The position numbers and the translations under genes are program-made. DNA of 64,000 nucleotides. Source: an uncultured Flavobacteriales bacterium (GTDB lineage Bacteria; Bacteroidota; Bacteroidia; Flavobacteriales_E; Vicingaceae). Positions 1-64,000 of this stretch are shown in pieces. The DNA lies in the NCBI GenBank assembly GCA_905479915.1, contig CAJQOH010000014.1, positions 62,001 through 126,000 of the forward strand, in the 5' to 3' direction. Within the stretch, counting starts at the first letter, position 1. The number at the start of each line of letters is the position of its first letter. Below the pieces are notes generated by a model that had not been told where the DNA came from, ran no database searches, and was given only the letters and a program-made list of their open reading frames with translations.

Positions 1-558
1 AGCATGGTTTTGAATTGGCTTCTTTATTAGTCCATAAGCAGCAAAGACTGCTGAATCAATAATTTGCCCTGTATAAGAACCTGAAATGGCCTCTCTACCA
101 GAATAGTTAACTTGATCAGAGGGTACATTTACTGGTACATTTTGTGCCATCCATGGACTTCCATACCAATTGTAGTCATTTCTAGTTTTATTCCATTTTT
201 TTGCATCATTAAGTAAAACACTCATTCCTGGCCTCACTCTTTCCTTAAGGACTTCCATATATCCTTCTGCAGTTTGCTTATTGATTTCCTTACCATCTAA
301 ATAAGTAGTCCATGGTGTACTCCAATCAACACTCGCGCTATCAGGAAAATCATGTTTAATATGATAAAGCGTATCAGAATACTCTTCCTTAGTTGGAATT
401 TCACCGTTATTATCAGCATAAGGTTTACCGTTTAATTCAGTAATAGCATTAATTGCTAATTTGTTGTCACTTTTAACAGGTTCAGTTGAATCTCCACAAC
501 TGGTTATTGAAAAAGCTAATGTTATAGCGCCTCCAAAAATAATTGTACTCTTTTTCAT
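1..558 (-). CDS. Partial lipoprotein of unknown function (3' end outside window)
   Basis: This minus-strand reading frame is open from an ATG at 558 to the window edge (186 codons) and its C-terminus lies outside. A second in-frame ATG at 570 would add four residues (MKRK). The N-terminus MKKSTIIFGGAITLAFSITSCGDS is a typical lipoprotein signal with a lipobox ending at Cys, so the product is probably anchored in the outer or inner membrane. The mature part is polar and rich in Trp, Tyr and Asn, with a segment WYGSPWMAQ followed by GREAISGSYTG. I do not recognise the family. It lies 26 bp downstream of the signalling gene and may be cotranscribed with it. Confidence 0.7.
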   Translation of the reverse strand, partial: MKKSTIIFGGAITLAFSITSCGDSTEPVKSDNKLAINAITELNGKPYADNNGEIPTKEEYSDTLYHIKHDFPDSASVDWSTPWTTYLDGKEINKQTAEGYMEVLKERVRPGMSVLLNDAKKWNKTRNDYNWYGSPWMAQNVPVNVPSDQVNYSGREAISGSYTGQIIDSAVFAAYGLIKKPIQNHA

Positions 559-584
559 TTTTCTTTTCATTTTTATTTATTAAT

Positions 585-3542
585 TTAAATTTTGATTCCA
601 ATAATAAGAACATCGTCAAGCTGTTCTTCATTTCCTTTCCAAGCATTGAACTTTGTATTGAGTGTTAAATATTGATCTTCTGCTGATAGCTCTCGAATAT
701 CTTGAAAGATTTGGTATAATTGTTTTTTTTTGAATTTTTTACCCTTTTCTCCTCCAAACTGATCTTGATACCCATCAGTCATCATGTAAAGCATACTTCC
801 TTTTCCTGGAGTAATATTAGTTTTAGTAAATGTATGATTGTTGGCTCTTGTTCCTCCAATAGGTATTCTATCAGGAGCTAAGTAAGTAAGCTTACCTTCG
901 TTATTAATAACTACTGCACCATTCATAGCGCCTGAACAATGGACTGTATTTTCTGTATCAACTAAACAAATAGTTAAATCCATTCCATCATTGAGTGGGA
1001 TTTTAGAATGACTAAATGCTCTTGAAATATTTACTTGAAGTTGTGATAAGATTTCACTTGGATCAGAAACTTGTTGAGAATTAATGATATTATTTAAAGC
1101 AAAAGAACCAATAACACTCATTAAAGCTCCAGGAACTCCATGGCCCGTACAATCTGCAGCAATTATAATTTTATCGCCAGTAGGTAGTTCTGTAAAATAG
1201 TAAAAGTCGCCAGATACGATATCTTTAGGTTTGTACAAGATAAAGGAATCTTCGAAAAGATTACTCAGTTCTTTTTTATCAGGCATTGTAGCAAACTGAA
1301 TATTTTTAGCGTAATTAATGCTATCGTATATCTCTTTCGTTTTATGTTCAATAATCTGTGTTTGACTTACCACTTGTTTTGTCCTTTCGTTAACTGCATG
1401 TTCTAAGTTTTCGTATAGTAACACATTCTTTAATGAAACAGTCATCTGAGCACTTAGTAAGTGAAGAATTTCAACTCTTTTTTCATTAAATAAGTTCTCA
1501 GATAAGTTATTTTCAATGTACATAACTCCCATCAATTTTTGTTGATTTATTAAGGGATGACAAATTACAGATTGAACTTTATTTTTAATAAAATATGTAT
1601 CAAAAGAAAATAAATTGTTTCTAGTTACACTGTCAAGAATAATATCTTTTTTCGTTCTAATTACATAATTGATAATAGAGGAAGGGTAATCCTCATTTTC
1701 GACAACATCATTTAATGGGATTCCTTCCATTACATCAGTTTTCCCATTCGAAAACTCTGCTTGTATGGTATGCCCTTTGTCACCATTAATTATCAAAATT
1801 GCTTTAGTAGCCCCCATGTTTTTAACAATAATACCCATCATCTTTTCAAATAATTTTGATTGATTCGTCTCTTCGGCTATTGTTGTTGAAGCTTTGAGAA
1901 TGCTATTAAAATCAAGATCCTTTATTTTTACAGAGGTCATCGATTGTTCACTATTTGAAGAGCCAGTTTCTTCTAGAGTGTTATTTTCATAAAGCGATGT
2001 AGCATTCCATGACTTATAGATGCTTTTAGCTTTAGTTATTTGTTGCAGAGCTTTTTCTATTTGATTGTTTGAACTTAGAACATTTGCATAGTTTTCATAT
2101 GTTATAGCAAGTAATTGAATAGTTTGTTCATTTTTTAGTTTATTAATAAGTAATTCATACTCATCGTACAAGGCAGAGCTGTTTAATTTAGATTTATTCA
2201 GTTCTAATGCAATAATATCTGATATATTTCCATAAACAGCAGCATTAAATTTTTTAACTTTCTTTAAGTATTTATTTACCTTTTTAAGTGCCCATAAGTA
2301 TTTGGTATTTGAAGTTTTTTTACTAAGTGCTACGCTAATTAATCCTTTGTATAGCTGGTGCCAAACAACATGTTGCATACCACTCGAATATGGCAAGTAT
2401 TTTTCAGACAATATCATTGCTTCATACGCTACATCATACTGTTTAAGATGGTAATTAACAATCATTTTGTTAATGTGGTAATAGTGTAAGAAATGTCTTG
2501 CCTTTAGATTTGGCTCATTTTTAAGAAATTCATCTTCATTAAATTGATGATCATTAAAAGAACCGATTGAATCTGTTTTACCTTGTAGTGCTTTAATGGA
2601 TTGAATTACCGATTTAAAAGCATATTCAGCTTCTATATTATTAGATTGGGAAACAAAATTTAGGTAAGGAGCATTTTCTTTTAAAACAGTATCTAGGGGA
2701 ACACCAAATATGAAATTTGATTGTATTCTTGCTGTTCGACTACAAGACATGTGGAAAAAATCTCCAATTTCAGCACCAGAATCATAAGCTGCATCAAAAA
2801 TCTTATTTGTACTATCTATTCCATTTTTCCAAGTGTTTGCAAAATAACCATGAATAAACTGGACTTCACTTCGTTGATGAGTGCTATTAAATTTATCAAC
2901 CATTTTCATTGATAAATCACCAAATTTATATCCTAATTCATGATTTCCCAGTACACCTCCTAAAAATATACCTCCAAATACAAAGTAGCCAACAGGACTA
3001 TCTTTTGTATTCCCTTTTTTTAAGCAAAGGGTTACAAGTTCTGTAGAAACTTCAACACAAAGTTCAGGTGTAATTTGGTAGGCTGATTTTAAAATTGAGC
3101 CTATAATACTCACAATAGCAATCACTTCGGGGTCAGTTGCAGTAGGTAGGTTCGTTATATCTGAAGCTTTTCTAAGCTTTAATTTAGTTTTAATTACTTT
3201 AAGAATTAGCCTTGGCTTAAGAGGAGACTTTGGAATGTTAAAATTAAACTCCTTAAGAACATTTACACCAACTAAATAAGCATCTTTAAATCTACCATTG
3301 TTGGTATAAAAGTGAATTAACTTTTCAGCAATTTCTACACTTTTATATTTATCAGAAATACCTTTTGAAATATTTAGATATTTTATTTCAGCTTCTTTGT
3401 TTTTACCCGTTTGATGTAATGATTCAGCATAGCTTATATCAAGTTGATACAAAATGTCAGCATCAACAATATTACAATTATCAAGTTGGTTGTGTGCGCA
3501 AGTAAAATATCTTTCTGCAATTTCAAAAGCTGCCACATTCAT
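585..3542 (-). CDS. C-terminal part of a giant signalling protein: TPR-like region, GAF, SpoIIE-type PP2C phosphatase
   Basis: Residues 1 to about 530 are helical and TPR-like, as in the region that follows the ATPase in PknK-like multidomain kinases. About 540-705 is a GAF domain. About 730-985 is a SpoIIE/RsbU-type phosphatase with the motifs SGDFYYF, DCTGHGVPGALMS and MTDGYQDQFGG, which carry the metal-binding aspartates. The ATG at 3542 is not a natural start: the same frame is open upstream to about 3705 and joins the kinase/ATPase gene if one A is added to an A8 run. I therefore regard this as the second half of one protein of about 1726 residues. A SpoIIE output suggests it dephosphorylates a STAS-type or SiaC-type antagonist; no direct partner is adjacent. 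Confidence 0.85.
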   Translation of the reverse strand: MNVAAFEIAERYFTCAHNQLDNCNIVDADILYQLDISYAESLHQTGKNKEAEIKYLNISKGISDKYKSVEIAEKLIHFYTNNGRFKDAYLVGVNVLKEFNFNIPKSPLKPRLILKVIKTKLKLRKASDITNLPTATDPEVIAIVSIIGSILKSAYQITPELCVEVSTELVTLCLKKGNTKDSPVGYFVFGGIFLGGVLGNHELGYKFGDLSMKMVDKFNSTHQRSEVQFIHGYFANTWKNGIDSTNKIFDAAYDSGAEIGDFFHMSCSRTARIQSNFIFGVPLDTVLKENAPYLNFVSQSNNIEAEYAFKSVIQSIKALQGKTDSIGSFNDHQFNEDEFLKNEPNLKARHFLHYYHINKMIVNYHLKQYDVAYEAMILSEKYLPYSSGMQHVVWHQLYKGLISVALSKKTSNTKYLWALKKVNKYLKKVKKFNAAVYGNISDIIALELNKSKLNSSALYDEYELLINKLKNEQTIQLLAITYENYANVLSSNNQIEKALQQITKAKSIYKSWNATSLYENNTLEETGSSNSEQSMTSVKIKDLDFNSILKASTTIAEETNQSKLFEKMMGIIVKNMGATKAILIINGDKGHTIQAEFSNGKTDVMEGIPLNDVVENEDYPSSIINYVIRTKKDIILDSVTRNNLFSFDTYFIKNKVQSVICHPLINQQKLMGVMYIENNLSENLFNEKRVEILHLLSAQMTVSLKNVLLYENLEHAVNERTKQVVSQTQIIEHKTKEIYDSINYAKNIQFATMPDKKELSNLFEDSFILYKPKDIVSGDFYYFTELPTGDKIIIAADCTGHGVPGALMSVIGSFALNNIINSQQVSDPSEILSQLQVNISRAFSHSKIPLNDGMDLTICLVDTENTVHCSGAMNGAVVINNEGKLTYLAPDRIPIGGTRANNHTFTKTNITPGKGSMLYMMTDGYQDQFGGEKGKKFKKKQLYQIFQDIRELSAEDQYLTLNTKFNAWKGNEEQLDDVLIIGIKI

Positions 3543-3694
3543 TGCTTTAAGACCAGCTTTAAGGTTTGCATTAAAAACTAAAGTAGACAGTTTCTTGTTA
3601 ATGATAGAGTTAGACTCAATTGCTTTATTTAAATGATTGGCAACTGTATAAGTTGCTTTATCATTATCACTATCAATGTAATTTTGAGCAAATT

Positions 3695-5764
3695 TTAAAT
3701 GGAGTTTTTTTTGTTTACATCATCCAATAGAGCATAGGAAACTTCTTTAATTTTATCGTGTGTAAAGGTGAAGTATAATTCAGAATCTTGAGAAGAAATT
3801 CGTTCTAAAAAATTAGAATGAAGGGTTTCAATTAAGTTTTTATTCACACATTTCTCTATTGTTTCAGAAAGTATGTTAATCGGTAGGTTTAAAGATTCAT
3901 TTAACTCATTTAAGTTAAAACTTCTTGATAAGCAAGCAGCATAACTTAAGAGTTTTTGCATGTTTTCATCAAAGTCGGTAAACTGATTTAATAATAAATC
4001 TATAACATTTGACGAAAATTCTGATTTCCTAATTTCATTAATGTCAAAAGCCCATTGACCAGATGTGAAGTCTAATTGGACTAAACCTTTATCGTAAATA
4101 GTCTTAATGAATTGGTATATAAAGAAAGTATTTCCGTTTGTTTTATTATAAATTATAGCTGCTAACTCTTTATTATGGTCTAGTTCATTTTTAAATGTGC
4201 TCCAAAGAATATTTAAGATATCTTTTTCATTCAAGTTATCTAAAACAATCTCATTAGGAGGTGTAATAGAACTATATAAGCGTTTTCTGAAATTGGAAAA
4301 AATATGATCTTCGTTAACCTCTTCAGAACGGTAAGAGCCAATTATGTATATAGAATTATTTCCACCAATAGTTTTAAAAGCATACTCTAGTATTTGTAAA
4401 GAACTTAAATCTGCCCATTGAAAGTCATCAATAAACATGACCATTAGTTTTTTACTTTCTACTAAACAGGTAATAAAATTGCTAAAAACAAAGTTTATTC
4501 GATTTTGTTCATCAACATATGATACAGACTCTAATTCTTGTTTGGTTCCCAGAAATTCCGTAATACCTGGTATAACTGGTTCAAGGATATAAGCAGAGTT
4601 TCCTAATTTATTAGTAAGATTTTTTTTCCATTGGTTAATACTTTCTTCAGATTCTGTAAATATGGATGCTAAAAAGCCTTTAAACACTTCTGATAAAGCA
4701 AGGTAGGGCTTATTTCTATTTAATTGATCAAATTTTCCATTAAAGAAATAGCCATTGTTCTCACATATATAAGGGTGGAGATTATGGACTAAAGAAGTTT
4801 TTCCAGTTCCCGATTGTCCTGAAATAAACATAACTTTAGAAGAGCTCTGCAAAAATGATTGAAGAGACTCAATCTCTTCTTCGCGACCAAAAAGTGTCTG
4901 AGGAATTCTAAGGTTATCATCATAATCTTGTTCCTTCAATATAACTTGATCTAAAGTATTAGAAGTCAAAGCAGTTTTAATATCTTTAAGATCTCTCAAT
5001 AAACTAATTCCTGTCTGGTATCTGTTCTCTGATTTTTTTTCAAGAAGCTTCAAAATGACATTATTAATAACCAGAGGAATAGAAGAATTAATTTTATTTG
5101 GACTTTCGGGTTTTATTGCAATATGAGAGTATAAAAATTCAGAAGCTTTTTTATGTTCAAAAGGGTATTTGCCTACTAAAAGTTTATATAACACAACACC
5201 TATTGAATATAAATCAGATCGTATATCAACTGCTTGGTTGATTCTTCCAGTAAGTTCTGGGGCAATATATTCTAAAGTACCCTTAAGGTTATTTGGGTTT
5301 GAAAAGTAGGGGACTTTATGTTCATGTCTTATAGCAAATTCTAAATCAATTAACTTTAAATTGTTATTAATATCAATAAGTATGTTTTTAGAACTAATAT
5401 CTTTATGTATAATTTTGCTTTGATGCAACTCATTAATTGCAGTCATTATTTTTATTGCTATATCTATAAAGTTTGGAATAGTTATTTTTTCACCTAATTT
5501 ATAAAGTTCATAAAGACTATTTCCCTCAATGTAATCCATCCAGATAGAAGGTTTACCTTTGTAGTACCCTTTCTTAAGTATTTTTCTTGTAAACTTTAAG
5601 TCTTTGTTTTCTTGAATAGTAAATTCTTGAAATAAACTAGATTTCTTATCATTAAGAGACCCATCAACAGATTTTATTAGCATTTTATTCCCATCTTCTT
5701 CAATGGTTATTATTTCAGAGCCACCTTGGTAAAAGAGGCTCTCGTTGTTTTCTGTGATATTCAT
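3695..5764 (-). CDS. N-terminal part of the giant signalling protein: Ser/Thr kinase-like domain plus AAA ATPase
   Basis: Residues about 15-265 form a Hanks-type kinase fold. It shows a candidate ATP Lys in MLIKSV, a catalytic loop HKDISSKN, a DFG position read as DLE, and APELTGR followed by DIRSDLYSIGV. The APELTGR...SDLYS signature is typical of the kinase-ATPase-GAF sensor family (PknK-like or hybrid histidine kinases). Residues about 290-680 are an AAA_16-type ATPase with Walker A GQSGTGKTS and Walker B MVMFIDDFQWAD. In relatives the output is often a histidine kinase; here the downstream half supplies a SpoIIE phosphatase instead. The DLE and HKD variations may mean weak or altered kinase activity. 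The stop at 3695 comes from the A8 frameshift. Confidence 0.85.
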   Translation of the reverse strand: MNITENNESLFYQGGSEIITIEEDGNKMLIKSVDGSLNDKKSSLFQEFTIQENKDLKFTRKILKKGYYKGKPSIWMDYIEGNSLYELYKLGEKITIPNFIDIAIKIMTAINELHQSKIIHKDISSKNILIDINNNLKLIDLEFAIRHEHKVPYFSNPNNLKGTLEYIAPELTGRINQAVDIRSDLYSIGVVLYKLLVGKYPFEHKKASEFLYSHIAIKPESPNKINSSIPLVINNVILKLLEKKSENRYQTGISLLRDLKDIKTALTSNTLDQVILKEQDYDDNLRIPQTLFGREEEIESLQSFLQSSSKVMFISGQSGTGKTSLVHNLHPYICENNGYFFNGKFDQLNRNKPYLALSEVFKGFLASIFTESEESINQWKKNLTNKLGNSAYILEPVIPGITEFLGTKQELESVSYVDEQNRINFVFSNFITCLVESKKLMVMFIDDFQWADLSSLQILEYAFKTIGGNNSIYIIGSYRSEEVNEDHIFSNFRKRLYSSITPPNEIVLDNLNEKDILNILWSTFKNELDHNKELAAIIYNKTNGNTFFIYQFIKTIYDKGLVQLDFTSGQWAFDINEIRKSEFSSNVIDLLLNQFTDFDENMQKLLSYAACLSRSFNLNELNESLNLPINILSETIEKCVNKNLIETLHSNFLERISSQDSELYFTFTHDKIKEVSYALLDDVNKKNSI
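3705..3712 (-). other. A8 homopolymer frameshift joining kinase/ATPase and GAF/SpoIIE halves
   Basis: The coding strand has eight A after the codons for DDVN. In frame 0 the upstream gene ends in NKKNSI-stop. Adding one A, or a -1 slip on the A run, gives NKKKLHLKFAQNYIDSD and runs without a stop into the downstream frame. The codons between 3543 and 3700 then read as ordinary TPR-like protein sequence, so the two halves were one gene. A sequencing error, a real mutation, or transcriptional or ribosomal slippage would all fit. Confidence 0.8.
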
Positions 5765-5989
5765 AATAATGTTTTGTCTAAATATATTATCAAAAAACTA
5801 AAATAATGTTATTTTTTCAAAGTGTAGTGTTATTTTTTATAGCATTTAGTTAAATAATTAAACTCATTTAATTTAATATCTAACATTTTTAAATAACCAT
5901 ATTTAATCTAGGTAATTTCAATGTGCTCTGGAGAAAATTATGAAAACCTTGAGTTTCTAGAGGATTGGTTAAAATTGTATTTTTACAAT

Positions 5990-6428
5990 GTGAGTGAACA
6001 TGTCTTAAAAAGTCATAATAAAAGATTGTTGCTGTATCATTTAGTATTTTCCTTGAAATAGAGGAAATAGGCAAAGAGATTGGAGAAATTCTTAAACAGG
6101 TGTGTCTTGAAATTTCTGAACGATATGAAATACAATTTATAGAAATTGGATATGAAAAAGATCATGTTCATTTTTTAGTGCAAAGTGTTCCGAGTTATTC
6201 TGTCTCAAAAATGGTAACGATATTGAAAAGTATTACAGCAAGTTTCAAATATCCCCAGAAATTAAAGCAATGCTTTTGGGTGGTAGTTTTTGGACTGGTG
6301 ATTATTATGTTAACATTGTTGGACAATATTCAAATGAAGGGGGATATGTGCTTATGTAGGGAATCAAGGAATGGAAAAGGAATACAAGAAAATACATCAA
6401 GAGTAGCTTCAGTTATTTTTATATCCTG
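5990..6428 (+). pseudogene. Degenerate IS200/IS605-type TnpA (Y1) transposase remnant
   Basis: Pieces of an IS200-like TnpA can be read in three frames in the correct order: KSHNKRLLLYHLVFSLK (from about 6008), then IEEIGKEIGEILKQVCLEIS through EKDHVHFLVQSVPSYS (about 6058-6230), then ISPEIKAMLLGGSFWTGDYY with NIVGQYSNEGGYV (about 6250-6360). The HVH metal-binding motif of the Y1 transposase is still visible. At least two frameshifts and internal stops make it non-functional. No TnpB gene and no clear end hairpins were found, so element boundaries are unknown. It separates the signalling gene from the small lipoprotein gene. Confidence 0.85.
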
Positions 6429-6456
6429 AAGGCTCTGTTTCGATGAGATTCATTAC

Positions 6457-6492
6457 AAAAAAAGGATGGAGAAATTCCACATCCTTTTTTTT
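6457..6492. terminator. Hairpin with A and T tracts, bidirectional terminator
   Basis: A stem of A7-GGATG (6457-6468) and CATCC-T7 (6480-6491) closes a short loop. The flanking A and T tracts allow termination on both strands. It sits at the 3' end of the minus-strand lipoprotein gene and of the transposase remnant. Confidence 0.75.
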
Positions 6493-6505
6493 AAATCTAA
6501 GCTAT

Positions 6506-6943
6506 TTACCAGCTTCCTAACAATAAAATTAAATTCATTGTTGTTAGAATTGATCCATCCTTAGTTGCTTCAATGATTTCACAAGATTTATTATTCATGT
6601 TTATCGATACTTTGTAAGCAATAGTAGAAAATTCAGTTCCATCACTCGTCAAATTGAACTCTCCAGTTACAAAGTTGGTTCCGCTATCCTTAGCTTCTTG
6701 ATAAATATCATAGCTTACTTCTCCATTAGCCCCTGCAAGCCTTTGTGAATCTTCATAGATTTTGATCTCATCTCCAAAATAATACAACCTTAGAGATTCA
6801 ACTAAAGATGAAGATGATGGGTCTTGTACAAACACCTCTACCAAAACTTCTTTTTCTATTACTTGTGGTTCAACAACTTCTTTTGAGCAAGAAATGAAAC
6901 TAAACATACTTGCTATCAATGCAATTTTTACTATCTTTTTCAT
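6506..6943 (-). CDS. Small lipoprotein of unknown function
   Basis: The 145-residue product begins with MKKIVKIALIASMFSFISCSK, a lipoprotein signal with lipobox FISC. After the Cys there is a short Glu/Val-rich linker (EVVEPQVIEKEVLVEV), then a globular part that I cannot assign to a family. It is monocistronic, with a strong hairpin terminator 14 bp after the stop. The upstream region up to 7225 (282 bp) is shared divergently with the large surface protein gene and holds no other gene I can see. Confidence 0.75.
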   Translation of the reverse strand: MKKIVKIALIASMFSFISCSKEVVEPQVIEKEVLVEVFVQDPSSSSLVESLRLYYFGDEIKIYEDSQRLAGANGEVSYDIYQEAKDSGTNFVTGEFNLTSDGTEFSTIAYKVSINMNNKSCEIIEATKDGSILTTMNLILLLGSW

Positions 6944-7225
6944 AATATCTTATATTGGTTAATAATTGGTTTCCATATAGTGTTAGGCAGTAACTATTCC
7001 ATTATTGAGATATATGTGTCAAATCCTTTGTAGATGTGGGGTTAATGTGTTCTGTGTTTTTGTATAGTCTTCCCAAAACAATGTTAACTCTTCCCATAAT
7101 GGGAAAAATGAATAGAATAAATAATCGTCAATAAAAAACGTAAACAACTGTTAATCAGTAATTAATATTGATTAATAAATAAAGGGCACAACCTTAGTGT
7201 ACTATCTTGAAAAAAACAGATAGCT

Positions 7226-10200
7226 ATGAGAAATTTTACACTTACACTGATCCTTATCCTGAGCACCTTAATCGGAAAAACTCAAAATTTAGTAAACCTT
7301 AGTTCTACAGTAATTCCAGAAATTATAGTTTGTGGAGATTCAGAAAATTTTCAAATAAAACTGAAAAACGATTCAAGTTCAACTCTTTCTGGAATATCCT
7401 TTACTGTACAATTACCAACTGGTATTGCCTATGTGCAAGGTTCTGTTTCAGAACAGAGTAATTACAATGTGCAAGAGCAAAATGTAAGTAACAATAATGC
7501 GCTAGTATTTTCTGCCAATAGTCTATTAGGATCAGACTCTATTGTATTTGATATAGTTACAATAGCCAACATTTCTGCTATAGCTTATCAACAAGCAGGT
7601 AATGTGTTTAGAAACGATGTAAGCGTAAGTTACTCTTCAAATCAAATATCACATCAATCAAATGCTTACAATGTTTTATATGCAGCGTTAAGCATCATTA
7701 ACGTGTCACCAACCAGTCAATCTGTTATAACAGGTGCTGCTGTATCTAGAAATATTACTATTGTAAATGCAGGTAACGGAAGATTATCGGAATTTAAGCT
7801 AACAGATTTGCGCAACAATACTGGTGTAGATTTAATAAGTTCCAATTTAGGGACATTAAATGCTACTTTAGATACTATAACACTTTCTGCATCTGACTTT
7901 GCAACTATAGGAAACAATGATGGATATTTTAATACCAACGAGAGTATTACCATAACTCAAAATTTAGTTGCAAGTGGTTGTGCAGCCAATACGGTAACAT
8001 CAACTATTAAAACGAATTGGGGATGTGATGGGGCCAACAGAACTTCGAACAATTCCTATGCTCATGTAAGTATCAATTTAAAAAATCCGAATCTAAGTAT
8101 CTCATCAAATGAAAGTTTGTCAAGTTGTTTTGCCTCACAAAATAGCGCTCAAGAAATAGTATTAAAAAATAACGGTCAAGGCTACGCAACTAACTTATCA
8201 ATAGATATTTATAAATCTTCAGGAGGGTCTTATGATCAAGATCTGTTTTCTGCTATAGATGCAACAAGTGTAACTTATCAAGTAGGAACTGGAGGAACTC
8301 CAGTAAGTGCAGTAGTTTCTGCGTACACTACAAGAAATGATGGGGTGTATAGTTGTTTAGGGAATTCTCCAGTAGGTAGAGTTGTTGTTGATTTACCAAT
8401 AGACATTGCGCCAGGTCAAACTGTAATTATAAAATGGAACAGCTACCATTGTTGTATCAGTGAATGTAATAATGAAAAATTAATGGGTTGGAAATACAAA
8501 GTGGATTACGAAGATATGTGTGCCAATAACAATTATTCAAGTACAAAAACAGGAGAAGGGACTACTGATTTAAATATGACAATATTCACAGAAACACCAA
8601 TAGATATTGATGCGGGAGAAACATTGCCTTTCGCATATACTATTTCTAGCCATGATAATAATTTACCAGTTGGTACTGGAGCCAATTATGAAGTTGTTGC
8701 AACACTTCCTTTAGGTCTAAATTGGGCTGGAGGAGCTAATGATTTTGTTTGGACAAGTAGTCCTACAAATTGGACCCCAAGTTCAGTTACATTTAATTCC
8801 GCAACAAGAGAGTTAGTTGGTGTATTTCTAGCTCCAGAACCTTTTAATATCCAAAAATCAGAAATAGTAGTTAACCTAACAGGAGATTGTGTTGGAGCAA
8901 CATCAGGGTATAAAACAATCAGTTTAGATATCAACTATGTACCAGATGCCAGCTGTACTTCTTGTAAAGTTCCAATGGTATGTAATGAAACAACTAGCAC
9001 AAACCTACATTGTCCAATAGCAAATTGTGAGGGCTTTAATTTTCTTTCATTTAGTGCTGAACGAATTAACTATGGTAACCCTGATAATGATGCAAATGGT
9101 TTAACAGATAGTAATGGAGCTTTGGACTTTAATAAAATTAAAACCAACAGAGTTATGGTAGGTGATACGCTACAAACTGTATATAAAGTTTTTGTAGATA
9201 CTGGTGCTAATAACAATTATTTTGTAAACTTTTTTGTTGAAGCAGATATTGATTTTGGTCAGAATTTAACTGTTCTTGACGGTAGTATTCAAATTTATGA
9301 TGATGCTACCGCTGCATATTACACTTGTACTAACTTTACAACGGCAACAGTAGATGGAGCAAATGATCAACGTAAGTTTAGGTATAGTTTTTTACCTCAA
9401 TATCAATGCAATACATTACCTGATGCTCCTTTAAGTAACCAATTTTACTTTACACATGGAGATTCTATTGAGTTTGTTGTAAATTATAAGGTGACTGGGA
9501 ATATAGGAGGGAATGTAGAAGAAGTAACAATTAATAATGACTTGTTTACAAGCGCATTGGCTGCTCCATGGGGAGCTGATGCAGCACAATTAAGCGGTGA
9601 CAAATGGGGTTGTGATGATTATGACGGAAGGTTTACTTTGATTGGATATTATTTTACCAACAGTTGGGCAAGTAATTATACTGTAAAATCATGTGCCAGA
9701 ACTGTTCAACAAAACTTTTGGTTCAGTATAGGTGATTGCTGTGATAATTATGGAGGAGGAAACCTATTTCCTTATGAATACCGTAACTGGGCTCATATAA
9801 AAGAGGTTAGAGTAAGCATTCCAACAGATTATGAGGTGGTACAAGTTTATTTCAGACAACGAAGAACAAGAACAACAAATAGTACTTCTACACAAACAGT
9901 AAACAACATTATACCTTACCATAACAGTGGTGGAAATATGTTTTTTGATTTAGAACAATATTACAAGGCTTTTGGAGGCAGTTTAGAATATAGTGATGAT
10001 GGTTTTCATGGAACCGTATATTTAGAATTAGCTCCAACATGTGATGTAGTTATCAACACTTATGAAGATATTAATTGGGAATTTCAATTTGCACAAACCG
10101 ATTATTTAGGAGGAGGAAATAGCAGTTGGTACACGTCCAATCCGGATAGAATAAGATACAATCCAACCAACTTGGTATTGTCATCAAATAACCCTATTGT

Positions 10201-13200
10201 AGACGGTTTAGGAAGAACAGTAAGTTGGAATTTAAATGTAAGTAATAACACATCAAATTCAAGTGCAGCTAACTCTTGGTTACATTTTAAAAACCCGTCA
10301 GGAGATATGGAGTTGTTACATGTTATTGATGATAGCAATGGAGATACGCTTCAGTTAACAAGTGATTACTTTGCAATAGGAACAATTAACACCAATAGCA
10401 CAAAGTCTTACACTGTTGTGGGAAGTTATTCAGCATGTGCACCAGACTATTTGGTGGCTTATGCAGGTTATGAGTGTTCTGGTTACCCTTTAGATTTTGC
10501 TCACTTTTATTGTTCTTACTCAACATTTGCACTAAATGTTGAACCAAAAAATGCAGAGCCACAAGTTACTATTACTGGTACTACAATTGGAAACGAGTGT
10601 AGTAACCTGATTGAGGTTACCATAGAAGTAGCAAGTGTAAAGTTTGCTCATTTAGACAGCATTGAAGTAGATATAACTGCAATTGGCAATTCAATGACTT
10701 TTGTAAATGGTTCAGGACAATTAAAATACCCATTATCAGGAGCCTTTTTTACCATTGTGGATCCCTTATCTACGCCAATTGGAAACACGTATCAACTAAT
10801 GAATATAAACGCAAGTTTAAATGAAAATGGACTTCCAGGGGTATTGGATTTGAACAATAATAGATTTCAACTGAAAGTTCAAATGAATATTGAAAACAAC
10901 TTTGAGTCAGGTCATTATGTTAAGTTTTCCATAAGATCTAAAGAGGTGTGTGGTACATTATTGCCAGTTATTAATTTAGCATATGACCCATCAGTACAAT
11001 TTAATGAAAATACATTGGCAGGTCTTTCTAATGATGCCTCAGATTCATGGGGAATTGCATGGGGAGATTATGATAATGATGGATTTGATGATCTCTATGT
11101 AGCAGAATATGGTGTAAATTCTGGAAGCTTTTTATACCACAATAATGGAGACGGAAGTTTCACTAAAGAAACATCAGGTATTATCGTTACAGATGGGGGT
11201 AGTTCTATTGCAGGTACTTGGGGAGATTACAACAATGATGGACACTTAGATTTATTTGTAGCCAATAACACTGGTGCAATGAATGCACTATATAAAAATA
11301 CTGGTGGTGGAAACTTCGTAAAGATAACAACTGGTGATGTTGCAAATTATAGCGGTTACTGCCATGGAGCAAGCTGGGTAGACTATAACAATGACGGGTA
11401 TTTAGACTTGTTTGTTACCGATTATATGGAAACTAGATTTAACTTGCTTTACAAAAATAATGGAGATGAAACATTTACTTCTATTAGTAATTCAGCGTTA
11501 ACACAAGAGGCTAAACGATCTATTGGAGCTACTTGGGCAGACTATGACAATGATGGAGATATGGATGTTTTTGTTCCAGCAACAAATGGAGAAAGTAATT
11601 CGTTGTACCGTAACGATGGAGCAGATGTGTTTACTAAAATGACAGCTGTAGGCATTCTTTCTGACAATTCTAATTCAGTAGGATGTAGTTGGGGAGATTT
11701 TGACAATGATAATGACTTAGACTTGTTTGTAACAAATACAAGTGGGCAAGACAATTTCTTTTACATCAACAATGGAAACGGTACATTTAGTCAAAACACA
11801 ACAGGTATAATCACTAATGACGGTGGACATTCAAGCAGTAGTAATTGGGTAGATTTTGACAATGATGGAGATGTAGATTTATATGTGTGCAACGATCAAT
11901 CTGATCAGAACACAATGTATATCAATAATGGTAACGGAACATTTTCTAAGCCAGAATCACCGCTTTCAGAAGATTTAGGAAACTCTTATTCTCAAGCATG
12001 GAGTGATTTTGATAATGATGGAGATTTAGATGTGCTTGTTGGTAACCATTCAAATGAAACAAATGTGTTTTTTGAGAACAGCAGAGCAAATTGTAACAGT
12101 TGGTTGTGCTTAAAACTTACAGGTGTAAATGCAAACAGAAGTGCTATAGGAGCTCGCATAAGCGTTAAAGCAAATATTTATGGAGTAGATGTATGGCAAC
12201 TAAAAGAAATATCAGCACAAACTGGAGGAGGAGCTGGAAGTCAAAATTCATTAAAAACATTATTTGGATTAGGCAATGCAGCAGTTGTAGACTCAGTGAT
12301 CATTCAATGGCCATCAGGTTATAGACAAGAGCTTACCAATCAAAACATCAATGATTGTATTGATCTAGTTGAGGGTGATGGTGTTCAGGTTTGTGGAATT
12401 GTGTTCAATGATATTAATGAAAACTGTATTCAAGAAGCAGGAGAACTTGGAATACCAGGGGTTTTAGTTAAAGTTGAACCAGGAAATCGAAATTTGACAA
12501 CAGATGCTAACGGAAGTTACCAGTTCTTTTTAGAAGAAGGAACGTATAAGGTATCTCAAGAATCTACACCAAATTGGACACTTAATTGCAACACTAGCGG
12601 ATATGATTTATCTATTGAAGCTGGACAAACTTACTGCGGTAATGACTTTGGAAATACTACATCATGTCTTGACCCTAACTTAAATGTAACTTTAGGTACA
12701 ACAGCGTTAAGAAAAGGATTCCAAAACACATACTCTGTAGTATTGGGTAATAGTGGAGCTTATGCAGCATACGATGTTAATTTAACAATTGAATTTCATG
12801 AGGATATTGTTCCATTAAGCGCATCATTACCTTGGACCAGTGTTGTTCAAAATGACACAACATCTACTTACACTTGGGTAATAGATACTTTACAAGCAAT
12901 GACTTACAATGATATTTCTATTATTGATTCAATAAGTGTTGCTACCACAATAGGAAAAGAATTAACCGTATTAGCAACAATTACTGATGGCGGTAGCGAT
13001 TGTGATGTTCTTGACAATTCTGTAACAGATATCAATCCTGTAGTTGGAGCAGTAGATCCTAATGACTTAACGGTATACCCTGTTGGAGATGGTTACCAAG
13101 GTTATATAGAAAAAACACAAGAATTAAGGTATAAAATCCGTTTCCAGAATGTAGGAACATACTTTGCTCAGAACGTTAAAATTACCAATACACTTCCTGA

Positions 13201-13750
13201 TGAATTAGATGTAAACACGATAAACGATGTATTGTCAAGTCATGATTATGTACTTTCTAGAGACGGACAAGCTATTCAGTTTATGTATACAAATATTTAC
13301 CTGCCAGATAGTAGTGAGAATCAAGAGGCTAGTAACGGGTTTGTTGAATTTAAGATTAGTCCTAAATCCAATATTCAAAATGGAGATATTATTCCTAACA
13401 AAGCAGATATCATTTTTGACTTTGAAGACCCTCTTGCAACTAACAGGGTTCAGAATACAGTTAAATATAGTAAGGATGGTGTAATGAATAAATTAATCAT
13501 ACATCCAAATCCTGTACAAGACTTTACAACTTTAGTTTTAGAATTAGGTAAAGAAAAATACTTAAATTATGAGTTGATTAATAAAGTAGAAGTATATGAT
13601 ATAGTAGGTAAACGAATTGAATCTATTGACTACACATTAGGTGACCAAAGCATAATGTTGGATTGTAGCTATGTAGATAATGGAACTTATATAGTAAAAG
13701 TGTTTAATCAAGATGGTGAACAGTTTTCTGGAAAGCTAATAAAGGAATAA
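7226..13750 (+). CDS. Giant T9SS-exported surface protein with seven Ca-binding FG-GAP/VCBS repeats and an ASPIC/UnbV domain
   Basis: The 2174-residue protein starts with a signal peptide (MRNFTLTLILILSTLIGK). Residues about 25-1270 are Ser/Thr/Asn-rich beta modules of DUF11/conserved-repeat type. About 1275-1600 holds seven repeats with a W-x-D-(Y/F)-(D/N)-N-D-G-x-x-D-(L/V) core, as in calcium-binding FG-GAP/VCBS propellers. About 1620-1720 matches ASPIC/UnbV (IGARISV, IQWPSGYRQ). About 1720-1810 is a Cna-B/SdrD-like domain with GIVFNDINENCIQEAG. About 1950-2090 is the conserved beta domain often found just before sorting tails (KYKIRFQNVGT-like, DIIFDFEDPLATN). The last 80 residues form a type A T9SS sorting domain starting IIHPNPV. 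It probably acts as a cell-surface or released adhesin; ligand unknown. It is monocistronic. Confidence 0.9.
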   Translation: MRNFTLTLILILSTLIGKTQNLVNLSSTVIPEIIVCGDSENFQIKLKNDSSSTLSGISFTVQLPTGIAYVQGSVSEQSNYNVQEQNVSNNNALVFSANSLLGSDSIVFDIVTIANISAIAYQQAGNVFRNDVSVSYSSNQISHQSNAYNVLYAALSIINVSPTSQSVITGAAVSRNITIVNAGNGRLSEFKLTDLRNNTGVDLISSNLGTLNATLDTITLSASDFATIGNNDGYFNTNESITITQNLVASGCAANTVTSTIKTNWGCDGANRTSNNSYAHVSINLKNPNLSISSNESLSSCFASQNSAQEIVLKNNGQGYATNLSIDIYKSSGGSYDQDLFSAIDATSVTYQVGTGGTPVSAVVSAYTTRNDGVYSCLGNSPVGRVVVDLPIDIAPGQTVIIKWNSYHCCISECNNEKLMGWKYKVDYEDMCANNNYSSTKTGEGTTDLNMTIFTETPIDIDAGETLPFAYTISSHDNNLPVGTGANYEVVATLPLGLNWAGGANDFVWTSSPTNWTPSSVTFNSATRELVGVFLAPEPFNIQKSEIVVNLTGDCVGATSGYKTISLDINYVPDASCTSCKVPMVCNETTSTNLHCPIANCEGFNFLSFSAERINYGNPDNDANGLTDSNGALDFNKIKTNRVMVGDTLQTVYKVFVDTGANNNYFVNFFVEADIDFGQNLTVLDGSIQIYDDATAAYYTCTNFTTATVDGANDQRKFRYSFLPQYQCNTLPDAPLSNQFYFTHGDSIEFVVNYKVTGNIGGNVEEVTINNDLFTSALAAPWGADAAQLSGDKWGCDDYDGRFTLIGYYFTNSWASNYTVKSCARTVQQNFWFSIGDCCDNYGGGNLFPYEYRNWAHIKEVRVSIPTDYEVVQVYFRQRRTRTTNSTSTQTVNNIIPYHNSGGNMFFDLEQYYKAFGGSLEYSDDGFHGTVYLELAPTCDVVINTYEDINWEFQFAQTDYLGGGNSSWYTSNPDRIRYNPTNLVLSSNNPIVDGLGRTVSWNLNVSNNTSNSSAANSWLHFKNPSGDMELLHVIDDSNGDTLQLTSDYFAIGTINTNSTKSYTVVGSYSACAPDYLVAYAGYECSGYPLDFAHFYCSYSTFALNVEPKNAEPQVTITGTTIGNECSNLIEVTIEVASVKFAHLDSIEVDITAIGNSMTFVNGSGQLKYPLSGAFFTIVDPLSTPIGNTYQLMNINASLNENGLPGVLDLNNNRFQLKVQMNIENNFESGHYVKFSIRSKEVCGTLLPVINLAYDPSVQFNENTLAGLSNDASDSWGIAWGDYDNDGFDDLYVAEYGVNSGSFLYHNNGDGSFTKETSGIIVTDGGSSIAGTWGDYNNDGHLDLFVANNTGAMNALYKNTGGGNFVKITTGDVANYSGYCHGASWVDYNNDGYLDLFVTDYMETRFNLLYKNNGDETFTSISNSALTQEAKRSIGATWADYDNDGDMDVFVPATNGESNSLYRNDGADVFTKMTAVGILSDNSNSVGCSWGDFDNDNDLDLFVTNTSGQDNFFYINNGNGTFSQNTTGIITNDGGHSSSSNWVDFDNDGDVDLYVCNDQSDQNTMYINNGNGTFSKPESPLSEDLGNSYSQAWSDFDNDGDLDVLVGNHSNETNVFFENSRANCNSWLCLKLTGVNANRSAIGARISVKANIYGVDVWQLKEISAQTGGGAGSQNSLKTLFGLGNAAVVDSVIIQWPSGYRQELTNQNINDCIDLVEGDGVQVCGIVFNDINENCIQEAGELGIPGVLVKVEPGNRNLTTDANGSYQFFLEEGTYKVSQESTPNWTLNCNTSGYDLSIEAGQTYCGNDFGNTTSCLDPNLNVTLGTTALRKGFQNTYSVVLGNSGAYAAYDVNLTIEFHEDIVPLSASLPWTSVVQNDTTSTYTWVIDTLQAMTYNDISIIDSISVATTIGKELTVLATITDGGSDCDVLDNSVTDINPVVGAVDPNDLTVYPVGDGYQGYIEKTQELRYKIRFQNVGTYFAQNVKITNTLPDELDVNTINDVLSSHDYVLSRDGQAIQFMYTNIYLPDSSENQEASNGFVEFKISPKSNIQNGDIIPNKADIIFDFEDPLATNRVQNTVKYSKDGVMNKLIIHPNPVQDFTTLVLELGKEKYLNYELINKVEVYDIVGKRIESIDYTLGDQSIMLDCSYVDNGTYIVKVFNQDGEQFSGKLIKE

Positions 13751-13810
13751 AACTTTCCCGTATTGGGAAATATAATTCCGAAAAGAGAAATGGTTTAAGT
13801 TTGGTTGTTA

Positions 13811-13848
13811 AAGCAGAAATACATAACTAGTTGTATTTCTGCTTTTTA
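13811..13848 (+). terminator. Rho-independent terminator after the surface protein gene
   Basis: A 12-bp stem (AGCAGAAATACA at 13812-13823 with its complement at 13832-13843) and an 8-nt loop are followed by TTTTT. It ends the surface-protein transcript and isolates it from the polysaccharide operon. Confidence 0.85.
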
Positions 13849-13911
13849 CGTTTAAAACCACAGTCTGGCACATTATTGCATTAGTAATTGGTAAATCAAA
13901 AAGCCAGAACC

Positions 13912-16566
13912 ATGAAAAATTCTATACTATTAAGCGACTTATTGTTATTAACAAAACTATATGCACCTAAAAATGTTGCATTATTTGTTTTCGATCCTTT
14001 TGAAAGATTAACTATCGATGTTGATTTCCCATTAACAAAAGTGAATGAAAATTCATTTAAACTACTAGTAAACTTAGCTGATGAGATTATTTGCTACAAA
14101 GGAATGCAATTGTCAGAATTTGATCTAATTGTTGACTTTGGAAAAAGCAATATGCCTTCAGTTTTTTGTAAAAAAGAATTAAGCTACATCAACAGTCCAG
14201 AAAAAGGAATGCGTTGGGTATATGGAAACAAAAATAAGCAAGCCTCATTTTTAAACTTTTACAATACAGCAACAACAAGAGCAAAGGTGATTGCTAAATC
14301 TATAAAACTTGCATTTAGATTAGGCTTACAAAATTTAGTTCGCTCAGGAAGCTTTACAATTTATCATCAAAAAGAATTAAACATTTCTCCACTTATAAAT
14401 CAAATTAGACATACTGACTATTCTTTATTTATGGGAACACCTGGTCCAGACAGAACACTTTTACTAGAATTGAATAGTGAAGGAGAAACTACGCATTTCA
14501 TTAAAATACCTGCCAACAAAAAAAGTGCGATGGCCATTGTTAAAGAAGAGGTTAATATCCGTTTACTGAACAGTAAAAAATTCAAAACATTTAACACACC
14601 CAAAATCGCTTACAATAAATTTAAAGATGTTTTAATTATTAAGAATATCAGACCAAAAAATGCGAGTAGATCTAACACTATGTTACATTCTCACTTTATT
14701 GCTTTAAGCGAGGTGGCAAGGGAGACAACGCAGTTTTACCACTTAAAGAGTACAAATTATTGGGAAGTAGTAATGAATAATTTATCACAATTAAAAAAAG
14801 TTGGAAAGTATGCGAAGGTTGTAGGTCAAATAAATCAATTGAAAGATGAACTTAATGGAGTTAGAAGTGTTTATACATCATTGTCACATGGAGATTTTAC
14901 ACCTTGGAATATTTATGTTGGAAATGAAAAAATACACATTTATGATTTAGAACAAAGTAGTAATCAGATCCCATTATTAAACGATCTATTTCACTTTCAC
15001 TTTCAGTCTGGAATACTTTCTAAAAGAATACCAGTAAGTAAAATAAAAGAAAACATTAAAGAGGCCTGTAGCAATAAACAAATTGCTGAAATCATTAAAA
15101 CCTTTAAAATTGATATTGAACTTTATTTTAAACTATATCTATTAAAAGCAGCAGCAGTTAATGTAAAAGCATACCAACAACAAAGCAAGTTAAGTCTTCA
15201 ACATCAATGGTTACTTAGTGCATATGAAGAAATGTTATCAGAAATGTGTGCTTATAAAAATGAAAAGAAACACAGAAGTCTATTTGTAGAAGAGTTTAAC
15301 AATGAATTGAGTAGAACAGCTCATGCTTATTTAAAGTTCTCTGAAGGAAGTTTGGAAAACCTAAAAATGAGTTCAGATTTAGATATTCTAGTGCTAAAAG
15401 AAGATCTACCAAAAATGATTAGGTTTTGTAAATACCACTCAAATGTAAAGAGGGTTAAAGTATATACTAAATCGTTTATGACCACAGCTGAACTTTACTT
15501 TAACGACAACACATTCTTAAGTTTAGATTTGATACATCAGTTTAAGCGCAAAGATATACAGTTGTTTGATGCAAGGCCATTACTGGTTTCAGCTATGCCT
15601 AATTCAAGTGGAATAATGGTGCCAGATATAAAGTATGATTTTGAATATTGCCTATTGTTTTACACATTAAACGGGGCATCAATCCCTAAAAAATATCAAG
15701 GTCATTATAAAACGCTAAATCAAACTCAAAACAACAAGGTGTTCAATTACATTGATAAAAAGTATCAATTAAAAATAAATAACAACAATGAATTATTTGC
15801 ATTCAACCCTTATTTGAGACTTAGAATTTTATCCAAGGTAGAAGGTTTAAATCTAAACAGTAAATTAAGCAAGCTTAAGAATAAAGTCAACTATGCATTG
15901 GATACTTTGAATGATATGATATATCGAAGAGGAGTTGTTATCACATTTAGTGGGGTAGATGGTGCAGGAAAAACAACCATTATTGGTAAAGTAAAAAATA
16001 GGTTAGAATCTAAATATAGAAAAGAGGTTGTTTTATTAAGACACAGACCAGGTATATTGCCAATACTAAGTGCTATAAAGCATGGTAAAGAAGCTGCGGA
16101 ACAAATAGCATCCGTTACCATGCCTAGAAAAGGCAAAAACAATAGCACAATGTCAAGCCTGGTGCGTTTTGGTTACTATTTTGCAGACTATGTAATAGGA
16201 CAGATTTACGTATATTTTAAGTATGTGCTACGAGGCAAGATAGTATTATACGATCGTTATTATTTTGATTTTATCAATGATGCTAAACGTTCTAATATAC
16301 AATTGAATAGAAGTTTCTTAAAAGCCCTATACAGGTTTGTATTTAAGCCAAAAATGAATTTCTTTTTATATGCTGATGCTGAAACCATTTTAGCTCGAAA
16401 AAAAGAAATGATTGCACCAGAAATTGATCAACTAACAATTCTTTATAAAAACCTGTTTGGACAAATGAACAGGCAGTATAAAAGCAGTCATTATACCATT
16501 ATTGAGAATAAAGAATTAGATGTAACCCTTAATACAATTATGAACACTTATGCAAAACTAGCATAA
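13912..16566 (+). CDS. Three-domain fusion: APH-like kinase, minimal nucleotidyltransferase-like, thymidylate-kinase-like P-loop
   Basis: I start at the ATG at 13912 (MKNSILLSDL, 884 aa); an upstream in-frame start at 13888 is possible. The N-terminal half has an aminoglycoside-phosphotransferase-like catalytic loop, HGDFTPWN near residue 325, followed by YDLEQ as the DFG equivalent. Around 480-490 the pattern G-S-x8-SDLDILVL resembles the G-S...D-x-D core of minimal nucleotidyltransferases. The last 210 residues contain GVDGAGKTT near 680 and a DRYYFDF motif, as in thymidylate-kinase-like P-loop kinases. Proteins with such parts occur in capsule and exopolysaccharide loci, but the substrate is unknown. 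It is the first gene of a five-gene plus-strand operon (next start 19 bp away). Confidence 0.8.
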   Translation: MKNSILLSDLLLLTKLYAPKNVALFVFDPFERLTIDVDFPLTKVNENSFKLLVNLADEIICYKGMQLSEFDLIVDFGKSNMPSVFCKKELSYINSPEKGMRWVYGNKNKQASFLNFYNTATTRAKVIAKSIKLAFRLGLQNLVRSGSFTIYHQKELNISPLINQIRHTDYSLFMGTPGPDRTLLLELNSEGETTHFIKIPANKKSAMAIVKEEVNIRLLNSKKFKTFNTPKIAYNKFKDVLIIKNIRPKNASRSNTMLHSHFIALSEVARETTQFYHLKSTNYWEVVMNNLSQLKKVGKYAKVVGQINQLKDELNGVRSVYTSLSHGDFTPWNIYVGNEKIHIYDLEQSSNQIPLLNDLFHFHFQSGILSKRIPVSKIKENIKEACSNKQIAEIIKTFKIDIELYFKLYLLKAAAVNVKAYQQQSKLSLQHQWLLSAYEEMLSEMCAYKNEKKHRSLFVEEFNNELSRTAHAYLKFSEGSLENLKMSSDLDILVLKEDLPKMIRFCKYHSNVKRVKVYTKSFMTTAELYFNDNTFLSLDLIHQFKRKDIQLFDARPLLVSAMPNSSGIMVPDIKYDFEYCLLFYTLNGASIPKKYQGHYKTLNQTQNNKVFNYIDKKYQLKINNNNELFAFNPYLRLRILSKVEGLNLNSKLSKLKNKVNYALDTLNDMIYRRGVVITFSGVDGAGKTTIIGKVKNRLESKYRKEVVLLRHRPGILPILSAIKHGKEAAEQIASVTMPRKGKNNSTMSSLVRFGYYFADYVIGQIYVYFKYVLRGKIVLYDRYYFDFINDAKRSNIQLNRSFLKALYRFVFKPKMNFFLYADAETILARKKEMIAPEIDQLTILYKNLFGQMNRQYKSSHYTIIENKELDVTLNTIMNTYAKLA

Positions 16567-16585
16567 CCTTAAAATCCCTAAAATT

Positions 16586-18952
16586 ATGAAACAGACCATA
16601 TTGATAACGGCCTATGCAGTAAACCCATATAAAGGTTCTGAAGATGGAACAGGATGGAACATCTCAAGAGAAATTGCAAAAGATTATAAAACAATAATAA
16701 TCACTAGAAAAAACAATCGACCAGAAATTGAAAGATACATGGCAGAACACCAAGATCCCATTCATGAAAACATGAATTTTAAATACCATGATCTACCTAG
16801 CTGGGCCATGTTTTGGAAAAAGAAAATCGGACCTAGAGGATATGTCTTATATTTTTATTTGTGGCAGTTATTAATGCCATTGTTTATACTAAGAAATAAG
16901 TTGAGATTTGATTTGTGTCATGCATTGAATTTTCACAGTGATAGCACCCCTCATTTTTTATGGGTATTTGGCAAACCAACAATTTGGGGGCCTATAGGCC
17001 ATCATCCTAAAATGCCGTTAGCCTATATTAAACATTACGGTAGTAAGGTAGTGAATACAGATAGAAAATATGCTTTAGTAAAATGGATGATGAGAAACTT
17101 AGATCCTTTTTTCTATTTGGCAAAATGGAAAACAGATAAAATTATAGGTATCAATTCATCTGTTAAAGAAACATTAAGGTTAAAAGACGAAAAATGCACG
17201 GTAATTCCAGCTGTAGCAACAAACCGTCCAGTAGTGAAAGAAAAAGATAACAAGACTTTTAATATTTTATCTGTTGGAAGATTTACACCAATGAAGGCTT
17301 TTGACATTACCATTTTGTCATTCGCAACCTTGATAAAAGCCTTGCCTAAAAAAGAAAGGGAAAACGTTCGCCTAATATTAGTTGGTGCTGGCGAAAGTGA
17401 GGAGTATTTAAAGAAAATAATTGAACAACACCAAATAAATCCTTTTGTTGATATTGTTTCTTGGGTAGATCGAAAAGAAATGGATGCGATATATAATAAT
17501 GCAGATGTATTTCTTTTCCCCTCACATGAGGGAGCTGGAATGGTTGTTCCAGAAGCAATGAGTTATGGGCTTCCGGTAATTTGCTTAGACAATGTAGGTC
17601 CAGGAGAGTTGGTAAAAGATGCGGGAATAAGAATCCCTTACTCAAACTATAATAAAACCATTCACCACATTGCTATTGAACTTTATGAGCTTTATTCAAA
17701 TACAGCAAAAAGAAAAGAGCTTTCAGGCAAAGCCATTAATACTTTTGAAATGAACTATACTTGGGAAAGTAAAGGTTTTAAGGTGAGATCAATGATAGGA
17801 GAGTTGCTGGTTAAAAAATCTAGCATAGCAGTTTTTCATCCTAGTGCAGAATTGTATGGGGCAGACCGGATTTTAGTAAATGCTTTAAAAGCAATTCCTA
17901 ATGAAATCAATAAAAAAGTCTACTTATTTAGAGGTGGACCACTTACAAATCTTATAGAATCTGAAGTAGAAAATGCAGAAGTTATCATCAGGCCAGATAT
18001 GCCAGTTATTTATCGTAAAATATTTACACCATTTGGGGTCGTAAAGTTTTCAATTGAATGGTTTAAGTTTTTATTTTTCTTAAGAAATGAAAACAAAATA
18101 AATCATTTTACATCAGGTTATGTAAATACTCTGTCGTGTTCATTTATTTTACCATTATTATCAATGCTTGGGGTAAAACGTTTTGTGCATGTGCATGAAA
18201 TTATAGACAACCCTAAACTTATAGGTGCATTAACGGCATGGATAGCTCAATTATTTTCCAATAAAATAGTATGTGTTTCTAATGCTGTGCTGATAGGTTT
18301 AAAAAGGTATGTAAAACACATCGACTTAAAAGGAGTTGTAATACACAACGGAATAAGTGCCGTAGAGGTTGATCAGAAAAAGAAATCTTCTACCATTAAT
18401 TTCTATTTGTTTGGACGAATTAAACCTGAAAAAGGACAATGGTTTTTAATTGAAGCATTGGCAAAAATTGCTAAAGAAAAACTTAAAAACACCAAATTTA
18501 TATTGATGGGAGGGGTAGTTGATGGTCAAGAAGAAGTATTGATAGAATTGGAAGAAAAGATTAGCCTTTATGGATTAGAAAACAATGTAGAGATAAGAGA
18601 CTTTGCTCCAAATATTGCTGATGCGATGAGCAATGCAGATGTTTGTTTAATACCATCTTTAATGAAAGACCCTTTCCCAACTACAGTTTTAGAAGCTATG
18701 TCTGCTGCGAAACCTGTAATAACAACTAATCATGGAGGTGCAAAAGAAGCGGTACTAGATCAAGAAACAGGTTTTTTAGTAAACCCAAATAACACAGACG
18801 AGTTGGCCAGCTCTATTGTAAACTTAATAGATCGTAAAAAGGAATTGCCACGTTTAGGTGCTAGAGCAAAGTTGCGTTACCAGAAATTATTTACCACCAA
18901 GCGCTTTAATACAAAATGGATGAATTTTAATCTAACTCATCAGCTTATTTAA
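16586..18952 (+). CDS. Double GT4-family glycosyltransferase (two fused GT-B enzymes)
   Basis: Residues 1-405 and 411-788 are each a complete glycosyltransferase group 1 unit. The first has an N-terminal SEDGTGWN loop and the donor-site region LFPSHEGAGMVVPEAMSYG with the E-x7-E pattern. The second begins SSIAVFHPSAELYGADR and ends with LIPSLMKDPFPTTVLEAMSA and a second E-x7-E type site. Single GT4 enzymes are about 350-420 residues, so this is a fusion that probably adds two successive sugars to a polysaccharide repeat unit on the cytoplasmic face. Sugar specificity cannot be read from the sequence. It sits 19 bp after the kinase fusion. Confidence 0.85.
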   Translation: MKQTILITAYAVNPYKGSEDGTGWNISREIAKDYKTIIITRKNNRPEIERYMAEHQDPIHENMNFKYHDLPSWAMFWKKKIGPRGYVLYFYLWQLLMPLFILRNKLRFDLCHALNFHSDSTPHFLWVFGKPTIWGPIGHHPKMPLAYIKHYGSKVVNTDRKYALVKWMMRNLDPFFYLAKWKTDKIIGINSSVKETLRLKDEKCTVIPAVATNRPVVKEKDNKTFNILSVGRFTPMKAFDITILSFATLIKALPKKERENVRLILVGAGESEEYLKKIIEQHQINPFVDIVSWVDRKEMDAIYNNADVFLFPSHEGAGMVVPEAMSYGLPVICLDNVGPGELVKDAGIRIPYSNYNKTIHHIAIELYELYSNTAKRKELSGKAINTFEMNYTWESKGFKVRSMIGELLVKKSSIAVFHPSAELYGADRILVNALKAIPNEINKKVYLFRGGPLTNLIESEVENAEVIIRPDMPVIYRKIFTPFGVVKFSIEWFKFLFFLRNENKINHFTSGYVNTLSCSFILPLLSMLGVKRFVHVHEIIDNPKLIGALTAWIAQLFSNKIVCVSNAVLIGLKRYVKHIDLKGVVIHNGISAVEVDQKKKSSTINFYLFGRIKPEKGQWFLIEALAKIAKEKLKNTKFILMGGVVDGQEEVLIELEEKISLYGLENNVEIRDFAPNIADAMSNADVCLIPSLMKDPFPTTVLEAMSAAKPVITTNHGGAKEAVLDQETGFLVNPNNTDELASSIVNLIDRKKELPRLGARAKLRYQKLFTTKRFNTKWMNFNLTHQLI

Positions 18953-19082
18953 TTCCCAGATTGAGAATGCAAGTATCTTTTTTGGAAAATATTTTTCTAT
19001 GATAAATTACAAATAGTTAAATTACAGTTAGTTATGAGTTCTGGCTTAACTTTTACAATATACCAATTAAAAGAAACGAATT

Positions 19083-20285
19083 ATGAAAAAAGTAGCCATT
19101 ATAGGAACAGTAGGAATCCCTTCGAGATATGGAGGTTTTGAAACCTTAGCCCATCACCTAACAGATCAATTAAAAGATGAATTTAAGTTTACTGTTTATT
19201 GTAGTAAAAAAGCCTACAAAAAAGAAGAGCGCATAAGTCATTTTAATAAAGCTAAGCTCGTTTATTTACCCTTTGATGCTAACGGTGTTCAAAGTATTGT
19301 TTATGACATTTTCTCAATTTTACATGCATTGTTTTTTGCGGATACACTATTGGTATTGGGAGTTTCTGGAGGTATTGCAATTCCTTTTGTTCGGCTTTTT
19401 AGTCGTGAAAAAATCATTGTAAATATTGATGGTCTAGAGTGGAGGAGAAACAAGTGGAATAAATTCGCAAAATGGTTTCTCAAATTTTCAGAAAAAATAG
19501 CTGTTAAATTTTCACATGCTGATATAACGGATAATGAAGCAATCAAGAGGTATACATCAATAAATTATAAAACATTAAGTCATCTAATTGAATATGGGGG
19601 AGACCATACCATTCAGTTTGGTTCAGGCAAACCATATATCAAAAAATACCCTTTTCTTAAAAAAGGATATGCCTTTAAAGTGGCAAGAATTGAACCTGAA
19701 AACAATATTCATATGGTTTTGGAAGCTTTTTCTAAAACAAAACAACACCTTGTAATTGTTGGAAATTGGAATAAAAGTAATTATGGAATTCAATTAAAGA
19801 CCAAATATCAAAAATTTGACAACATCATATTACACGATCCAATTTATGATCAAGAGGAGTTGGATGTAATTAGAAGAAATTGCTTGGTATATATTCATGG
19901 TCATAGTGCTGGAGGAACGAATCCCTCATTAGTAGAAGCAATGTGTTTGAAATTACCAATTGTATCATTTGATGTTAGCTACAATAGGGCTAGCACAGAG
20001 AATGAAGCTCATTATTTTAAAAATACAAAAGATTTAATCCAGCTTATCAACAATCTTAACCCCCATCATTTAATTGAAAATTCAATTAAAATGGATCAAA
20101 TTGCTAAAAGAAGATATCAATGGAGTGTAATTGCTAGCAAGTATAGGAACCTAATTTACACCTTCAATTACAATTATAAAAAACACAACATTAAGGCAAA
20201 CATATCAGAATTAAAAAGTGATTATTTGCGCAAAAGAGGATTGGCTCATTTAAGTGATCCTAAATACTACTATCAAAACGACTAA
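19083..20285 (+). CDS. Glycosyltransferase with DUF1972 N-terminal domain (rhamnosyltransferase-like)
   Basis: The protein (400 aa) opens with KKVAIIGTVGIPSRYGGFET, the signature of the DUF1972 domain found in Cps2T/WchF-type rhamnosyltransferases. The C-terminal half is a GT4 domain with ARIEPENNIHMVLEAF and IHGHSAGGTNPSLVEAM, the latter holding the nucleotide-sugar-binding glutamate. It likely adds an early sugar to a lipid-linked oligosaccharide. A 130-bp gap separates it from the previous gene, and 2 bp separate it from the next, with which it is surely cotranscribed. Rhamnose as donor is inference from the family only. Confidence 0.85.
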   Translation: MKKVAIIGTVGIPSRYGGFETLAHHLTDQLKDEFKFTVYCSKKAYKKEERISHFNKAKLVYLPFDANGVQSIVYDIFSILHALFFADTLLVLGVSGGIAIPFVRLFSREKIIVNIDGLEWRRNKWNKFAKWFLKFSEKIAVKFSHADITDNEAIKRYTSINYKTLSHLIEYGGDHTIQFGSGKPYIKKYPFLKKGYAFKVARIEPENNIHMVLEAFSKTKQHLVIVGNWNKSNYGIQLKTKYQKFDNIILHDPIYDQEELDVIRRNCLVYIHGHSAGGTNPSLVEAMCLKLPIVSFDVSYNRASTENEAHYFKNTKDLIQLINNLNPHHLIENSIKMDQIAKRRYQWSVIASKYRNLIYTFNYNYKKHNIKANISELKSDYLRKRGLAHLSDPKYYYQND

Positions 20286-20287
20286 TT

Positions 20288-21379
20288 ATGAAAGATTTAA
20301 TACAAATAGCAGTACCGGCTCTGTTGGCACTAATAATAGCGCTAATCATCATACCTGTTGTAATAAAATGGGTAAATAAACGAGGGTTTTTAGCTGTTCC
20401 AAATCACAGAACCTCTCACACGATACCAACACCGTCAATGGGAGGAATAGGCGTGTATATTGGTTTGCTGGCCATCCTACCGTTCTTAATTTTCAACTTT
20501 GAAATTGCTACATTACTTATTTGTGTAACCATCTTGTTTTTTGCAGGCTTCTGGGATGATAGGTTTGATATGAAGTCATTAGTAAAGCTTGCTGTTCAAC
20601 TAATTTGTGCAATTGCACTGTATGCTGTTGGTTTTAGAATTGACAATTTACACGGTATTATGGGAATTCATGAAATCCCAGCAATATGGAGTAGCATGAT
20701 TACAATCGTATTTATTGTTGGTGTGACTAATGCTTTTAATCTTATTGATGGTATCGATGGTCTAGCAGGAGGTGTTTCATTGATAAATTCATTCTTTTTT
20801 GGATTGATATTTTTAATGAATAATCAAATAAACTATGCTGTAATAGCATTTGCACTTTGCGGAGCTTTATTAGGATTTTTAAAGTATAATTTTTCTCCAG
20901 CTAAAATCTTTATGGGAGATACAGGCTCTCTATTTCTTGGCTTATTAATGAGTGTTTTTATTATTAAAACATTACAAACTAATATCAATACGGAGCTAAG
21001 TATTTCGGTTTCCTTGATATTGGTTTTTTTACCAGTATTTGATACGTTGAGAATTTTTATGTTTAGAATCCTAAAAAAGAAAAGTCCATTTTCTGCAGAT
21101 AAAAACCATTTGCATCATTTGGTATTAAAGATTACTCCAAATCATAAACATGCAACGTTGTTAATATGCCTGTTTCATTGTAGCTTATTGAGTTTAGTTT
21201 TTTTAAGAACCTATTTAGATTCATCAGTTTTATTAACGAGTTTAATAGGGTTACTCTTAGTTCTTAGTACATTTTTTATGCTAGTTATACTCATCATAGA
21301 AATAGTTCAGAAAATACAAAAAATGAAACAATCAATAAGGTTGATAAAAAGCAGAAATAACCTCCTTAAAAATATTTAA
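20288..21379 (+). CDS. WecA/TagO-type undecaprenyl-phosphate sugar-1-phosphate transferase
   Basis: The 363-residue polytopic membrane protein carries the diagnostic motifs of the MraY/WecA superfamily: PNHRTSHTIPTPSMGG, the first aspartates in FWDDRFDMK, NAFNLIDGIDGLAGG, the conserved FMGDTGSLFLG, and a C-terminal His motif DKNHLHHLVL. It transfers a sugar-1-phosphate (GlcNAc or similar) from a UDP sugar to undecaprenyl phosphate, the first step of polysaccharide repeat assembly. It has about ten hydrophobic segments. It starts 2 bp after the DUF1972 glycosyltransferase. No flippase, polymerase or export genes are in this window, so the locus is only part of a pathway. Confidence 0.9.
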   Translation: MKDLIQIAVPALLALIIALIIIPVVIKWVNKRGFLAVPNHRTSHTIPTPSMGGIGVYIGLLAILPFLIFNFEIATLLICVTILFFAGFWDDRFDMKSLVKLAVQLICAIALYAVGFRIDNLHGIMGIHEIPAIWSSMITIVFIVGVTNAFNLIDGIDGLAGGVSLINSFFFGLIFLMNNQINYAVIAFALCGALLGFLKYNFSPAKIFMGDTGSLFLGLLMSVFIIKTLQTNINTELSISVSLILVFLPVFDTLRIFMFRILKKKSPFSADKNHLHHLVLKITPNHKHATLLICLFHCSLLSLVFLRTYLDSSVLLTSLIGLLLVLSTFFMLVILIIEIVQKIQKMKQSIRLIKSRNNLLKNI

Positions 21380-21382
21380 ACC

Positions 21383-21886
21383 ATGAAAAAAATCAAAAAC
21401 ATATTTGTTATAGAAGATAGTCGAATCTTATCCGAAATCATTGCAATTCAACTAAAACGTCAATTCAATTGTAGTGTTAATATTTTTAACAATGGGGATG
21501 CTGTTTCTTATAACATCAAAAAACATTCACCAGATCTAATTGTACTTGATTATAATTTTAACGATCCAGATTTAAGCTATAATAATGGCTTAGAAGTTTT
21601 GGTTGAAGTCAAAAAGAAATCCAATATACCTGTTATTGTTTTTTCTGGTCAACGCGATATGGATATCGCTTTAGAAATTGTTAAAAAAGGGGCAAATGAT
21701 TACATCAGTAAAGATGGTGATGATTTTATGGAAGTGTTATTAAGTTCGATTGAAGACATCTTTAATATCAAAAACTCTAAGGGTAAAATAAAGAAGTTGA
21801 AAAATGATCTAAAGAAAGGTTTTTTGTTTCTGTTTTTAGCTTCACTTACTGCTATTTCAGTATTTAATTTCGCTTATAATATTTAG
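21383..21886 (+). CDS. Response-regulator receiver protein with C-terminal membrane helix
   Basis: Residues 5-125 are a CheY-like receiver: acidic pair E11-D12, phosphoacceptor D56 in LIVLDYN, a Ser in IVFSGQ and the conserved Lys in DYISKDG. There is no DNA-binding or enzymatic output. Instead a basic stretch (about 134-146) leads into a single hydrophobic segment GFLFLFLASLTAISVF near the end, which suggests a tail-anchored, membrane-bound receiver. It starts 3 bp after the WecA-like gene, so it probably tunes polysaccharide synthesis at the membrane. The cognate kinase is not visible. It converges with the SDR gene with no gap. Confidence 0.8.
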   Translation: MKKIKNIFVIEDSRILSEIIAIQLKRQFNCSVNIFNNGDAVSYNIKKHSPDLIVLDYNFNDPDLSYNNGLEVLVEVKKKSNIPVIVFSGQRDMDIALEIVKKGANDYISKDGDDFMEVLLSSIEDIFNIKNSKGKIKKLKNDLKKGFLFLFLASLTAISVFNFAYNI

Positions 21887-23308
21887 TTATGCTTTCTTGG
21901 TCAGTTTTCTTATTAAACCTCGAAAGATAAATCCATGAAAGGGTAGGACAGCATACCAATAGAGCCTGCCTAACAAACCTAAAGGTCTAAATGTGGCTGT
22001 TTGGATTAAGGAGTCATCCTCAATTTTAAATTCTAGCCATGCCTCACCTGGTAGTTTCATTTCCGCAAAAAGCAACAATCTACCTTCTTCTTTATTGGCA
22101 TAAAGTACTCTCCAAAAGTCCAATGAATCTCCAGTTGATATAGAAGTCTGATTAGTTCTTCCTCTTCTCAACCCAACACCTCCAACTAGTTTATCTAAAA
22201 ATCCACGAACCCTCCAAAGCCAATTGCCATAATACCACCCTTGTTTACCACCTACAGACCATATTTTTTCAATGGTACGCTCATGATTTACAATACTACT
22301 TGCTCTTTTATCTGTAAAACATCCAAAAGAAGGAACCTCAATAAAGCTAGAAATATTCATGTTTAACCCACTGCTCGAATGAGAATCTTTCCAGCTAGAA
22401 ACGATTTCATTTTTTTCAATCTTATTAAAAGCATCTATAAGAGTTTGTTTATATGGAATAGGGGTGATGCCTAATATTTTATTGATATCATTGTTTCTAC
22501 AAACTACCTCTACTTTCATACTATCAACTAAAGACCTTGCGAGCTTATAAGATGTAGAAGTTACAAAATAAAGCCAATAAGAAGATAGTCTAGGAGTCAT
22601 AACAGGAACTGTTATTATTTTTCGTTTTAAGCCTCTAATTTCAGCAAAAGAAAGTAACATTTCTTTATAGGAAAGCACATTGTTCGAGCCAATATCAAAA
22701 TTTTTATCAAACATTTTTTCATTGAGGATGGATTCAATAAGAAACCTCTGAACATCCATTATACCAATAGGTTGGCATTTAGTAAGTAACCATTTTGGAG
22801 TAATCATAATTGGTAATTTCTCAACCAAATCACGCATTATTTCAAATGAAGCACTACCTGATCCTATAATAATTCCGGCCCTAAGACAGGTAAAAGCGTA
22901 ATCTCCTTTTTCCAGCTCCTCTTCAACTCTTTTTCGAGAAAGTAGATGTTTGGATAGGTTTGTTTCATTAATGATACCACTTAAATAGATAACTTGTTTA
23001 GCATTGGTTAACCCTATCTTTTCTCGAAAGTTTATTGCAGACTTTTCTTCTAAAGATTTATAATTATCTGATGAAGACATTGAATGCACTAAATAGAATG
23101 CAACATCAATATCATTGGGGATTTTTGAAAGAGAAGTTGAGTTGAGTAAATCAACTTCTAGAACAGTGATGTTTTTGATTAATGATTTATCTGGATTAAA
23201 TCTAGATTTATCTCGAACACAACATACTACATGATGTCCATTATTAACTAACAATGGAAGGATTCGTTTACCAATATAACCTGTTGCTCCTGTTAATAGT
23301 ATTTTCAT
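21887..23308 (-). CDS. SDR-family NAD(P)-binding protein with C-terminal DUF2867 domain
   Basis: The N-terminus MKILLTGATGYIGKRILPLL is an atypical-SDR Rossmann fold with the G-x-x-G-x-x-G motif, like NmrA/YbjT proteins. Residues about 290-473 match DUF2867, with WYYGNWLWRVRGFLDKLVGG and RGRTNQ. SDR-DUF2867 fusions are common next to photolyase and B12-MerR genes in marine Bacteroidota, but their reaction is unknown. Its upstream region carries one copy of the GTTTAA-N16-TTAAAC palindrome that also marks the carotenoid operon, so I infer light-dependent control. The gene is monocistronic. Confidence 0.85.
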   Translation of the reverse strand: MKILLTGATGYIGKRILPLLVNNGHHVVCCVRDKSRFNPDKSLIKNITVLEVDLLNSTSLSKIPNDIDVAFYLVHSMSSSDNYKSLEEKSAINFREKIGLTNAKQVIYLSGIINETNLSKHLLSRKRVEEELEKGDYAFTCLRAGIIIGSGSASFEIMRDLVEKLPIMITPKWLLTKCQPIGIMDVQRFLIESILNEKMFDKNFDIGSNNVLSYKEMLLSFAEIRGLKRKIITVPVMTPRLSSYWLYFVTSTSYKLARSLVDSMKVEVVCRNNDINKILGITPIPYKQTLIDAFNKIEKNEIVSSWKDSHSSSGLNMNISSFIEVPSFGCFTDKRASSIVNHERTIEKIWSVGGKQGWYYGNWLWRVRGFLDKLVGGVGLRRGRTNQTSISTGDSLDFWRVLYANKEEGRLLLFAEMKLPGEAWLEFKIEDDSLIQTATFRPLGLLGRLYWYAVLPFHGFIFRGLIRKLTKKA

Positions 23309-23324
23309 TTACGACACTTATTAT

Positions 23325-23352
23325 GTTTAAATATATAAAAATAAAGTTAAAC
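23325..23352. promoter_or_regulatory. Putative CarH-type operator A, upstream of the SDR-DUF2867 gene
   Basis: The perfect inverted repeat GTTTAA (23325-23330), 16 bp, TTAAAC (23347-23352) lies 17-44 bp upstream of the SDR start codon. The same hexamers with the same spacing occur in front of three other transcription units here. A further single GTTTAA half-site is at 23392-23397. Confidence 0.65.
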
Positions 23353-23649
23353 ATAATATGCAAAGCATTACAGTTTTGATGTATAATTATTGTTTAAAGT
23401 AAGTCATTTTTTGACATGTACTAATAGCTGTAAATAAAGCCCAAACAAATATGGCACAGAAGGAGAATGGTGTTTAGTGCATCCTTTATTGATGTTTGAA
23501 ACGTGTGGAGGTGTTTTTGTACATAAATGTCTTTAATAAAATTTTATAATAATCATAGTCTTTTTAATTGATGGCAAAAAATAGTATAATATTTTTTTAA
23601 ATATATGTATCAGGTAATCAGGTGTTAAGTTGTTTTTTTTAAATGTTTT

Positions 23650-23677
23650 GTTTAATAAAATACATTAAAACTTAAAC
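23650..23677. promoter_or_regulatory. Putative CarH-type operator C1, upstream of the DUF4397/T9SS gene
   Basis: A perfect GTTTAA-N16-TTAAAC inverted repeat, 63 bp upstream of the start codon. It forms a tandem pair with operator C2; the two centres are 44 bp apart, about four helix turns, which would suit a dimer-of-dimers regulator. The rest of the 430-bp gap from 23309 holds operator A and no gene that I can see. Confidence 0.6.
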
Positions 23678-23693
23678 ATTGTGAAAATATTTT

Positions 23694-23721
23694 GTTTATG
23701 TTTGCAGTGTAAAACTTAAAC
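23694..23721. promoter_or_regulatory. Putative CarH-type operator C2 overlapping a TAnnTTTG promoter element
   Basis: GTTTAT-N16-TTAAAC (one mismatch to the consensus) lies 18 bp before the start codon. A perfect Bacteroidota -7 element TATGTTTG at 23697-23704 lies inside it, so a bound regulator would cover the promoter and start site. I saw no clear -33 element at the usual distance. Confidence 0.55.
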
Positions 23722-23739
23722 AAAATAAAAATTTTAATT

Positions 23740-25458
23740 ATGAAAAAACTATTCTTATTCGCTGTAATTGGTGTATTCTCAATTTCAGCTAACGCGCAAA
23801 CTGCAAGACTACAAGCAATCCACAATTCGGCTGATGCAGCAGCTGACACTGTTGATGTATGGCTAACAACGTCATCAGGATCAAGTAAGCTTATAGATGA
23901 TTTTACTTTTAGAAGTGCATCACCATTTATTAATGCTCCAGCTGGGTCACCGATTACAATAGGAATAGCTGGTAAAAACAGCACAGTGATAGGTGATACA
24001 ATTGCAGGGTTATCTTTTGATTTTAATCTTACAGCAACCGAAACATACATTTTAGTTGCTGAAGGTATTGTTAGTGCTTCAGGATACTCTCCAGCTACAC
24101 CATTTGACATTGAATTATATGCATTGGGGCAGGAAGCATCAAATACTATGGGTAATACCGATGTTTTAGTTCATCATGGTGTTACTGATGCTCCAACTGT
24201 TGATATTTATGAAGCATCAGCTGGTATACTAGTAGATAATGCTGCTTACACGAATTTTTCTGCTTACATCCCATTAGCAACACTTGATTATGATCTGGAG
24301 GTTAGGGATGGCTCTGGTTCAACCATATTAAAAGCTTATGATGCTCCTTTGGCAACATTGAACTTAACGAGCCAAGCTATAGTTGTTTTAGCTTCAGGCT
24401 TTTTAAACCCAGACAATAACAGTAGCGGACCTGCTTTTGGATTATATGCTGCTCTTGCTTCAGGAGGGCCGCTGGTAGCATTGCCTGAAAAAACAGCTAA
24501 AGTTCAAGCCATTCACAATTCCGCTGATGCCGCTACTGATACGGTGGATGTTTATATGACAACTGCACTAGGATCAAGTTTATTGGTAGATGATTTTGCT
24601 TTTAGAAGTGCAACACCATTTATTGATGCGCCAGCTGGAGGAGTTGAATTTACCTTATCTTTTGCTGGGAAAAATAGTTCTTCAATAAATGATACAATAG
24701 TAGGTTTGTCATTTAGCTATTCTTTAATAGCAGATGAAAAATATATTTTAGTTGCAGATGGAATTGTAAGTTCTGCAGGGTATTCTCCAGCTACACCATT
24801 CTCTATTGAAGTATATGCTATGGGGCAGGACTCAGCAATGTTGGCAGGTAATACAGATGTTCTTGTTCATCATGGATCTACAGATGCTCCAGATGTTGAT
24901 GTTGATGAAGTAACCGCAGGAAACTTAGTAAATAATGCTTCGTATACAGATTTTGCAGGTTATTTACCATTAGCAACAGCTGACTACCAATTATTGGTAA
25001 AAGACTCATCTGGAACAACAACTGTTGCTAGTTTTGATGCACCTTTAGCAACATTAAATCTAGATGATTTAGCTTTAGTTGTAGTTGCATCTGGTTTTTT
25101 AAATCCAGCAAACAATTCTGGCGGTTCGGCATTTGGTCTTTTTGTAGCACTTCCTAGTGGAGGGGATTTAGTTGAATTACCAGCCTCAACAACTACTGGT
25201 TTAGATGAAAATACTATTGATAGGTTAGCTCTAAAACTATATCCTAATCCAGTAAATGACTTTTTAACTATAGGAGACATTAATCTTAATTCAGTGAATA
25301 TTGCAATAGTTGATGCAGTAGGTAGGCAAATTCAAAATGGACTGTTTAATGTTAGCAATAATTCAATAAATGTTGCTAAAATTTCTCAAGGGAGCTACTA
25401 TATAATTATATCTAATGATATAGAAATTATAGGGCGCTCTAAATTTATAAAACATTAA
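23740..25458 (+). CDS. Secreted twin-DUF4397 protein with T9SS sorting domain
   Basis: The 572-residue protein has a signal peptide (MKKLFLFAVIGVFSISANA). Two homologous modules of about 220 residues follow: one from about 20, starting ARLQAIHNSADAAADTVDV, and one from about 250, starting KVQAIHNSADAATDTVDV. Each contains an FRSA(S/T)PFI(N/D)APAG segment, a VGLSF-type strand and a DVLVHHG(V/S)TDAP segment, matching the DUF4397 family. The last 80 residues (from LKLYPNPVNDF) are a type A sorting domain for the type IX secretion system, so it should reach the cell surface. Its function is unknown. Two tandem palindromes of the carotenoid-operon type precede it. A strong terminator follows, so it is monocistronic. 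Confidence 0.88.
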   Translation: MKKLFLFAVIGVFSISANAQTARLQAIHNSADAAADTVDVWLTTSSGSSKLIDDFTFRSASPFINAPAGSPITIGIAGKNSTVIGDTIAGLSFDFNLTATETYILVAEGIVSASGYSPATPFDIELYALGQEASNTMGNTDVLVHHGVTDAPTVDIYEASAGILVDNAAYTNFSAYIPLATLDYDLEVRDGSGSTILKAYDAPLATLNLTSQAIVVLASGFLNPDNNSSGPAFGLYAALASGGPLVALPEKTAKVQAIHNSADAATDTVDVYMTTALGSSLLVDDFAFRSATPFIDAPAGGVEFTLSFAGKNSSSINDTIVGLSFSYSLIADEKYILVADGIVSSAGYSPATPFSIEVYAMGQDSAMLAGNTDVLVHHGSTDAPDVDVDEVTAGNLVNNASYTDFAGYLPLATADYQLLVKDSSGTTTVASFDAPLATLNLDDLALVVVASGFLNPANNSGGSAFGLFVALPSGGDLVELPASTTTGLDENTIDRLALKLYPNPVNDFLTIGDINLNSVNIAIVDAVGRQIQNGLFNVSNNSINVAKISQGSYYIIISNDIEIIGRSKFIKH

Positions 25459-25488
25459 TTTTCAATAGCTTATTAATTTTTTTCACTC

Positions 25489-25530
25489 AAAAAAAGGCCT
25501 CCAATCTTTAAGATTGGAGGCCTTTTTTTT
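25489..25530. terminator. Strong bidirectional hairpin terminator
   Basis: A7-GGCCTCCAATCT (25489-25507) pairs with AGATTGGAGGCC-T7 (25511-25529), giving a 19-bp stem with a 3-nt loop. It ends the DUF4397 gene. The following 240 bp up to the MerR gene hold nothing recognisable. Confidence 0.9.
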
Positions 25531-25774
25531 GATAATGATTTCTTATTTTTAAAGTGCGAACCAATCAATCAACTTTAGTTAGCATAATAGTGTTGATTAA
25601 TATTATCAGAATTAAACATCTAGGAAAAGTGAAGTAGAAGGGTTTAGAAGTCTTAGATCTAATAAGTGTGAATGAAAAACGATAAAAATATTTACACAGT
25701 TAAAGCTTATATTCTTTAGAGAAAAAATACACAAACAGGAAGATCTTTTTTTAATGGCTTTATGATATAATCTC

Positions 25775-26659
25775 TTAGATTTTAATTAAACTTTTAAATG
25801 CTTCAAAACTGACAATTGATTTTTGATTGCCGGATAAATTAAGCTTATTAGAAATCTCATTAGAACAACATAAGTACAAGGGTGGACTATTAAATGCTTT
25901 AGTCAAAGTATCAAAATATTTTGTAATAACATCATGACGAGTATTCCTTACCAAAAAAGTTAAATAATGGGTTGGAGAGCTTTGGTGGGAAGTTTGTTGT
26001 AAATTTTCCAATGGAACATTTGCTCCAAGGTATATCACTTTTTTACCTTTAGATCTTAAGCTATAATTTGCAATCAATAAGCCTAAATCATGCTGTTCAC
26101 CTTCAGGTAGAAATAATAACCAATTCTCCGATTTATCAGAGGGTGGAGCTAAAGCATCAATTGCTGCAAATATCTTTTGTTTTATTAAGTTGGTAACAAA
26201 ATGCTCTTGTGCCGGATTAAGTTTTGTGGTTGTCCACAATAAGCCAATCTTGATCAGCATAGGGTAGAATACTTTTTCATAAGCATTCATTAGTCCAAAA
26301 CTTAAAATAGAACTAGAAAATGCTTTTTCAAATGTTGCTTCATCATAAGATAAACCCGCACTAACCATCTGATTGATAAGAGCCTCTTCTCTAGCACTAA
26401 TCTCTCCATCATTTGTTAAAGAGGTAATTTTAGCATTAATTTCATCATTAGTTAATTTACCAATTGTAGAAATCTTATCTCCTGAATTTATCAAAGAAAC
26501 AACATTAAGAAGTTTTCTTAATTGCTCATCATCATAATACCTTATGTTGGTTTCAGTTCTTAGTGGTGTCAATAATTTATAGCGTTGCTCCCAAATTCGA
26601 ATTGTATGAGATTTTACTCCAGAGAGTTTTTCTAAATCAGAAATTTTATATCTACTCAT
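25775..26659 (-). CDS. CarH/LitR-like MerR regulator with cobalamin-binding domain (predicted B12 photoreceptor)
   Basis: I start at the ATG at 26659 (MSRYKISDLEKLSGVKSHTI, 294 aa), where the MerR helix-turn-helix begins at once; an upstream start at 26734 would add 25 unlikely residues. Residues 1-75 are the MerR domain (TIRIWEQRY). About 90-165 is the helical cap of methionine-synthase-type B12 domains, with W142 and E152-H153 in the W-x9-EH pattern that senses light in CarH. About 178-290 is the B12 fold with the lower-ligand motif EGEQHDLG (H190). In CarH, adenosylcobalamin in the dark makes a DNA-binding tetramer that light breaks apart. It is divergent from the carotenoid operon and probably represses both it and itself. 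Confidence 0.9.
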   Translation of the reverse strand: MSRYKISDLEKLSGVKSHTIRIWEQRYKLLTPLRTETNIRYYDDEQLRKLLNVVSLINSGDKISTIGKLTNDEINAKITSLTNDGEISAREEALINQMVSAGLSYDEATFEKAFSSSILSFGLMNAYEKVFYPMLIKIGLLWTTTKLNPAQEHFVTNLIKQKIFAAIDALAPPSDKSENWLLFLPEGEQHDLGLLIANYSLRSKGKKVIYLGANVPLENLQQTSHQSSPTHYLTFLVRNTRHDVITKYFDTLTKAFNSPPLYLCCSNEISNKLNLSGNQKSIVSFEAFKSLIKI

Positions 26660-26662
26660 AGT

Positions 26663-26690
26663 GTTTAATAAATCACAAATATAATTAAAC
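26663..26690. promoter_or_regulatory. Putative CarH-type operator D with embedded promoter of the MerR gene
   Basis: A perfect GTTTAA-N16-TTAAAC repeat begins 3 bp upstream of the regulator's start codon. On the minus strand its spacer holds a perfect -7 element TATATTTG (positions 26676-26683). This arrangement suggests autoregulation. Confidence 0.6.
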
Positions 26691-26817
26691 ATAATTAATT
26701 GGCGCATTTTTTGTTGAAAACATATGATATCCATATATGATACAGTTGTTTATTATTAGAATAGGCTTGTGATTATTTTTTGAAATCATAATGTTTATAT
26801 TTTATTAATATAAAAAT

Positions 26818-26845
26818 GTTTAAGATAAATTCAAATAAGTAAAAC
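26818..26845. promoter_or_regulatory. Putative CarH-type operator B1, distal copy at the carotenoid operon
   Basis: GTTTAA-N16-TAAAAC (one mismatch in the right half) lies upstream of the operon's -7 element. Its centre is 43 bp from that of operator B2, nearly the same pairing distance as operators C1 and C2. Confidence 0.5.
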
Positions 26846-26853
26846 AAAATACT

Positions 26854-26861
26854 TACATTTG
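26854..26861 (+). promoter_or_regulatory. -7 promoter element of the carotenoid operon
   Basis: TACATTTG matches the Bacteroidota -7 consensus TAnnTTTG exactly. It abuts operator B2, sharing its first G, so transcription would start within the operator. Confidence 0.55.
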
Positions 26862-26888
26862 TTTAATGTTTTAATAAAAAAGTTAAAC
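26861..26888. promoter_or_regulatory. Putative CarH-type operator B2, proximal copy at the carotenoid operon
   Basis: A perfect GTTTAA-N16-TTAAAC inverted repeat lies between the -7 element and the ATG at 26892. A bound repressor here would block initiation of the whole SOUL-crt-gpx operon. Confidence 0.65.
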
Positions 26889-26891
26889 GAA

Positions 26892-27482
26892 ATGAATCTA
26901 ACACTAATAATTATAAGCGCTGTAATGACTATTGGATTATTTAGTCAATACAAAACAAATAAGATGGTTCAGGAAACGGAGAAGCCTAAATATGAATTAA
27001 TTCAGAGCTTTGACGAATTTGAAGTGAGAAAATACCCAAAAATGATTTTAGCCACAACTAAAATAAAAGGCAATAGTTATTCTAAAAACTCAAGTAGAGG
27101 ATTTCAAAATGTAGCAGGCTATATTTTTGGTGGTAATGATGAGAACAAACAAATAAGCATGACATCTCCAGTTATTGCTTCTGTAGAAGACTCTATGACC
27201 ATGAGCTTTATACTTCCTTCAGAATACAGTCTAAATGAACTTCCGCTTCCTAACAACGATAATGTGAAAATTTCAATACAACCAGAACGAGTAATGGCCA
27301 TAATCAGTTTTAGTGGTTTTGCCAATGACAATGACATAGAGCATTACACAAAAATTCTAAAACAACAATTAGCTAAAGAAGGTCTGTCTAATAAAGGAAA
27401 AGTATTTTTTCAAGGTTACGACCCGCCTTTTAAATTAACAGACAGAACAAACGAAGTTGCAATCGAATTGTTAAGCTTATGA
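26892..27482 (+). CDS. SOUL/HBP-family heme-binding-like protein
   Basis: I choose the ATG at 26892 (MNLTLIIISAVMTIGLFSQ); a TTG start at 26859 would place coding sequence inside the operator. The 196-residue product has an N-terminal hydrophobic segment, so it is membrane-anchored or exported. It then has a SOUL domain: KYELIQSFDEFEVRKYP at its start, SMTSPVIA in the middle and a final FQGYDPPFKLTDRTNEVAIEL. SOUL proteins bind heme or related tetrapyrroles, and their role in bacteria is poorly known. It is the first gene of the carotenoid operon and its TGA stop overlaps the crtI ATG. A role in photo-oxidative protection is inference from context. Confidence 0.85.
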   Translation: MNLTLIIISAVMTIGLFSQYKTNKMVQETEKPKYELIQSFDEFEVRKYPKMILATTKIKGNSYSKNSSRGFQNVAGYIFGGNDENKQISMTSPVIASVEDSMTMSFILPSEYSLNELPLPNNDNVKISIQPERVMAIISFSGFANDNDIEHYTKILKQQLAKEGLSNKGKVFFQGYDPPFKLTDRTNEVAIELLSL

Positions 27483-28975
27483 ATAATAAAAAAATAGCTA
27501 TTATTGGTTCTGGGTTTTCAGGATTATCTGCTGCAGCCTACCTTGCAAAGGAAGGGCATGATGTTCAGGTATTTGAAAAAAATGATTGTCTTGGTGGTAG
27601 AGCTAGAAAATTTGAAGTTGATGGTTTCAGTTTTGATATGGGACCAAGCTGGTATTGGATGCCAGAAGTAATGGAGGCATTTTTTAATGATTTTGGAAGT
27701 AGTGTCAATAACCATTTTGAGTTGAAAAAACTATCACCTGCATTCAACATTATATTCAAGGAAAATGATAAAGTATCAATTCCAAACGATTACAATGAAT
27801 TAAAAAAACTATTTGAATCAATTGAAAAGGGCAGCTCCAATGTATTGGATAAGTTTATGAAAGATGCTCAAAAGAAATATGACATAAGTTTTGCCAACCT
27901 AATAGAAAAGCCAGGCCTTTCTATCAAAGAATATCTCGATTACGAAACAATAAAATCAGCTATAAACCTTAGTCTATTTGGATCTTACCAAAAAATGGTA
28001 CACAAACAATTTAAGCATCCTAAATTACGTGCTTTAATGGAGTTTCCTGTATTGTTTTTGGGGGCAAAACCAGAAAACACTCCATCATTATATAGCTTAA
28101 TGAATTATGCAGGTCTCAAATTGGGAACATACTACCCAATGGGAGGGTTTTATTCGCTAGTTGAAGCAATGATAAATATTTGTAAACAGCAAGGTGTTAC
28201 ATTTCATAAAAACTCAACCATTAGCAAGATAAATGTTTCCAACAATCAAGCATCATCAATTCAGGTTAATGGAGATTTAGTTAAAGTTGATGGTATTGTT
28301 GGTAGCGCAGATTATAATCATGTAGAAAAGTTACTCGAAAAAGAGTATAGAAACTATTCCGAAAAGTACTGGGAAAAGAAAACTTTTGCCCCTTCCAGTT
28401 TAATATTTTACTTAGGAATCAATAAAAAGATAAAGAACTTAGAACATCATACTTTGTTTTTTGATACTGATTTTGAACAGCACGCAACAGAAATATACGA
28501 TACTAAAAAATGGCCTGAAAAGCCTCTATTTTATGTTTGTACACCTTCTAAAACTGACCCTACAGTAGCTCCCAGAAATGGTGAAAACCTATTCTTTTTA
28601 ATGCCACTAGCAACAGGTATTGAAGATACAAACGAATTAAGAGAAAAATATTTTTCTACCTTATTGAATAGACTTGAAAGTCATCTTGGAGAAAAAATTA
28701 CAGACCATATTGTGGTTAAAAAATCATATTGTATTAAAGATTTTGAAAAGGATTACAATGCCTTTGGTGGAAATGCCTATGGGCTAGCAAATACTTTGGA
28801 TCAAACAGCCATTTTTAAGCCAAAAATAATCAACAAGAAAATTAAAAATTTAATCTATACAGGACAATTAACTGTTCCTGGACCTGGAGTACCACCTTCA
28901 ATTATTTCAGGTAAAATATCAGCAAAATTATTATGTCAAACCCTAAAACAACAACCACATGAAATCACTATTTGA
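27479..28975 (+). CDS. crtI: Phytoene desaturase CrtI
   Basis: The 498-residue flavoprotein begins with a Rossmann FAD motif, KKIAIIGSGFSGLSAAAYLA, then EKNDCLGGRARKFEVDGFSF. It ends with the carotenoid-desaturase signature YTGQLTVPGPGVPPSIISG. It converts phytoene to lycopene by successive desaturations at the membrane. The length fits bacterial CrtI (about 490-510). It overlaps the SOUL gene by 4 bp (ATGA) and crtB by 17 bp, which shows tight translational coupling. Confidence 0.95.
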   Translation: MNNKKIAIIGSGFSGLSAAAYLAKEGHDVQVFEKNDCLGGRARKFEVDGFSFDMGPSWYWMPEVMEAFFNDFGSSVNNHFELKKLSPAFNIIFKENDKVSIPNDYNELKKLFESIEKGSSNVLDKFMKDAQKKYDISFANLIEKPGLSIKEYLDYETIKSAINLSLFGSYQKMVHKQFKHPKLRALMEFPVLFLGAKPENTPSLYSLMNYAGLKLGTYYPMGGFYSLVEAMINICKQQGVTFHKNSTISKINVSNNQASSIQVNGDLVKVDGIVGSADYNHVEKLLEKEYRNYSEKYWEKKTFAPSSLIFYLGINKKIKNLEHHTLFFDTDFEQHATEIYDTKKWPEKPLFYVCTPSKTDPTVAPRNGENLFFLMPLATGIEDTNELREKYFSTLLNRLESHLGEKITDHIVVKKSYCIKDFEKDYNAFGGNAYGLANTLDQTAIFKPKIINKKIKNLIYTGQLTVPGPGVPPSIISGKISAKLLCQTLKQQPHEITI

Positions 28976-29795
28976 TGACCTTTCCGCACAATGTTCAAAA
29001 AGAACAACTCAATTGTATAGCACTAGTTTTTCGTTGGGTATAAAATTGCTACACCAATCATTGCATCGGCCAATATATGGTATTTATGGATTTGTAAGAT
29101 TTGCAGATGAAATAGTAGATAGCTTCCATGGATACAATAAAGAAGAATTACTCTACGAGTTTAGAAACGATACTTACAAAGCTATTCACAACGGAATTAG
29201 TCTCAATCCTATCTTAAATGAATTTCAAAAAGTGGTCAACGAATACAGTATTGATCATGAATGGATAGATACTTTTTTAAAGAGTATGAAAATGGATTTG
29301 AACGATAAGTATCATGATATTTTGTCGTACCAAGATTATATTTTGGGATCGGCAGAAGTAGTCGGCTTAATGTGTTTACATGTATTTGTTGAGGGGGATA
29401 AATCAAAATTTAATGAGCTAAAGCCATATGCCATGAGTTTAGGTTCTGCTTTTCAAAAAGTAAATTTCTTAAGAGATCTAAAGGATGATTACGAGGCTCT
29501 TGGTCGCACTTATTTTCCTGATATAGATATGGAGTCTTTTAGCACAGAACACAAGCTACAAATAGAAAGAGAAATTAGTGAAGATTTTAAAATGGCTTTG
29601 ATAGGTATCAAAAAATTACCACGTAAATCAAGAAAAGGAGTCTATCTCGCATATGTATACTATTTGCAGTTGTTTATAAAAATCAAACAAACACCAGTAG
29701 AAAAAATTATGGAGTCAAGAATCCGAGTTCCAAACATTTCAAAACTGGGGCTAATGTTTAAATCAATTGTTCAACACCAGCTCAATTTACTTTAG
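28959..29795 (+). CDS. crtB: Phytoene synthase CrtB
   Basis: The 278-residue protein is a squalene/phytoene synthase. The first Asp-rich motif is FVRFADEIVD; the second is FLRDLKDDYEALGRTYFP. It condenses two geranylgeranyl diphosphates to phytoene. The start ATG lies inside the crtI 3' end. It is the first committed enzyme of the C40 carotenoid pathway and is followed after 57 bp by idi, which supplies the C5 precursor. Confidence 0.95.
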   Translation: MKSLFDDLSAQCSKRTTQLYSTSFSLGIKLLHQSLHRPIYGIYGFVRFADEIVDSFHGYNKEELLYEFRNDTYKAIHNGISLNPILNEFQKVVNEYSIDHEWIDTFLKSMKMDLNDKYHDILSYQDYILGSAEVVGLMCLHVFVEGDKSKFNELKPYAMSLGSAFQKVNFLRDLKDDYEALGRTYFPDIDMESFSTEHKLQIEREISEDFKMALIGIKKLPRKSRKGVYLAYVYYLQLFIKIKQTPVEKIMESRIRVPNISKLGLMFKSIVQHQLNLL

Positions 29796-29852
29796 TCAAT
29801 TGAATTAAAAAATTAAAAAGTACTTGTTAATTACATCTAAAATAGATCAATT

Positions 29853-30395
29853 ATGGAAAATGAAAATGTTGTTTTAGTAGACCCTCAAGATAATGAAATA
29901 GGGGTCATGGAGAAAATGGAGGCACATAAAAAAGGGTTGTTGCACCGGGCTTTTTCAGTATTTATTTTCAATTCAAAAGGAGAAGTTCTTTTGCAAAAAA
30001 GAAGTAGTGAGAAATATCATTCAGGAGGGCTTTGGTCAAATACATGTTGTAGCCATCCTAGGCCTGGAGAAGGTCTTTCTTCCGCAACCAACAGAAGGCT
30101 TATGGAAGAAATGGGAATGAGCACTACCTTGTTTCCTGCATTTTCATTTCAATACAAATCCAATCTTGATCACAACATGATAGAAAATGAATTAGATCAC
30201 GTATACATTGGCTATTCAAATGATACTCCAGAGCCTAATTCTGAAGAAGTGGAAGGATATTGTTACATGCCTCCAGAAATTCTACTAATGGGGTTTGAGA
30301 AACATCCTGAGGAATACACCGCATGGTTAAAAATATGTTTTAAAGAATTAATGAATTATATCAACCAAAACGATACACATGAAAAAGTCAATTAA
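29853..30395 (+). CDS. idi: Isopentenyl-diphosphate delta-isomerase, type I
   Basis: The 180-residue Nudix-fold enzyme has the type I IDI motifs: HRAFSVFIFN at the start of the fold, the catalytic Cys in NTCCSHPRPGE, and the metal-binding glutamates in RRLMEEMGM. It interconverts isopentenyl and dimethylallyl diphosphate and so feeds carotenoid synthesis. Its 3' end overlaps a short ORF by 17 bp. Confidence 0.95.
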   Translation: MENENVVLVDPQDNEIGVMEKMEAHKKGLLHRAFSVFIFNSKGEVLLQKRSSEKYHSGGLWSNTCCSHPRPGEGLSSATNRRLMEEMGMSTTLFPAFSFQYKSNLDHNMIENELDHVYIGYSNDTPEPNSEEVEGYCYMPPEILLMGFEKHPEEYTAWLKICFKELMNYINQNDTHEKVN

Positions 30396-30522
30396 AAAAA
30401 TAGTAACAAAAACAAAAAACTTTAAAGTTAGAATTGATCACAGAACAATAATCACAGTGAGAACAAAAGAAGCCCTAAAATATTGGTTAACAGAATATCC
30501 ACAAGCTCAAGTGTTGTCATAA
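30379..30522 (+). CDS. Small basic 47-residue protein between idi and crtZ
   Basis: An ATG inside the idi 3' end opens a 47-codon frame (MKKSIKKIVTKTKNFKVRID, ending YPQAQVLS). The product is rich in Lys and Arg, with the segment RTIITVRTKEALKYWL, and has no signal or membrane segment. The 17-bp overlap copies the crtI-crtB arrangement, which supports real translation. I do not recognise a family. Confidence 0.5.
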   Translation: MKKSIKKIVTKTKNFKVRIDHRTIITVRTKEALKYWLTEYPQAQVLS

Positions 30523-30545
30523 TTAAAGTAATTTGAGAAGAATTT

Positions 30546-30553
30546 TACCTTTG
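30546..30553 (+). promoter_or_regulatory. Candidate internal -7 promoter element before crtZ
   Basis: TACCTTTG matches TAnnTTTG, 37 bp upstream of the crtZ start, in the only long intergenic gap within the second half of the operon. No convincing -33 element was seen. Confidence 0.3.
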
Positions 30554-30590
30554 TTCTAGTTGTTAGGAATATTTAGAATTAACATTTTAA

Positions 30591-31040
30591 ATGGAAGTAT
30601 TAATTAATAGTAGTATTGTTATTGCCACATTTCTTTTAATGGAAGGGGTAGCTTGGTTAAGTCATAAATATTTGATGCATGGTTTACTATGGTTTTTTCA
30701 TGAAGATCATCACCAACACAATACCAATATAGACCCTTTTGAGCGAAATGATTTTTTCTTTTTACTCTTTGCAACCCCTGGAATTTCATTCCTTTACTTT
30801 GGGCTAAACAATTTTTCTTTTCTATTCTGGGTTGGTCTGGGCATTACCTTGTATGGATTTGCATATTTTATCATACATGATGTATTTATTCATCGAAGAT
30901 TAAAGTATTTAAGAAATATTGATTCCGCTTATTTTAGAGCAATTAGAAGGGCGCACAAAGCACATCATAAACATTTTCACAAAGAAGATGGAGAGTGCTT
31001 TGGAATGTTATGGGTTCCATTAAAGTATTTTAAAAAGTAA
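30591..31040 (+). CDS. crtZ: Beta-carotene hydroxylase CrtZ
   Basis: The 149-residue membrane protein belongs to the non-heme di-iron fatty acid hydroxylase superfamily. It has His clusters HKYLMH, HEDHH, HDVFIH and HKAHHKHFH, which bind the iron pair. It adds 3-hydroxyl groups to the beta-ionone rings, giving zeaxanthin from beta-carotene. The next gene, the cyclase, starts 2 bp later. The operon therefore predicts a zeaxanthin-type yellow pigment. Confidence 0.93.
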   Translation: MEVLINSSIVIATFLLMEGVAWLSHKYLMHGLLWFFHEDHHQHNTNIDPFERNDFFFLLFATPGISFLYFGLNNFSFLFWVGLGITLYGFAYFIIHDVFIHRRLKYLRNIDSAYFRAIRRAHKAHHKHFHKEDGECFGMLWVPLKYFKK

Positions 31041-31042
31041 AA

Positions 31043-31738
31043 ATGGATAAATACACCTACATCTTAGTTAATTTAGGGTCTATTATTATTCCTTTTCTTT
31101 TCTCCTTTCACCCAAAACTTAATTTTAATAAAAAATGGAAGTCAACCATCTTATCCATTGTTATTGTTGCCATTCCTTTTATTGCTTGGGATATTGTTTA
31201 CACTGGCATGGGAATTTGGGGTTTTAACCCCAATTACCTTCTTGGTATCTCTATTTTTAATCTACCTCTAGAGGAACTTCTGTTTTTTATTTGTATTCCT
31301 TACGCTTGTCTTTATACATATCATTCTCTTAACGTATTAATTCCTTCTTTCACTTTTCCATACTTTAAAACTGCATTGATCTTACTCCTTTCAATTCTAT
31401 TAAGCTTTGCAATTCTTTTTATAGACAGATGGTATACTGGCGTTACCTTTGTACTATTGTTTATTGCATTAATATTTTTTGAATTTATACATTCTACCAA
31501 ATGGTTAAAAAGGGCCTGCTTTGCTTCCCTTATATTGATCTTGCCATTTTTTGTTGTAAATGGAATTCTTACAGGTACAGGAATTGAAACAGAAGTTGTT
31601 TGGTACAACAACAATGAAAATATTGGATTTAGAATCCTTACAATCCCTATAGAAGATTTTGCTTATGGATTTTTACTTATAATCTTAAACATTCACTTTT
31701 TTGAAAAATTTAACCATTTAAATAAAAACAATAACTAA
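31043..31738 (+). CDS. Lycopene beta-cyclase of the CrtYcd type
   Basis: The 231-residue protein has about six to seven membrane helices and two halves, each with the lycopene cyclase domain motif: LPLEELLFF in the first and IPIEDFAYGF in the second. This is the fused CrtYc-CrtYd form found in Bacteroidota and related to fungal and archaeal cyclases. It closes both ends of lycopene to beta-carotene. It lies 2 bp after crtZ and 15 bp before the peroxidase gene. Confidence 0.92.
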   Translation: MDKYTYILVNLGSIIIPFLFSFHPKLNFNKKWKSTILSIVIVAIPFIAWDIVYTGMGIWGFNPNYLLGISIFNLPLEELLFFICIPYACLYTYHSLNVLIPSFTFPYFKTALILLLSILLSFAILFIDRWYTGVTFVLLFIALIFFEFIHSTKWLKRACFASLILILPFFVVNGILTGTGIETEVVWYNNNENIGFRILTIPIEDFAYGFLLIILNIHFFEKFNHLNKNNN

Positions 31739-31753
31739 CTAAATATCAATATT

Positions 31754-32284
31754 ATGAAATACATTTTAACATTAATTACATTAATCACTATGAGTTCAAT
31801 TTCTGCACAAACCTCTTCAATTTACGACATTAAAATCAACAGTTTAGTTGGGGAAAAAATAGACTTAAAAAAATACAAAGGAAAGCACATTTTAATTGTT
31901 AACGTTGCCTCAAAATGTGGATTCACCTCTCAATATAAAGAGCTTCAAGAGCTGCATGAAAAATACAAAGAGAAGCTTGTCATTATTGGTGTTCCTTGCA
32001 ATCAATTTGGAAAACAAGAACCAGGAAGTGCAGCAGAAATTCAATCTTTTTGTAAAAAGAACTACGGAGTAGAATTTCTAATTACTGAAAAAGTAGAGGT
32101 AAAGGGAGATAATCAACATCCATTATATAGTTGGCTTACCTCAAAAGACATTAATGGTATTAGTTCCAGTAGCGTTAAATGGAATTTTCAAAAATATATG
32201 ATTGATACTGAAGGGAATTATCTAGACGTGTTCTATAGTGCCACCAAACCAAATAGCAATAAAATAATTAAATTTTTGGAGTAG
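31754..32284 (+). CDS. Exported glutathione-peroxidase-family thiol peroxidase
   Basis: The 176-residue protein carries a signal peptide (MKYILTLITLITMSSISAQ) and a GPx fold. It has a peroxidatic Cys in NVASKCGFTSQY, the Gln in PCNQFGKQEP and the Trp in VKWNFQKY. The Cys replaces selenocysteine, and such enzymes usually use thioredoxin-like reductants to reduce peroxides. It is the last gene of the carotenoid operon, 15 bp after the cyclase. This suggests defence against light-generated peroxides in the periplasm. No clear hairpin terminator follows. Confidence 0.9.
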   Translation: MKYILTLITLITMSSISAQTSSIYDIKINSLVGEKIDLKKYKGKHILIVNVASKCGFTSQYKELQELHEKYKEKLVIIGVPCNQFGKQEPGSAAEIQSFCKKNYGVEFLITEKVEVKGDNQHPLYSWLTSKDINGISSSSVKWNFQKYMIDTEGNYLDVFYSATKPNSNKIIKFLE

Positions 32285-32322
32285 TTTTATTCAGAAAAGA
32301 GTGATAAGAAGTTTAAAAATAA

Positions 32323-33108
32323 TTAAGCTGCATGATTAGTTGATTCAAATATTTTGTCAGCAGATTGAACCAAAAAACCATTAAACAAATCGCCATCTAT
32401 TTTAAATCGTTCTGCGAATTCAACATAACAAGATGGAATGTTTATTGGTTTTTTTAGATCTTCAAACTTTACCAATACACTGTTCGCCATTGTACTTGCT
32501 TGTTTTAGGCCTAAACTGCTGCTTCCTTTAACAGTTGTTCCGGATTCATTCAATTCAATATTAGCTTGTTTAAACTTAAAACAGAGCTGTTCTATTGATA
32601 AATTGTTTAACGCATTCACATTAAGCGTAAAATGATTTACCCTATATCCATGGATATAAATCCAGGCAGCATATTCTGATTCTTCTAACAATCGCTTATA
32701 TACAGTATATTTAACATTCCAAGTTCTACCTGCAGTCAACAATTCCTGATCTTTTAATTCGTTTTGACATACAGAATTCAATAAGGTGTTTTTTAAAAAG
32801 GGACTAAATTCATTGAGTAAAAGTTCACTAATAAATATTTTAGGACGATTGGGATTGAATTTATTTTCTAAGTGCACCGCTTTTAATTTTTTCTTTTGAA
32901 AGTAATATTCATTTTTCACCTCATATCCATGATGGTATAGAGAAGTACATAATCTCTTAATGCCATAGCCATTGTAATTTAATGATCTAAAAGCAATATG
33001 ATCATTAAATGCATTATTGTCAGAAAGTGACAGTACTTTCTTTACTTTTTTAATTAAGGGGGTTAATTCCAAGTAACTACTCCATAGTTTTTGTTCAAGA
33101 GCTTCCAT
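32323..33108 (-). CDS. DUF1338 / 2-oxoadipate dioxygenase-decarboxylase family protein
   Basis: The 261-residue protein shows DUF1338 features: NDHIAFRSL near residue 35 with the metal-binding His, ISELLLNEF with the glutamate, and YRVNHFTLNV with a second His. Characterised members (HglS) are Fe(II) enzymes that convert 2-oxoadipate to 2-hydroxyglutarate in lysine breakdown. This version is shorter than HglS (about 460 residues), so the substrate may differ. Two small minus-strand genes lie upstream and may share its transcript. Confidence 0.75.
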   Translation of the reverse strand: MEALEQKLWSSYLELTPLIKKVKKVLSLSDNNAFNDHIAFRSLNYNGYGIKRLCTSLYHHGYEVKNEYYFQKKKLKAVHLENKFNPNRPKIFISELLLNEFSPFLKNTLLNSVCQNELKDQELLTAGRTWNVKYTVYKRLLEESEYAAWIYIHGYRVNHFTLNVNALNNLSIEQLCFKFKQANIELNESGTTVKGSSSLGLKQASTMANSVLVKFEDLKKPINIPSCYVEFAERFKIDGDLFNGFLVQSADKIFESTNHAA

Positions 33109-33125
33109 ATTTTTTTGATTTAAGT

Positions 33126-33311
33126 TTACATAGATCTGTTTAAAATGTCATTATCTTCTAATTCTTTATCTGATAAATAAATTACTCCCAAATACTTTCT
33201 AAAAGCATTGTCCATTAATTCCATCAGCTTCATTTTTCTTTGAATTGTCATGTTGGAATTGGTAATTTCAGTTAAAATTTCTTCTCTTATCGTTGTGTTT
33301 AGATTTTTCAT
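33126..33311 (-). CDS. Small 61-residue helical protein, unknown
   Basis: The product is a short, charged, probably all-helical protein (NMTIQRKMKLMELMDNAF) with no signal or cysteine motif. It begins 28 bp after the secreted protein gene upstream and ends 17 bp before the DUF1338 gene, so it fits an operon of three. I do not recognise it; spurious translation is possible. Confidence 0.45.
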   Translation of the reverse strand: MKNLNTTIREEILTEITNSNMTIQRKMKLMELMDNAFRKYLGVIYLSDKELEDNDILNRSM

Positions 33312-33339
33312 TGTATTTCGGATTTAGTTTGAATTAAGT

Positions 33340-33804
33340 TTATTCGGCAATAACAAGTTCTTCCATTTTATTTGTATTCATTTCTATTTTTTGATTGCTT
33401 TTCTTAACTACTTTGTAGTTGAAAGAAGCATTGTATTTATTCCTGTACAGCACAATGTGATCAGTATTAAAGTCATCAAATGATACATTAAAATTCATTT
33501 TCGAATAACCTGGAGCGCTTTTTTTGACATAAATGGCTTTTACTAAACCATCTTTCCTTCTAAAAACTACATAGTGTTCATAATTAAGATTCAGTTCTAA
33601 ATCGTATCTAGATCTTAGCCTCATGGTTCTTATAATTTTCCAATCATTTTCAACCGCTCTAAAAACTATGACATCAGATTTTTTACCATTTAGAATTTTT
33701 CCGTAAACTTTGATAAGGTTTTGATTTTGAGCTGAAACAATTTTAGGAGTGAGTAGGCCAAAGATTAAAACTAGTGTTGTTATTATTTTTGCTGTTGATT
33801 TCAT
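33340..33804 (-). CDS. Small secreted protein, unknown
   Basis: From the ATG at 33804 (MKSTAKIITTLVLIFGLL) the product has 154 residues; an upstream in-frame start at 33822 would add MNSSLS. A signal peptide is clear, with cleavage likely after VSA. The mature part is basic and beta-rich (KVYGKILNGKKSDVIVFRAV) and contains RLRSRYDLELNLNYEHYVVF. I cannot assign a family. The 230 bp upstream, to the pigment operon end, contain no gene. Confidence 0.65.
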   Translation of the reverse strand: MKSTAKIITTLVLIFGLLTPKIVSAQNQNLIKVYGKILNGKKSDVIVFRAVENDWKIIRTMRLRSRYDLELNLNYEHYVVFRRKDGLVKAIYVKKSAPGYSKMNFNVSFDDFNTDHIVLYRNKYNASFNYKVVKKSNQKIEMNTNKMEELVIAE

Positions 33805-34038
33805 ACTTAGACTACTATTCAAGATCGTACCAAATAATTAATCGTAAGAAAATCAACTGCTTAAATATTTATGTTGATGGGTGAATGTCTCATTTTGGGA
33901 AACTATTTCCAAATAAATCTAAAATAATCAATGCTTATTAATTGAAATAAGACAGATAAATGTACTTTGTTAACCAGAAAGTTGTGAACAAATATTAGGG
34001 GGTATACGAAGAAAATAAGTGCAATGCACCTTCGAGTA

Positions 34039-34451
34039 TTAAACAGATTTCAAACTCATTTTCTTTTCCCATTCAATATAAAAATCTGGAGTATAAAGCT
34101 CTAATTCTCGATTTTCGGTAGATAAGAATATTTGAATTGTTTTTCCTACAGCACTGATTTTACCAGTAGTCAGGTTGATAATTTCATAAGTAAATATCAT
34201 TTTAGCTGCCTTGCTAGGTATAAGTGTTGTGATGATTTTTGCTCTTTCTCCGAAGTTGATAGGAGATTTATGATCAATTTCAGATCTAACAATAGGAGTG
34301 AAGAAGCCTTGATTGTATATGTCTAAGTACTCTATGCCAAATTCTTTTCCAAATGCTTCACGTCCATCTTCAAAGTACTTTAAATAGTTCCCGTGCCAAA
34401 CTACACCCATAGCATCAGTTTCACTGAAGCGTATATCAAATTCTATTTCAT
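34039..34451 (-). CDS. Hotdog acyl-CoA/ACP thioesterase (4HBT/YbgC-like), frameshifted after codon 2
   Basis: The protein matches the 4-hydroxybenzoyl-CoA thioesterase family: FSETDAMGVVWHGNYLKYFEDGREAFG holds the catalytic Asp and the His-x-Asn-Tyr motif. The frame open from the ATG at 34410 lacks that Asp, so it cannot be the real start. Upstream codons give EIEFDIRFSETDA with no usable start. An ATG at 34451 reads M-K-stop, and one extra A in the following A3 would give MKIEFDIRFSETDA. I infer a 1-nt deletion, real or from sequencing. It is the last gene of the pigment operon and would release the finished acyl chain. Confidence 0.75.
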
Positions 34452-34517
34452 TAATTAATTGGCATGTTCCTTTATAAAACTAGTTGGTGAGTATTGATCA
34501 TTTTTAGCAATAACGGG

Positions 34518-34937
34518 CTACTCTTGAACTACAATTTTCATCTCACACTCAACTAATATATTTCCGTTAACGTGATTTTCTCCTCTAATTAAGTAGATGT
34601 TTTCAAATTTATGCAAATGAGTAACAGTTGTATTAATTTCATCACCTACATTGGGAAGTTGATGCACTTTTAATTTAGAAATTGCTCCAATAAACCCAAT
34701 TTTTGGAGGTCCGCCTTGTTGTTGTCCAACATAACTAAATCCTGCAGCAACAGTTTGTGCAATATTTTCAATTAAAGCAGGTTCTTGCAATTTTCCATTT
34801 TCCGAAAAAATGTTTTGTTCCATTGCAACGAAAGAAGATTTAAAATCTATCTCATTAGCAGATAATAAGCTGTCAATCATTACGAAAGGAGCTTTTTGAG
34901 GGATAATCTCGGCAGTTTTTTCTTTTGAAAGTATCAT
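34518..34937 (-). CDS. Hotdog 3-hydroxyacyl-ACP dehydratase-like protein (ApeI/FabZ type)
   Basis: The 139-residue protein begins ILSKEKTAEIIPQKAPFVMIDSLL, the P-x-x-x-P-F-x-M-I-D start seen in dehydratases of aryl-polyene and flexirubin clusters, and continues with ALIENIAQTVAAGFSYVG. It would remove water from 3-hydroxyacyl-ACP to create the conjugated double bonds of the polyene. It overlaps the acyltransferase stop by 1 bp, so it is translationally coupled. Confidence 0.82.
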   Translation of the reverse strand: MILSKEKTAEIIPQKAPFVMIDSLLSANEIDFKSSFVAMEQNIFSENGKLQEPALIENIAQTVAAGFSYVGQQQGGPPKIGFIGAISKLKVHQLPNVGDEINTTVTHLHKFENIYLIRGENHVNGNILVECEMKIVVQE

Positions 34938-35803
34938 TAATTAAAAAAGTTGAAGTAGTTAAACCATTGTTCAGGATGTAAAGTAACTTTATTTTCTAAT
35001 TCTTTCACGAATTTTTCTGCAATTTCTTCAGGAAGTAGCTTTTCGGTAATAGGATTTGTTGAGCTAAGAAAGTAATGGTAAGTACTTTCTTTTACGGCAA
35101 ATACAAAAGTTACTGGAGAATTAAACTTAGAAGCTATAATGAAAGGACCCAGGGGGAATTTGGCTTTTTTGTTTAGGAAATCAACTTCAATAAATTTCGC
35201 TCCTTCCATGTATCTGTCGGCATGTATCGCTATAAACTCATTTCTTTTTAGTGCTTGATGAACCTTGATAACGTGACTTAGATCGTTTTTTATAGGGATT
35301 ATATTGAAGTGGGATCCTCCAGTTGAAGAATCTGTGTAGGCTTTTATTTTTTGAACCTCCTCATCATACATCAAAACGTTAATTTTAGAAGTAACTCTTG
35401 ATTTAAGAAGGTTTCCTGCTGTTTCCCAATTCCCTACATGACCACTTAACAATATTCCTCCTTTACCAGAATCTTTCATGTCTAGCAAGTTTTGTTCGTT
35501 GTTAAAGGTGTAGGAATATTTATCTCCTTTTCCAATTAAGAAAGCAAATCGATCTACAAGGGTTTGCCCAAAATAAAAGAAATTCTTTCTAGTAATACTG
35601 TTGATTTGGTTTTTTGGAAGTCTTAAAGCGTTTAAATAGAAGTCTTTAATTGCATTTCTATTTTTAGTAGCAAAAAGGTAGTAGTAAAAAGTTACAAACT
35701 TTAAGATGAAATAGGTAAGGGGTAATCCTAGAAACTTTATTGAATTCAGAAATATTTTATAACCAATAACGGTTCCTTTAGTCTTCCCGTCCCACTGGCT
35801 CAT
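34937..35803 (-). CDS. LpxL/HtrB-family acyltransferase
   Basis: The 288-residue protein belongs to the lysophospholipid acyltransferase superfamily. Its LSGHVGNWETAG segment holds the H-x4-(E/D) type catalytic motif, and IAIHADRYMEG is the second conserved block. An N-terminal hydrophobic stretch anchors it in the membrane. In flexirubin-type clusters an LpxL-like enzyme attaches the aryl-polyene acyl group to a lipid or alcohol acceptor. It sits 3 bp after the ACP gene. Confidence 0.85.
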   Translation of the reverse strand: MSQWDGKTKGTVIGYKIFLNSIKFLGLPLTYFILKFVTFYYYLFATKNRNAIKDFYLNALRLPKNQINSITRKNFFYFGQTLVDRFAFLIGKGDKYSYTFNNEQNLLDMKDSGKGGILLSGHVGNWETAGNLLKSRVTSKINVLMYDEEVQKIKAYTDSSTGGSHFNIIPIKNDLSHVIKVHQALKRNEFIAIHADRYMEGAKFIEVDFLNKKAKFPLGPFIIASKFNSPVTFVFAVKESTYHYFLSSTNPITEKLLPEEIAEKFVKELENKVTLHPEQWFNYFNFFN

Positions 35804-35806
35804 TAA

Positions 35807-36058
35807 CTATTTTTCAGCTAATTTTTTCTCAACTAGTGCGTAAAAATCGTTAAAGGTAACCACGCCAACAAAATCTTCTCCAGTAACTTTGAATCCGAAA
35901 TTTTCTTCGATAACTACCACTAAATCAACATAGTCAAGACTATCTAGGTCAAGTGTTTCTTGAAGGTTCGCTTCGGGTTCTATCGTTGATTTATCAACTT
36001 CAAATTCTTCAGATAAAAATTCTTTAACCGTACTTATGATTTCGTCCCTACTTGCCAT
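35807..36058 (-). CDS. Acyl carrier protein of the pigment pathway
   Basis: The 83-residue acidic helical protein carries the phosphopantetheine site in DLDSLDYVDLV (Ser40). The D-S-L-D-Y-V-D-L form is typical of specialised ACPs in aryl-polyene clusters rather than fatty-acid AcpP. It would carry the growing chain built on the aromatic starter. It is placed between the ketosynthase and the acyltransferase with almost no gaps. Confidence 0.9.
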   Translation of the reverse strand: MASRDEIISTVKEFLSEEFEVDKSTIEPEANLQETLDLDSLDYVDLVVVIEENFGFKVTGEDFVGVVTFNDFYALVEKKLAEK

Positions 36059-37279
36059 TTATTTTATTTTTTTTACAATTAAGCTTGAGTTAGTACCTCC
36101 AAAACCGAAAGAGTTGGATAGAAAAGTATCTATCTTTTGCTCCTTAGTTTCTGCAATAATATTAATTTTTGCTGATATTTCATCAGGATTTTCAAAATTT
36201 ATGTTCGGAGCAATAAAATCATTCTCCATCATTAACATGGAATAAACTACTTCACTTGCCCCAGCCATCCAGCATTCATGTCCCGTCATAGACTTTGTAG
36301 AACTAACACCTACTTTACTTCCTAAAATATCGTGAATTGCTTGAGCTTCAATACTATCACCCACAGGTGTAGATGTGGCATGAGCACTAACATAATCAAT
36401 ATCACTTGGTTTTACATTAGCTTGTTTTAGCGCCATATTTAAAGAACGGTGTTGTCCATCAAGGTTAGGGTTTGATAAGTGATCTCCATTTGAAGAGAAT
36501 CCATACCCCATAAGTTCTCCTAAAATTGGAGCCCCTCTTTTTACTGCAGATTCGTAAGATTCTAAAATCAAAGTTGCAGCTCCACCACCTGGAACTAAAC
36601 CATTTCGATCTTTATCAAATGGTCTTGAAGCTTTTGTTGGGTTATCTTCCATATCAGAAAATACACTGAGTCCATCAAAACTCCCCATAGCAGTAGCATT
36701 AATTTCTTGAGCTCCACCACAAATCACCCTTTCTTGCAGCCCCTGTTTAATAAGTAAATATCCCATTCCAATAGAATGAGAACCCGAAGCACATGCAGCG
36801 CTTATAGTAAAGTTGATTCCCTTTAATTTGAAAATGGTAGAAATGTTCATGTTTACAGAACAATTCATATTTTGAAATATAGCTCCGCTACCTAATAGCG
36901 TAGTGTCATTTTTCACTCTTAATTTATCTACTGTTTCCATGATAGATCCAGCAGTACTGTCATTCCCAAAAATAACACCTGTTTCTGATTGGCTCAATTG
37001 GTCAATGTCTAAACCTGCATTTTCTACAGCTTCTTTTGTAGACATGTATGCGTACATGGCAGGTTGATGCATTCCCATTCGTTGCCTTCTAGTAAGAAAA
37101 GGTTTAAGATCAGGATCTTTAACCATTCCTGTTAGGGCAGATCTAAAGCCCATATCTTTACGTGGAGCATCATAGATAATTCCACTTCTTCCTTTGTATA
37201 AAGAATCTTTTACTTCGCTTAAGTTTTCACCTAAACAAGAGTAGATTCCTATGCCTGTTATTACAACTCTATTCTCCAT
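36059..37279 (-). CDS. Beta-ketoacyl-ACP synthase (FabF/KAS II type)
   Basis: The 406-residue thiolase-fold enzyme has the Cys-His-His triad: C163 in AACASGSHSI, H300 in SAHATSTPVGDS and H334 in TKSMTGHECW. It would extend the aryl or acyl chain by two carbons per cycle. Only one ketosynthase is present, whereas known flexirubin and aryl-polyene clusters carry several (including a chain-length-factor-like one). It overlaps the FabG stop by 1 bp. Confidence 0.9.
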   Translation of the reverse strand: MENRVVITGIGIYSCLGENLSEVKDSLYKGRSGIIYDAPRKDMGFRSALTGMVKDPDLKPFLTRRQRMGMHQPAMYAYMSTKEAVENAGLDIDQLSQSETGVIFGNDSTAGSIMETVDKLRVKNDTTLLGSGAIFQNMNCSVNMNISTIFKLKGINFTISAACASGSHSIGMGYLLIKQGLQERVICGGAQEINATAMGSFDGLSVFSDMEDNPTKASRPFDKDRNGLVPGGGAATLILESYESAVKRGAPILGELMGYGFSSNGDHLSNPNLDGQHRSLNMALKQANVKPSDIDYVSAHATSTPVGDSIEAQAIHDILGSKVGVSSTKSMTGHECWMAGASEVVYSMLMMENDFIAPNINFENPDEISAKINIIAETKEQKIDTFLSNSFGFGGTNSSLIVKKIK

Positions 37280-38010
37280 TAAGAATAAATTCCTCCGTTA
37301 ATATTAATTACTTCGCCAGTGATATAAGAAGATTTCTTGGAAGCTAAGAAACTAACTAAATCAGCTACTTCTTCAGCTTTTCCAAATCTATTCATTGGGA
37401 TCATTTGTTTTAATTGGTCTACTGGTAAATCATGAGTCATATCACTTTCAATAAAACCAGGAGCAATAGCGTTTACCGTAATTTTACGCTTTGCAACTTC
37501 TTGTGCTAAAGCTTTTGTTCCAGCAATCATAGCTCCTTTTGCAGCAGAATAGTTGGTTTGACCAGGAACCCCTTTCATACCAGAAAGAGATGCGATATTG
37601 ATAATACGCCCAGTTCTTTTTCTCACCATTTTTTCAATTAGGTTTCTGGTAACATTAAACATCCCTTTAGAAGAAACATTGATAACATTATCCCAATCAT
37701 CTTCTGACATAAATACAAAAAGACCATCTTTAGTGATCCCTGCATTATTCACTAAAACACTAATGAATTCATCAGGGTTATCTTTTGCCCATTTATTTAA
37801 AGCGTTGTCAACAGCTTCTTTATCTTGAACGTTAAATTGCATGATTTCTCCAGAACCACCAGCTTCTTTAATTTGACTTAAAGTATCTTCTGCGGCTGCT
37901 TTATTGGAAGAATAGTTGATAATGATGTGCATCCCTAAATCTTTAGATAATTGCACAGCTATTGCCTTACCTAATCCTCTTGATGCTCCTGTAACTAAAG
38001 CGTAATCCAT
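37279..38010 (-). CDS. 3-oxoacyl-ACP reductase (FabG-like SDR)
   Basis: The 243-residue protein is a classical SDR: TGASRGLGKA for NAD(P) binding, NNAG in the core, the catalytic Ser in NIASLSG, and YSAAK with Tyr and Lys. It reduces the 3-keto group of the ACP-bound intermediate before dehydration. It is one base from the TAL gene and overlaps the ketosynthase start, showing that these form one transcript. Confidence 0.92.
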   Translation of the reverse strand: MDYALVTGASRGLGKAIAVQLSKDLGMHIIINYSSNKAAAEDTLSQIKEAGGSGEIMQFNVQDKEAVDNALNKWAKDNPDEFISVLVNNAGITKDGLFVFMSEDDWDNVINVSSKGMFNVTRNLIEKMVRKRTGRIINIASLSGMKGVPGQTNYSAAKGAMIAGTKALAQEVAKRKITVNAIAPGFIESDMTHDLPVDQLKQMIPMNRFGKAEEVADLVSFLASKKSSYITGEVININGGIYS

Positions 38011-38011
38011 A

Positions 38012-39535
38012 TTAAAAATTATTTTCTTTAATGTATTCTGTTACTTTTCCAATAGCTTCTGATTGTGATAAATCATCTTCAACAAATGAAGCTATTTTTC
38101 TTATATCTTGGTGTACTTTCTTAGTTTTTGAAGATAACTTTTCTTTTGCAGTCTCATCCAATAAATCAATTCCTTGACAGATTGCCATTAGGTGAACAGA
38201 CATTACTTGGAAACTATTTTCTAAGACCTGTTTTGCCATGATTGCACTGTTGGTTCCCATACTTACAATGTCTTGATTGTCATTGTTATTTGGAATACTG
38301 TGCACATACATAGAGTTACTCAATGCTTGATTTTCTGCAGTAGTCGAAGTGGCAGTGTATTGAATTCCTTGGAAACCAAAGTTTAATCCTAGTTTTCCTG
38401 CATTTAAAAATGGAGGAAATACATTGTTTAGGTTGTGATTCAATAAGAAGTTTAACTGACGTTCCATTAACATAGAAAGTTTTGTTAAAGCTATTTTTAC
38501 CTTATCCATTTCTAAAGAAATGTAATCGCCATGGAAGTTTCCTCCGTGAAATACATTTTCTACCTCAATGTTAACGATAGGATTGTCGTTTGTAGAGTTC
38601 AATTCATTTTCTACAACTTCTTTTGCATAATCTAAAGTATCTACAATAGGACCTAAGATTTGTGGCACACATCTAATAGAGTAGTACTCTTGAATTTTCT
38701 TCTTGAATTCTACGCGTTGAATTTCAGCATCATCTTTAAATAGCTCATCACGTTTTCTAATTAAGCGACTATCGCTTAAATATTCACGCATTTTTCGAGC
38801 AATATAATTTTGACCTCTATGCAATTTAACTTGATTCAATTCTTTTGAAAAAGAATCATCAAAAGATTCTACTATTTCATTGATTATAGCAGAAGCTGTA
38901 ATTGCATGGGTTACCAATCTTTTTGCATAGATCAGGTTTAAAGATGCAATACCTGTCATACAAGATGTTCCATTTATCAGACCTAAACCATCTCTCAGGT
39001 TTAACGCTAAAGGCTTAATGTTAAACTCTTTAAAAACTTCAGCAGTTTCTCTTCTTTCACCATCAATATAAACATGTCCTTCTCCAATCAGGTTTAATGC
39101 TAAATGAGAAAGCTGTACTAAATCTCCACTTGCTCCAACACTACCATGCTCAAATATCTCTGGAGTAATGCCTTTGTTTAAGAAAATTTGAAGTTGATCA
39201 ACAACTCCAGCACTAATTCCTGAGTTACCCTGTAAAAAGTTATTTAGTCTTGCCAATACAACACTTCTAGCATATGGAGTTTCTAATGCTTTCCCAGTAC
39301 CACTAGAATGACTTCTAATTAAGTTGTACTGAAGTTGGTTCAATTCATCTGGTTCAATTCTAAATTGAGCCATAGGTCCAAACCCAGTATTAATACCATA
39401 TATAATTTTATCTCTAGAAAACGAGTCTAAAAATGTAAAAGACTCTTCTACATTCTTATGTGTTTCCTGATCAATTTCAAGTTTTTTTCCTTCAAATACA
39501 TGACGGAATACTATATCTAATGTTAGTTTATTCAT
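38012..39535 (-). CDS. Aromatic amino acid ammonia-lyase, probably tyrosine ammonia-lyase (TAL)
   Basis: The 507-residue protein contains the MIO-forming Ala-Ser-Gly at residues 135-137 in HGSVGASGDLVQLSHLAL and the conserved VHSIPNNNDNQDIVSMGTN. The entire sequence, including NLIRSHSSGTGK in the substrate-selectivity region, closely resembles from memory the characterised Flavobacterium johnsoniae TAL rather than histidase. It would deaminate tyrosine to 4-coumarate, the starter for flexirubin-type pigments. It is the first gene of the seven-gene operon. Histidine as substrate is less likely because no hut genes are near. Confidence 0.88.
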   Translation of the reverse strand: MNKLTLDIVFRHVFEGKKLEIDQETHKNVEESFTFLDSFSRDKIIYGINTGFGPMAQFRIEPDELNQLQYNLIRSHSSGTGKALETPYARSVVLARLNNFLQGNSGISAGVVDQLQIFLNKGITPEIFEHGSVGASGDLVQLSHLALNLIGEGHVYIDGERRETAEVFKEFNIKPLALNLRDGLGLINGTSCMTGIASLNLIYAKRLVTHAITASAIINEIVESFDDSFSKELNQVKLHRGQNYIARKMREYLSDSRLIRKRDELFKDDAEIQRVEFKKKIQEYYSIRCVPQILGPIVDTLDYAKEVVENELNSTNDNPIVNIEVENVFHGGNFHGDYISLEMDKVKIALTKLSMLMERQLNFLLNHNLNNVFPPFLNAGKLGLNFGFQGIQYTATSTTAENQALSNSMYVHSIPNNNDNQDIVSMGTNSAIMAKQVLENSFQVMSVHLMAICQGIDLLDETAKEKLSSKTKKVHQDIRKIASFVEDDLSQSEAIGKVTEYIKENNF

Positions 39536-39567
39536 TCTAAAATAATCTCTTCCTTAATTTATTGGAA

Positions 39568-39575
39568 CAAAAATA
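39568..39575 (-). promoter_or_regulatory. Candidate -7 promoter element of the pigment operon
   Basis: On the minus strand this reads TATTTTTG, matching TAnnTTTG, 32 bp upstream of the TAL start codon. The palindrome at 39595-39609 lies about 20 bp further upstream, at the expected -33 region. Confidence 0.4.
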
Positions 39576-39594
39576 ATCTAATATTTAAAATTTC

Positions 39595-39609
39595 TTGGTT
39601 TTAAACCAA
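39595..39609. repeat. Inverted repeat TTGGTTT-T-AAACCAA, possible operator
   Basis: A perfect 7+1+7 palindrome in the TAL/dnaK divergent region, placed over the likely -33 position of the pigment operon promoter. Confidence 0.4.
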
Positions 39610-39612
39610 TAG

Positions 39613-39635
39613 TTTTAACAAGTCTATTGTTAAAA
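39613..39635. repeat. Inverted repeat TTTTAACAA-N5-TTGTTAAAA, possible operator
   Basis: A perfect 9+5+9 inverted repeat only 3 bp from the preceding palindrome. AT-rich chance matches are possible, but two adjacent perfect repeats are notable. Confidence 0.4.
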
Positions 39636-39665
39636 ATACATTGATACTGTCTAAATGTCACTATT

Positions 39666-39706
39666 TTGTCAGTCTAAACCTATAGTAAAGACAAAGAGTC
39701 TGACAA
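39666..39706. repeat. Inverted repeat TTGTCAG-N27-CTGACAA upstream of dnaK
   Basis: Two perfectly complementary heptamers with a 27-bp spacer lie 90-130 bp upstream of the dnaK start. Related TGTCA copies sit just before it (39656-39660). It could be a heat-shock regulatory site; no CIRCE element was found. Confidence 0.3.
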
Positions 39707-39796
39707 TATTTCTTTAAAACTAGCTTGGAATGTAATGGCATATTGTTTGACTATTGTCGGCCAGAAATAATTGATAATAATTAAAACAAATATATT

Positions 39797-41698
39797 ATGA
39801 GTAAGATTATAGGAATAGATTTAGGAACAACAAACTCATGTGTTTCCGTAATGGAAGGGAATGAGCCTGTTGTAATTCCTAATGCAGAAGGTAAAAGAAC
39901 TACACCTTCTATTGTAGCATTTATTGAAGGTGGTGAAAGAGCTGTTGGTGATCCTGCAAAACGTCAGGCAATTACTAACCCTGAAAAAACTATTTCTTCG
40001 ATTAAAAGATTTATGGGGAACTCATTTGACCAGGTGTCAAAAGAAATTAAGCGTTCTTCATACAAAATTGAAAAAGGAGACAACAATACCCCTAGAGTAA
40101 AAATTGATGACAGACTTTATACTCCACAAGAAATTTCTGCAATGGTACTTCAAAAAATGAAGAAAACTGCTGAAGATTATTTAGGGATGGGAGTTTCTGA
40201 AGCTGTAATTACAGTTCCTGCATATTTTAACGATGCGCAGAGGCAAGCAACTAAAGAAGCTGGAGAAATTGCTGGTTTAACAGTAAAAAGAATTATCAAT
40301 GAGCCAACAGCTGCAGCTTTAGCTTATGGATTAGATAAGAAAGATGTTGATCAAAAGATTATCGTTTTTGATTGTGGTGGAGGAACGCATGATGTTTCTG
40401 TATTAGAATTAGGAGACGGAGTTTTTGAAGTAAAATCTACAGATGGAGATACGCACTTAGGTGGTGATGATTTTGATCAAGTAATTATTGATTGGTTAGC
40501 AGAAGAGTTTAAGAAAGATGAGTCAATTGACTTAAGAGAAGATCCAATGGCATTACAGCGTTTAAAAGAAGCTGCTGAGAAAGCTAAAATTGAACTTTCT
40601 AGTACAACTTCAACTGAAATTAACTTACCATACGTTACAGCAACTGCTTCAGGACCTAAGCACTTAGTTAGAACAATGACTAGAGCTTCTTTTGAGCAAT
40701 TAGCAGATAGTTTAATTAAAAGAACAATTAAGCCTTGTGAAGCAGCTTTAAAAGGAGCTGGATATAGTAAGTCTGATATTGATGAAATTATTTTAGTAGG
40801 TGGTTCTACTAGAATACCAGCAGTTGTTGATGCAGTAAAATCTTTCTTCGGAAAAGAGCCTTCTAAAGGTGTTAACCCTGATGAAGTAGTTGCAATTGGT
40901 GCAGCAATTCAAGGAGGAGTATTAACAGGAGAAGTTAAAGATGTATTGTTATTGGATGTTACACCATTATCATTAGGTATTGAAACGATGGGAGCTGTAA
41001 TGACTAAGTTGATTGAAGGAAATACTACAATTCCTACAAAGAAGTCTGAAACTTTCTCTACTGCGGCAGATAACCAACCAGCAGTTGATATCCACGTACT
41101 ACAAGGGGAAAGACCAATGGCAGCTGACAACAAATCTTTAGGAAGATTTCAATTGGCAGATATTCCACCAGCACCAAGAGGAGTTCCTCAAATTGAAGTA
41201 ACTTTTGATATTGATGCAAATGGAATCATGAACATCTCTGCTAAAGATAAAGCTACAGGAAAAGAACAAAACATTAGAATTGAAGCTTCTTCTGGTTTAA
41301 GCGATGATGAAATTGCTAAAATGAAGCAAGATGCTGAAGAAAATGCTGAGGCTGATAAATTGGCTAAAGAAAATGCTGATGTAGTGAATCAAGCAGATAG
41401 TTTAATTTTCCAAACAGAAAAGCAATTGACAGAATACGGAGATAAATTACCAGCAGATAAAAAAGCTCCAATTGAAGAAGCTTTAGCTGAGTTGAAAAAA
41501 TCTCATGAAGCTAAAGACTTAGAAGGGATGAAAGCTAACACTGAAAAATTAAACACTGTTTTCCAAGCAGCTTCTCAAGAAATGTATGCTCAACAAGAGC
41601 AAGCAGGAGGAGCTCAACCAGAAGGTAATGCTGAAGGTGGAGAAGATGAAGTAACAGATGTAGATTTTGAAGAAGTTACTGAAGAAGAGACGAAGTAA
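39797..41698 (+). CDS. dnaK: Chaperone DnaK (Hsp70)
   Basis: The 633-residue protein has all Hsp70 hallmarks: [12 protein letters not shown] at the N-terminus, [15 protein letters not shown], the phosphate-2 region [16 protein letters not shown] (with His where Phe is usual), LVGGSTRIP, the linker region [16 protein letters not shown], and an acidic C-terminus ending TEEETK. It folds proteins in the cytosol with DnaJ and GrpE, neither of which is adjacent. It stands alone between the pigment operon (divergent) and a terminator flanked by REP-like arms. Confidence 0.97.
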
Positions 41699-41702
41699 TT
41701 TT

Positions 41703-41727
41703 TTGTCACACTGAGTTTATCGAAGTG
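41703..41727. repeat. REP-like palindromic repeat arm (TTGTCACACTGAGTTTATCG type)
   Basis: This 25-nt unit begins 4 bp after the dnaK stop codon. It is an inverted copy of the unit at 41842-41864 and related to the pair at 46569-46637. Similar TCACACTGAGC-type elements are scattered in many Bacteroidota genomes. Confidence 0.65.
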
Positions 41728-41735
41728 TAAAAAAT

Positions 41736-41770
41736 AAAATCCCGAATGATTTTCATTCGGGATTTTTTTA
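41736..41770 (+). terminator. Rho-independent terminator of dnaK
   Basis: AATCCCGAATGA (41738-41749) pairs with TCATTCGGGATT (41753-41764), followed by a T run. It lies between the two REP-like arms. Confidence 0.88.
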
Positions 41771-41841
41771 TTCTCAATTTTAACATCCTGAAAGATGTCA
41801 TAATGGACTTATTGAAGGAATAGTTGCTAAATTGTTGAATA

Positions 41842-41864
41842 GTTCGATAAACTCACTATGACAA
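41842..41864. repeat. REP-like palindromic repeat arm, inverted copy
   Basis: GTTCGATAAACTCACTATGACAA is the reverse complement of the 41703 unit at about 19 of 23 positions or better. Together the arms could form a long stem around the dnaK terminator. Confidence 0.65.
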
Positions 41865-41892
41865 TTTGTTTACCTTTTTGTACTTTCACAAA

Positions 41893-43566
41893 ATGCAACA
41901 AGAAAAAGCACTAGCCATATTAAAATCAGGGAAAAATGCTTTCCTAACGGGTTCTGCCGGAACCGGTAAAACTTATGTGCTTAATCAATATATCGATTAT
42001 TTAAAAGAACGTAAAGTTAAGGTTGCTGTAACTGCTTCTACTGGTATTGCTGCTACTCATATGAATGGAATGACTATTCATTCTTGGGCAGGGATAGGTG
42101 TTAAAGAGTTTATTACTCAAGGAAATTTGAGAAGCATGAGCTCTAAAAAATACTTGAAAGATCATTTAGAAAAGGTTAAAGTTTTAATCATTGATGAGAT
42201 ATCGATGCTGCACAAAAACCAAATAAATGCTGTTGATGTAGTGTTGCGTTATTTTAAAAAAAATGAAGCACCATTTGGAGGTATTCAAATAGTGGTTTGT
42301 GGAGATTTCTTTCAATTGCCTCCGATAGGTCACCAAGGAGAAACAAGTAAAGATAAGTTCGCTTTTATGTCGGAAGCATGGGTGAAAGCTAAATTGAATA
42401 TTTGCTACTTAACTGAGCAATACCGACAAAGTGATAATGATTTGAATTTGATTTTAAACGAAATTAGAACAGGATCTATTTCAAATAAAAGTTATGAAAC
42501 ACTACAAAAAGCATCAGAAAATAATTTAGAAAGCGAAAAAGAACGAACAAAACTCTACACTCATAATTATGATGTTGATAGAGTAAATGCGCAGCATTTA
42601 TCTCAGCTATCAGGAACACCTAAAAAGTTTAAAGCAAAAACTTCTGGAAACAAAAAGCTAGTTGCAACTTTAAAAAACTCTGTGTTAGCAGGAGAGGAGT
42701 TGGTTTTTAAAATTGGAGCCAAAGTAATGTTTGTAAAGAACGATAAAGAACATCGTTATGTAAATGGTTCATTGGGTAAAGTTTTAGGGTTTACAGATAA
42801 AGGATTTCCTTCAGTAAAATTGTTAAATGGAAAAACAATTACTACCGAAGTTGAGAATTGGGCCATTATGGATGACAATGGAAAAACCTTAGCGAGTTAC
42901 AACCAGGTACCATTGCGTTTAGCTTGGGCAATTACAGTGCATAAATGCCAAGGAATGACCTTGGATGCCGCAGAGGTAGATTTGTCTAAAACTTTTGAAA
43001 CAGGACAAGGTTATGTAGCTTTATCGCGTTTAAAAAAGTTAGAAAATTTACAATTGCTTGGCTTAAATGAAATGGCTTTAAGGGTTGATAATTTAGCACA
43101 TAAAGCTGATCAACGGTTTCAAGAATTATCTGAAGATGCAGACAATGAATTTGTATTGGATGAATTAGAACTAATCGCCAAGACTTTTTTAAGAGATATA
43201 GGTGGGTTGATTGATAAAAAAGAAATCACCAAACACAAGAATAGGGTAAAAGAAAAGGAGAGGAGTAAGCTTTCTACTTATGAGGTTACCTTAATTCATT
43301 TAAAGCAAAGTGTTTCTTTAAAAGATATTGCAGAAGCTAGAGGGTTGTCGGTAGGTACTATTGCTGGACACTTAATTAAGATTAGAAAGGATCATCCAGA
43401 TGAAAACCTAAACTTTTACAAACCTAAAGCTGCAGTGCTTAAAAAAGTAAAAGCAGCCTATGATGAGCAACCTAAAAGTGCTCCTATAAGTTTAAATGCC
43501 ATCTATAGTAAACTAGGAGGGAAAGTGAGTTACGATGATATTAAGTTGGCAGTAGCTTTTTTGTGA
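41893..43566 (+). CDS. PIF1/RecD2-like helicase with C-terminal helix-turn-helix
   Basis: I use the ATG at 41893 (MQQEKALAILKSGKNAFLTG); a TTG at 41866 is upstream. The 557-residue protein has Walker A GSAGTGKT, Walker B LIIDEISM, the motif GDFFQLPP and, near 345, AWAITVHKCQGMT, the UvrD_C_2-type motif of superfamily 1B helicases. The C-terminal 110 residues include an HTH_40 domain (SLKDIAEARGLSVGTIAGHL). It unwinds DNA 5' to 3' by family. It ends with TGA 36 bp before the PagL-like gene. Confidence 0.88.
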   Translation: MQQEKALAILKSGKNAFLTGSAGTGKTYVLNQYIDYLKERKVKVAVTASTGIAATHMNGMTIHSWAGIGVKEFITQGNLRSMSSKKYLKDHLEKVKVLIIDEISMLHKNQINAVDVVLRYFKKNEAPFGGIQIVVCGDFFQLPPIGHQGETSKDKFAFMSEAWVKAKLNICYLTEQYRQSDNDLNLILNEIRTGSISNKSYETLQKASENNLESEKERTKLYTHNYDVDRVNAQHLSQLSGTPKKFKAKTSGNKKLVATLKNSVLAGEELVFKIGAKVMFVKNDKEHRYVNGSLGKVLGFTDKGFPSVKLLNGKTITTEVENWAIMDDNGKTLASYNQVPLRLAWAITVHKCQGMTLDAAEVDLSKTFETGQGYVALSRLKKLENLQLLGLNEMALRVDNLAHKADQRFQELSEDADNEFVLDELELIAKTFLRDIGGLIDKKEITKHKNRVKEKERSKLSTYEVTLIHLKQSVSLKDIAEARGLSVGTIAGHLIKIRKDHPDENLNFYKPKAAVLKKVKAAYDEQPKSAPISLNAIYSKLGGKVSYDDIKLAVAFL

Positions 43567-43602
43567 TTTACAAAGAAATTTATCTTTTCTTACCTTTATA
43601 CT

Positions 43603-44691
43603 ATGCTTAGAATGTATAGTATATCAATTTTCTTAATTGCTGTTTCTTCAATTGCTCTATCACAAACTGATGGGCCTAAGTATAAGCTAACAACAAACTA
43701 TTTTCAAGGTTTTATATTGCCAGAATTTGGTTTGCTTGATTCCATTAATGAGTCTCCAGTTCGCACTGTAGAATTAAGTTTTAGTAAAAGAACCAATGGA
43801 AAATCGTATTGGCATGATATCTATAACTACCCTGAAAATGGATTGGCTCTTTTTTATACCGACTTAGGAGAAAAGAAAGTGTTAGGTGAGATTTTTGGAA
43901 TAGATTACTTCTTTAGACTATATTTAATTGAAGGCGAGAAAACGAAGTTTTACCTTCGATCAGGAATAGGAATCAATTATACTACAAAAAAGTATGATCC
44001 AATTGATAATCCATACAATAGATCAGTTGGCTCAAATATTAATACTCATTTTAATTTAAGATTTGGTGTAAGTCAAAAGTTGTTTAGTAATACAGCATTA
44101 AACGTTGGAGGCTCTTTTGATCATATATCCAATGCTACCACCAAATTTCCCAATTTAGGTGTTAATTACCTTAGCCTTTATGGAGGGTTGATTAAATACT
44201 TTGGAACACGTGCTGAAAAAATAGTAAATGAAATTCCTTCACACAAAAAGGAAACAAGCTTTAGTATTACGAAATATGTTGGCTCTAGACATTTAAATTC
44301 GCCAACGGATAAGCATTATTATGTGCCTTGTTTAAGTGTTGATTTCACACACAAAACCTTTAGACTCATAAATCTTGGAATAGGATTAGATGGTTTTTAC
44401 GATAGCTCTATAGAACCTAGAATGGTGATGGATGGTGTTAGTTATAAGGATAGTTATGCTTGGCTAATGGGGGTGCATTTTAATCAAACGTTAGTTTACA
44501 ATAAGTTTAGCTTTACCTTGCAAGAAGGGTTTTATCTGATCAAAGACAAAAAGGTTGAAGAAAAGACCATGTACAATAGGGTTATTTTTAATTATGATAT
44601 ATCAGAAAAAGTCAGCCTAAAAATGGCATTGAGAACACATGTTCATGATTTACGGTATTTAGAACCTGGAATTACTTATCGTTTGAAGTAG
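43603..44691 (+). CDS. PagL-like acyloxyacyl hydrolase family outer-membrane protein
   Basis: The 362-residue protein has a signal peptide (SISIFLIAVSSIALSQ). Its barrel region includes FDHISNATTKFPNLGVN, which matches the lipid A 3-O-deacylase PagL active-site pattern (His174, Ser176, PN-x-G). It may trim acyl chains from lipid A in the outer membrane. It is about twice the length of PagL, with a second beta-rich half after residue 215. The close spacing to the helicase gene suggests cotranscription without functional link. Confidence 0.75.
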   Translation: MLRMYSISIFLIAVSSIALSQTDGPKYKLTTNYFQGFILPEFGLLDSINESPVRTVELSFSKRTNGKSYWHDIYNYPENGLALFYTDLGEKKVLGEIFGIDYFFRLYLIEGEKTKFYLRSGIGINYTTKKYDPIDNPYNRSVGSNINTHFNLRFGVSQKLFSNTALNVGGSFDHISNATTKFPNLGVNYLSLYGGLIKYFGTRAEKIVNEIPSHKKETSFSITKYVGSRHLNSPTDKHYYVPCLSVDFTHKTFRLINLGIGLDGFYDSSIEPRMVMDGVSYKDSYAWLMGVHFNQTLVYNKFSFTLQEGFYLIKDKKVEEKTMYNRVIFNYDISEKVSLKMALRTHVHDLRYLEPGITYRLK

Positions 44692-44694
44692 TTT

Positions 44695-45363
44695 TTACTT
44701 TTTCACAAAAGAATAACCAATACCACCAATAAATGAAAAAGCAGAATGCCAAAGCGTTGCGTAGCCATCTACAATTGGAACATCAGCATAAGAGCTGTTA
44801 AACTTTGTTTCTAAATTAAAATAAGTACGGTTAGAAATTTTAAACCGTTTAGCAAGTGCTAAGTTCAATACTGGCCCTGTAACATAGTATCCTAGGTTTA
44901 GAAAAGATTGCTTTTGATCAAATTCTTTTCCTCTAACCATATTCTCTGCATGTGCAAGAACAATTCCTGTTCCGAATTTTACTATAAAATCATGCTTTTT
45001 TAATAGTTTGATTTTAAAAGAACGGTTAAGTGTTATTAAATTAAAACCATGGGTAATATTAAAGTATTGTATTTCTTCTGGAGGATTAGATAGGTAAAGC
45101 TTTTGATGCATCATTTCCAATTCCCAGGCCTTGTCGTTTTTCCATTTACTGAATCGGTAAACATAGAAAAAAGGTTGTTTAAAAGGTTCTGAGTAAAATT
45201 TGGCAGTAAAGTTTAAATCTTGATGCCCTTGTTGTTTAATGGTGATAGGATGGTTAATGTTTACCGGAAAACCAAAATTCGCTTCTACAGACCATTCACT
45301 TTTTTCTTGGGAGAAAGAAGATAGTGATAGAACGAGAAATGATATTAAAACGAATTTACTCAA
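44695..45363 (-). CDS. Probable beta-barrel outer-membrane protein, unknown
   Basis: The 222-residue protein begins with a signal peptide (MSKFVLISFLVLSLSSFS). The rest alternates hydrophobic and polar residues with many aromatics, and ends IGGIGYSFVKK, a typical barrel C-terminus. No family recognised. It lies 13 bp after the aminotransferase gene on the same strand and converges with the PagL-like gene with a gap of 3 bp. Confidence 0.7.
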   Translation of the reverse strand: MSKFVLISFLVLSLSSFSQEKSEWSVEANFGFPVNINHPITIKQQGHQDLNFTAKFYSEPFKQPFFYVYRFSKWKNDKAWELEMMHQKLYLSNPPEEIQYFNITHGFNLITLNRSFKIKLLKKHDFIVKFGTGIVLAHAENMVRGKEFDQKQSFLNLGYYVTGPVLNLALAKRFKISNRTYFNLETKFNSSYADVPIVDGYATLWHSAFSFIGGIGYSFVKK

Positions 45364-45376
45364 GAGTTTTAATCTA

Positions 45377-46558
45377 TTAAATACTATTCAAAATAATCTC
45401 TCCGGCTTCTTTAATCTCTTCTTCAGAAATAGAAAGCGGAGGGGATATTCTAAAAGCAGTAGGGGTAGATAAGAACCAAAAACCGATTAAGCCTTTCTCT
45501 AAACACTTTTCAACTACTTGTGCTACTTTGTCTGCCGATTCCATTTCTATGGCAAAGAATAAACCTGCTCTTCTAATTTCTTTTATTTCGGCTGATTGAG
45601 CTAAGATGTTTTCTAAGAGTTGTCCTTTCGCGTCAGCTTCAGTTATCCAGTTTTCTTCTTTTAAAACGTTTATAGAAGCATTTGCAGCAGCGCAATTGAT
45701 TGGATGTCCACCAAATGTAGTAATGTGACCAAGCATAGGATTGTGTGTTAAACTATGCATAACTTCTTTAGAAGATATAAACGCTCCAATTGGCATTCCA
45801 CCACCCAAAGCTTTACCTAGTGTTAAAATATCTGGAATAACATCATAATGCTCAAAAGCAAATAGTTTCCCTGTTCTTCCCATACCAACTTGTACTTCAT
45901 CAAAAATTAATAAAGCACCAGTTGCAGTGCATTTTTCTCGTAAAGCTTCAATAAACTCTTGAGTTGGTTTAACCAATCCAGCATCACCTTGTATCGTTTC
46001 AATCAGTACACAAGCAGTTTTTTCAGTAATAATAGCTAAAGATTCAATGTTATTAAATTCAATAAATTGAATGTTTGGCAATAGTGGTTTAAAGCTACTT
46101 TGTTTTTCATCATTACCTGTAACACTTAACGATCCGTGTGTACTTCCATGGTAAGAGTTTTTACAAGAAATAATTTCTTGTCTTCCAGTATATCTTTTAG
46201 CTAGTTTAATAGCTGCTTCATTGGCTTCAGTTCCAGAATTTACAACGTAAGAGCAGCTTAAGTTTTCGGGCAGGATGGAAGCTAGGTTTTCTGCCAACTC
46301 CAATTGAGCATCTTGAATGTACTCTCCGTAAACCATTACATGTAAGTGCTTATCAAGCTGTTGTTGAATTGCTTCAATTACTTTAGGATGTCTATGGCCT
46401 ATATTGTTAACTGCAACACCAGCAATCATATCCATATAGCGTTTCCCGTCTTTATCCCAAATGTAAATGCCTTCAGCTTTATCTACATCAATTAAATAAG
46501 GACTCTGGTTGGTTTGCCCTTGAAGGTTTAGGAATATGTTGTTTCTGTTGTTTTTCAT
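45377..46558 (-). CDS. Class III PLP aminotransferase (acetylornithine/ornithine type)
   Basis: The 393-residue protein is a fold-type I class III aminotransferase: SGTEANEAAIKLAKR, FDEVQVGMGRTGKLFA, and LTLGKALGGGMPIGA with the Schiff-base Lys. Bacteroidota copies are generally labelled aspartate aminotransferase family; the substrate could be ornithine, acetylornithine or another omega-amine. No arginine biosynthesis genes flank it, so the pathway is open. Confidence 0.85.
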   Translation of the reverse strand: MKNNRNNIFLNLQGQTNQSPYLIDVDKAEGIYIWDKDGKRYMDMIAGVAVNNIGHRHPKVIEAIQQQLDKHLHVMVYGEYIQDAQLELAENLASILPENLSCSYVVNSGTEANEAAIKLAKRYTGRQEIISCKNSYHGSTHGSLSVTGNDEKQSSFKPLLPNIQFIEFNNIESLAIITEKTACVLIETIQGDAGLVKPTQEFIEALREKCTATGALLIFDEVQVGMGRTGKLFAFEHYDVIPDILTLGKALGGGMPIGAFISSKEVMHSLTHNPMLGHITTFGGHPINCAAANASINVLKEENWITEADAKGQLLENILAQSAEIKEIRRAGLFFAIEMESADKVAQVVEKCLEKGLIGFWFLSTPTAFRISPPLSISEEEIKEAGEIILNSI

Positions 46559-46568
46559 TTTATCAGTA

Positions 46569-46637
46569 TGTCCTGCTGAGTTTATCGAAGTATAGACAAA
46601 ACATTGTTGACTCTTCGACTAGCTCAGAGTGACAATG
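46569..46637. repeat. REP-like inverted repeat pair
   Basis: TGTCCTGCTGAGTTTATCGA (46569 on) and the inverted GACTCTTCGACTAGCTCAG with GTGACAATG (46609-46637) form two arms related to those at 41703 and 41842. The right arm supplies the last codons of the ABM-domain gene. Confidence 0.6.
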
Positions 46638-46912
46638 TTTTCAACACTCCAAGCTTCTGCTTTTTCAATAAACATTGGTTTAGTAACTGCCCAAACAGAT
46701 TGGAATAGATCAGAATGTCTGTAATTGTTTAAATGTTCTTCAGATTCCCAAATACTATAGGTAAAATAGATGTTAGAGTTGTTTTTATCATTTAGTAGCT
46801 CTAAATGTTTAACCCCATTAAAAGCTCTAATTTGATGTTTTACTTCTTCAAAATTGGCTAAAAACTCATTTACCCTTTCAGGATCAAAAGTCATTTTTAC
46901 AATTCTAATCAT
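46619..46912 (-). CDS. Antibiotic biosynthesis monooxygenase (ABM)-domain protein
   Basis: The 97-residue protein is a ferredoxin-like ABM fold: IRIVKMTFDPERVNEFLANF at the start and YFTYSIWESEEHLNNYRHSD in the middle, the W-x-S/D-x-E-x-x-x-x-H pattern of the family. Members act as small monooxygenases or heme-degrading enzymes; the substrate is unknown here. Its last six codons fall in a REP-like repeat, so the C-terminus (VTLS) is probably repeat-derived. Confidence 0.8.
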   Translation of the reverse strand: MIRIVKMTFDPERVNEFLANFEEVKHQIRAFNGVKHLELLNDKNNSNIYFTYSIWESEEHLNNYRHSDLFQSVWAVTKPMFIEKAEAWSVENIVTLS

Positions 46913-47007
46913 TTTTATATAGTTTAATGTTAGAAGATGGAAGAGAGTTAAACAGAACTAATACTATTAGCTTGACTCTTCGGTCTTCCAACTTTTAGCC
47001 TATGAGT

Positions 47008-47790
47008 TTAATCATAGAATTCTATTCTAATAATATCTCCTTGATTGATACCAAAAAGTTTGTTTGCGTTGGCTTTATTTATCGCTATTTCTATAAATCC
47101 AGTAGAACTAAATAGGGCAACCCTTTCTCCTTCAACAACAGAAGAGTAAGCAGAGCTTATTTCACTAATTTCATATTCAGCACTCCTAAATAATATTTTA
47201 AATGGCCTACCATTACCAAAGTTTTTAAATAAACTTTCGTTGATGTTTGTAATTACATTTCCATAGTGATCTATATATGTAGCGATTCCTCTAATAATAT
47301 TGTTTTCAGAAACGGCCCTAAATGCAGTTCTAACCGATAGTTCGTGTTTCGCAGTTCCAATAATCTCTAATGTTCCGCCTCTAGCAATGTGGCATGCGGC
47401 TTTTACAAATACATCTTTAGTTGGAAAGGTAATTCTATCCGTATCTTGAGAAATGGAAAGTTCAACTACTTTTTCTGGCGGATTATCAAATATCAATGAA
47501 AAGATACCGTTGTCTGCACCAATAAAGTAGTGACCGTTTGCAAGCATAGCTACATGAGGTGTTTCTAGGTCAGATTCAGAGTTTACTCCAATGATATGAA
47601 TGCTCCCTTCAGGAAAATCTTGATAGCAGTTTCTTAATACAAATGCTGATTTCTGTAAGTCAAAAGAAGGAATTTCATGAGTGATATCAACAATTGTAGC
47701 ATCAGGAGATTCTTTTAAAATAGCGCCTTTAACAGAGGCAACATAGTTGTCAACTAGTCCTAAATCTGTTGTTAAAGTAATAATTGCCAT
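47008..47790 (-). CDS. SAM hydroxide adenosyltransferase (SAM hydrolase, DUF62 family)
   Basis: The 260-residue protein begins IITLTTDLGLVDNYVASVKG, with the conserved Asp of the fluorinase/chlorinase fold, and contains IVDITHEIPSFD and FIGADNGIFSL. The family hydrolyses S-adenosylmethionine to adenosine and methionine. There is no sign of the halogenase-specific loop that I can identify. It is divergent from phoH with a 100-bp gap. Confidence 0.88.
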   Translation of the reverse strand: MAIITLTTDLGLVDNYVASVKGAILKESPDATIVDITHEIPSFDLQKSAFVLRNCYQDFPEGSIHIIGVNSESDLETPHVAMLANGHYFIGADNGIFSLIFDNPPEKVVELSISQDTDRITFPTKDVFVKAACHIARGGTLEIIGTAKHELSVRTAFRAVSENNIIRGIATYIDHYGNVITNINESLFKNFGNGRPFKILFRSAEYEISEISSAYSSVVEGERVALFSSTGFIEIAINKANANKLFGINQGDIIRIEFYD

Positions 47791-47889
47791 TAAAAAAAGT
47801 TAATAAATAATATGCCTTACTTGTAAATTGATGTATCTAAATCTTCATATTTAACGTATAAACAAAGGTATAAATTAAAACCAAACTAT

Positions 47890-48837
47890 TTGAACGAAAA
47901 AGTTATAGAAATTTCCGGTGTTAATCCAGTAGAGCTTTACGGTGTAAACGAAAGCAAATTAAATGTAATCAAAAAGTATTTTCCTAAATTAAAAGTAATA
48001 GCAAGAGGCGATGTGCTAAGGGCTATTGGTGATGATAATGAAATATCATTGTTTGAAGGGAAAATAGCGTTGATGATGAAACATTTATTAAAGTATAAAC
48101 AATTGACCGAAAATAATATTGAGCGATTGATGGATGAGGAAGATGGAGCAAAAAGTAAAACATTAAGACATGATGATGATGCTTTAGTTTTTGGTAATGG
48201 AGGTTTGATTGTTAAAGCAAAAACAGCAAATCAGCGTAAGTTGGTAAGCTTTTCTAATGAAAAAGATTTGATTTTTGCTATCGGACCAGCAGGTACAGGT
48301 AAAACATATACAGCAGTAGCATTGGCTGTAAGAGCTTTAAAGAACAAAGAAGTTAAACGTATCATTTTAACTAGACCAGCAGTAGAGTCTGGAGAGAATT
48401 TAGGTTTTTTGCCTGGTGATTTAAAAGAAAAACTAGATCCGTATATGCAACCATTGTATGATGGTTTGAGAGACATGATTCCTGCAGAAAAGTTAGCAGA
48501 AATGTTAGAGTCAGGAATTATCCAAATTGCTCCTTTAGCATTTATGAGAGGTAGAACCTTAGATAAATCATTTGTTATACTGGATGAGGCTCAGAATGCT
48601 ACAGAAAGTCAGTTTAAGATGTTTTTAACTCGAATGGGTAAATCTGCTAAGTTTATTATTACAGGAGATCCATCTCAGGTAGATTTACCTAAAAGACAGC
48701 CTTCTGGATTGGTTCAGGCACTAAAAGTTTTAAAAGACGTTAAAGATATTGGGTTTGTAACTTTTGATGAAAAAGATGTTATTCGCCATAAGCTTGTTAA
48801 AGCTATTATTGGAGCTTATAAGGAAGTGGAAGATTAA
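47890..48837 (+). CDS. PhoH-family ATPase
   Basis: The 315-residue protein has Walker A AIGPAGTGKTYTAVALAV near residue 130, RPAVESGENLGFLPGDL, and Walker B SFVILDEAQNA, all diagnostic of PhoH/PhoL. Bacterial members are RNA-linked ATPases tied to ribosome maturation and stress. The start is a TTG at 47890, leading to NEKVIEISGVNPVELYGVNE, which matches the usual N-terminus of Bacteroidota PhoH; no ATG is available nearby. Confidence 0.9.
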   Translation: MNEKVIEISGVNPVELYGVNESKLNVIKKYFPKLKVIARGDVLRAIGDDNEISLFEGKIALMMKHLLKYKQLTENNIERLMDEEDGAKSKTLRHDDDALVFGNGGLIVKAKTANQRKLVSFSNEKDLIFAIGPAGTGKTYTAVALAVRALKNKEVKRIILTRPAVESGENLGFLPGDLKEKLDPYMQPLYDGLRDMIPAEKLAEMLESGIIQIAPLAFMRGRTLDKSFVILDEAQNATESQFKMFLTRMGKSAKFIITGDPSQVDLPKRQPSGLVQALKVLKDVKDIGFVTFDEKDVIRHKLVKAIIGAYKEVED

Positions 48838-48873
48838 TTTTATTGATTGCTAGTTTTATCATCTTAGATTTTT

Positions 48874-48881
48874 TATATTTG
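48874..48881 (+). promoter_or_regulatory. -7 promoter element of the STAS gene
   Basis: TATATTTG matches TAnnTTTG and lies 22 bp before the start codon, just after phoH. Confidence 0.4.
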
Positions 48882-48903
48882 TTATGATTACAAAATAACT
48901 ACG

Positions 48904-49272
48904 ATGAGTTTTAAAACGGATAAACAAGAGAACTATACTTTAATCAAATTTAGTACTGATAAGCTTGATGCTATTGTTGCTCCAGATTTAAAATCAGAGA
49001 TTGTTTTAATAAGTAAACAAGGTGCATCTAATATCCTTATAGATTTAGAAAGTGTAAAATACTGTGATTCTTCTGGATTGAGCGCTTTACTAGTTGCGCA
49101 TAGAGTGTGCAAGGAAGTAAACGGTTCTTTTATTTTAAGTGGTTTACAACCTACAGTAGAAAAGCTAATTAAAATTTCGCAGTTAGATTCAATTTTAAAT
49201 ATAAAGCCTACAGCCCAAGAAGCTATTGATACTGCTTTTGTGGATCAAATAGAAAGAAATTTAGGATCCTAA
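48904..49272 (+). CDS. STAS-domain anti-sigma-factor antagonist-like protein
   Basis: The 122-residue protein is a STAS domain: ILIDLESVKYCDSSGLSALLVAHR holds the conserved Ser pair that is phosphorylated in SpoIIAA/RsbV proteins. It should switch partners with a kinase/anti-sigma and be reset by a PP2C phosphatase such as the SpoIIE-type domain elsewhere in this window, though no direct link is visible. It is 8 bp before the ribonuclease Z gene, an arrangement common in Flavobacteriia. Confidence 0.9.
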   Translation: MSFKTDKQENYTLIKFSTDKLDAIVAPDLKSEIVLISKQGASNILIDLESVKYCDSSGLSALLVAHRVCKEVNGSFILSGLQPTVEKLIKISQLDSILNIKPTAQEAIDTAFVDQIERNLGS

Positions 49273-49280
49273 GATTTTAG

Positions 49281-50207
49281 ATGACTAAATTTAATGTTCT
49301 AATATTAGGCAATGCCTCAGCATCTCCAACTTTAACAAGAAATCAGACTTCACAACTTATTAATATAGGTGAACAATACTATTTAATGGATTGTGGTGAA
49401 GGAACGCAAATTAGATTGCGGGAACACAAAGTTAAAATTCAGCGAATTAATCACATTTTTATAAGCCATTTACATGGCGATCATTATTTGGGGCTGATAG
49501 GTTTGATTCAGACCATGCACTTATTAGGAAGAACAAGTGAGTTAACGATATATTGCCCTGGTGATATAAAACAAATTGTGGATGTTCATTTAAAAATTTC
49601 TGAAAGTCATTTAAAGTATCCTATAGTCTATAAAACGGTTAATTCAGAAAATTCTGAATTGGTTTATGAGAATGATAAAATAGAGGTAATCTCTATTCCT
49701 TTAAAACATAGAATAGCTTGTTCTGGTTATCTTTTTAAAGAAAAACAAAAACCACGGAGAATTAACCCTAAGGCATTGAAGACTTTTGAGGTTCCGAAAT
49801 ATCAAATAAACAAGATAAAGTTAGGAGAAGACTATATAGCTGAAAATGGTGAAATAATCAAAAATATGAGGCTGACCTTGGATAGTTTGCCATCTTTTTC
49901 TTACGCTTTTTGTTCTGACACTAAATATTTGGAGTCAATTATTCCAATAATTAAAGGGGTTGACTTGCTTTACCATGAGTCTACTTTTGCTGATGAACAT
50001 GCTGATAGGGCTAGAAAAACCTATCATTCTACAGCAAAACAAGCTGCCGAAATTGCATTAAAATCTGAAGCTAAAAAGCTGATTATCGGACACTTCTCTA
50101 ATCGGTATGCAGATTTAAATGTACTTTTAACTGAGGCAAAAACAGTTTTTGAAAATACAGAAATTGCAACCCAAGGAAATACCTTTGAAGTGTCATTTTC
50201 TCAATGA
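49281..50207 (+). CDS. rnz: Ribonuclease Z (tRNA 3' processing endonuclease)
   Basis: The 308-residue metallo-beta-lactamase-fold enzyme carries HLHGDHYLGL, the zinc-binding H-x-H-x-D-H motif, plus FCSDTKYLE and YHESTFADEH with the remaining ligands. It cuts tRNA precursors just after the discriminator base. The length fits the short bacterial RNase Z. It follows the STAS gene by 8 bp. Confidence 0.93.
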   Translation: MTKFNVLILGNASASPTLTRNQTSQLINIGEQYYLMDCGEGTQIRLREHKVKIQRINHIFISHLHGDHYLGLIGLIQTMHLLGRTSELTIYCPGDIKQIVDVHLKISESHLKYPIVYKTVNSENSELVYENDKIEVISIPLKHRIACSGYLFKEKQKPRRINPKALKTFEVPKYQINKIKLGEDYIAENGEIIKNMRLTLDSLPSFSYAFCSDTKYLESIIPIIKGVDLLYHESTFADEHADRARKTYHSTAKQAAEIALKSEAKKLIIGHFSNRYADLNVLLTEAKTVFENTEIATQGNTFEVSFSQ

Positions 50208-50271
50208 TATCAATGTTAATAGCTTGTTAATAACTATCTAACAACATTCAAAAATCCTATATAAAATCTAC

Positions 50272-50279
50272 TAAATTTG
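50272..50279 (+). promoter_or_regulatory. -7 promoter element of the HU gene
   Basis: TAAATTTG matches TAnnTTTG, 37 bp upstream of the start codon. Confidence 0.4.
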
Positions 50280-50316
50280 ATTTCAATATTTATTAACAAT
50301 TAAAAAAATTAAAATT

Positions 50317-50589
50317 ATGAACAAAGGAGAATTAGTTGATGCAATCGCTAAAGATGCAGGATTATCAAAAGTTGACGCTGGAAACGCTTTAAATGCATTT
50401 GTAACTAACGTAACAGGATCTTTAAAGAAAGGAAACAATGTACAGTTAATCGGATTTGGAACTTTTTCAATTTCTGCAAGAGCTGCTAGAGATGGAAGAA
50501 ACCCTCAAACTGGAGCAACTATCAAAATAGCTGCTAAAAAAGTAGCTAAATTTAAAGCTGGTAAAGCATTAGCTGATACAGTAAAATAA
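50317..50589 (+). CDS. HU-family DNA-binding protein
   Basis: The 90-residue basic protein is a standard [23 protein letters not shown] at the N-terminus, [21 protein letters not shown] over the DNA-binding arm, and [13 protein letters not shown] at the end. It bends and compacts DNA. It has its own promoter and terminator, as expected for an abundant nucleoid protein. Confidence 0.95.
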
Positions 50590-50654
50590 TTAGTGAAACT
50601 CTTCCTTTTGGAAGTAAGTTGAACTATCTCTCTGAAAAGAGGGATCAAGTCACT

Positions 50655-50696
50655 AAAAAAAATCCCGTTATCACTGATAACGGGATTTTTGTTTTT
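50655..50696. terminator. Bidirectional hairpin terminator between HU and the small membrane protein gene
   Basis: AATCCCGTTATCA (50661-50673) pairs with TGATAACGGGATT (50675-50687), flanked by an A run and a T run. It can end transcripts from both sides. Confidence 0.88.
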
Positions 50697-50704
50697 AAGA
50701 TTAT

Positions 50705-50926
50705 TTATGAATTTGGAGGAGGGTTTAGATTGTCATCCCCATTTTTATAAATTACAGAGAATATGAATAAAATAATTGCTGAAGCAACAAAGATTACAAA
50801 TATTGAGTAAAGCGACTTCCACGCTATATTTTTAACATCGATAATGTCCCAAATTCCTAAAATTGCTAATGTTGCAAAGAATAATGTTAACGTTGCGAGT
50901 AGTACTGATATTCCTTTTCTAAACAT
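50705..50926 (-). CDS. Small two-helix membrane protein, unknown
   Basis: The 73-residue product has two hydrophobic segments (VLLATLTLFFATLAILGIW and SIFVIFVASAIILFIF) joined by a short loop, and a polar tail ending NPPPNS. It is probably an inner-membrane protein. No family is recognised. It ends next to a strong terminator, and similar small membrane proteins are often seen near the HU gene in relatives, but that is memory, not shown here. Confidence 0.7.
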   Translation of the reverse strand: MFRKGISVLLATLTLFFATLAILGIWDIIDVKNIAWKSLYSIFVIFVASAIILFIFSVIYKNGDDNLNPPPNS

Positions 50927-51010
50927 AATTTTATCTTTTTGGTTTAACCAAATTTAGGAATTAACTCACTAACTACCTGATTTTAAATGTTAAGTATTGT
51001 TAAAAGCGAG

Positions 51011-51775
51011 TTACCTTAATCTAAATGATTGAGAGGCTTTGTCGAAAATTATTACTTCATCATTAAAGATCTCTGCTAGCTTTTCTTTTTTAATTATTTC
51101 AGAAGGAGAGAGGGATTCAACTTTTTTATTATTTATTAACCAAATTTCATCACAAATTTGCAAAGCATATTCTAATTGATGGGTAGATACAATAACTGTT
51201 TTATTGTGATTTTTAACTAATTCTTGAAGCAGTTTAAAGACTTCTACTTTATTAATTAAATCTAAGTGAACGGTTGGTTCATCTAAAATAATAAGTGGGG
51301 TATTTTGAGCAATAGCTCTAGCAATGTTAACTTTTTGTTTTTCACCATCGCTTAACTCATCATAGTTTCTATCAGAGAAAGCTTCGAGTTTACAAAGTTG
51401 AATAGCCTTATCAATTTCTTGATAGTCTTTATGCTTATTAATTCCTAGCCAATTGGTGTAAGGAAAGCGTCCAAAAGCAACAAAATCTCTTACTTTAATT
51501 GCTCCAATACTCGTTTGGCTGGTGGAGACTATGCTTAAAAGTTTTGCACGATCTTTTTCAGGTAAACTTAAAACATCAATATCTTGAAATTTAAACGCTC
51601 CAGAGAGAGGGGGTAGGAGGCCTGAAATTGTTTTAAGCAAAGTAGACTTTCCTTGTCCATTTTTTCCAAAAACGCCAATCATTTTGTTGTTGTCAGCTAA
51701 AAGATTGACATTTTCCAAAATAGGATTCTTGTTGTATCCAACAGATAAAGATGATATGTTGATGACTTTATTCAA
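51011..51775 (-). CDS. Iron-siderophore/heme-type ABC transporter ATP-binding protein
   Basis: The 254-residue protein is an ABC ATPase of the FecE/BtuD class: Walker A GVFGKNGQGKST, signature DELSDGEKQKVNIARA, Walker B PLIILDEPTVHLD and the switch His in VSTHQ. It powers import of an iron chelate, heme or cobalamin through the permease whose stop codon its start overlaps by 4 bp. No substrate-binding protein gene is adjacent, so the substrate is open. Confidence 0.9.
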   Translation of the reverse strand: MNKVINISSLSVGYNKNPILENVNLLADNNKMIGVFGKNGQGKSTLLKTISGLLPPLSGAFKFQDIDVLSLPEKDRAKLLSIVSTSQTSIGAIKVRDFVAFGRFPYTNWLGINKHKDYQEIDKAIQLCKLEAFSDRNYDELSDGEKQKVNIARAIAQNTPLIILDEPTVHLDLINKVEVFKLLQELVKNHNKTVIVSTHQLEYALQICDEIWLINNKKVESLSPSEIIKKEKLAEIFNDEVIIFDKASQSFRLR

Positions 51776-52818
51776 TTGAGGTTTGCTATTTTTTTATTCT
51801 TTAAAATAATCCAAATAATAAATGGAATTCCAATTAATGAAGTGATAGAATTGATTGGTAAGTTTTGATCTAATCCAGGTAATTGAGAGATTATATCAGC
51901 TATCAATAATACGTTTATTCCCAATAAAATCGATAAGGGCGTTAGTATTCTGTGATCAGAAGAATTGCTTATCATCCTAGCTAAGTGTGGAATTACAATT
52001 CCGATAAATCCAATTGGTCCGCAATAAGCAGTTATACTTCCTGTTAAGATTGAGGCAATAACAATAATAGCAATTCTTGACTTTTTAATGTTTACACCTA
52101 AGCTTTTTGCATAATCTTCTCCCAGTAAGTAGGTGTTTAAATTTTTGGAGGCAATAAAAGAAAGTACTAAGCCTATAATTATTATTGGAGCCAATAAAAT
52201 CAATTGATCATTGGTTACGCCACTTAAGTTACCCATAGTCCACATGATGAATGATTTTAATTGCGCATCATTACTAAAGTATTGGATAATTCCAATAATA
52301 GCAGTAATTACACTTCCTATCATGATACCAAGAATTAAAACTGTCATGATATCTTTTAATCGACTAATTACAGAAAGTAATATACTTAATACAACAAAGG
52401 AGCCTAATATAGATGCTATTATCATTCCTGAGTTAGTTGATAAAGCAATTGCAGCTGTTGGGATCCCCAAAAATGATAGCCCCATAATAAATATAGCAAC
52501 ACCTAAGCCTGCTCCAGAACTTATCCCTAAAATATAAGGACCAGCTAAAGGGTTTCTAAATAGTGTTTGCATTTGTAAACCACAAACAGAAAGTGCTCCC
52601 CCGCATAAAATTGCAGCAATTGCTTTAGGTAATCTTGATTGTAAAACAATGATTTCCCAACTCTCTTTTTCAGTTGTACTTCCGATTAAAATATTTAAAA
52701 TACTCTTAAAAGGAATGTTAACCGATCCTAAAAATAAATCTAATCCAAAAAAGAAAAGAGCTAAACCTGTTAGGTATAGGGATAAGTAGATTGTTTTATT
52801 TGAATTGGATGGAAACAT
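51772..52818 (-). CDS. FecCD-family ABC transporter permease
   Basis: From the ATG at 52818 (MFPSNSNKTIYLSLY) the protein has 348 residues; an upstream in-frame ATG at 52857 is less likely. It has about nine to ten membrane helices and the family motifs RLPKAIAAILCGGALSVCGL, QTLFRNPLAGPYILGISSGA and GPIGFIGIVIPHLAR. It forms the channel for an iron-chelate or vitamin B12 type importer. Cobalamin would be of interest because the MerR regulator here needs it, but BtuC and FecC types cannot be told apart by eye. Confidence 0.9.
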   Translation of the reverse strand: MFPSNSNKTIYLSLYLTGLALFFFGLDLFLGSVNIPFKSILNILIGSTTEKESWEIIVLQSRLPKAIAAILCGGALSVCGLQMQTLFRNPLAGPYILGISSGAGLGVAIFIMGLSFLGIPTAAIALSTNSGMIIASILGSFVVLSILLSVISRLKDIMTVLILGIMIGSVITAIIGIIQYFSNDAQLKSFIMWTMGNLSGVTNDQLILLAPIIIIGLVLSFIASKNLNTYLLGEDYAKSLGVNIKKSRIAIIVIASILTGSITAYCGPIGFIGIVIPHLARMISNSSDHRILTPLSILLGINVLLIADIISQLPGLDQNLPINSITSLIGIPFIIWIILKNKKIANLN

Positions 52819-52949
52819 TATTGAAAACAAATGTAATAAAGAAGTTATTCTGAACAAAGTGTTTGTATGCTGGCTTTGAAATTAAACTTTACTAACTATT
52901 TCTTGTTAAAAGTTCCTTAAACAAGTTTCTTTTATCGGTTAAGAATATT

Positions 52950-52957
52950 TATCTTTG
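52950..52957 (+). promoter_or_regulatory. -7 promoter element of the alpha-oxoamine synthase gene
   Basis: TATCTTTG matches TAnnTTTG, 24 bp before the start codon. Confidence 0.45.
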
Positions 52958-52981
52958 CGTCTTTAATAAGATAAAGTTATT

Positions 52982-54226
52982 ATGGCAGATTTATTTGAGA
53001 AAATAAAAGAAAACAGAGGTCCTTTAGGTAAATGGGCTAAAGAAGCACATGGATATTTTGCTTTTCCAAAATTGGAAGGTGAATTGAACAATAGAATGAC
53101 CTTTAGAGGGAAAGAAGTTCTTCAATGGAGTTTAAACAATTATTTAGGTTTAGGAAACCATCCTGAAATTAGAAAAGTAGATGAAGAAGCATCTAAAGAG
53201 TGGGGATTAGCTTACCCTATGGGAGCTAGAATGATGTCGGGTAATACCAATTATCATGAGCAGTTAGAAGAGGAATTGGCTGAATTTGAAAGTAAAGAAG
53301 CTTCAATATTATTGAACTTTGGATACCAAGGAATGCTTTCTGCTATTGATGCATTGTTAGATAGAAATGATGTTGTTGTTTATGATGCAGAATCTCATGC
53401 TTGTATATTAGATGGGTTAAGGTTGCATGTTGGAAAACGTTTTGTGTATCAGCATAATGATATGGAAAGCCTTGACAAGATGTTGGAAAAAGCTACAAAA
53501 ATTACAGATAAAACAAAAGGAGCTATTTTGGTAATTACCGAAGGAGTTTTTGGAATGTCAGGTAATGAAGGTAGTTTAAAAAAGATAGTAGATCTTAAAG
53601 AGAAATATTCTTTTAGATTGTTTGTTGATGATGCTCACGGGTTTGGAACAATGGGTGAAACTGGTGCCGGAACTGGAGAGAAACAAGGTTGTCAAGATGG
53701 TGTAGATATCTACTTTGGAACATTTGCGAAGTCAATGGCAAGTATTGGAGGTTTTATCGCTTCTACTGAAGATATTGTAGATTATTTAAGGTACAACATG
53801 CGTTCTCAGGTATATGCTAAGTCTTTACCAATGCCTTTGGTTATTGGAAATCTAAAGCGTTTAGATATGCTTAGAAATAGTCCTGAAATTAGAGAGAAAT
53901 TATGGACGATTGCAAATGGTTTACAAGACGGTTTAAAAGCGAATGGTTTTAATATAGGAACAACATCTACACAAGTAACTCCAGTTATATTAGATGGAGG
54001 AATACCTGAAGCAACAAACTTAACAGTTGATTTGAGAGAGAATTACGGGTTGTTTTGTTCTATAGTTATTTACCCTGTAGTACCAAAAGGAGTCATTATG
54101 TTGCGTTTAATACCAACAGCAATGCATACTTTAGAAGATGTAGAGTACACGATAAATACATTTAAAGAAGTTCAAGAAAAACTAACAAATGGAGAATACC
54201 AATCAGAAACGGTAGCTTCTTTTTAA
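52982..54226 (+). CDS. Alpha-oxoamine synthase (serine palmitoyltransferase / cysteate acyltransferase-like)
   Basis: The 414-residue PLP enzyme is in the AONS/KBL/SPT family: NNYLGLGNHPEI, VDDAHGFGTMG with the PLP-binding Asp, and GTFAKSMASIGGF with the Schiff-base K250. The G-T-F-x-K-S-x-A-S-I-G-G-F string is shared with Bacteroides serine palmitoyltransferase. It likely condenses an acyl thioester with serine (sphingolipids) or cysteate (sulfonolipids such as capnine in gliding Bacteroidota). Biotin or threonine metabolism is less likely, as no such genes are near. It is monocistronic with its own promoter. Confidence 0.85.
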   Translation: MADLFEKIKENRGPLGKWAKEAHGYFAFPKLEGELNNRMTFRGKEVLQWSLNNYLGLGNHPEIRKVDEEASKEWGLAYPMGARMMSGNTNYHEQLEEELAEFESKEASILLNFGYQGMLSAIDALLDRNDVVVYDAESHACILDGLRLHVGKRFVYQHNDMESLDKMLEKATKITDKTKGAILVITEGVFGMSGNEGSLKKIVDLKEKYSFRLFVDDAHGFGTMGETGAGTGEKQGCQDGVDIYFGTFAKSMASIGGFIASTEDIVDYLRYNMRSQVYAKSLPMPLVIGNLKRLDMLRNSPEIREKLWTIANGLQDGLKANGFNIGTTSTQVTPVILDGGIPEATNLTVDLRENYGLFCSIVIYPVVPKGVIMLRLIPTAMHTLEDVEYTINTFKEVQEKLTNGEYQSETVASF

Positions 54227-54823
54227 TAAGAAATTAATTTATTGAAAAGCACTAATTGAAAGGTTAGTGCTTTTTTTGTCCAAACTTCTGCAGCACATTT
54301 ACATGGGGGAGAACCGCAATGTGCGCAGTTATACTTTTTATCAAGGCTATCTCGTTCCCAATAGTTAGTTATGGTAGTTTGATAGTAGAATTCGTTTCTT
54401 AATAAAGAACTTTTTAAGTTAACTCTATTTTCTTTTTTCCAGGCTAAGCAACAGTAAATCTCTGGAGTAACTTCTAATTTTAGAAAAGCATCTAGAATTA
54501 ATTGGGTTGCAATTCCCTTTTTTTTGATATTCTTCGGCAACTACAACTTGCCTAATCATACTTATGTTTTTATAGTCTTTAAAAGTAGTTTGAAACCAAT
54601 TTCTATTCTCAAGAATTGAATTTAGAAATTTTTTGTAAGGTAGAGAGTCTATCAATATATAGCCTACAACTTTTTTGTTGTCAGTTGAAACCAAGCCTAA
54701 TGCTGTAGAAGAATTAATGACTTGTTGAAGGCTATCTTCGGAAACGAATCCTTTTCCAAAAGCATGATCACTTAAAACAATTAGTTCTTTAAAGTGTACT
54801 TCTTGAAGTGGGCTAATTAACAT
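54223..54823 (-). CDS. GNAT acetyltransferase with C-terminal Cys-rich tail, split by an A8 frameshift
   Basis: The N-terminal part (from MLISPLQEVHFKELIVLSDH) is a GNAT fold up to MIRQVVVAEEYQKKG, where the coenzyme A loop should follow. In the actual frame it then runs into an unrelated tail. Removing one A from the A8 run at 54518-54525 continues as EEYQKKGIATQLILDAFLKL, a proper GNAT motif A, and on through WERDSLDKKYNCAHCGSPPC to the end at 54223. The C-terminal Cys cluster (C-x2-C...C-x-C) may bind zinc. So the intact gene would be about 199 residues. Substrate unknown. Its end overlaps the alpha-oxoamine synthase end by 4 bp. Confidence 0.75.
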
Positions 54824-55540
54824 TTATAGGGTGAAAACGGCTAAAGCAAAACCAATAATAACTATAATAAACTTTTTTAAATCAAACTTATGTCCCTCAC
54901 TAGATTCAAATAGGATGGTGGTAGAAATATGTAAAAAGATACCTACAGCTAATGCTAAAATAATATTACTGTTCCCTAAAAATGGTAAGATGTGGTTGCT
55001 TGCTAAATAAAGCCCTAATGGAGCAGATAAAGAAAAGATTATTAAGGCAATTAAAAATGTAGTTTTTGAGATGTTTTTAGCAAGTACCATAGTACTTAAT
55101 ACTATCGCTACAGGAATTTTATGAATAACAATACCCAAAAGTAATGAGTCATTATGACCTATGTGATTGTGCCCATCAGTAACTATGAGTGACATTCCTT
55201 CAATAAATGAATGAAGACATAAACTGATAAAAATAGCGTAAGGAAAAATTGCTAAATCTTTTTTGTGGGAATGGAAGTGTCCGTGTTCAACACCATCTGA
55301 AAAAAACTCAAGGAGCAGTTGAATTAAAAAACCTAAGAGAATAAAAGCACCTATTTTTTTATCATAACTACTAAAGATCTCAGGCATCAGATGCAAAATA
55401 CAAATGGCAAGCATAAAAGCTCCACTAAAAGAAATAAGTGGTTTTAAAACTTTAGAAAATTTTAAATTAAAAGTAATAACAGTAAGTCCGCTTAATAAAG
55501 CAGATACAAATAAGATAATACTAATGGTTAATTCATTCAT
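54824..55540 (-). CDS. ZIP-family metal transporter
   Basis: The 238-residue membrane protein has seven to eight hydrophobic segments. The transport-site motifs are HSFIEGMSL in helix IV and HKIPVAIVLS in helix V, as in ZIP transporters for zinc, iron or manganese. A His-rich loop (HGHFHSHKK) lies before helix IV. It overlaps the methyltransferase stop by 4 bp and abuts the GNAT gene by 0 bp, so the three genes form one transcript. Confidence 0.88.
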   Translation of the reverse strand: MNELTISIILFVSALLSGLTVITFNLKFSKVLKPLISFSGAFMLAICILHLMPEIFSSYDKKIGAFILLGFLIQLLLEFFSDGVEHGHFHSHKKDLAIFPYAIFISLCLHSFIEGMSLIVTDGHNHIGHNDSLLLGIVIHKIPVAIVLSTMVLAKNISKTTFLIALIIFSLSAPLGLYLASNHILPFLGNSNIILALAVGIFLHISTTILFESSEGHKFDLKKFIIVIIGFALAVFTL

Positions 55541-56286
55541 TTTTTACGTGCAATCAGTATTAATCTTTTAGAGTTTTCAATGTCAAATGGACTTAGATTA
55601 TAATCACCAAAAGTAGCTTCAATTTTTAAGTTAGCAAGTTTAAAATAAGATTTAAAACGATCTAAAGATATGGCTTTAACTTTTTCCTGAAAGTGATACG
55701 TCTTTCCCGAATCGCTAAAGTTAATGTCTTTTGTGATGTAACCTTTCGAAAAATCTCTTTTGATATTGAAGTTGATGTTGTTAATTGATTTAGTCTCAGA
55801 TCTGTTTAAATTGTTTATTGCGTTATTACAATTCATAAAGTCTAAAACTAAAATACCATTGTCTGTTAAGCTTTCAGTAATTGCATTAACGGTTTTTTGA
55901 TTGTCGTTTTCATCATCAAAATAACCGAAACTGGTAAAAAGATTAAACGCATAATTGTATTTATTAACTTTTAAAGGTGTTCTAATATCGTTTGTATAAA
56001 AATGTAAGTTATCTGATTCATTCGCCTTGGCAGCTTCTATACTGTTTTCAGATAAGTCAAAACCATCTACTGTATATCCTAGTTTATTAATGTAAATTGA
56101 ATGTCTTCCTTTACCACATGCTACATCACAGAATAAATCATTTTTATTAGGTTTTAAATAGTTTAAAAGGTTGTCAATAAACTTTTTAGCTTCATTGTCA
56201 TCTCTATCCTTATAAAGGATGTGATAATGTGGTGAATCAAACCACTCTTCAAACCATTCTGTTTTTCTTGTTTTACAATCTTTCAT
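55537..56286 (-). CDS. Class I SAM-dependent methyltransferase
   Basis: The 249-residue protein has the Rossmann methyltransferase motif I FCDVACGKGRHSIYI, motif II GFDLSENSIEAAK and a later YNYAFNLFTSFGYF. The substrate is not evident; SmtA/UbiE-like small-molecule enzymes are closest by eye. It is the first gene of the minus-strand set methyltransferase-ZIP-GNAT. Confidence 0.85.
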   Translation of the reverse strand: MKDCKTRKTEWFEEWFDSPHYHILYKDRDDNEAKKFIDNLLNYLKPNKNDLFCDVACGKGRHSIYINKLGYTVDGFDLSENSIEAAKANESDNLHFYTNDIRTPLKVNKYNYAFNLFTSFGYFDDENDNQKTVNAITESLTDNGILVLDFMNCNNAINNLNRSETKSINNINFNIKRDFSKGYITKDINFSDSGKTYHFQEKVKAISLDRFKSYFKLANLKIEATFGDYNLSPFDIENSKRLILIARKK

Positions 56287-56403
56287 AGCTGAAAATTAAG
56301 CTACAAATTTAAATTTTTAAACAAGATATTTAGGTTTTAAAAAAACGTTTCTGTATTCATGGAAAAAAATAGCGTATTTATCTTAAATTTTATTCTATTA
56401 AAC

Positions 56404-56433
56404 TTGTTTAATTAATTCAAATTGATATCTTTG
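56404..56433 (+). promoter_or_regulatory. Promoter of the siaB-siaC pair
   Basis: TTG (56404-56406), 19 bp, then TATCTTTG (56426-56433) fit the Bacteroidota -33/-7 pattern, 28 bp before the start codon. Confidence 0.5.
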
Positions 56434-56461
56434 AAACTGTAATTAGAAGTGCATTAGAGAT

Positions 56462-57004
56462 ATGGATAACATACATGACTTTTATAATAAGATGGAGAAG
56501 GGTAACATTATGTTGTCTTTTAAAGGAGAGGTTACTTCAGATCTTTTAACTTCTATTCTTCAAATTATGGAATCTAAGATGGAGACTTTAGAGGAGCCTC
56601 CAAAAATCAAGAAGAAGGTTTACAATATTTTGGTTGAATGTTTACAAAATCTTTATCACCATTTAGATGATGATGATTTTAAGACCAAAATAAATGAAAA
56701 GAGTGCTTTATTCATGATAAGAAAAGTTGAGGGAGAATATTCTATTATGACAGGAAATTTTATCGCCTCGGAGAATGTAGAAATAATGAAGGGAAGGTTA
56801 GACAGAATTAATGAAATGGATAAAGACGAATTAAAAGTATATTATAAAGAAGTATTGAATAACGGAGAAATGTCGGCAAAAGGCGGAGGAGGATTAGGAA
56901 TGATTGATATTGCAAGAAAATCAGGAAAAAAATTAGAATACAATTTTGACCCTCTCGACAGCGAATATTCATTTTTTAGTTTAAACATTAAAGTAGCACA
57001 ATAA
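56462..57004 (+). CDS. siaB: SiaB-like protein kinase
   Basis: The 180-residue protein resembles the SiaB family (DUF6272), a GHKL-type fold that phosphorylates SiaC. Visible features are VECLQNLYHHLDDDD in the expected helix and AKGGGGLGMIDIARKSGKKLEY, a G-rich ATP-lid-like segment. In Pseudomonas, SiaB acts with the phosphatase SiaA and the switch protein SiaC to control aggregation through a diguanylate cyclase. The next gene is a SiaC homologue, 13 bp downstream. Confidence 0.82.
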   Translation: MDNIHDFYNKMEKGNIMLSFKGEVTSDLLTSILQIMESKMETLEEPPKIKKKVYNILVECLQNLYHHLDDDDFKTKINEKSALFMIRKVEGEYSIMTGNFIASENVEIMKGRLDRINEMDKDELKVYYKEVLNNGEMSAKGGGGLGMIDIARKSGKKLEYNFDPLDSEYSFFSLNIKVAQ

Positions 57005-57017
57005 ATATATTATTATA

Positions 57018-57401
57018 ATGGCAGATTTAAATTTAGAAGGATCACCGAAAACACCAACGATAGAGTTTAACTCAGGAAGTGGTTATTTATTAATTAGAGG
57101 AAGATCTATTCCTGAAAATTCAATTGAGTTTTATAAGCCTTTAATTGAATCTTTAGAAGCATATAACAATAGTTCTCAATCAAACACTAAGGTTGATATC
57201 CAATTAGAGTATTTTAATACTAGTTCTTCTAAGTGTATCTTAGATGTATTTAAGAAATTAGAAGCTATCAATTCTGGAAGTAGCGAAGTTGTAATTAACT
57301 GGTACTATGAAGAAGATGATGAAGATATGTTAGAAGCAGGAGAAGATTATCAAGCGATAATTAATATCCCTTTTAAAATGATAGAAGTAGAGGAAGAGTA
57401 A
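57018..57401 (+). CDS. siaC: SiaC-like switch protein (DUF1987)
   Basis: The 127-residue protein matches DUF1987/SiaC: TPTIEFNSGSGYLLIRGRSIPENSIEFYKPL, then LEYFNTSSSKCILDVFKKL, where a Thr/Ser is the phosphorylation site in relatives. It has an acidic C-terminus. Its phosphorylation state would be set by SiaB and a PP2C phosphatase; the SpoIIE-type gene at the window start is a candidate class, not a proven partner. Confidence 0.85.
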   Translation: MADLNLEGSPKTPTIEFNSGSGYLLIRGRSIPENSIEFYKPLIESLEAYNNSSQSNTKVDIQLEYFNTSSSKCILDVFKKLEAINSGSSEVVINWYYEEDDEDMLEAGEDYQAIINIPFKMIEVEEE

Positions 57402-57415
57402 AAACTCTTTAACTC

Positions 57416-57451
57416 AAAAAAAGCCTAATAGTTTCTATTAGGCTTTTTTTA
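57416..57451. terminator. Bidirectional hairpin terminator after siaC
   Basis: A7-GCCTAATA (57416-57430) pairs with TATTAGGC-T7 (57436-57450), loop of 5 nt. It also ends the opposing phosphoribosyltransferase transcript. Confidence 0.88.
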
Positions 57452-57470
57452 TATATAATGTTTTCAGTTT

Positions 57471-57977
57471 CTAATTAAGGAAAGCAGAGATCTTTGAGCC
57501 AGAAAATTCTACGGAAATATGATTCTGTACCGTTGTTGATAAAGATAAGCCAACATAATGTGTTCCTATAGGGTACTTTTTATGGTTTCTATCTACCAAA
57601 ACGGTTGTAGACATTTTCTTTATAGGGAAATCTAATAAATATTTTACTCCGTAAATAAGAGCCTTACCCGAGTTGAGTACATCATCAACCAAAATGATTA
57701 CCTTATTGTTTAACATTTCTGTTGAAATATCGATTTTAGCTTCTTGAGTAATAGGACTCTCTTTGTCGATTGTAAGTTTAGCTAGTGTGATATTTATTTT
57801 GGATATTTTATTTAATTGATCTACCAATTTATTTGCAAACAAATACCCATTTTTAGCAATACCAACAACGATAATTTCTTTTTCAGTATGATTATCTTCA
57901 AAAATTTGATAAGCAATTCTATTGATCTTCTGATAGATTTGCTCGTTATTAAGTATTAATGTTTTATTGTTGGCCAT
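57471..57977 (-). CDS. PyrR-like phosphoribosyltransferase
   Basis: The 168-residue type I phosphoribosyltransferase has the PRPP-binding loop VIILVDDVLNSGKAL and an upstream hood segment. The order fits PyrR/Hpt-type proteins; the nucleobase is uncertain. It follows the S4-domain gene by 4 bp in the operon hydrolase-S4-PRTase. Confidence 0.82.
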   Translation of the reverse strand: MANNKTLILNNEQIYQKINRIAYQIFEDNHTEKEIIVVGIAKNGYLFANKLVDQLNKISKINITLAKLTIDKESPITQEAKIDISTEMLNNKVIILVDDVLNSGKALIYGVKYLLDFPIKKMSTTVLVDRNHKKYPIGTHYVGLSLSTTVQNHISVEFSGSKISAFLN

Positions 57978-57981
57978 GGCA

Positions 57982-58194
57982 TTAACTAATTGTTATAGTG
58001 CTGTTTTGAAAAACAACCACATCACCAGTTCTTAATTTTTTTCGTTTTCTAAATTCAACTTCATTGTTGCATTTAACTAAACCCTCTTCAACTACTATTT
58101 TTGCATCAGCTCCCGATTCAACAAGGTTCAATAGTTTTAATAGCTTTATTAGTTCAATATATTCACTAGTTAAAGAGAAATTTTGTTGCTCCAT
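57982..58194 (-). CDS. S4-domain RNA-binding protein (YbcJ-like)
   Basis: The 70-residue protein is a stand-alone S4 domain: YIELIKLLKLLNLVESGADA, KIVVEEGLVKCNNEVEFRKR and KLRTGDVVVF. Such proteins bind structured RNA, but targets are unknown. Its ATG overlaps the TAA of the upstream hydrolase (TAATG). Confidence 0.88.
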   Translation of the reverse strand: MEQQNFSLTSEYIELIKLLKLLNLVESGADAKIVVEEGLVKCNNEVEFRKRKKLRTGDVVVFQNSTITIS

Positions 58195-59183
58195 TATTGT
58201 TCGTATTCTGGATCTAAGAAGTTTTTGATAATTTTATTAAACTCTTTTGGCGTTTCAAAGAAAGGGTAGTGACTACTTTTCTTAATAGTTTCTAATTTAG
58301 ACCCTTTAATGTTGTCATGAATTAATTGTGTAGATTCAAAAGGCACATTGTCCAAATCTCCTGTTACGATTAATGTTGGACAGGTAATTTTATTTAATCC
58401 ATCAACGATATTTAAATTAAAGTAAGTTCTTTCTAATAAACTATTTACAAGCATTAAATTATTGGCTGATGTTTTATCAAAATTCATTGGTTCGTAAAGC
58501 TCTGTAACAGATTCTTGATTAACTAGGTTTACTTTGTCTCCAATTAGGATTGCCTTTTTAAATGCTTTTTCATCTCTATTTTCAAACTCAGCAGACATCA
58601 TTGTTTGAACTAATATTTTTGTGTCTTCTTCAGATCTTTTTGCTTGCATGTTGCTAAAAGTTTCGTCAAAATAATTAGCATTACCAGGAGCAGGTGCAAC
58701 TAAAATTAACCTATCTAAGTTTTGAGGATATTTCTTTGTATAGTTCATTGCCAATAAAGATCCCCATGAATGTCCTAGTAAAGTTACTTTATCTAGTTTT
58801 AAGTGAGCTATGATAGCATCTAAATCCTCTACATAAGCTTCAATGTTTATACTCGTAGTATCTTTAGGGAACTCAGTTCTACCACATCCTCTTTGATCGT
58901 AAAAAATAATTTGATAATCTTTGGCTAATTTTTGAAAGTGAGGTGTTAAATAATCATGAAATAACCCGGGTCCACCATGTAAAACAAGAAGTGGCTTTCC
59001 TGAACCTATTTTTTTTATATAGTGTTTAACACCATTTATTTCTACCGATTCTTCAAGTATAGAAACTTCACTTTCTGCTTGAGTCGAACTGTTTGTTTCA
59101 TCACTTTTATTTTCAGAGGTTCCACAGTTGGTCAATAGCACAGCTGAAGTGAACAGAAACAAAGAGAAAAGTACTTTTTTCAT
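58194..59183 (-). CDS. Lipoprotein alpha/beta hydrolase (proline iminopeptidase-like, S33)
   Basis: The 329-residue protein has a lipoprotein signal (lipobox LTNC), then an alpha/beta hydrolase with HGGPG for the oxyanion hole, DQRGCGRTEFP, and the nucleophile elbow GHSWGS. The Asp in VTGDLDNVPF and the His in SSHYPFFETP complete the triad. HGGPG plus GHSWGS is typical of prolyl aminopeptidases. It probably acts in the periplasm or at the outer membrane on proline-ended peptides. Confidence 0.88.
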   Translation of the reverse strand: MKKVLFSLFLFTSAVLLTNCGTSENKSDETNSSTQAESEVSILEESVEINGVKHYIKKIGSGKPLLVLHGGPGLFHDYLTPHFQKLAKDYQIIFYDQRGCGRTEFPKDTTSINIEAYVEDLDAIIAHLKLDKVTLLGHSWGSLLAMNYTKKYPQNLDRLILVAPAPGNANYFDETFSNMQAKRSEEDTKILVQTMMSAEFENRDEKAFKKAILIGDKVNLVNQESVTELYEPMNFDKTSANNLMLVNSLLERTYFNLNIVDGLNKITCPTLIVTGDLDNVPFESTQLIHDNIKGSKLETIKKSSHYPFFETPKEFNKIIKNFLDPEYEQ

Positions 59184-59238
59184 ATATATTAGAATCTAAA
59201 ATTTGATCAAAGATAATAACAAATAGTTAATTTTAAAA

Positions 59239-59889
59239 TTAAACAGTTTTTAGATTTTCTATAGTTTCTATTGGGTTGTCTGATTTAAAAACAAAACTTC
59301 CAGCAACTAAAACGTCAGCACCACAATCAATTAGTTTTCTAGCGTTTTCTGAAGTGACTCCACCATCAATCTCTATAAGTGTTTTTGCATTCTTTTTAAC
59401 AATCATTTCTTTTAAAGTACTTACCTTTTCATATGTACTTTCGATAAAAGACTGTCCTCCAAACCCTGGATTTACAGACATGATACAAACTAAATCTATA
59501 TCTTGAATGATATTCTCTAAAACATTTACATTAGTATGAGGGTTTAAAGCAACTCCAGCTTTCATTCCTGCAGCCTTTATTTCTTGCAATGTTCTGTGCA
59601 AGTGGTTACAGACTTCATAATGTACTGTTAAAATATCTGCACCAACAGCTTTAAAGTCATTAATATACTTTTGAGGTTCTACAATCATTAAGTGAACATC
59701 AAATGGTTTATTAGAAAACTTCTTAATGGCTTTAATTATTGGCATACCAAATGAAATGTTTGGAACAAAAACACCATCCATAACATCAATATGAAACCAA
59801 TCAGCATTACTTTTTTCAAGCATTTCACTTTCGCTTTGAAGATTGGCAAAATCAGCAGCTAATATTGAAGGAGCAATTAAATGTGACAT
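59239..59889 (-). CDS. rpe: Ribulose-phosphate 3-epimerase
   Basis: The 216-residue TIM-barrel enzyme shows IAPSILAADFANL at the start, WFHIDVMDGVFVPNISFG with metal-binding His and Asp, FDVHLMI, MSVNPGFGGQSF, and EIDGGV with the second Asp. It interconverts ribulose-5-phosphate and xylulose-5-phosphate in the pentose phosphate pathway. It follows rpoD, as in other Flavobacteriia. Confidence 0.96.
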   Translation of the reverse strand: MSHLIAPSILAADFANLQSESEMLEKSNADWFHIDVMDGVFVPNISFGMPIIKAIKKFSNKPFDVHLMIVEPQKYINDFKAVGADILTVHYEVCNHLHRTLQEIKAAGMKAGVALNPHTNVNVLENIIQDIDLVCIMSVNPGFGGQSFIESTYEKVSTLKEMIVKKNAKTLIEIDGGVTSENARKLIDCGADVLVAGSFVFKSDNPIETIENLKTV

Positions 59890-60002
59890 AGAGTACTTTA
59901 TTGAATTTATATTTTTACTATAAAAGAAAATGATTTTAAGAACTGTAAAGCTTTAAATACATTTTCAAATTCAAAGGTAAAAAAAGAGTAGGAGGATGAA
60001 AT

Positions 60003-60034
60003 TAAAAAAAGCGAATGTTTATTAACATTCGCTT
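60003..60034 (-). terminator. Terminator of rpoD
   Basis: AGCGAATGTT (60010-60019) pairs with AACATTCGCT (60024-60033); read on the minus strand it is followed by T7. Confidence 0.85.
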
Positions 60035-60075
60035 AAACCTATTTTTCGGCATAAAACTAAACTACCTATCTATTA

Positions 60076-60945
60076 TTACCCCAAATAAGTTTTTAATAAT
60101 TTACATCTAGAAGTGTGCTTTAACTTTCTTAGTGCTTTTTCCTTGATCTGTCGAACTCTTTCTCTTGTCAATTCGAACTCTTCTCCTATTTCTTCTAGAG
60201 ATTGTGGTGATTTGCTGTTAATCCCAAAGTATAATCGTAATACTTCAGCTTCTCTATAGGATAAAGTAGAAAGAGACCGCTCTATTTCATTCCTTAAAGA
60301 TTCTGTCATTAAATGTCTATCAGGATTTAATATTCCTTCTTTTTCCGTTAGTACATCTAACATTGTGTTACTTTCTTCATCAGAAGATAGGGGAGCATCT
60401 ACAGATACATGTCTACCAGAAATTTTCAAAGATTCCTTTACTTCATCTGTAGTTATCTCTAACATTTCAGCTACTTCGTAAATTGAAGGTTCTCTTTCAT
60501 GTATTTGTTCTAATGAAGAGAATGTTCTGTTTATTTTCGTGATGTTTCCTATTTTATTTAAAGGAAGTCTTACAATTCTGGCCTGTTCAGCAATTGCTTG
60601 CATTATACTTTGTCTAATCCATCAAACAGCATATGATATAAATTTGAAACCACGCGTTTCATCAAAACGTTCTGCGGCTTTAATCAACCCAATATTCCCT
60701 TCATTAATAAGGTCTGATAAGTTTAATCCTTGATTTTGGTATTGTTTAGAGACTGAAACAACAAATCTTAAATTGGCTTTAGTTAGCTTTTCTAAAGCAT
60801 TTTTATCACCATCCCTAATTAACCGTGCTAATTCAGCTTCTTCCTCAGCAGTGATTAAAGATTCTTTAGAGATATCTTGAAGATATTTATCTAATGAAAT
60901 AGTTTCTCTGTTGGTAACCTGTTTCGTAATCTTAAGTTGTCTCAT
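60076..60945 (-). CDS. rpoD: Primary sigma factor RpoD, interrupted by an in-frame TGA at a conserved Trp codon
   Basis: Read through, the gene gives 289 residues, the normal length of Bacteroidota RpoD. Region 1.2/2 reads [18 protein letters not shown] and [14 protein letters not shown]; then TGA (60622-60624, codon 108), then [20 protein letters not shown]. In all sigma-70 proteins this position is Trp, the first of the WWIRQ pair in region 2.3 needed for promoter melting. Region 4 is intact ([20 protein letters not shown]) and ends LLKTYLG. The position between pnp and rpe is the canonical rpoD locus, so this is the main sigma gene. A TGG to TGA change in a vital gene points to a sequence error, unless the UGA is read through. 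Confidence 0.88.
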
Positions 60946-61024
60946 AGAATTGTTTTAGGTTGTTGATCTATGGCAGTAAACGATTCGTCTAACTAAAAGT
61001 TACGTATATCTAAAAAAGTTTCAA

Positions 61025-61062
61025 TAAAAAAAGTCCTTTGCAAATTGCAAAGGACTTTATTA
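61025..61062 (-). terminator. Terminator of pnp
   Basis: A near-perfect stem AAAGTCCTTTGCAA (61030-61043) with TTGCAAAGGACTTT (61045-61058); on the minus strand a T run follows. Confidence 0.88.
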
Positions 61063-61081
61063 TTGAGTTATCTTGTTGAAA

Positions 61082-63220
61082 CTAAGCTTCTTGCTTTACT
61101 GGTTTCTCTAATAAAACTTTTCGAGATAATTTTAGTTTTCCAGTTTTAGGATCAACGGCAATTAATTTTACGTCAATCATTTCACCTTCTTTCAATACAT
61201 CTTCTACTTTTTCAACTCTTTCGTGTTTAATTTCAGAAATATGTAATAAACCATCTTTACCAGGAATAATTTCTACGAATGCACCAAAGTTGGTGATTGA
61301 TTTTACTTTTCCATTGTAAACTTCTCCAACTTCAGGAACAGCAGTAATTGCTTTTATTTTTCCTAAAGCAGCATTACTTGCCTCACTATCGTTTGACATT
61401 ATAGAAACTTTACCAACACCATCTTCTTCTTCAACAGTAATTGTTGCTCCAGTTGATGCTTGCATTTCTTGAATAATTTTTCCTCCAGGTCCAATTATTG
61501 CTCCAATCATTTCTTTTGGTATAGTAACTTGAACGATTCTTGGAGTGTGAGGCTTTAATTCAGTATTAGGAGCAGAAAGAGTTTTCCCCATTTCTCCTAA
61601 AATATGTAATCTTCCTTCTTTAGCTTGAGATAAAGCTTGTTCTAAAACTTCGTATGGTAAACCATCTACTTTGATATCCATCTGACAAGCAGTAATTCCA
61701 TCAACAGTTCCAGTTACTTTAAAGTCCATATCTCCTAAGTGATCTTCATCTCCTAAAATATCAGATAATACAGCAAATTTTCCAGCTCCACCTTCAGTAA
61801 TTAATCCCATTGCAATTCCAGAAACAGGTTTTTTCAATTTAATTCCGGCATCCATTAAAGCTAATGATCCTGCACAAACTGTTGCCATTGAAGAAGAACC
61901 GTTAGATTCTAATATTTCAGAAACAACTCTAATTGTATAAGGATTATCTTCTCCAGTAGGAAGCATTGGTTTGATAGCTCTTAAAGCTAAGTTACCATGC
62001 CCAACTTCTCTACGGCTAGTTCCTCTACTTGGTCTTGCTTCTCCAGTTGAGAAAGAAGGGAAGTTGTAGTGTAACATAAATCTTTCAGATCCTTCAGCAG
62101 TAACTTCGTCAACCATTTTAGCATCTCTATCATTACCTAAAGTAACAGTAGTTAAAGATTGAGTTTCACCTCTAGTAAATACAGATGATCCGTGTGCACT
62201 TGGTAAATAATCTACTTCACTCCAAATAGGACGAATTTCATTTAATTGTCTACCATCTAATCTTAATCTATCATTTAAGATTACATCTCTAACTGCAGCT
62301 TTTTGAACTGATTTGAAATACTGTCCGATTAAGAACTTATCAGCTTGATCTTCTTCACTTAAAGTAGCAACAAATTCTTCTTTTACTGCTCCAAATTTTT
62401 GACCTCTTAAAGCTTTGTCAGCAATAGATTCACCAGCAATAGCTCTACATTTATCGTAACAAGCTGCTTTAATGTTATTGTACAACTCTTCGTTACTTCT
62501 TTCGTGGTTGTATGTTCTTTTAGTTTGAGCTGTTGCAATTTCAGCAGCTAAATCTAATTGTAATTGACATTGTTTTTTAATTTCGTCATGAGCAACTTTA
62601 ATTCCTTCTAACATTGTAGCTTCAGAAACTTCGCTCATTTCTCCTTCTACCATCATAATGTTTTCTGCTGTTGCAGCAACAATTAAATCAATAGCAGATT
62701 GTTCCATTTGAGATGGAGTAGGGTTAATTACCCAGTTCCCATCAACTTGTCCAACTCTTACTTCAGATGTTGGTCCATTAAAAGGTATATCAGATACAGC
62801 AATCGCAGCAGAAGCTGCAAAACATGCTAAAGCATCAGCTTTAACTTCTGGATCATGAGAAATTAATTGTAATTCAACTTGTGTGTTGGCATGATAATCA
62901 TCTGGGAAAAGCGGTCTTAATGCTCTATCAATTAATCTACATACTAATATTTCATTATCATTTGGTCTTGCTTCTCTTTTTAAGAAACCTCCAGGTATTC
63001 TTCCTGCTGCAGCAAATTTTTCTTTATAATTTACTGTTAATGGTAAGAAGTCCATATCATCACCAGCTGCTGCATCAGATACAACAGTAGCAAGGATCAT
63101 AGTTTTACCCATAGTTAATACTACAGCTCCATTAGATTGTTTCGCTAATTTTCCTGTTTCAATTTCGATGGTCCTTCCATCACCTAACGTGTAGGATTTT
63201 TTAATTCCAATTTTTGACAT
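61082..63220 (-). CDS. pnp: Polyribonucleotide nucleotidyltransferase (PNPase)
   Basis: I use the ATG at 63220 ([20 protein letters not shown], 712 aa); a GTG at 63241 would add seven residues. It has two RNase PH domains ([12 protein letters not shown] in the first, [20 protein letters not shown] in the second), a KH domain with [16 protein letters not shown], and a C-terminal S1 domain ([20 protein letters not shown]). It degrades mRNA 3' to 5' by phosphorolysis, often in a complex with RNase E-like enzymes. A small hairpin GGTGCA-CCA-TGCACC (63260-63274) lies in its leader and could serve autoregulation, as known for pnp in other bacteria. Confidence 0.96.
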
Positions 63221-63298
63221 AATTTTTGTTTGTGTACTCACTCGAGTACGATTTATATTGGTGCACCATGCACCACTTTTAATTGTTTACTATTTAAT

Positions 63299-63338
63299 AA
63301 AAAAAGGGGAGTAGCAATTAACTTGCGAGCTCCCCTTA
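63299..63338 (-). terminator. Terminator or attenuator between rpsO and pnp
   Basis: AAGGGGAG (63304-63311) pairs with CTCCCCTT (63330-63337); on the minus strand it is followed by T7. Partial readthrough could still feed pnp. Confidence 0.75.
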
Positions 63339-63370
63339 ATTTTATGATTGAAGTAATGTTTTTTCAACGT

Positions 63371-63640
63371 TTACTTTCTAATTCCTAATTCTTTAATCAA
63401 CTCTCTAAACTTAACAATATCTTTCTTTTTGTAATATGTTAATAAGCTTTTTCTCTTACCAACTAAATCTAAAAGCGCTTTTTGAGTTCCGAAATCTTTA
63501 CGGTTGTTTTTTAAGTGCTCAGTTAAGTGATTGATTCTGTGAGTAAATAATGCAATCTGACCTTCTGTAGATCCAGTGTTTTTTGCATCACCACCAAATT
63601 TTTTGAAAATTTCTTCTTTTTTTTCTGTAGATAAATACAT
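63371..63640 (-). CDS. rpsO: 30S ribosomal protein S15
   Basis: The 89-residue protein matches S15: FGGDAKNTGSTEGQIALFTH, INHLTEHLKNNRKDFGTQKA and LLDLVGKRKSLLTYYKKKD. It binds 16S rRNA in the platform of the small subunit. The gene pairs with pnp as in most bacteria. Confidence 0.97.
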   Translation of the reverse strand: MYLSTEKKEEIFKKFGGDAKNTGSTEGQIALFTHRINHLTEHLKNNRKDFGTQKALLDLVGKRKSLLTYYKKKDIVKFRELIKELGIRK

Positions 63641-63685
63641 GCTAAAATTAATTTTAATGTTTGTTATGTATAATTTTTAAGGCTG

Positions 63686-63693
63686 CAAATGTA
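63686..63693 (-). promoter_or_regulatory. -7 promoter element of rpsO
   Basis: On the minus strand it reads TACATTTG, a perfect TAnnTTTG, 45 bp upstream of the start codon, in the gap after accD. Confidence 0.5.
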
Positions 63694-63715
63694 GGCATTT
63701 AATTAATAAATGCGC

Positions 63716-64000
63716 CTAATTGTTAAATAATTTAATGGATAGAGCGATTTTTTCTTTTAAATCTTTTCTTTCAACGATAAAGTCTAAAAATCCATGCTCT
63801 TGAACAAATTCTGAAGTTTGAAATCCTGCAGGCAAATCTTTACCTATAGTTTCTTTAACAACTCTTGGCCCAGCAAATGCGATTAATGCTTTTGGTTCAG
63901 CAATATTAATATCTCCTAACATTGCATAAGAAGCAGTAACACCACCAGTTGTAGGATCAGTTAATAATGAAATGTATGGTACTTTTTCTTTTGCTAATAA
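63716..64000 (-). CDS. accD: Acetyl-CoA carboxylase carboxyltransferase subunit beta (partial, 5' end outside window)
   Basis: The C-terminal 94 residues are present, open to the window edge: [40 protein letters not shown] and [20 protein letters not shown]. These are conserved blocks of AccD, which makes malonyl-CoA for fatty acid synthesis with AccA. The N-terminal zinc ribbon lies outside. It precedes rpsO on the same strand. Confidence 0.93.

Follow-up and report, generated by a model that had tools for sequence, protein, structure and literature searches.

A type IX-secreted twin-DUF4397 protein gene is a probable member of a CarH light regulon in Bacteroidota

The window analysed here, 64,000 nucleotides of contig CAJQOH010000014.1 from an uncultured Flavobacteriales bacterium (Vicingaceae), contains a gene for a surface protein secreted by the type IX secretion system (T9SS). 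It lies beside a carH-like regulator gene and a carotenoid operon, and these genes share a palindromic site that we call the operator:

21887–23308, minus strand: gene for an NAD(P)-binding SDR–DUF2867 fusion, with operator (profile match; an orthologue lies near an operator in locus L233)
23324–23353, unstranded: operator upstream of the SDR/DUF2867 gene, exact
23649–23678, unstranded: operator 1 of the surface-protein gene, TGTTTAA-N16-TTAAACA, 0 mismatches
23693–23722, unstranded: second operator of the surface-protein gene, with one mismatch; 14/14 arm positions unchanged in the six copies of the genus
23697–23704, plus strand: putative −7 element TATGTTTG within operator 2, invariant in six genus copies
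23740–25458, plus strand: T9SS-secreted twin-DUF4397 surface-protein gene (572 aa: a signal peptide, then two units of 231 aa and a type A sorting tail)
23797–24489, plus strand: DUF4397 unit 1 (profile search)
24490–25191, plus strand: DUF4397 unit 2, 66% identical to unit 1
25192–25458, plus strand: linker and T9SS type A C-terminal sorting domain (PF18962)
25775–26659, minus strand: carH-like MerR/cobalamin-binding regulator gene (conserved start 26659)
26662–26691, unstranded: operator just upstream of carH, exact, containing the −7-like TATATTTG (26676–26683, minus strand)
26817–26846, unstranded: first operator of the carotenoid operon, with one mismatch
26860–26889, unstranded: second operator of the carotenoid operon, with one mismatch; its left arm overlaps the −7-like TACATTTG (26854–26861)
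26893–32284, plus strand: putative light-regulon operon (SOUL haem-binding, crtI, crtB, idi, 149-aa ORF, lycopene cyclase, glutathione peroxidase)

The carH ORF is listed as 25775–26734, which sets the start 75 bp too early and extends the ORF into the carH operator; for the SOUL gene the likeliest start is ATG 26893, not TTG 26859. The 149-aa ORF matched no family in profile searches and is a probable CrtZ-type protein.

Profile searches bore out the sequence-only reading of a T9SS-secreted protein with two tandem DUF4397 modules. Like other DUF4397 proteins with T9SS type A tails, the 23740–25458 product exceeds the curated cut-offs for both domain and tail: DUF4397 (PF14344) over the whole protein (E 1.6e-21; 77.5 bits against a gathering score of 30.6), Por_Secre_tail (PF18962, E 1.8e-10 to 8e-12), and TIGR04183 (E 1e-7). 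Its N-terminus is signal-like (MKKLFLFAVIGVFSISANAQ), a signal peptide called by eye, and the two 231-aa units are identical at 152 of 230 residues. The structure prediction proposed earlier for the DUF4397 pair was run and gave an all-beta model (pLDDT 80) in which each unit comprises about two beta-sandwich domains.

A sequence search of the unit against solved structures found no relative. The unit-sized structural matches were the two-domain Ig-like ectodomains of PepT1 and PepT2, with TMt 0.67 for the PepT2 ectodomain (5a9h); at 10% sequence identity, this two-domain beta-sandwich likeness, held in common with other Ig-like surface modules, is one of fold only and implies no functional link. 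Weaker matches were to surface and adhesin proteins, and no enzymatic fold was among the structure matches. A viral fold search returned pithovirus DUF4397 proteins, which shows like folding of the unit and nothing more. Relatives carry from 1 to about 6 units. The modelled product most probably belongs with Ig-like surface scaffolds or adhesins; a role in adhesion or shading is a guess that we hold tentatively.

The operator palindrome TGTTTAA-N16-TTAAACA occurs twice upstream of the surface-protein gene, 44 bp apart from start to start, and twice upstream of the carotenoid operon, 43 bp apart. With at most one mismatch in each site, the earlier claim that the two transcription units share the same paired operators holds. 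The 3.57-Mb genome contains four exact copies, against about 0.24 expected from composition and none of the reversed pattern. All four lie upstream of genes: three in the 3.4-kb cluster of the window and one on a different contig, where a DNA photolyase/cryptochrome gene (PF00875, PF03441) starts 7 bp away. The exact site upstream of carH, with its −7-like element, points to putative carH autoregulation. At three mismatches the window has 34 sites, not clearly above shuffled sequence (mean 25.9, largest 39), so only near-exact sites carry weight. One-mismatch sites elsewhere in the genome lie mostly within coding sequence and were not accepted as regulon members.

The gene is present in 5 of 14 genomes of the genus (G000, G008, G009, G012, and G013; six copies, proteins 59–70% identical to that of the window), and carH in 6. 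Loss of the operators in close relatives that keep the gene would have spoken against the sequence-only reading; instead the pair is kept at 6/6 genus copies, one contig beginning within the first operator, and an operator at the gene in 10 of the 12 gene-bearing genomes of the family. When the six copies are aligned on operator 2, the 14 arm and 8 TATGTTTG positions are identical while the flanking DNA varies. In G012 the surface-protein gene is directly followed by a photolyase gene that bears an exact operator of its own. In G013 the module is duplicated: the genome contains three carH-like genes together with two DUF4397 genes that bear the operator, one three-unit and one one-unit (L119, L122; C115, C23).

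Across the 46 family genomes, carH is found in 31, including all 12 with the surface-protein gene (12/12 vs. 19/34 other genomes, Fisher p 0.004). Outside the genus the gene lies far from carH, and an exact operator stands at its start in 5 of 7 genomes (G029, G038, G039, G040, and G042); the exceptions are G031, with a two-mismatch site, and G027, with no operator at its DUF4397 gene. Exact operators number 63 in the 31 carH-positive genomes vs. 5 in the 15 carH-negative ones, and the reversed pattern gives 5 matches in all 46. Exact family sites within ORFs (G021 C26, G024, G044) were taken as chance.

The signal extends through the phylum. Among 78 named Bacteroidota loci, 72 had readable upstream DNA, and within 250 bp upstream of the homologue an exact operator was found at 35/72 and one with at most one mismatch at 50/72. 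Upstream regions of other ORFs in Bacteroidota loci contained an operator in 25 of 816 cases. Exact sites reach a density of 1.79/kb upstream of the gene vs. 0.011/kb elsewhere in these loci, about 158-fold (binomial tail for operator enrichment <1e-60, loci treated as independent), and the enrichment exists at a spacer of 16 only, other spacers abolishing it. Operator pairs stand 42–45 bp apart in most lineages, and several Flavobacteriaceae have them at 86 bp; this spacing suggests helical phasing.

At 22/72 loci a near-consensus site is absent. Variants occur at some of these, for example TGTTCAA-N16-TTGAACA (L133, next to carH) or a spacer of 17, and G027, L117, L126, L148, L155, and L161 have neither operator nor variant. 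In 22 carH-negative genomes encoding DUF4397-unit proteins, many of them GC-richer, no site was found within three mismatches; such a site is present in carH-positive G321 and missing from G291, whose only carH is a distant one. DUF4397 proteins that are lipoproteins or multidomain (L121, L123–L125, L136, L174), or that occur in carH-negative genomes, likewise lack the operator, which is found in the carH-tied lineage. Co-occurrence with carH alone (46/50 gene-bearing genomes) is weak because the base rate in the class sample is already 57/74, and it was dropped as the main evidence.

The further claim that an operator covers the −7 element was upheld within the genus, where the element is conserved, but it does not generalize. 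Over 50 loci a strict TAnnTTTG overlapped the operator in 12 cases vs. 8 random windows, not above control outside the genus, and loci differ in where the operator stands with respect to the start codon and any −7 match. An operator that always covers the −7 element was therefore rejected as a general rule.

Exact operators in the family also lie upstream of carH, crtI, photolyase, SRPBCC, glutathione peroxidase, SDR/DUF2867, and 6-pyruvoyl-tetrahydropterin synthase genes. Carotenoid, photolyase, and SDR-type genes are co-regulated in the LitR/CarH regulons of other bacteria, as here. Two proteorhodopsin genes (PF01036; L241:2390–3213 and L246:1304–2126) have an exact operator upstream, which places the light-driven pump under putative CarH control; a rhodopsin search of the window genome gave no match, and the search's control likewise gave no signal. 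Fasciclin-domain lipoproteins with an exact operator upstream (L230, L245, L249), G027 being among the genomes that have one, are a second class of surface protein. Since photolyase, proteorhodopsin, crt, and carH genes share the same site, the regulon is light-related, and with photolyase and rhodopsin among the targets, light is much the likeliest signal.

Exact operators also occur near 6-pyruvoyl-tetrahydropterin synthase and GTP cyclohydrolase I genes (L254:2279–2757, L243:1682–2149, L232, L236:8745–9571), perhaps for the supply of a pterin or folate antenna to photolyase. In many family genomes outside the window's genus, an exact operator is found upstream of an ECF sigma gene (L229, L231, L242, L244, L247, L250, L218–L221). 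Most operator-bearing ECF genes of the family stand beside carH, suggesting a possible CarH-to-ECF relay; the window has no ECF gene there.

The 25775–26659 product contains a MerR DNA-binding domain (PF13411, E 1.2e-14) and a cobalamin-binding domain. The Wx9EH cap motif (WTTTKLNPAQEH) is present in 44/45 homologues, and the ExHxxG ligand motif reads EQHDLG in the window protein, the axial-ligand His being invariant in 30. The GG of the distal SxV/T...GG motif is found in 7/45 homologues and is missing from the window protein, and the distal Rossmann half of the homologues is poorly conserved. Given the absent GG and an NCBIfam CarH equivalog score of 96 against a cut-off of 400, we call the regulator CarH-like. 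Its model (pLDDT 88.5) has Thermus CarH as the best PDB match in Foldseek (5c8d, E 2.9e-17), with TMt up to 0.85 for the cobalamin domain, and the genome encodes a cobalamin adenosyltransferase. The regulator has the CarH cobalamin signature and fold.

Characterized CarH proteins are bound to DNA in the dark, where they repress, and are released by light; their operators are 11-bp direct repeats, nAnnTnnACAn (PMC8156234). Compared by eye, the arm nAnnTTAAACA fits this element in most sites, but inverted, which makes the present arrangement a variant of the known direct-repeat operators. The window regulator shares with CarH of Thermus thermophilus and Bacillus megaterium, B12 photoreceptor repressors of carotenoid genes, the MerR and cobalamin domains, Wx9EH, the axial His, the fold, the crt neighbourhood, and an nAnnTnnACAn-like half-site. 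It differs from them in that the Bacteroidota operator is an inverted repeat around a 16-bp spacer and often occurs in pairs (43 or 86 bp apart), that the GG motif is mostly lost in Bacteroidota homologues, and that the targets include surface proteins and, in relatives, proteorhodopsin. Class II LitR has also been described (PMC9758184). The literature searched contained no CarH operator for Bacteroidota and, among LitR/CarH regulons, no secreted DUF4397 or fasciclin surface protein as a target.

On the established domain make-up, operators, conservation, co-regulon, and CarH signature residues, together with the predicted CarH fold, we consider the surface-protein gene likely to be a core member of a CarH (adenosylcobalamin, AdoCbl) light regulon, with dark repression lifted by light. 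Binding, dark repression, and light release at these operators are proposed by analogy with CarH biochemistry elsewhere. In the dark, AdoCbl-loaded CarH would occupy the two inverted-repeat operators, four helical turns apart, one of them over the −7 element, blocking transcription. Light would break the Co–C bond and take the CarH oligomer off the DNA, and the gene would be transcribed along with those for carotenoids, photolyase, and, in some relatives, proteorhodopsin. After Sec export the product would pass through the outer membrane via the type IX system and be anchored to the cell surface as a string of Ig-like domains (1–6 units in relatives), a coat most likely adhesive or scaffolding that could help light-exposed cells aggregate or shade. 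That a B12-photoreceptor regulon remodels the surface in this way across the phylum, CarH displacement leading to DUF4397 strings and some fasciclin lipoproteins and so to aggregation or shading, is possible but rather doubtful.

Several other explanations of the operators were weighed. CarH might use these sites while sensing redox state or an isoprenoid, or act independently of B12 like Myxococcus CarA, so that the protein follows stress. The loss of the cobalamin-motif GG in most homologues, the poorly conserved distal Rossmann half, and the co-regulated glutathione peroxidase and SOUL genes would fit, but photolyase and proteorhodopsin are in the regulon, the axial His is invariant, and Wx9EH, which sets CarH apart from the B12-independent CarA (PMC8156234), is present in 44/45 homologues; we regard this as unlikely. 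Rather less probable still is that CarH is a MerR-type activator whose two operators raise transcription in one light state. MerR-family palindromes often activate from inside the promoter, and at the surface-protein gene the −7 element lies between operator arms; yet the operators vary in position relative to start codons and −7 matches, and characterized CarH proteins repress in the dark (PMC8156234).

The palindrome could instead be read by another factor, such as the ECF sigma encoded beside carH in relatives, with carH a mere fellow target. The site does stand upstream of that ECF gene in many family genomes, but the window lacks such a gene at carH, the sites track carH presence across genomes, the half-site fits the CarH element nAnnTnnACAn, and palindromes suit a MerR dimer, making this very improbable. 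Chance AT-rich repeats might be invoked in a window of 32% GC, where three-mismatch matches are about as frequent as in shuffles; this is refuted by spacer-specific, 158-fold enrichment, invariance in relatives, and absence of the operator beside homologues in carH-negative genomes, leaving it a negligible probability.

Under the preferred reading of a CarH light regulon, marine and other Bacteroidota appear to co-express a secreted beads-on-a-string surface protein with pigments, photolyase, and rhodopsin through sites that track a B12 light sensor, suggesting that the cell exterior, too, responds to light. DUF4397, a domain of unknown function, would gain a physiological setting, light; the operator gives the B12 photoreceptors of this phylum a binding site that can be put to the test; one regulon would join such a photoreceptor to the genes for carotenoids, photolyase, and proteorhodopsin; and a surface response to light is predicted in abundant marine bacteria. 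Literature searches found no light–dark transcriptome that names DUF4397, and the open-access papers found to mention it do not concern light. In Chryseobacterium lacus the crt genes are light-induced, yet the authors found no car/lit genes (PMC7064467).

Elsewhere in the window, a SpoIIE/GAF phosphatase-like protein adjoins a protein kinase with an AAA domain (585–5764, minus strand). Positions 7226–13750 encode a 2174-aa T9SS protein with FG-GAP, UnbV_ASPIC, SdrD_B, DUF11, and DUF7619 domains, and 13888–16566 an 892-aa protein with a C-terminal thymidylate-kinase-like domain, alongside glycosyltransferase genes.
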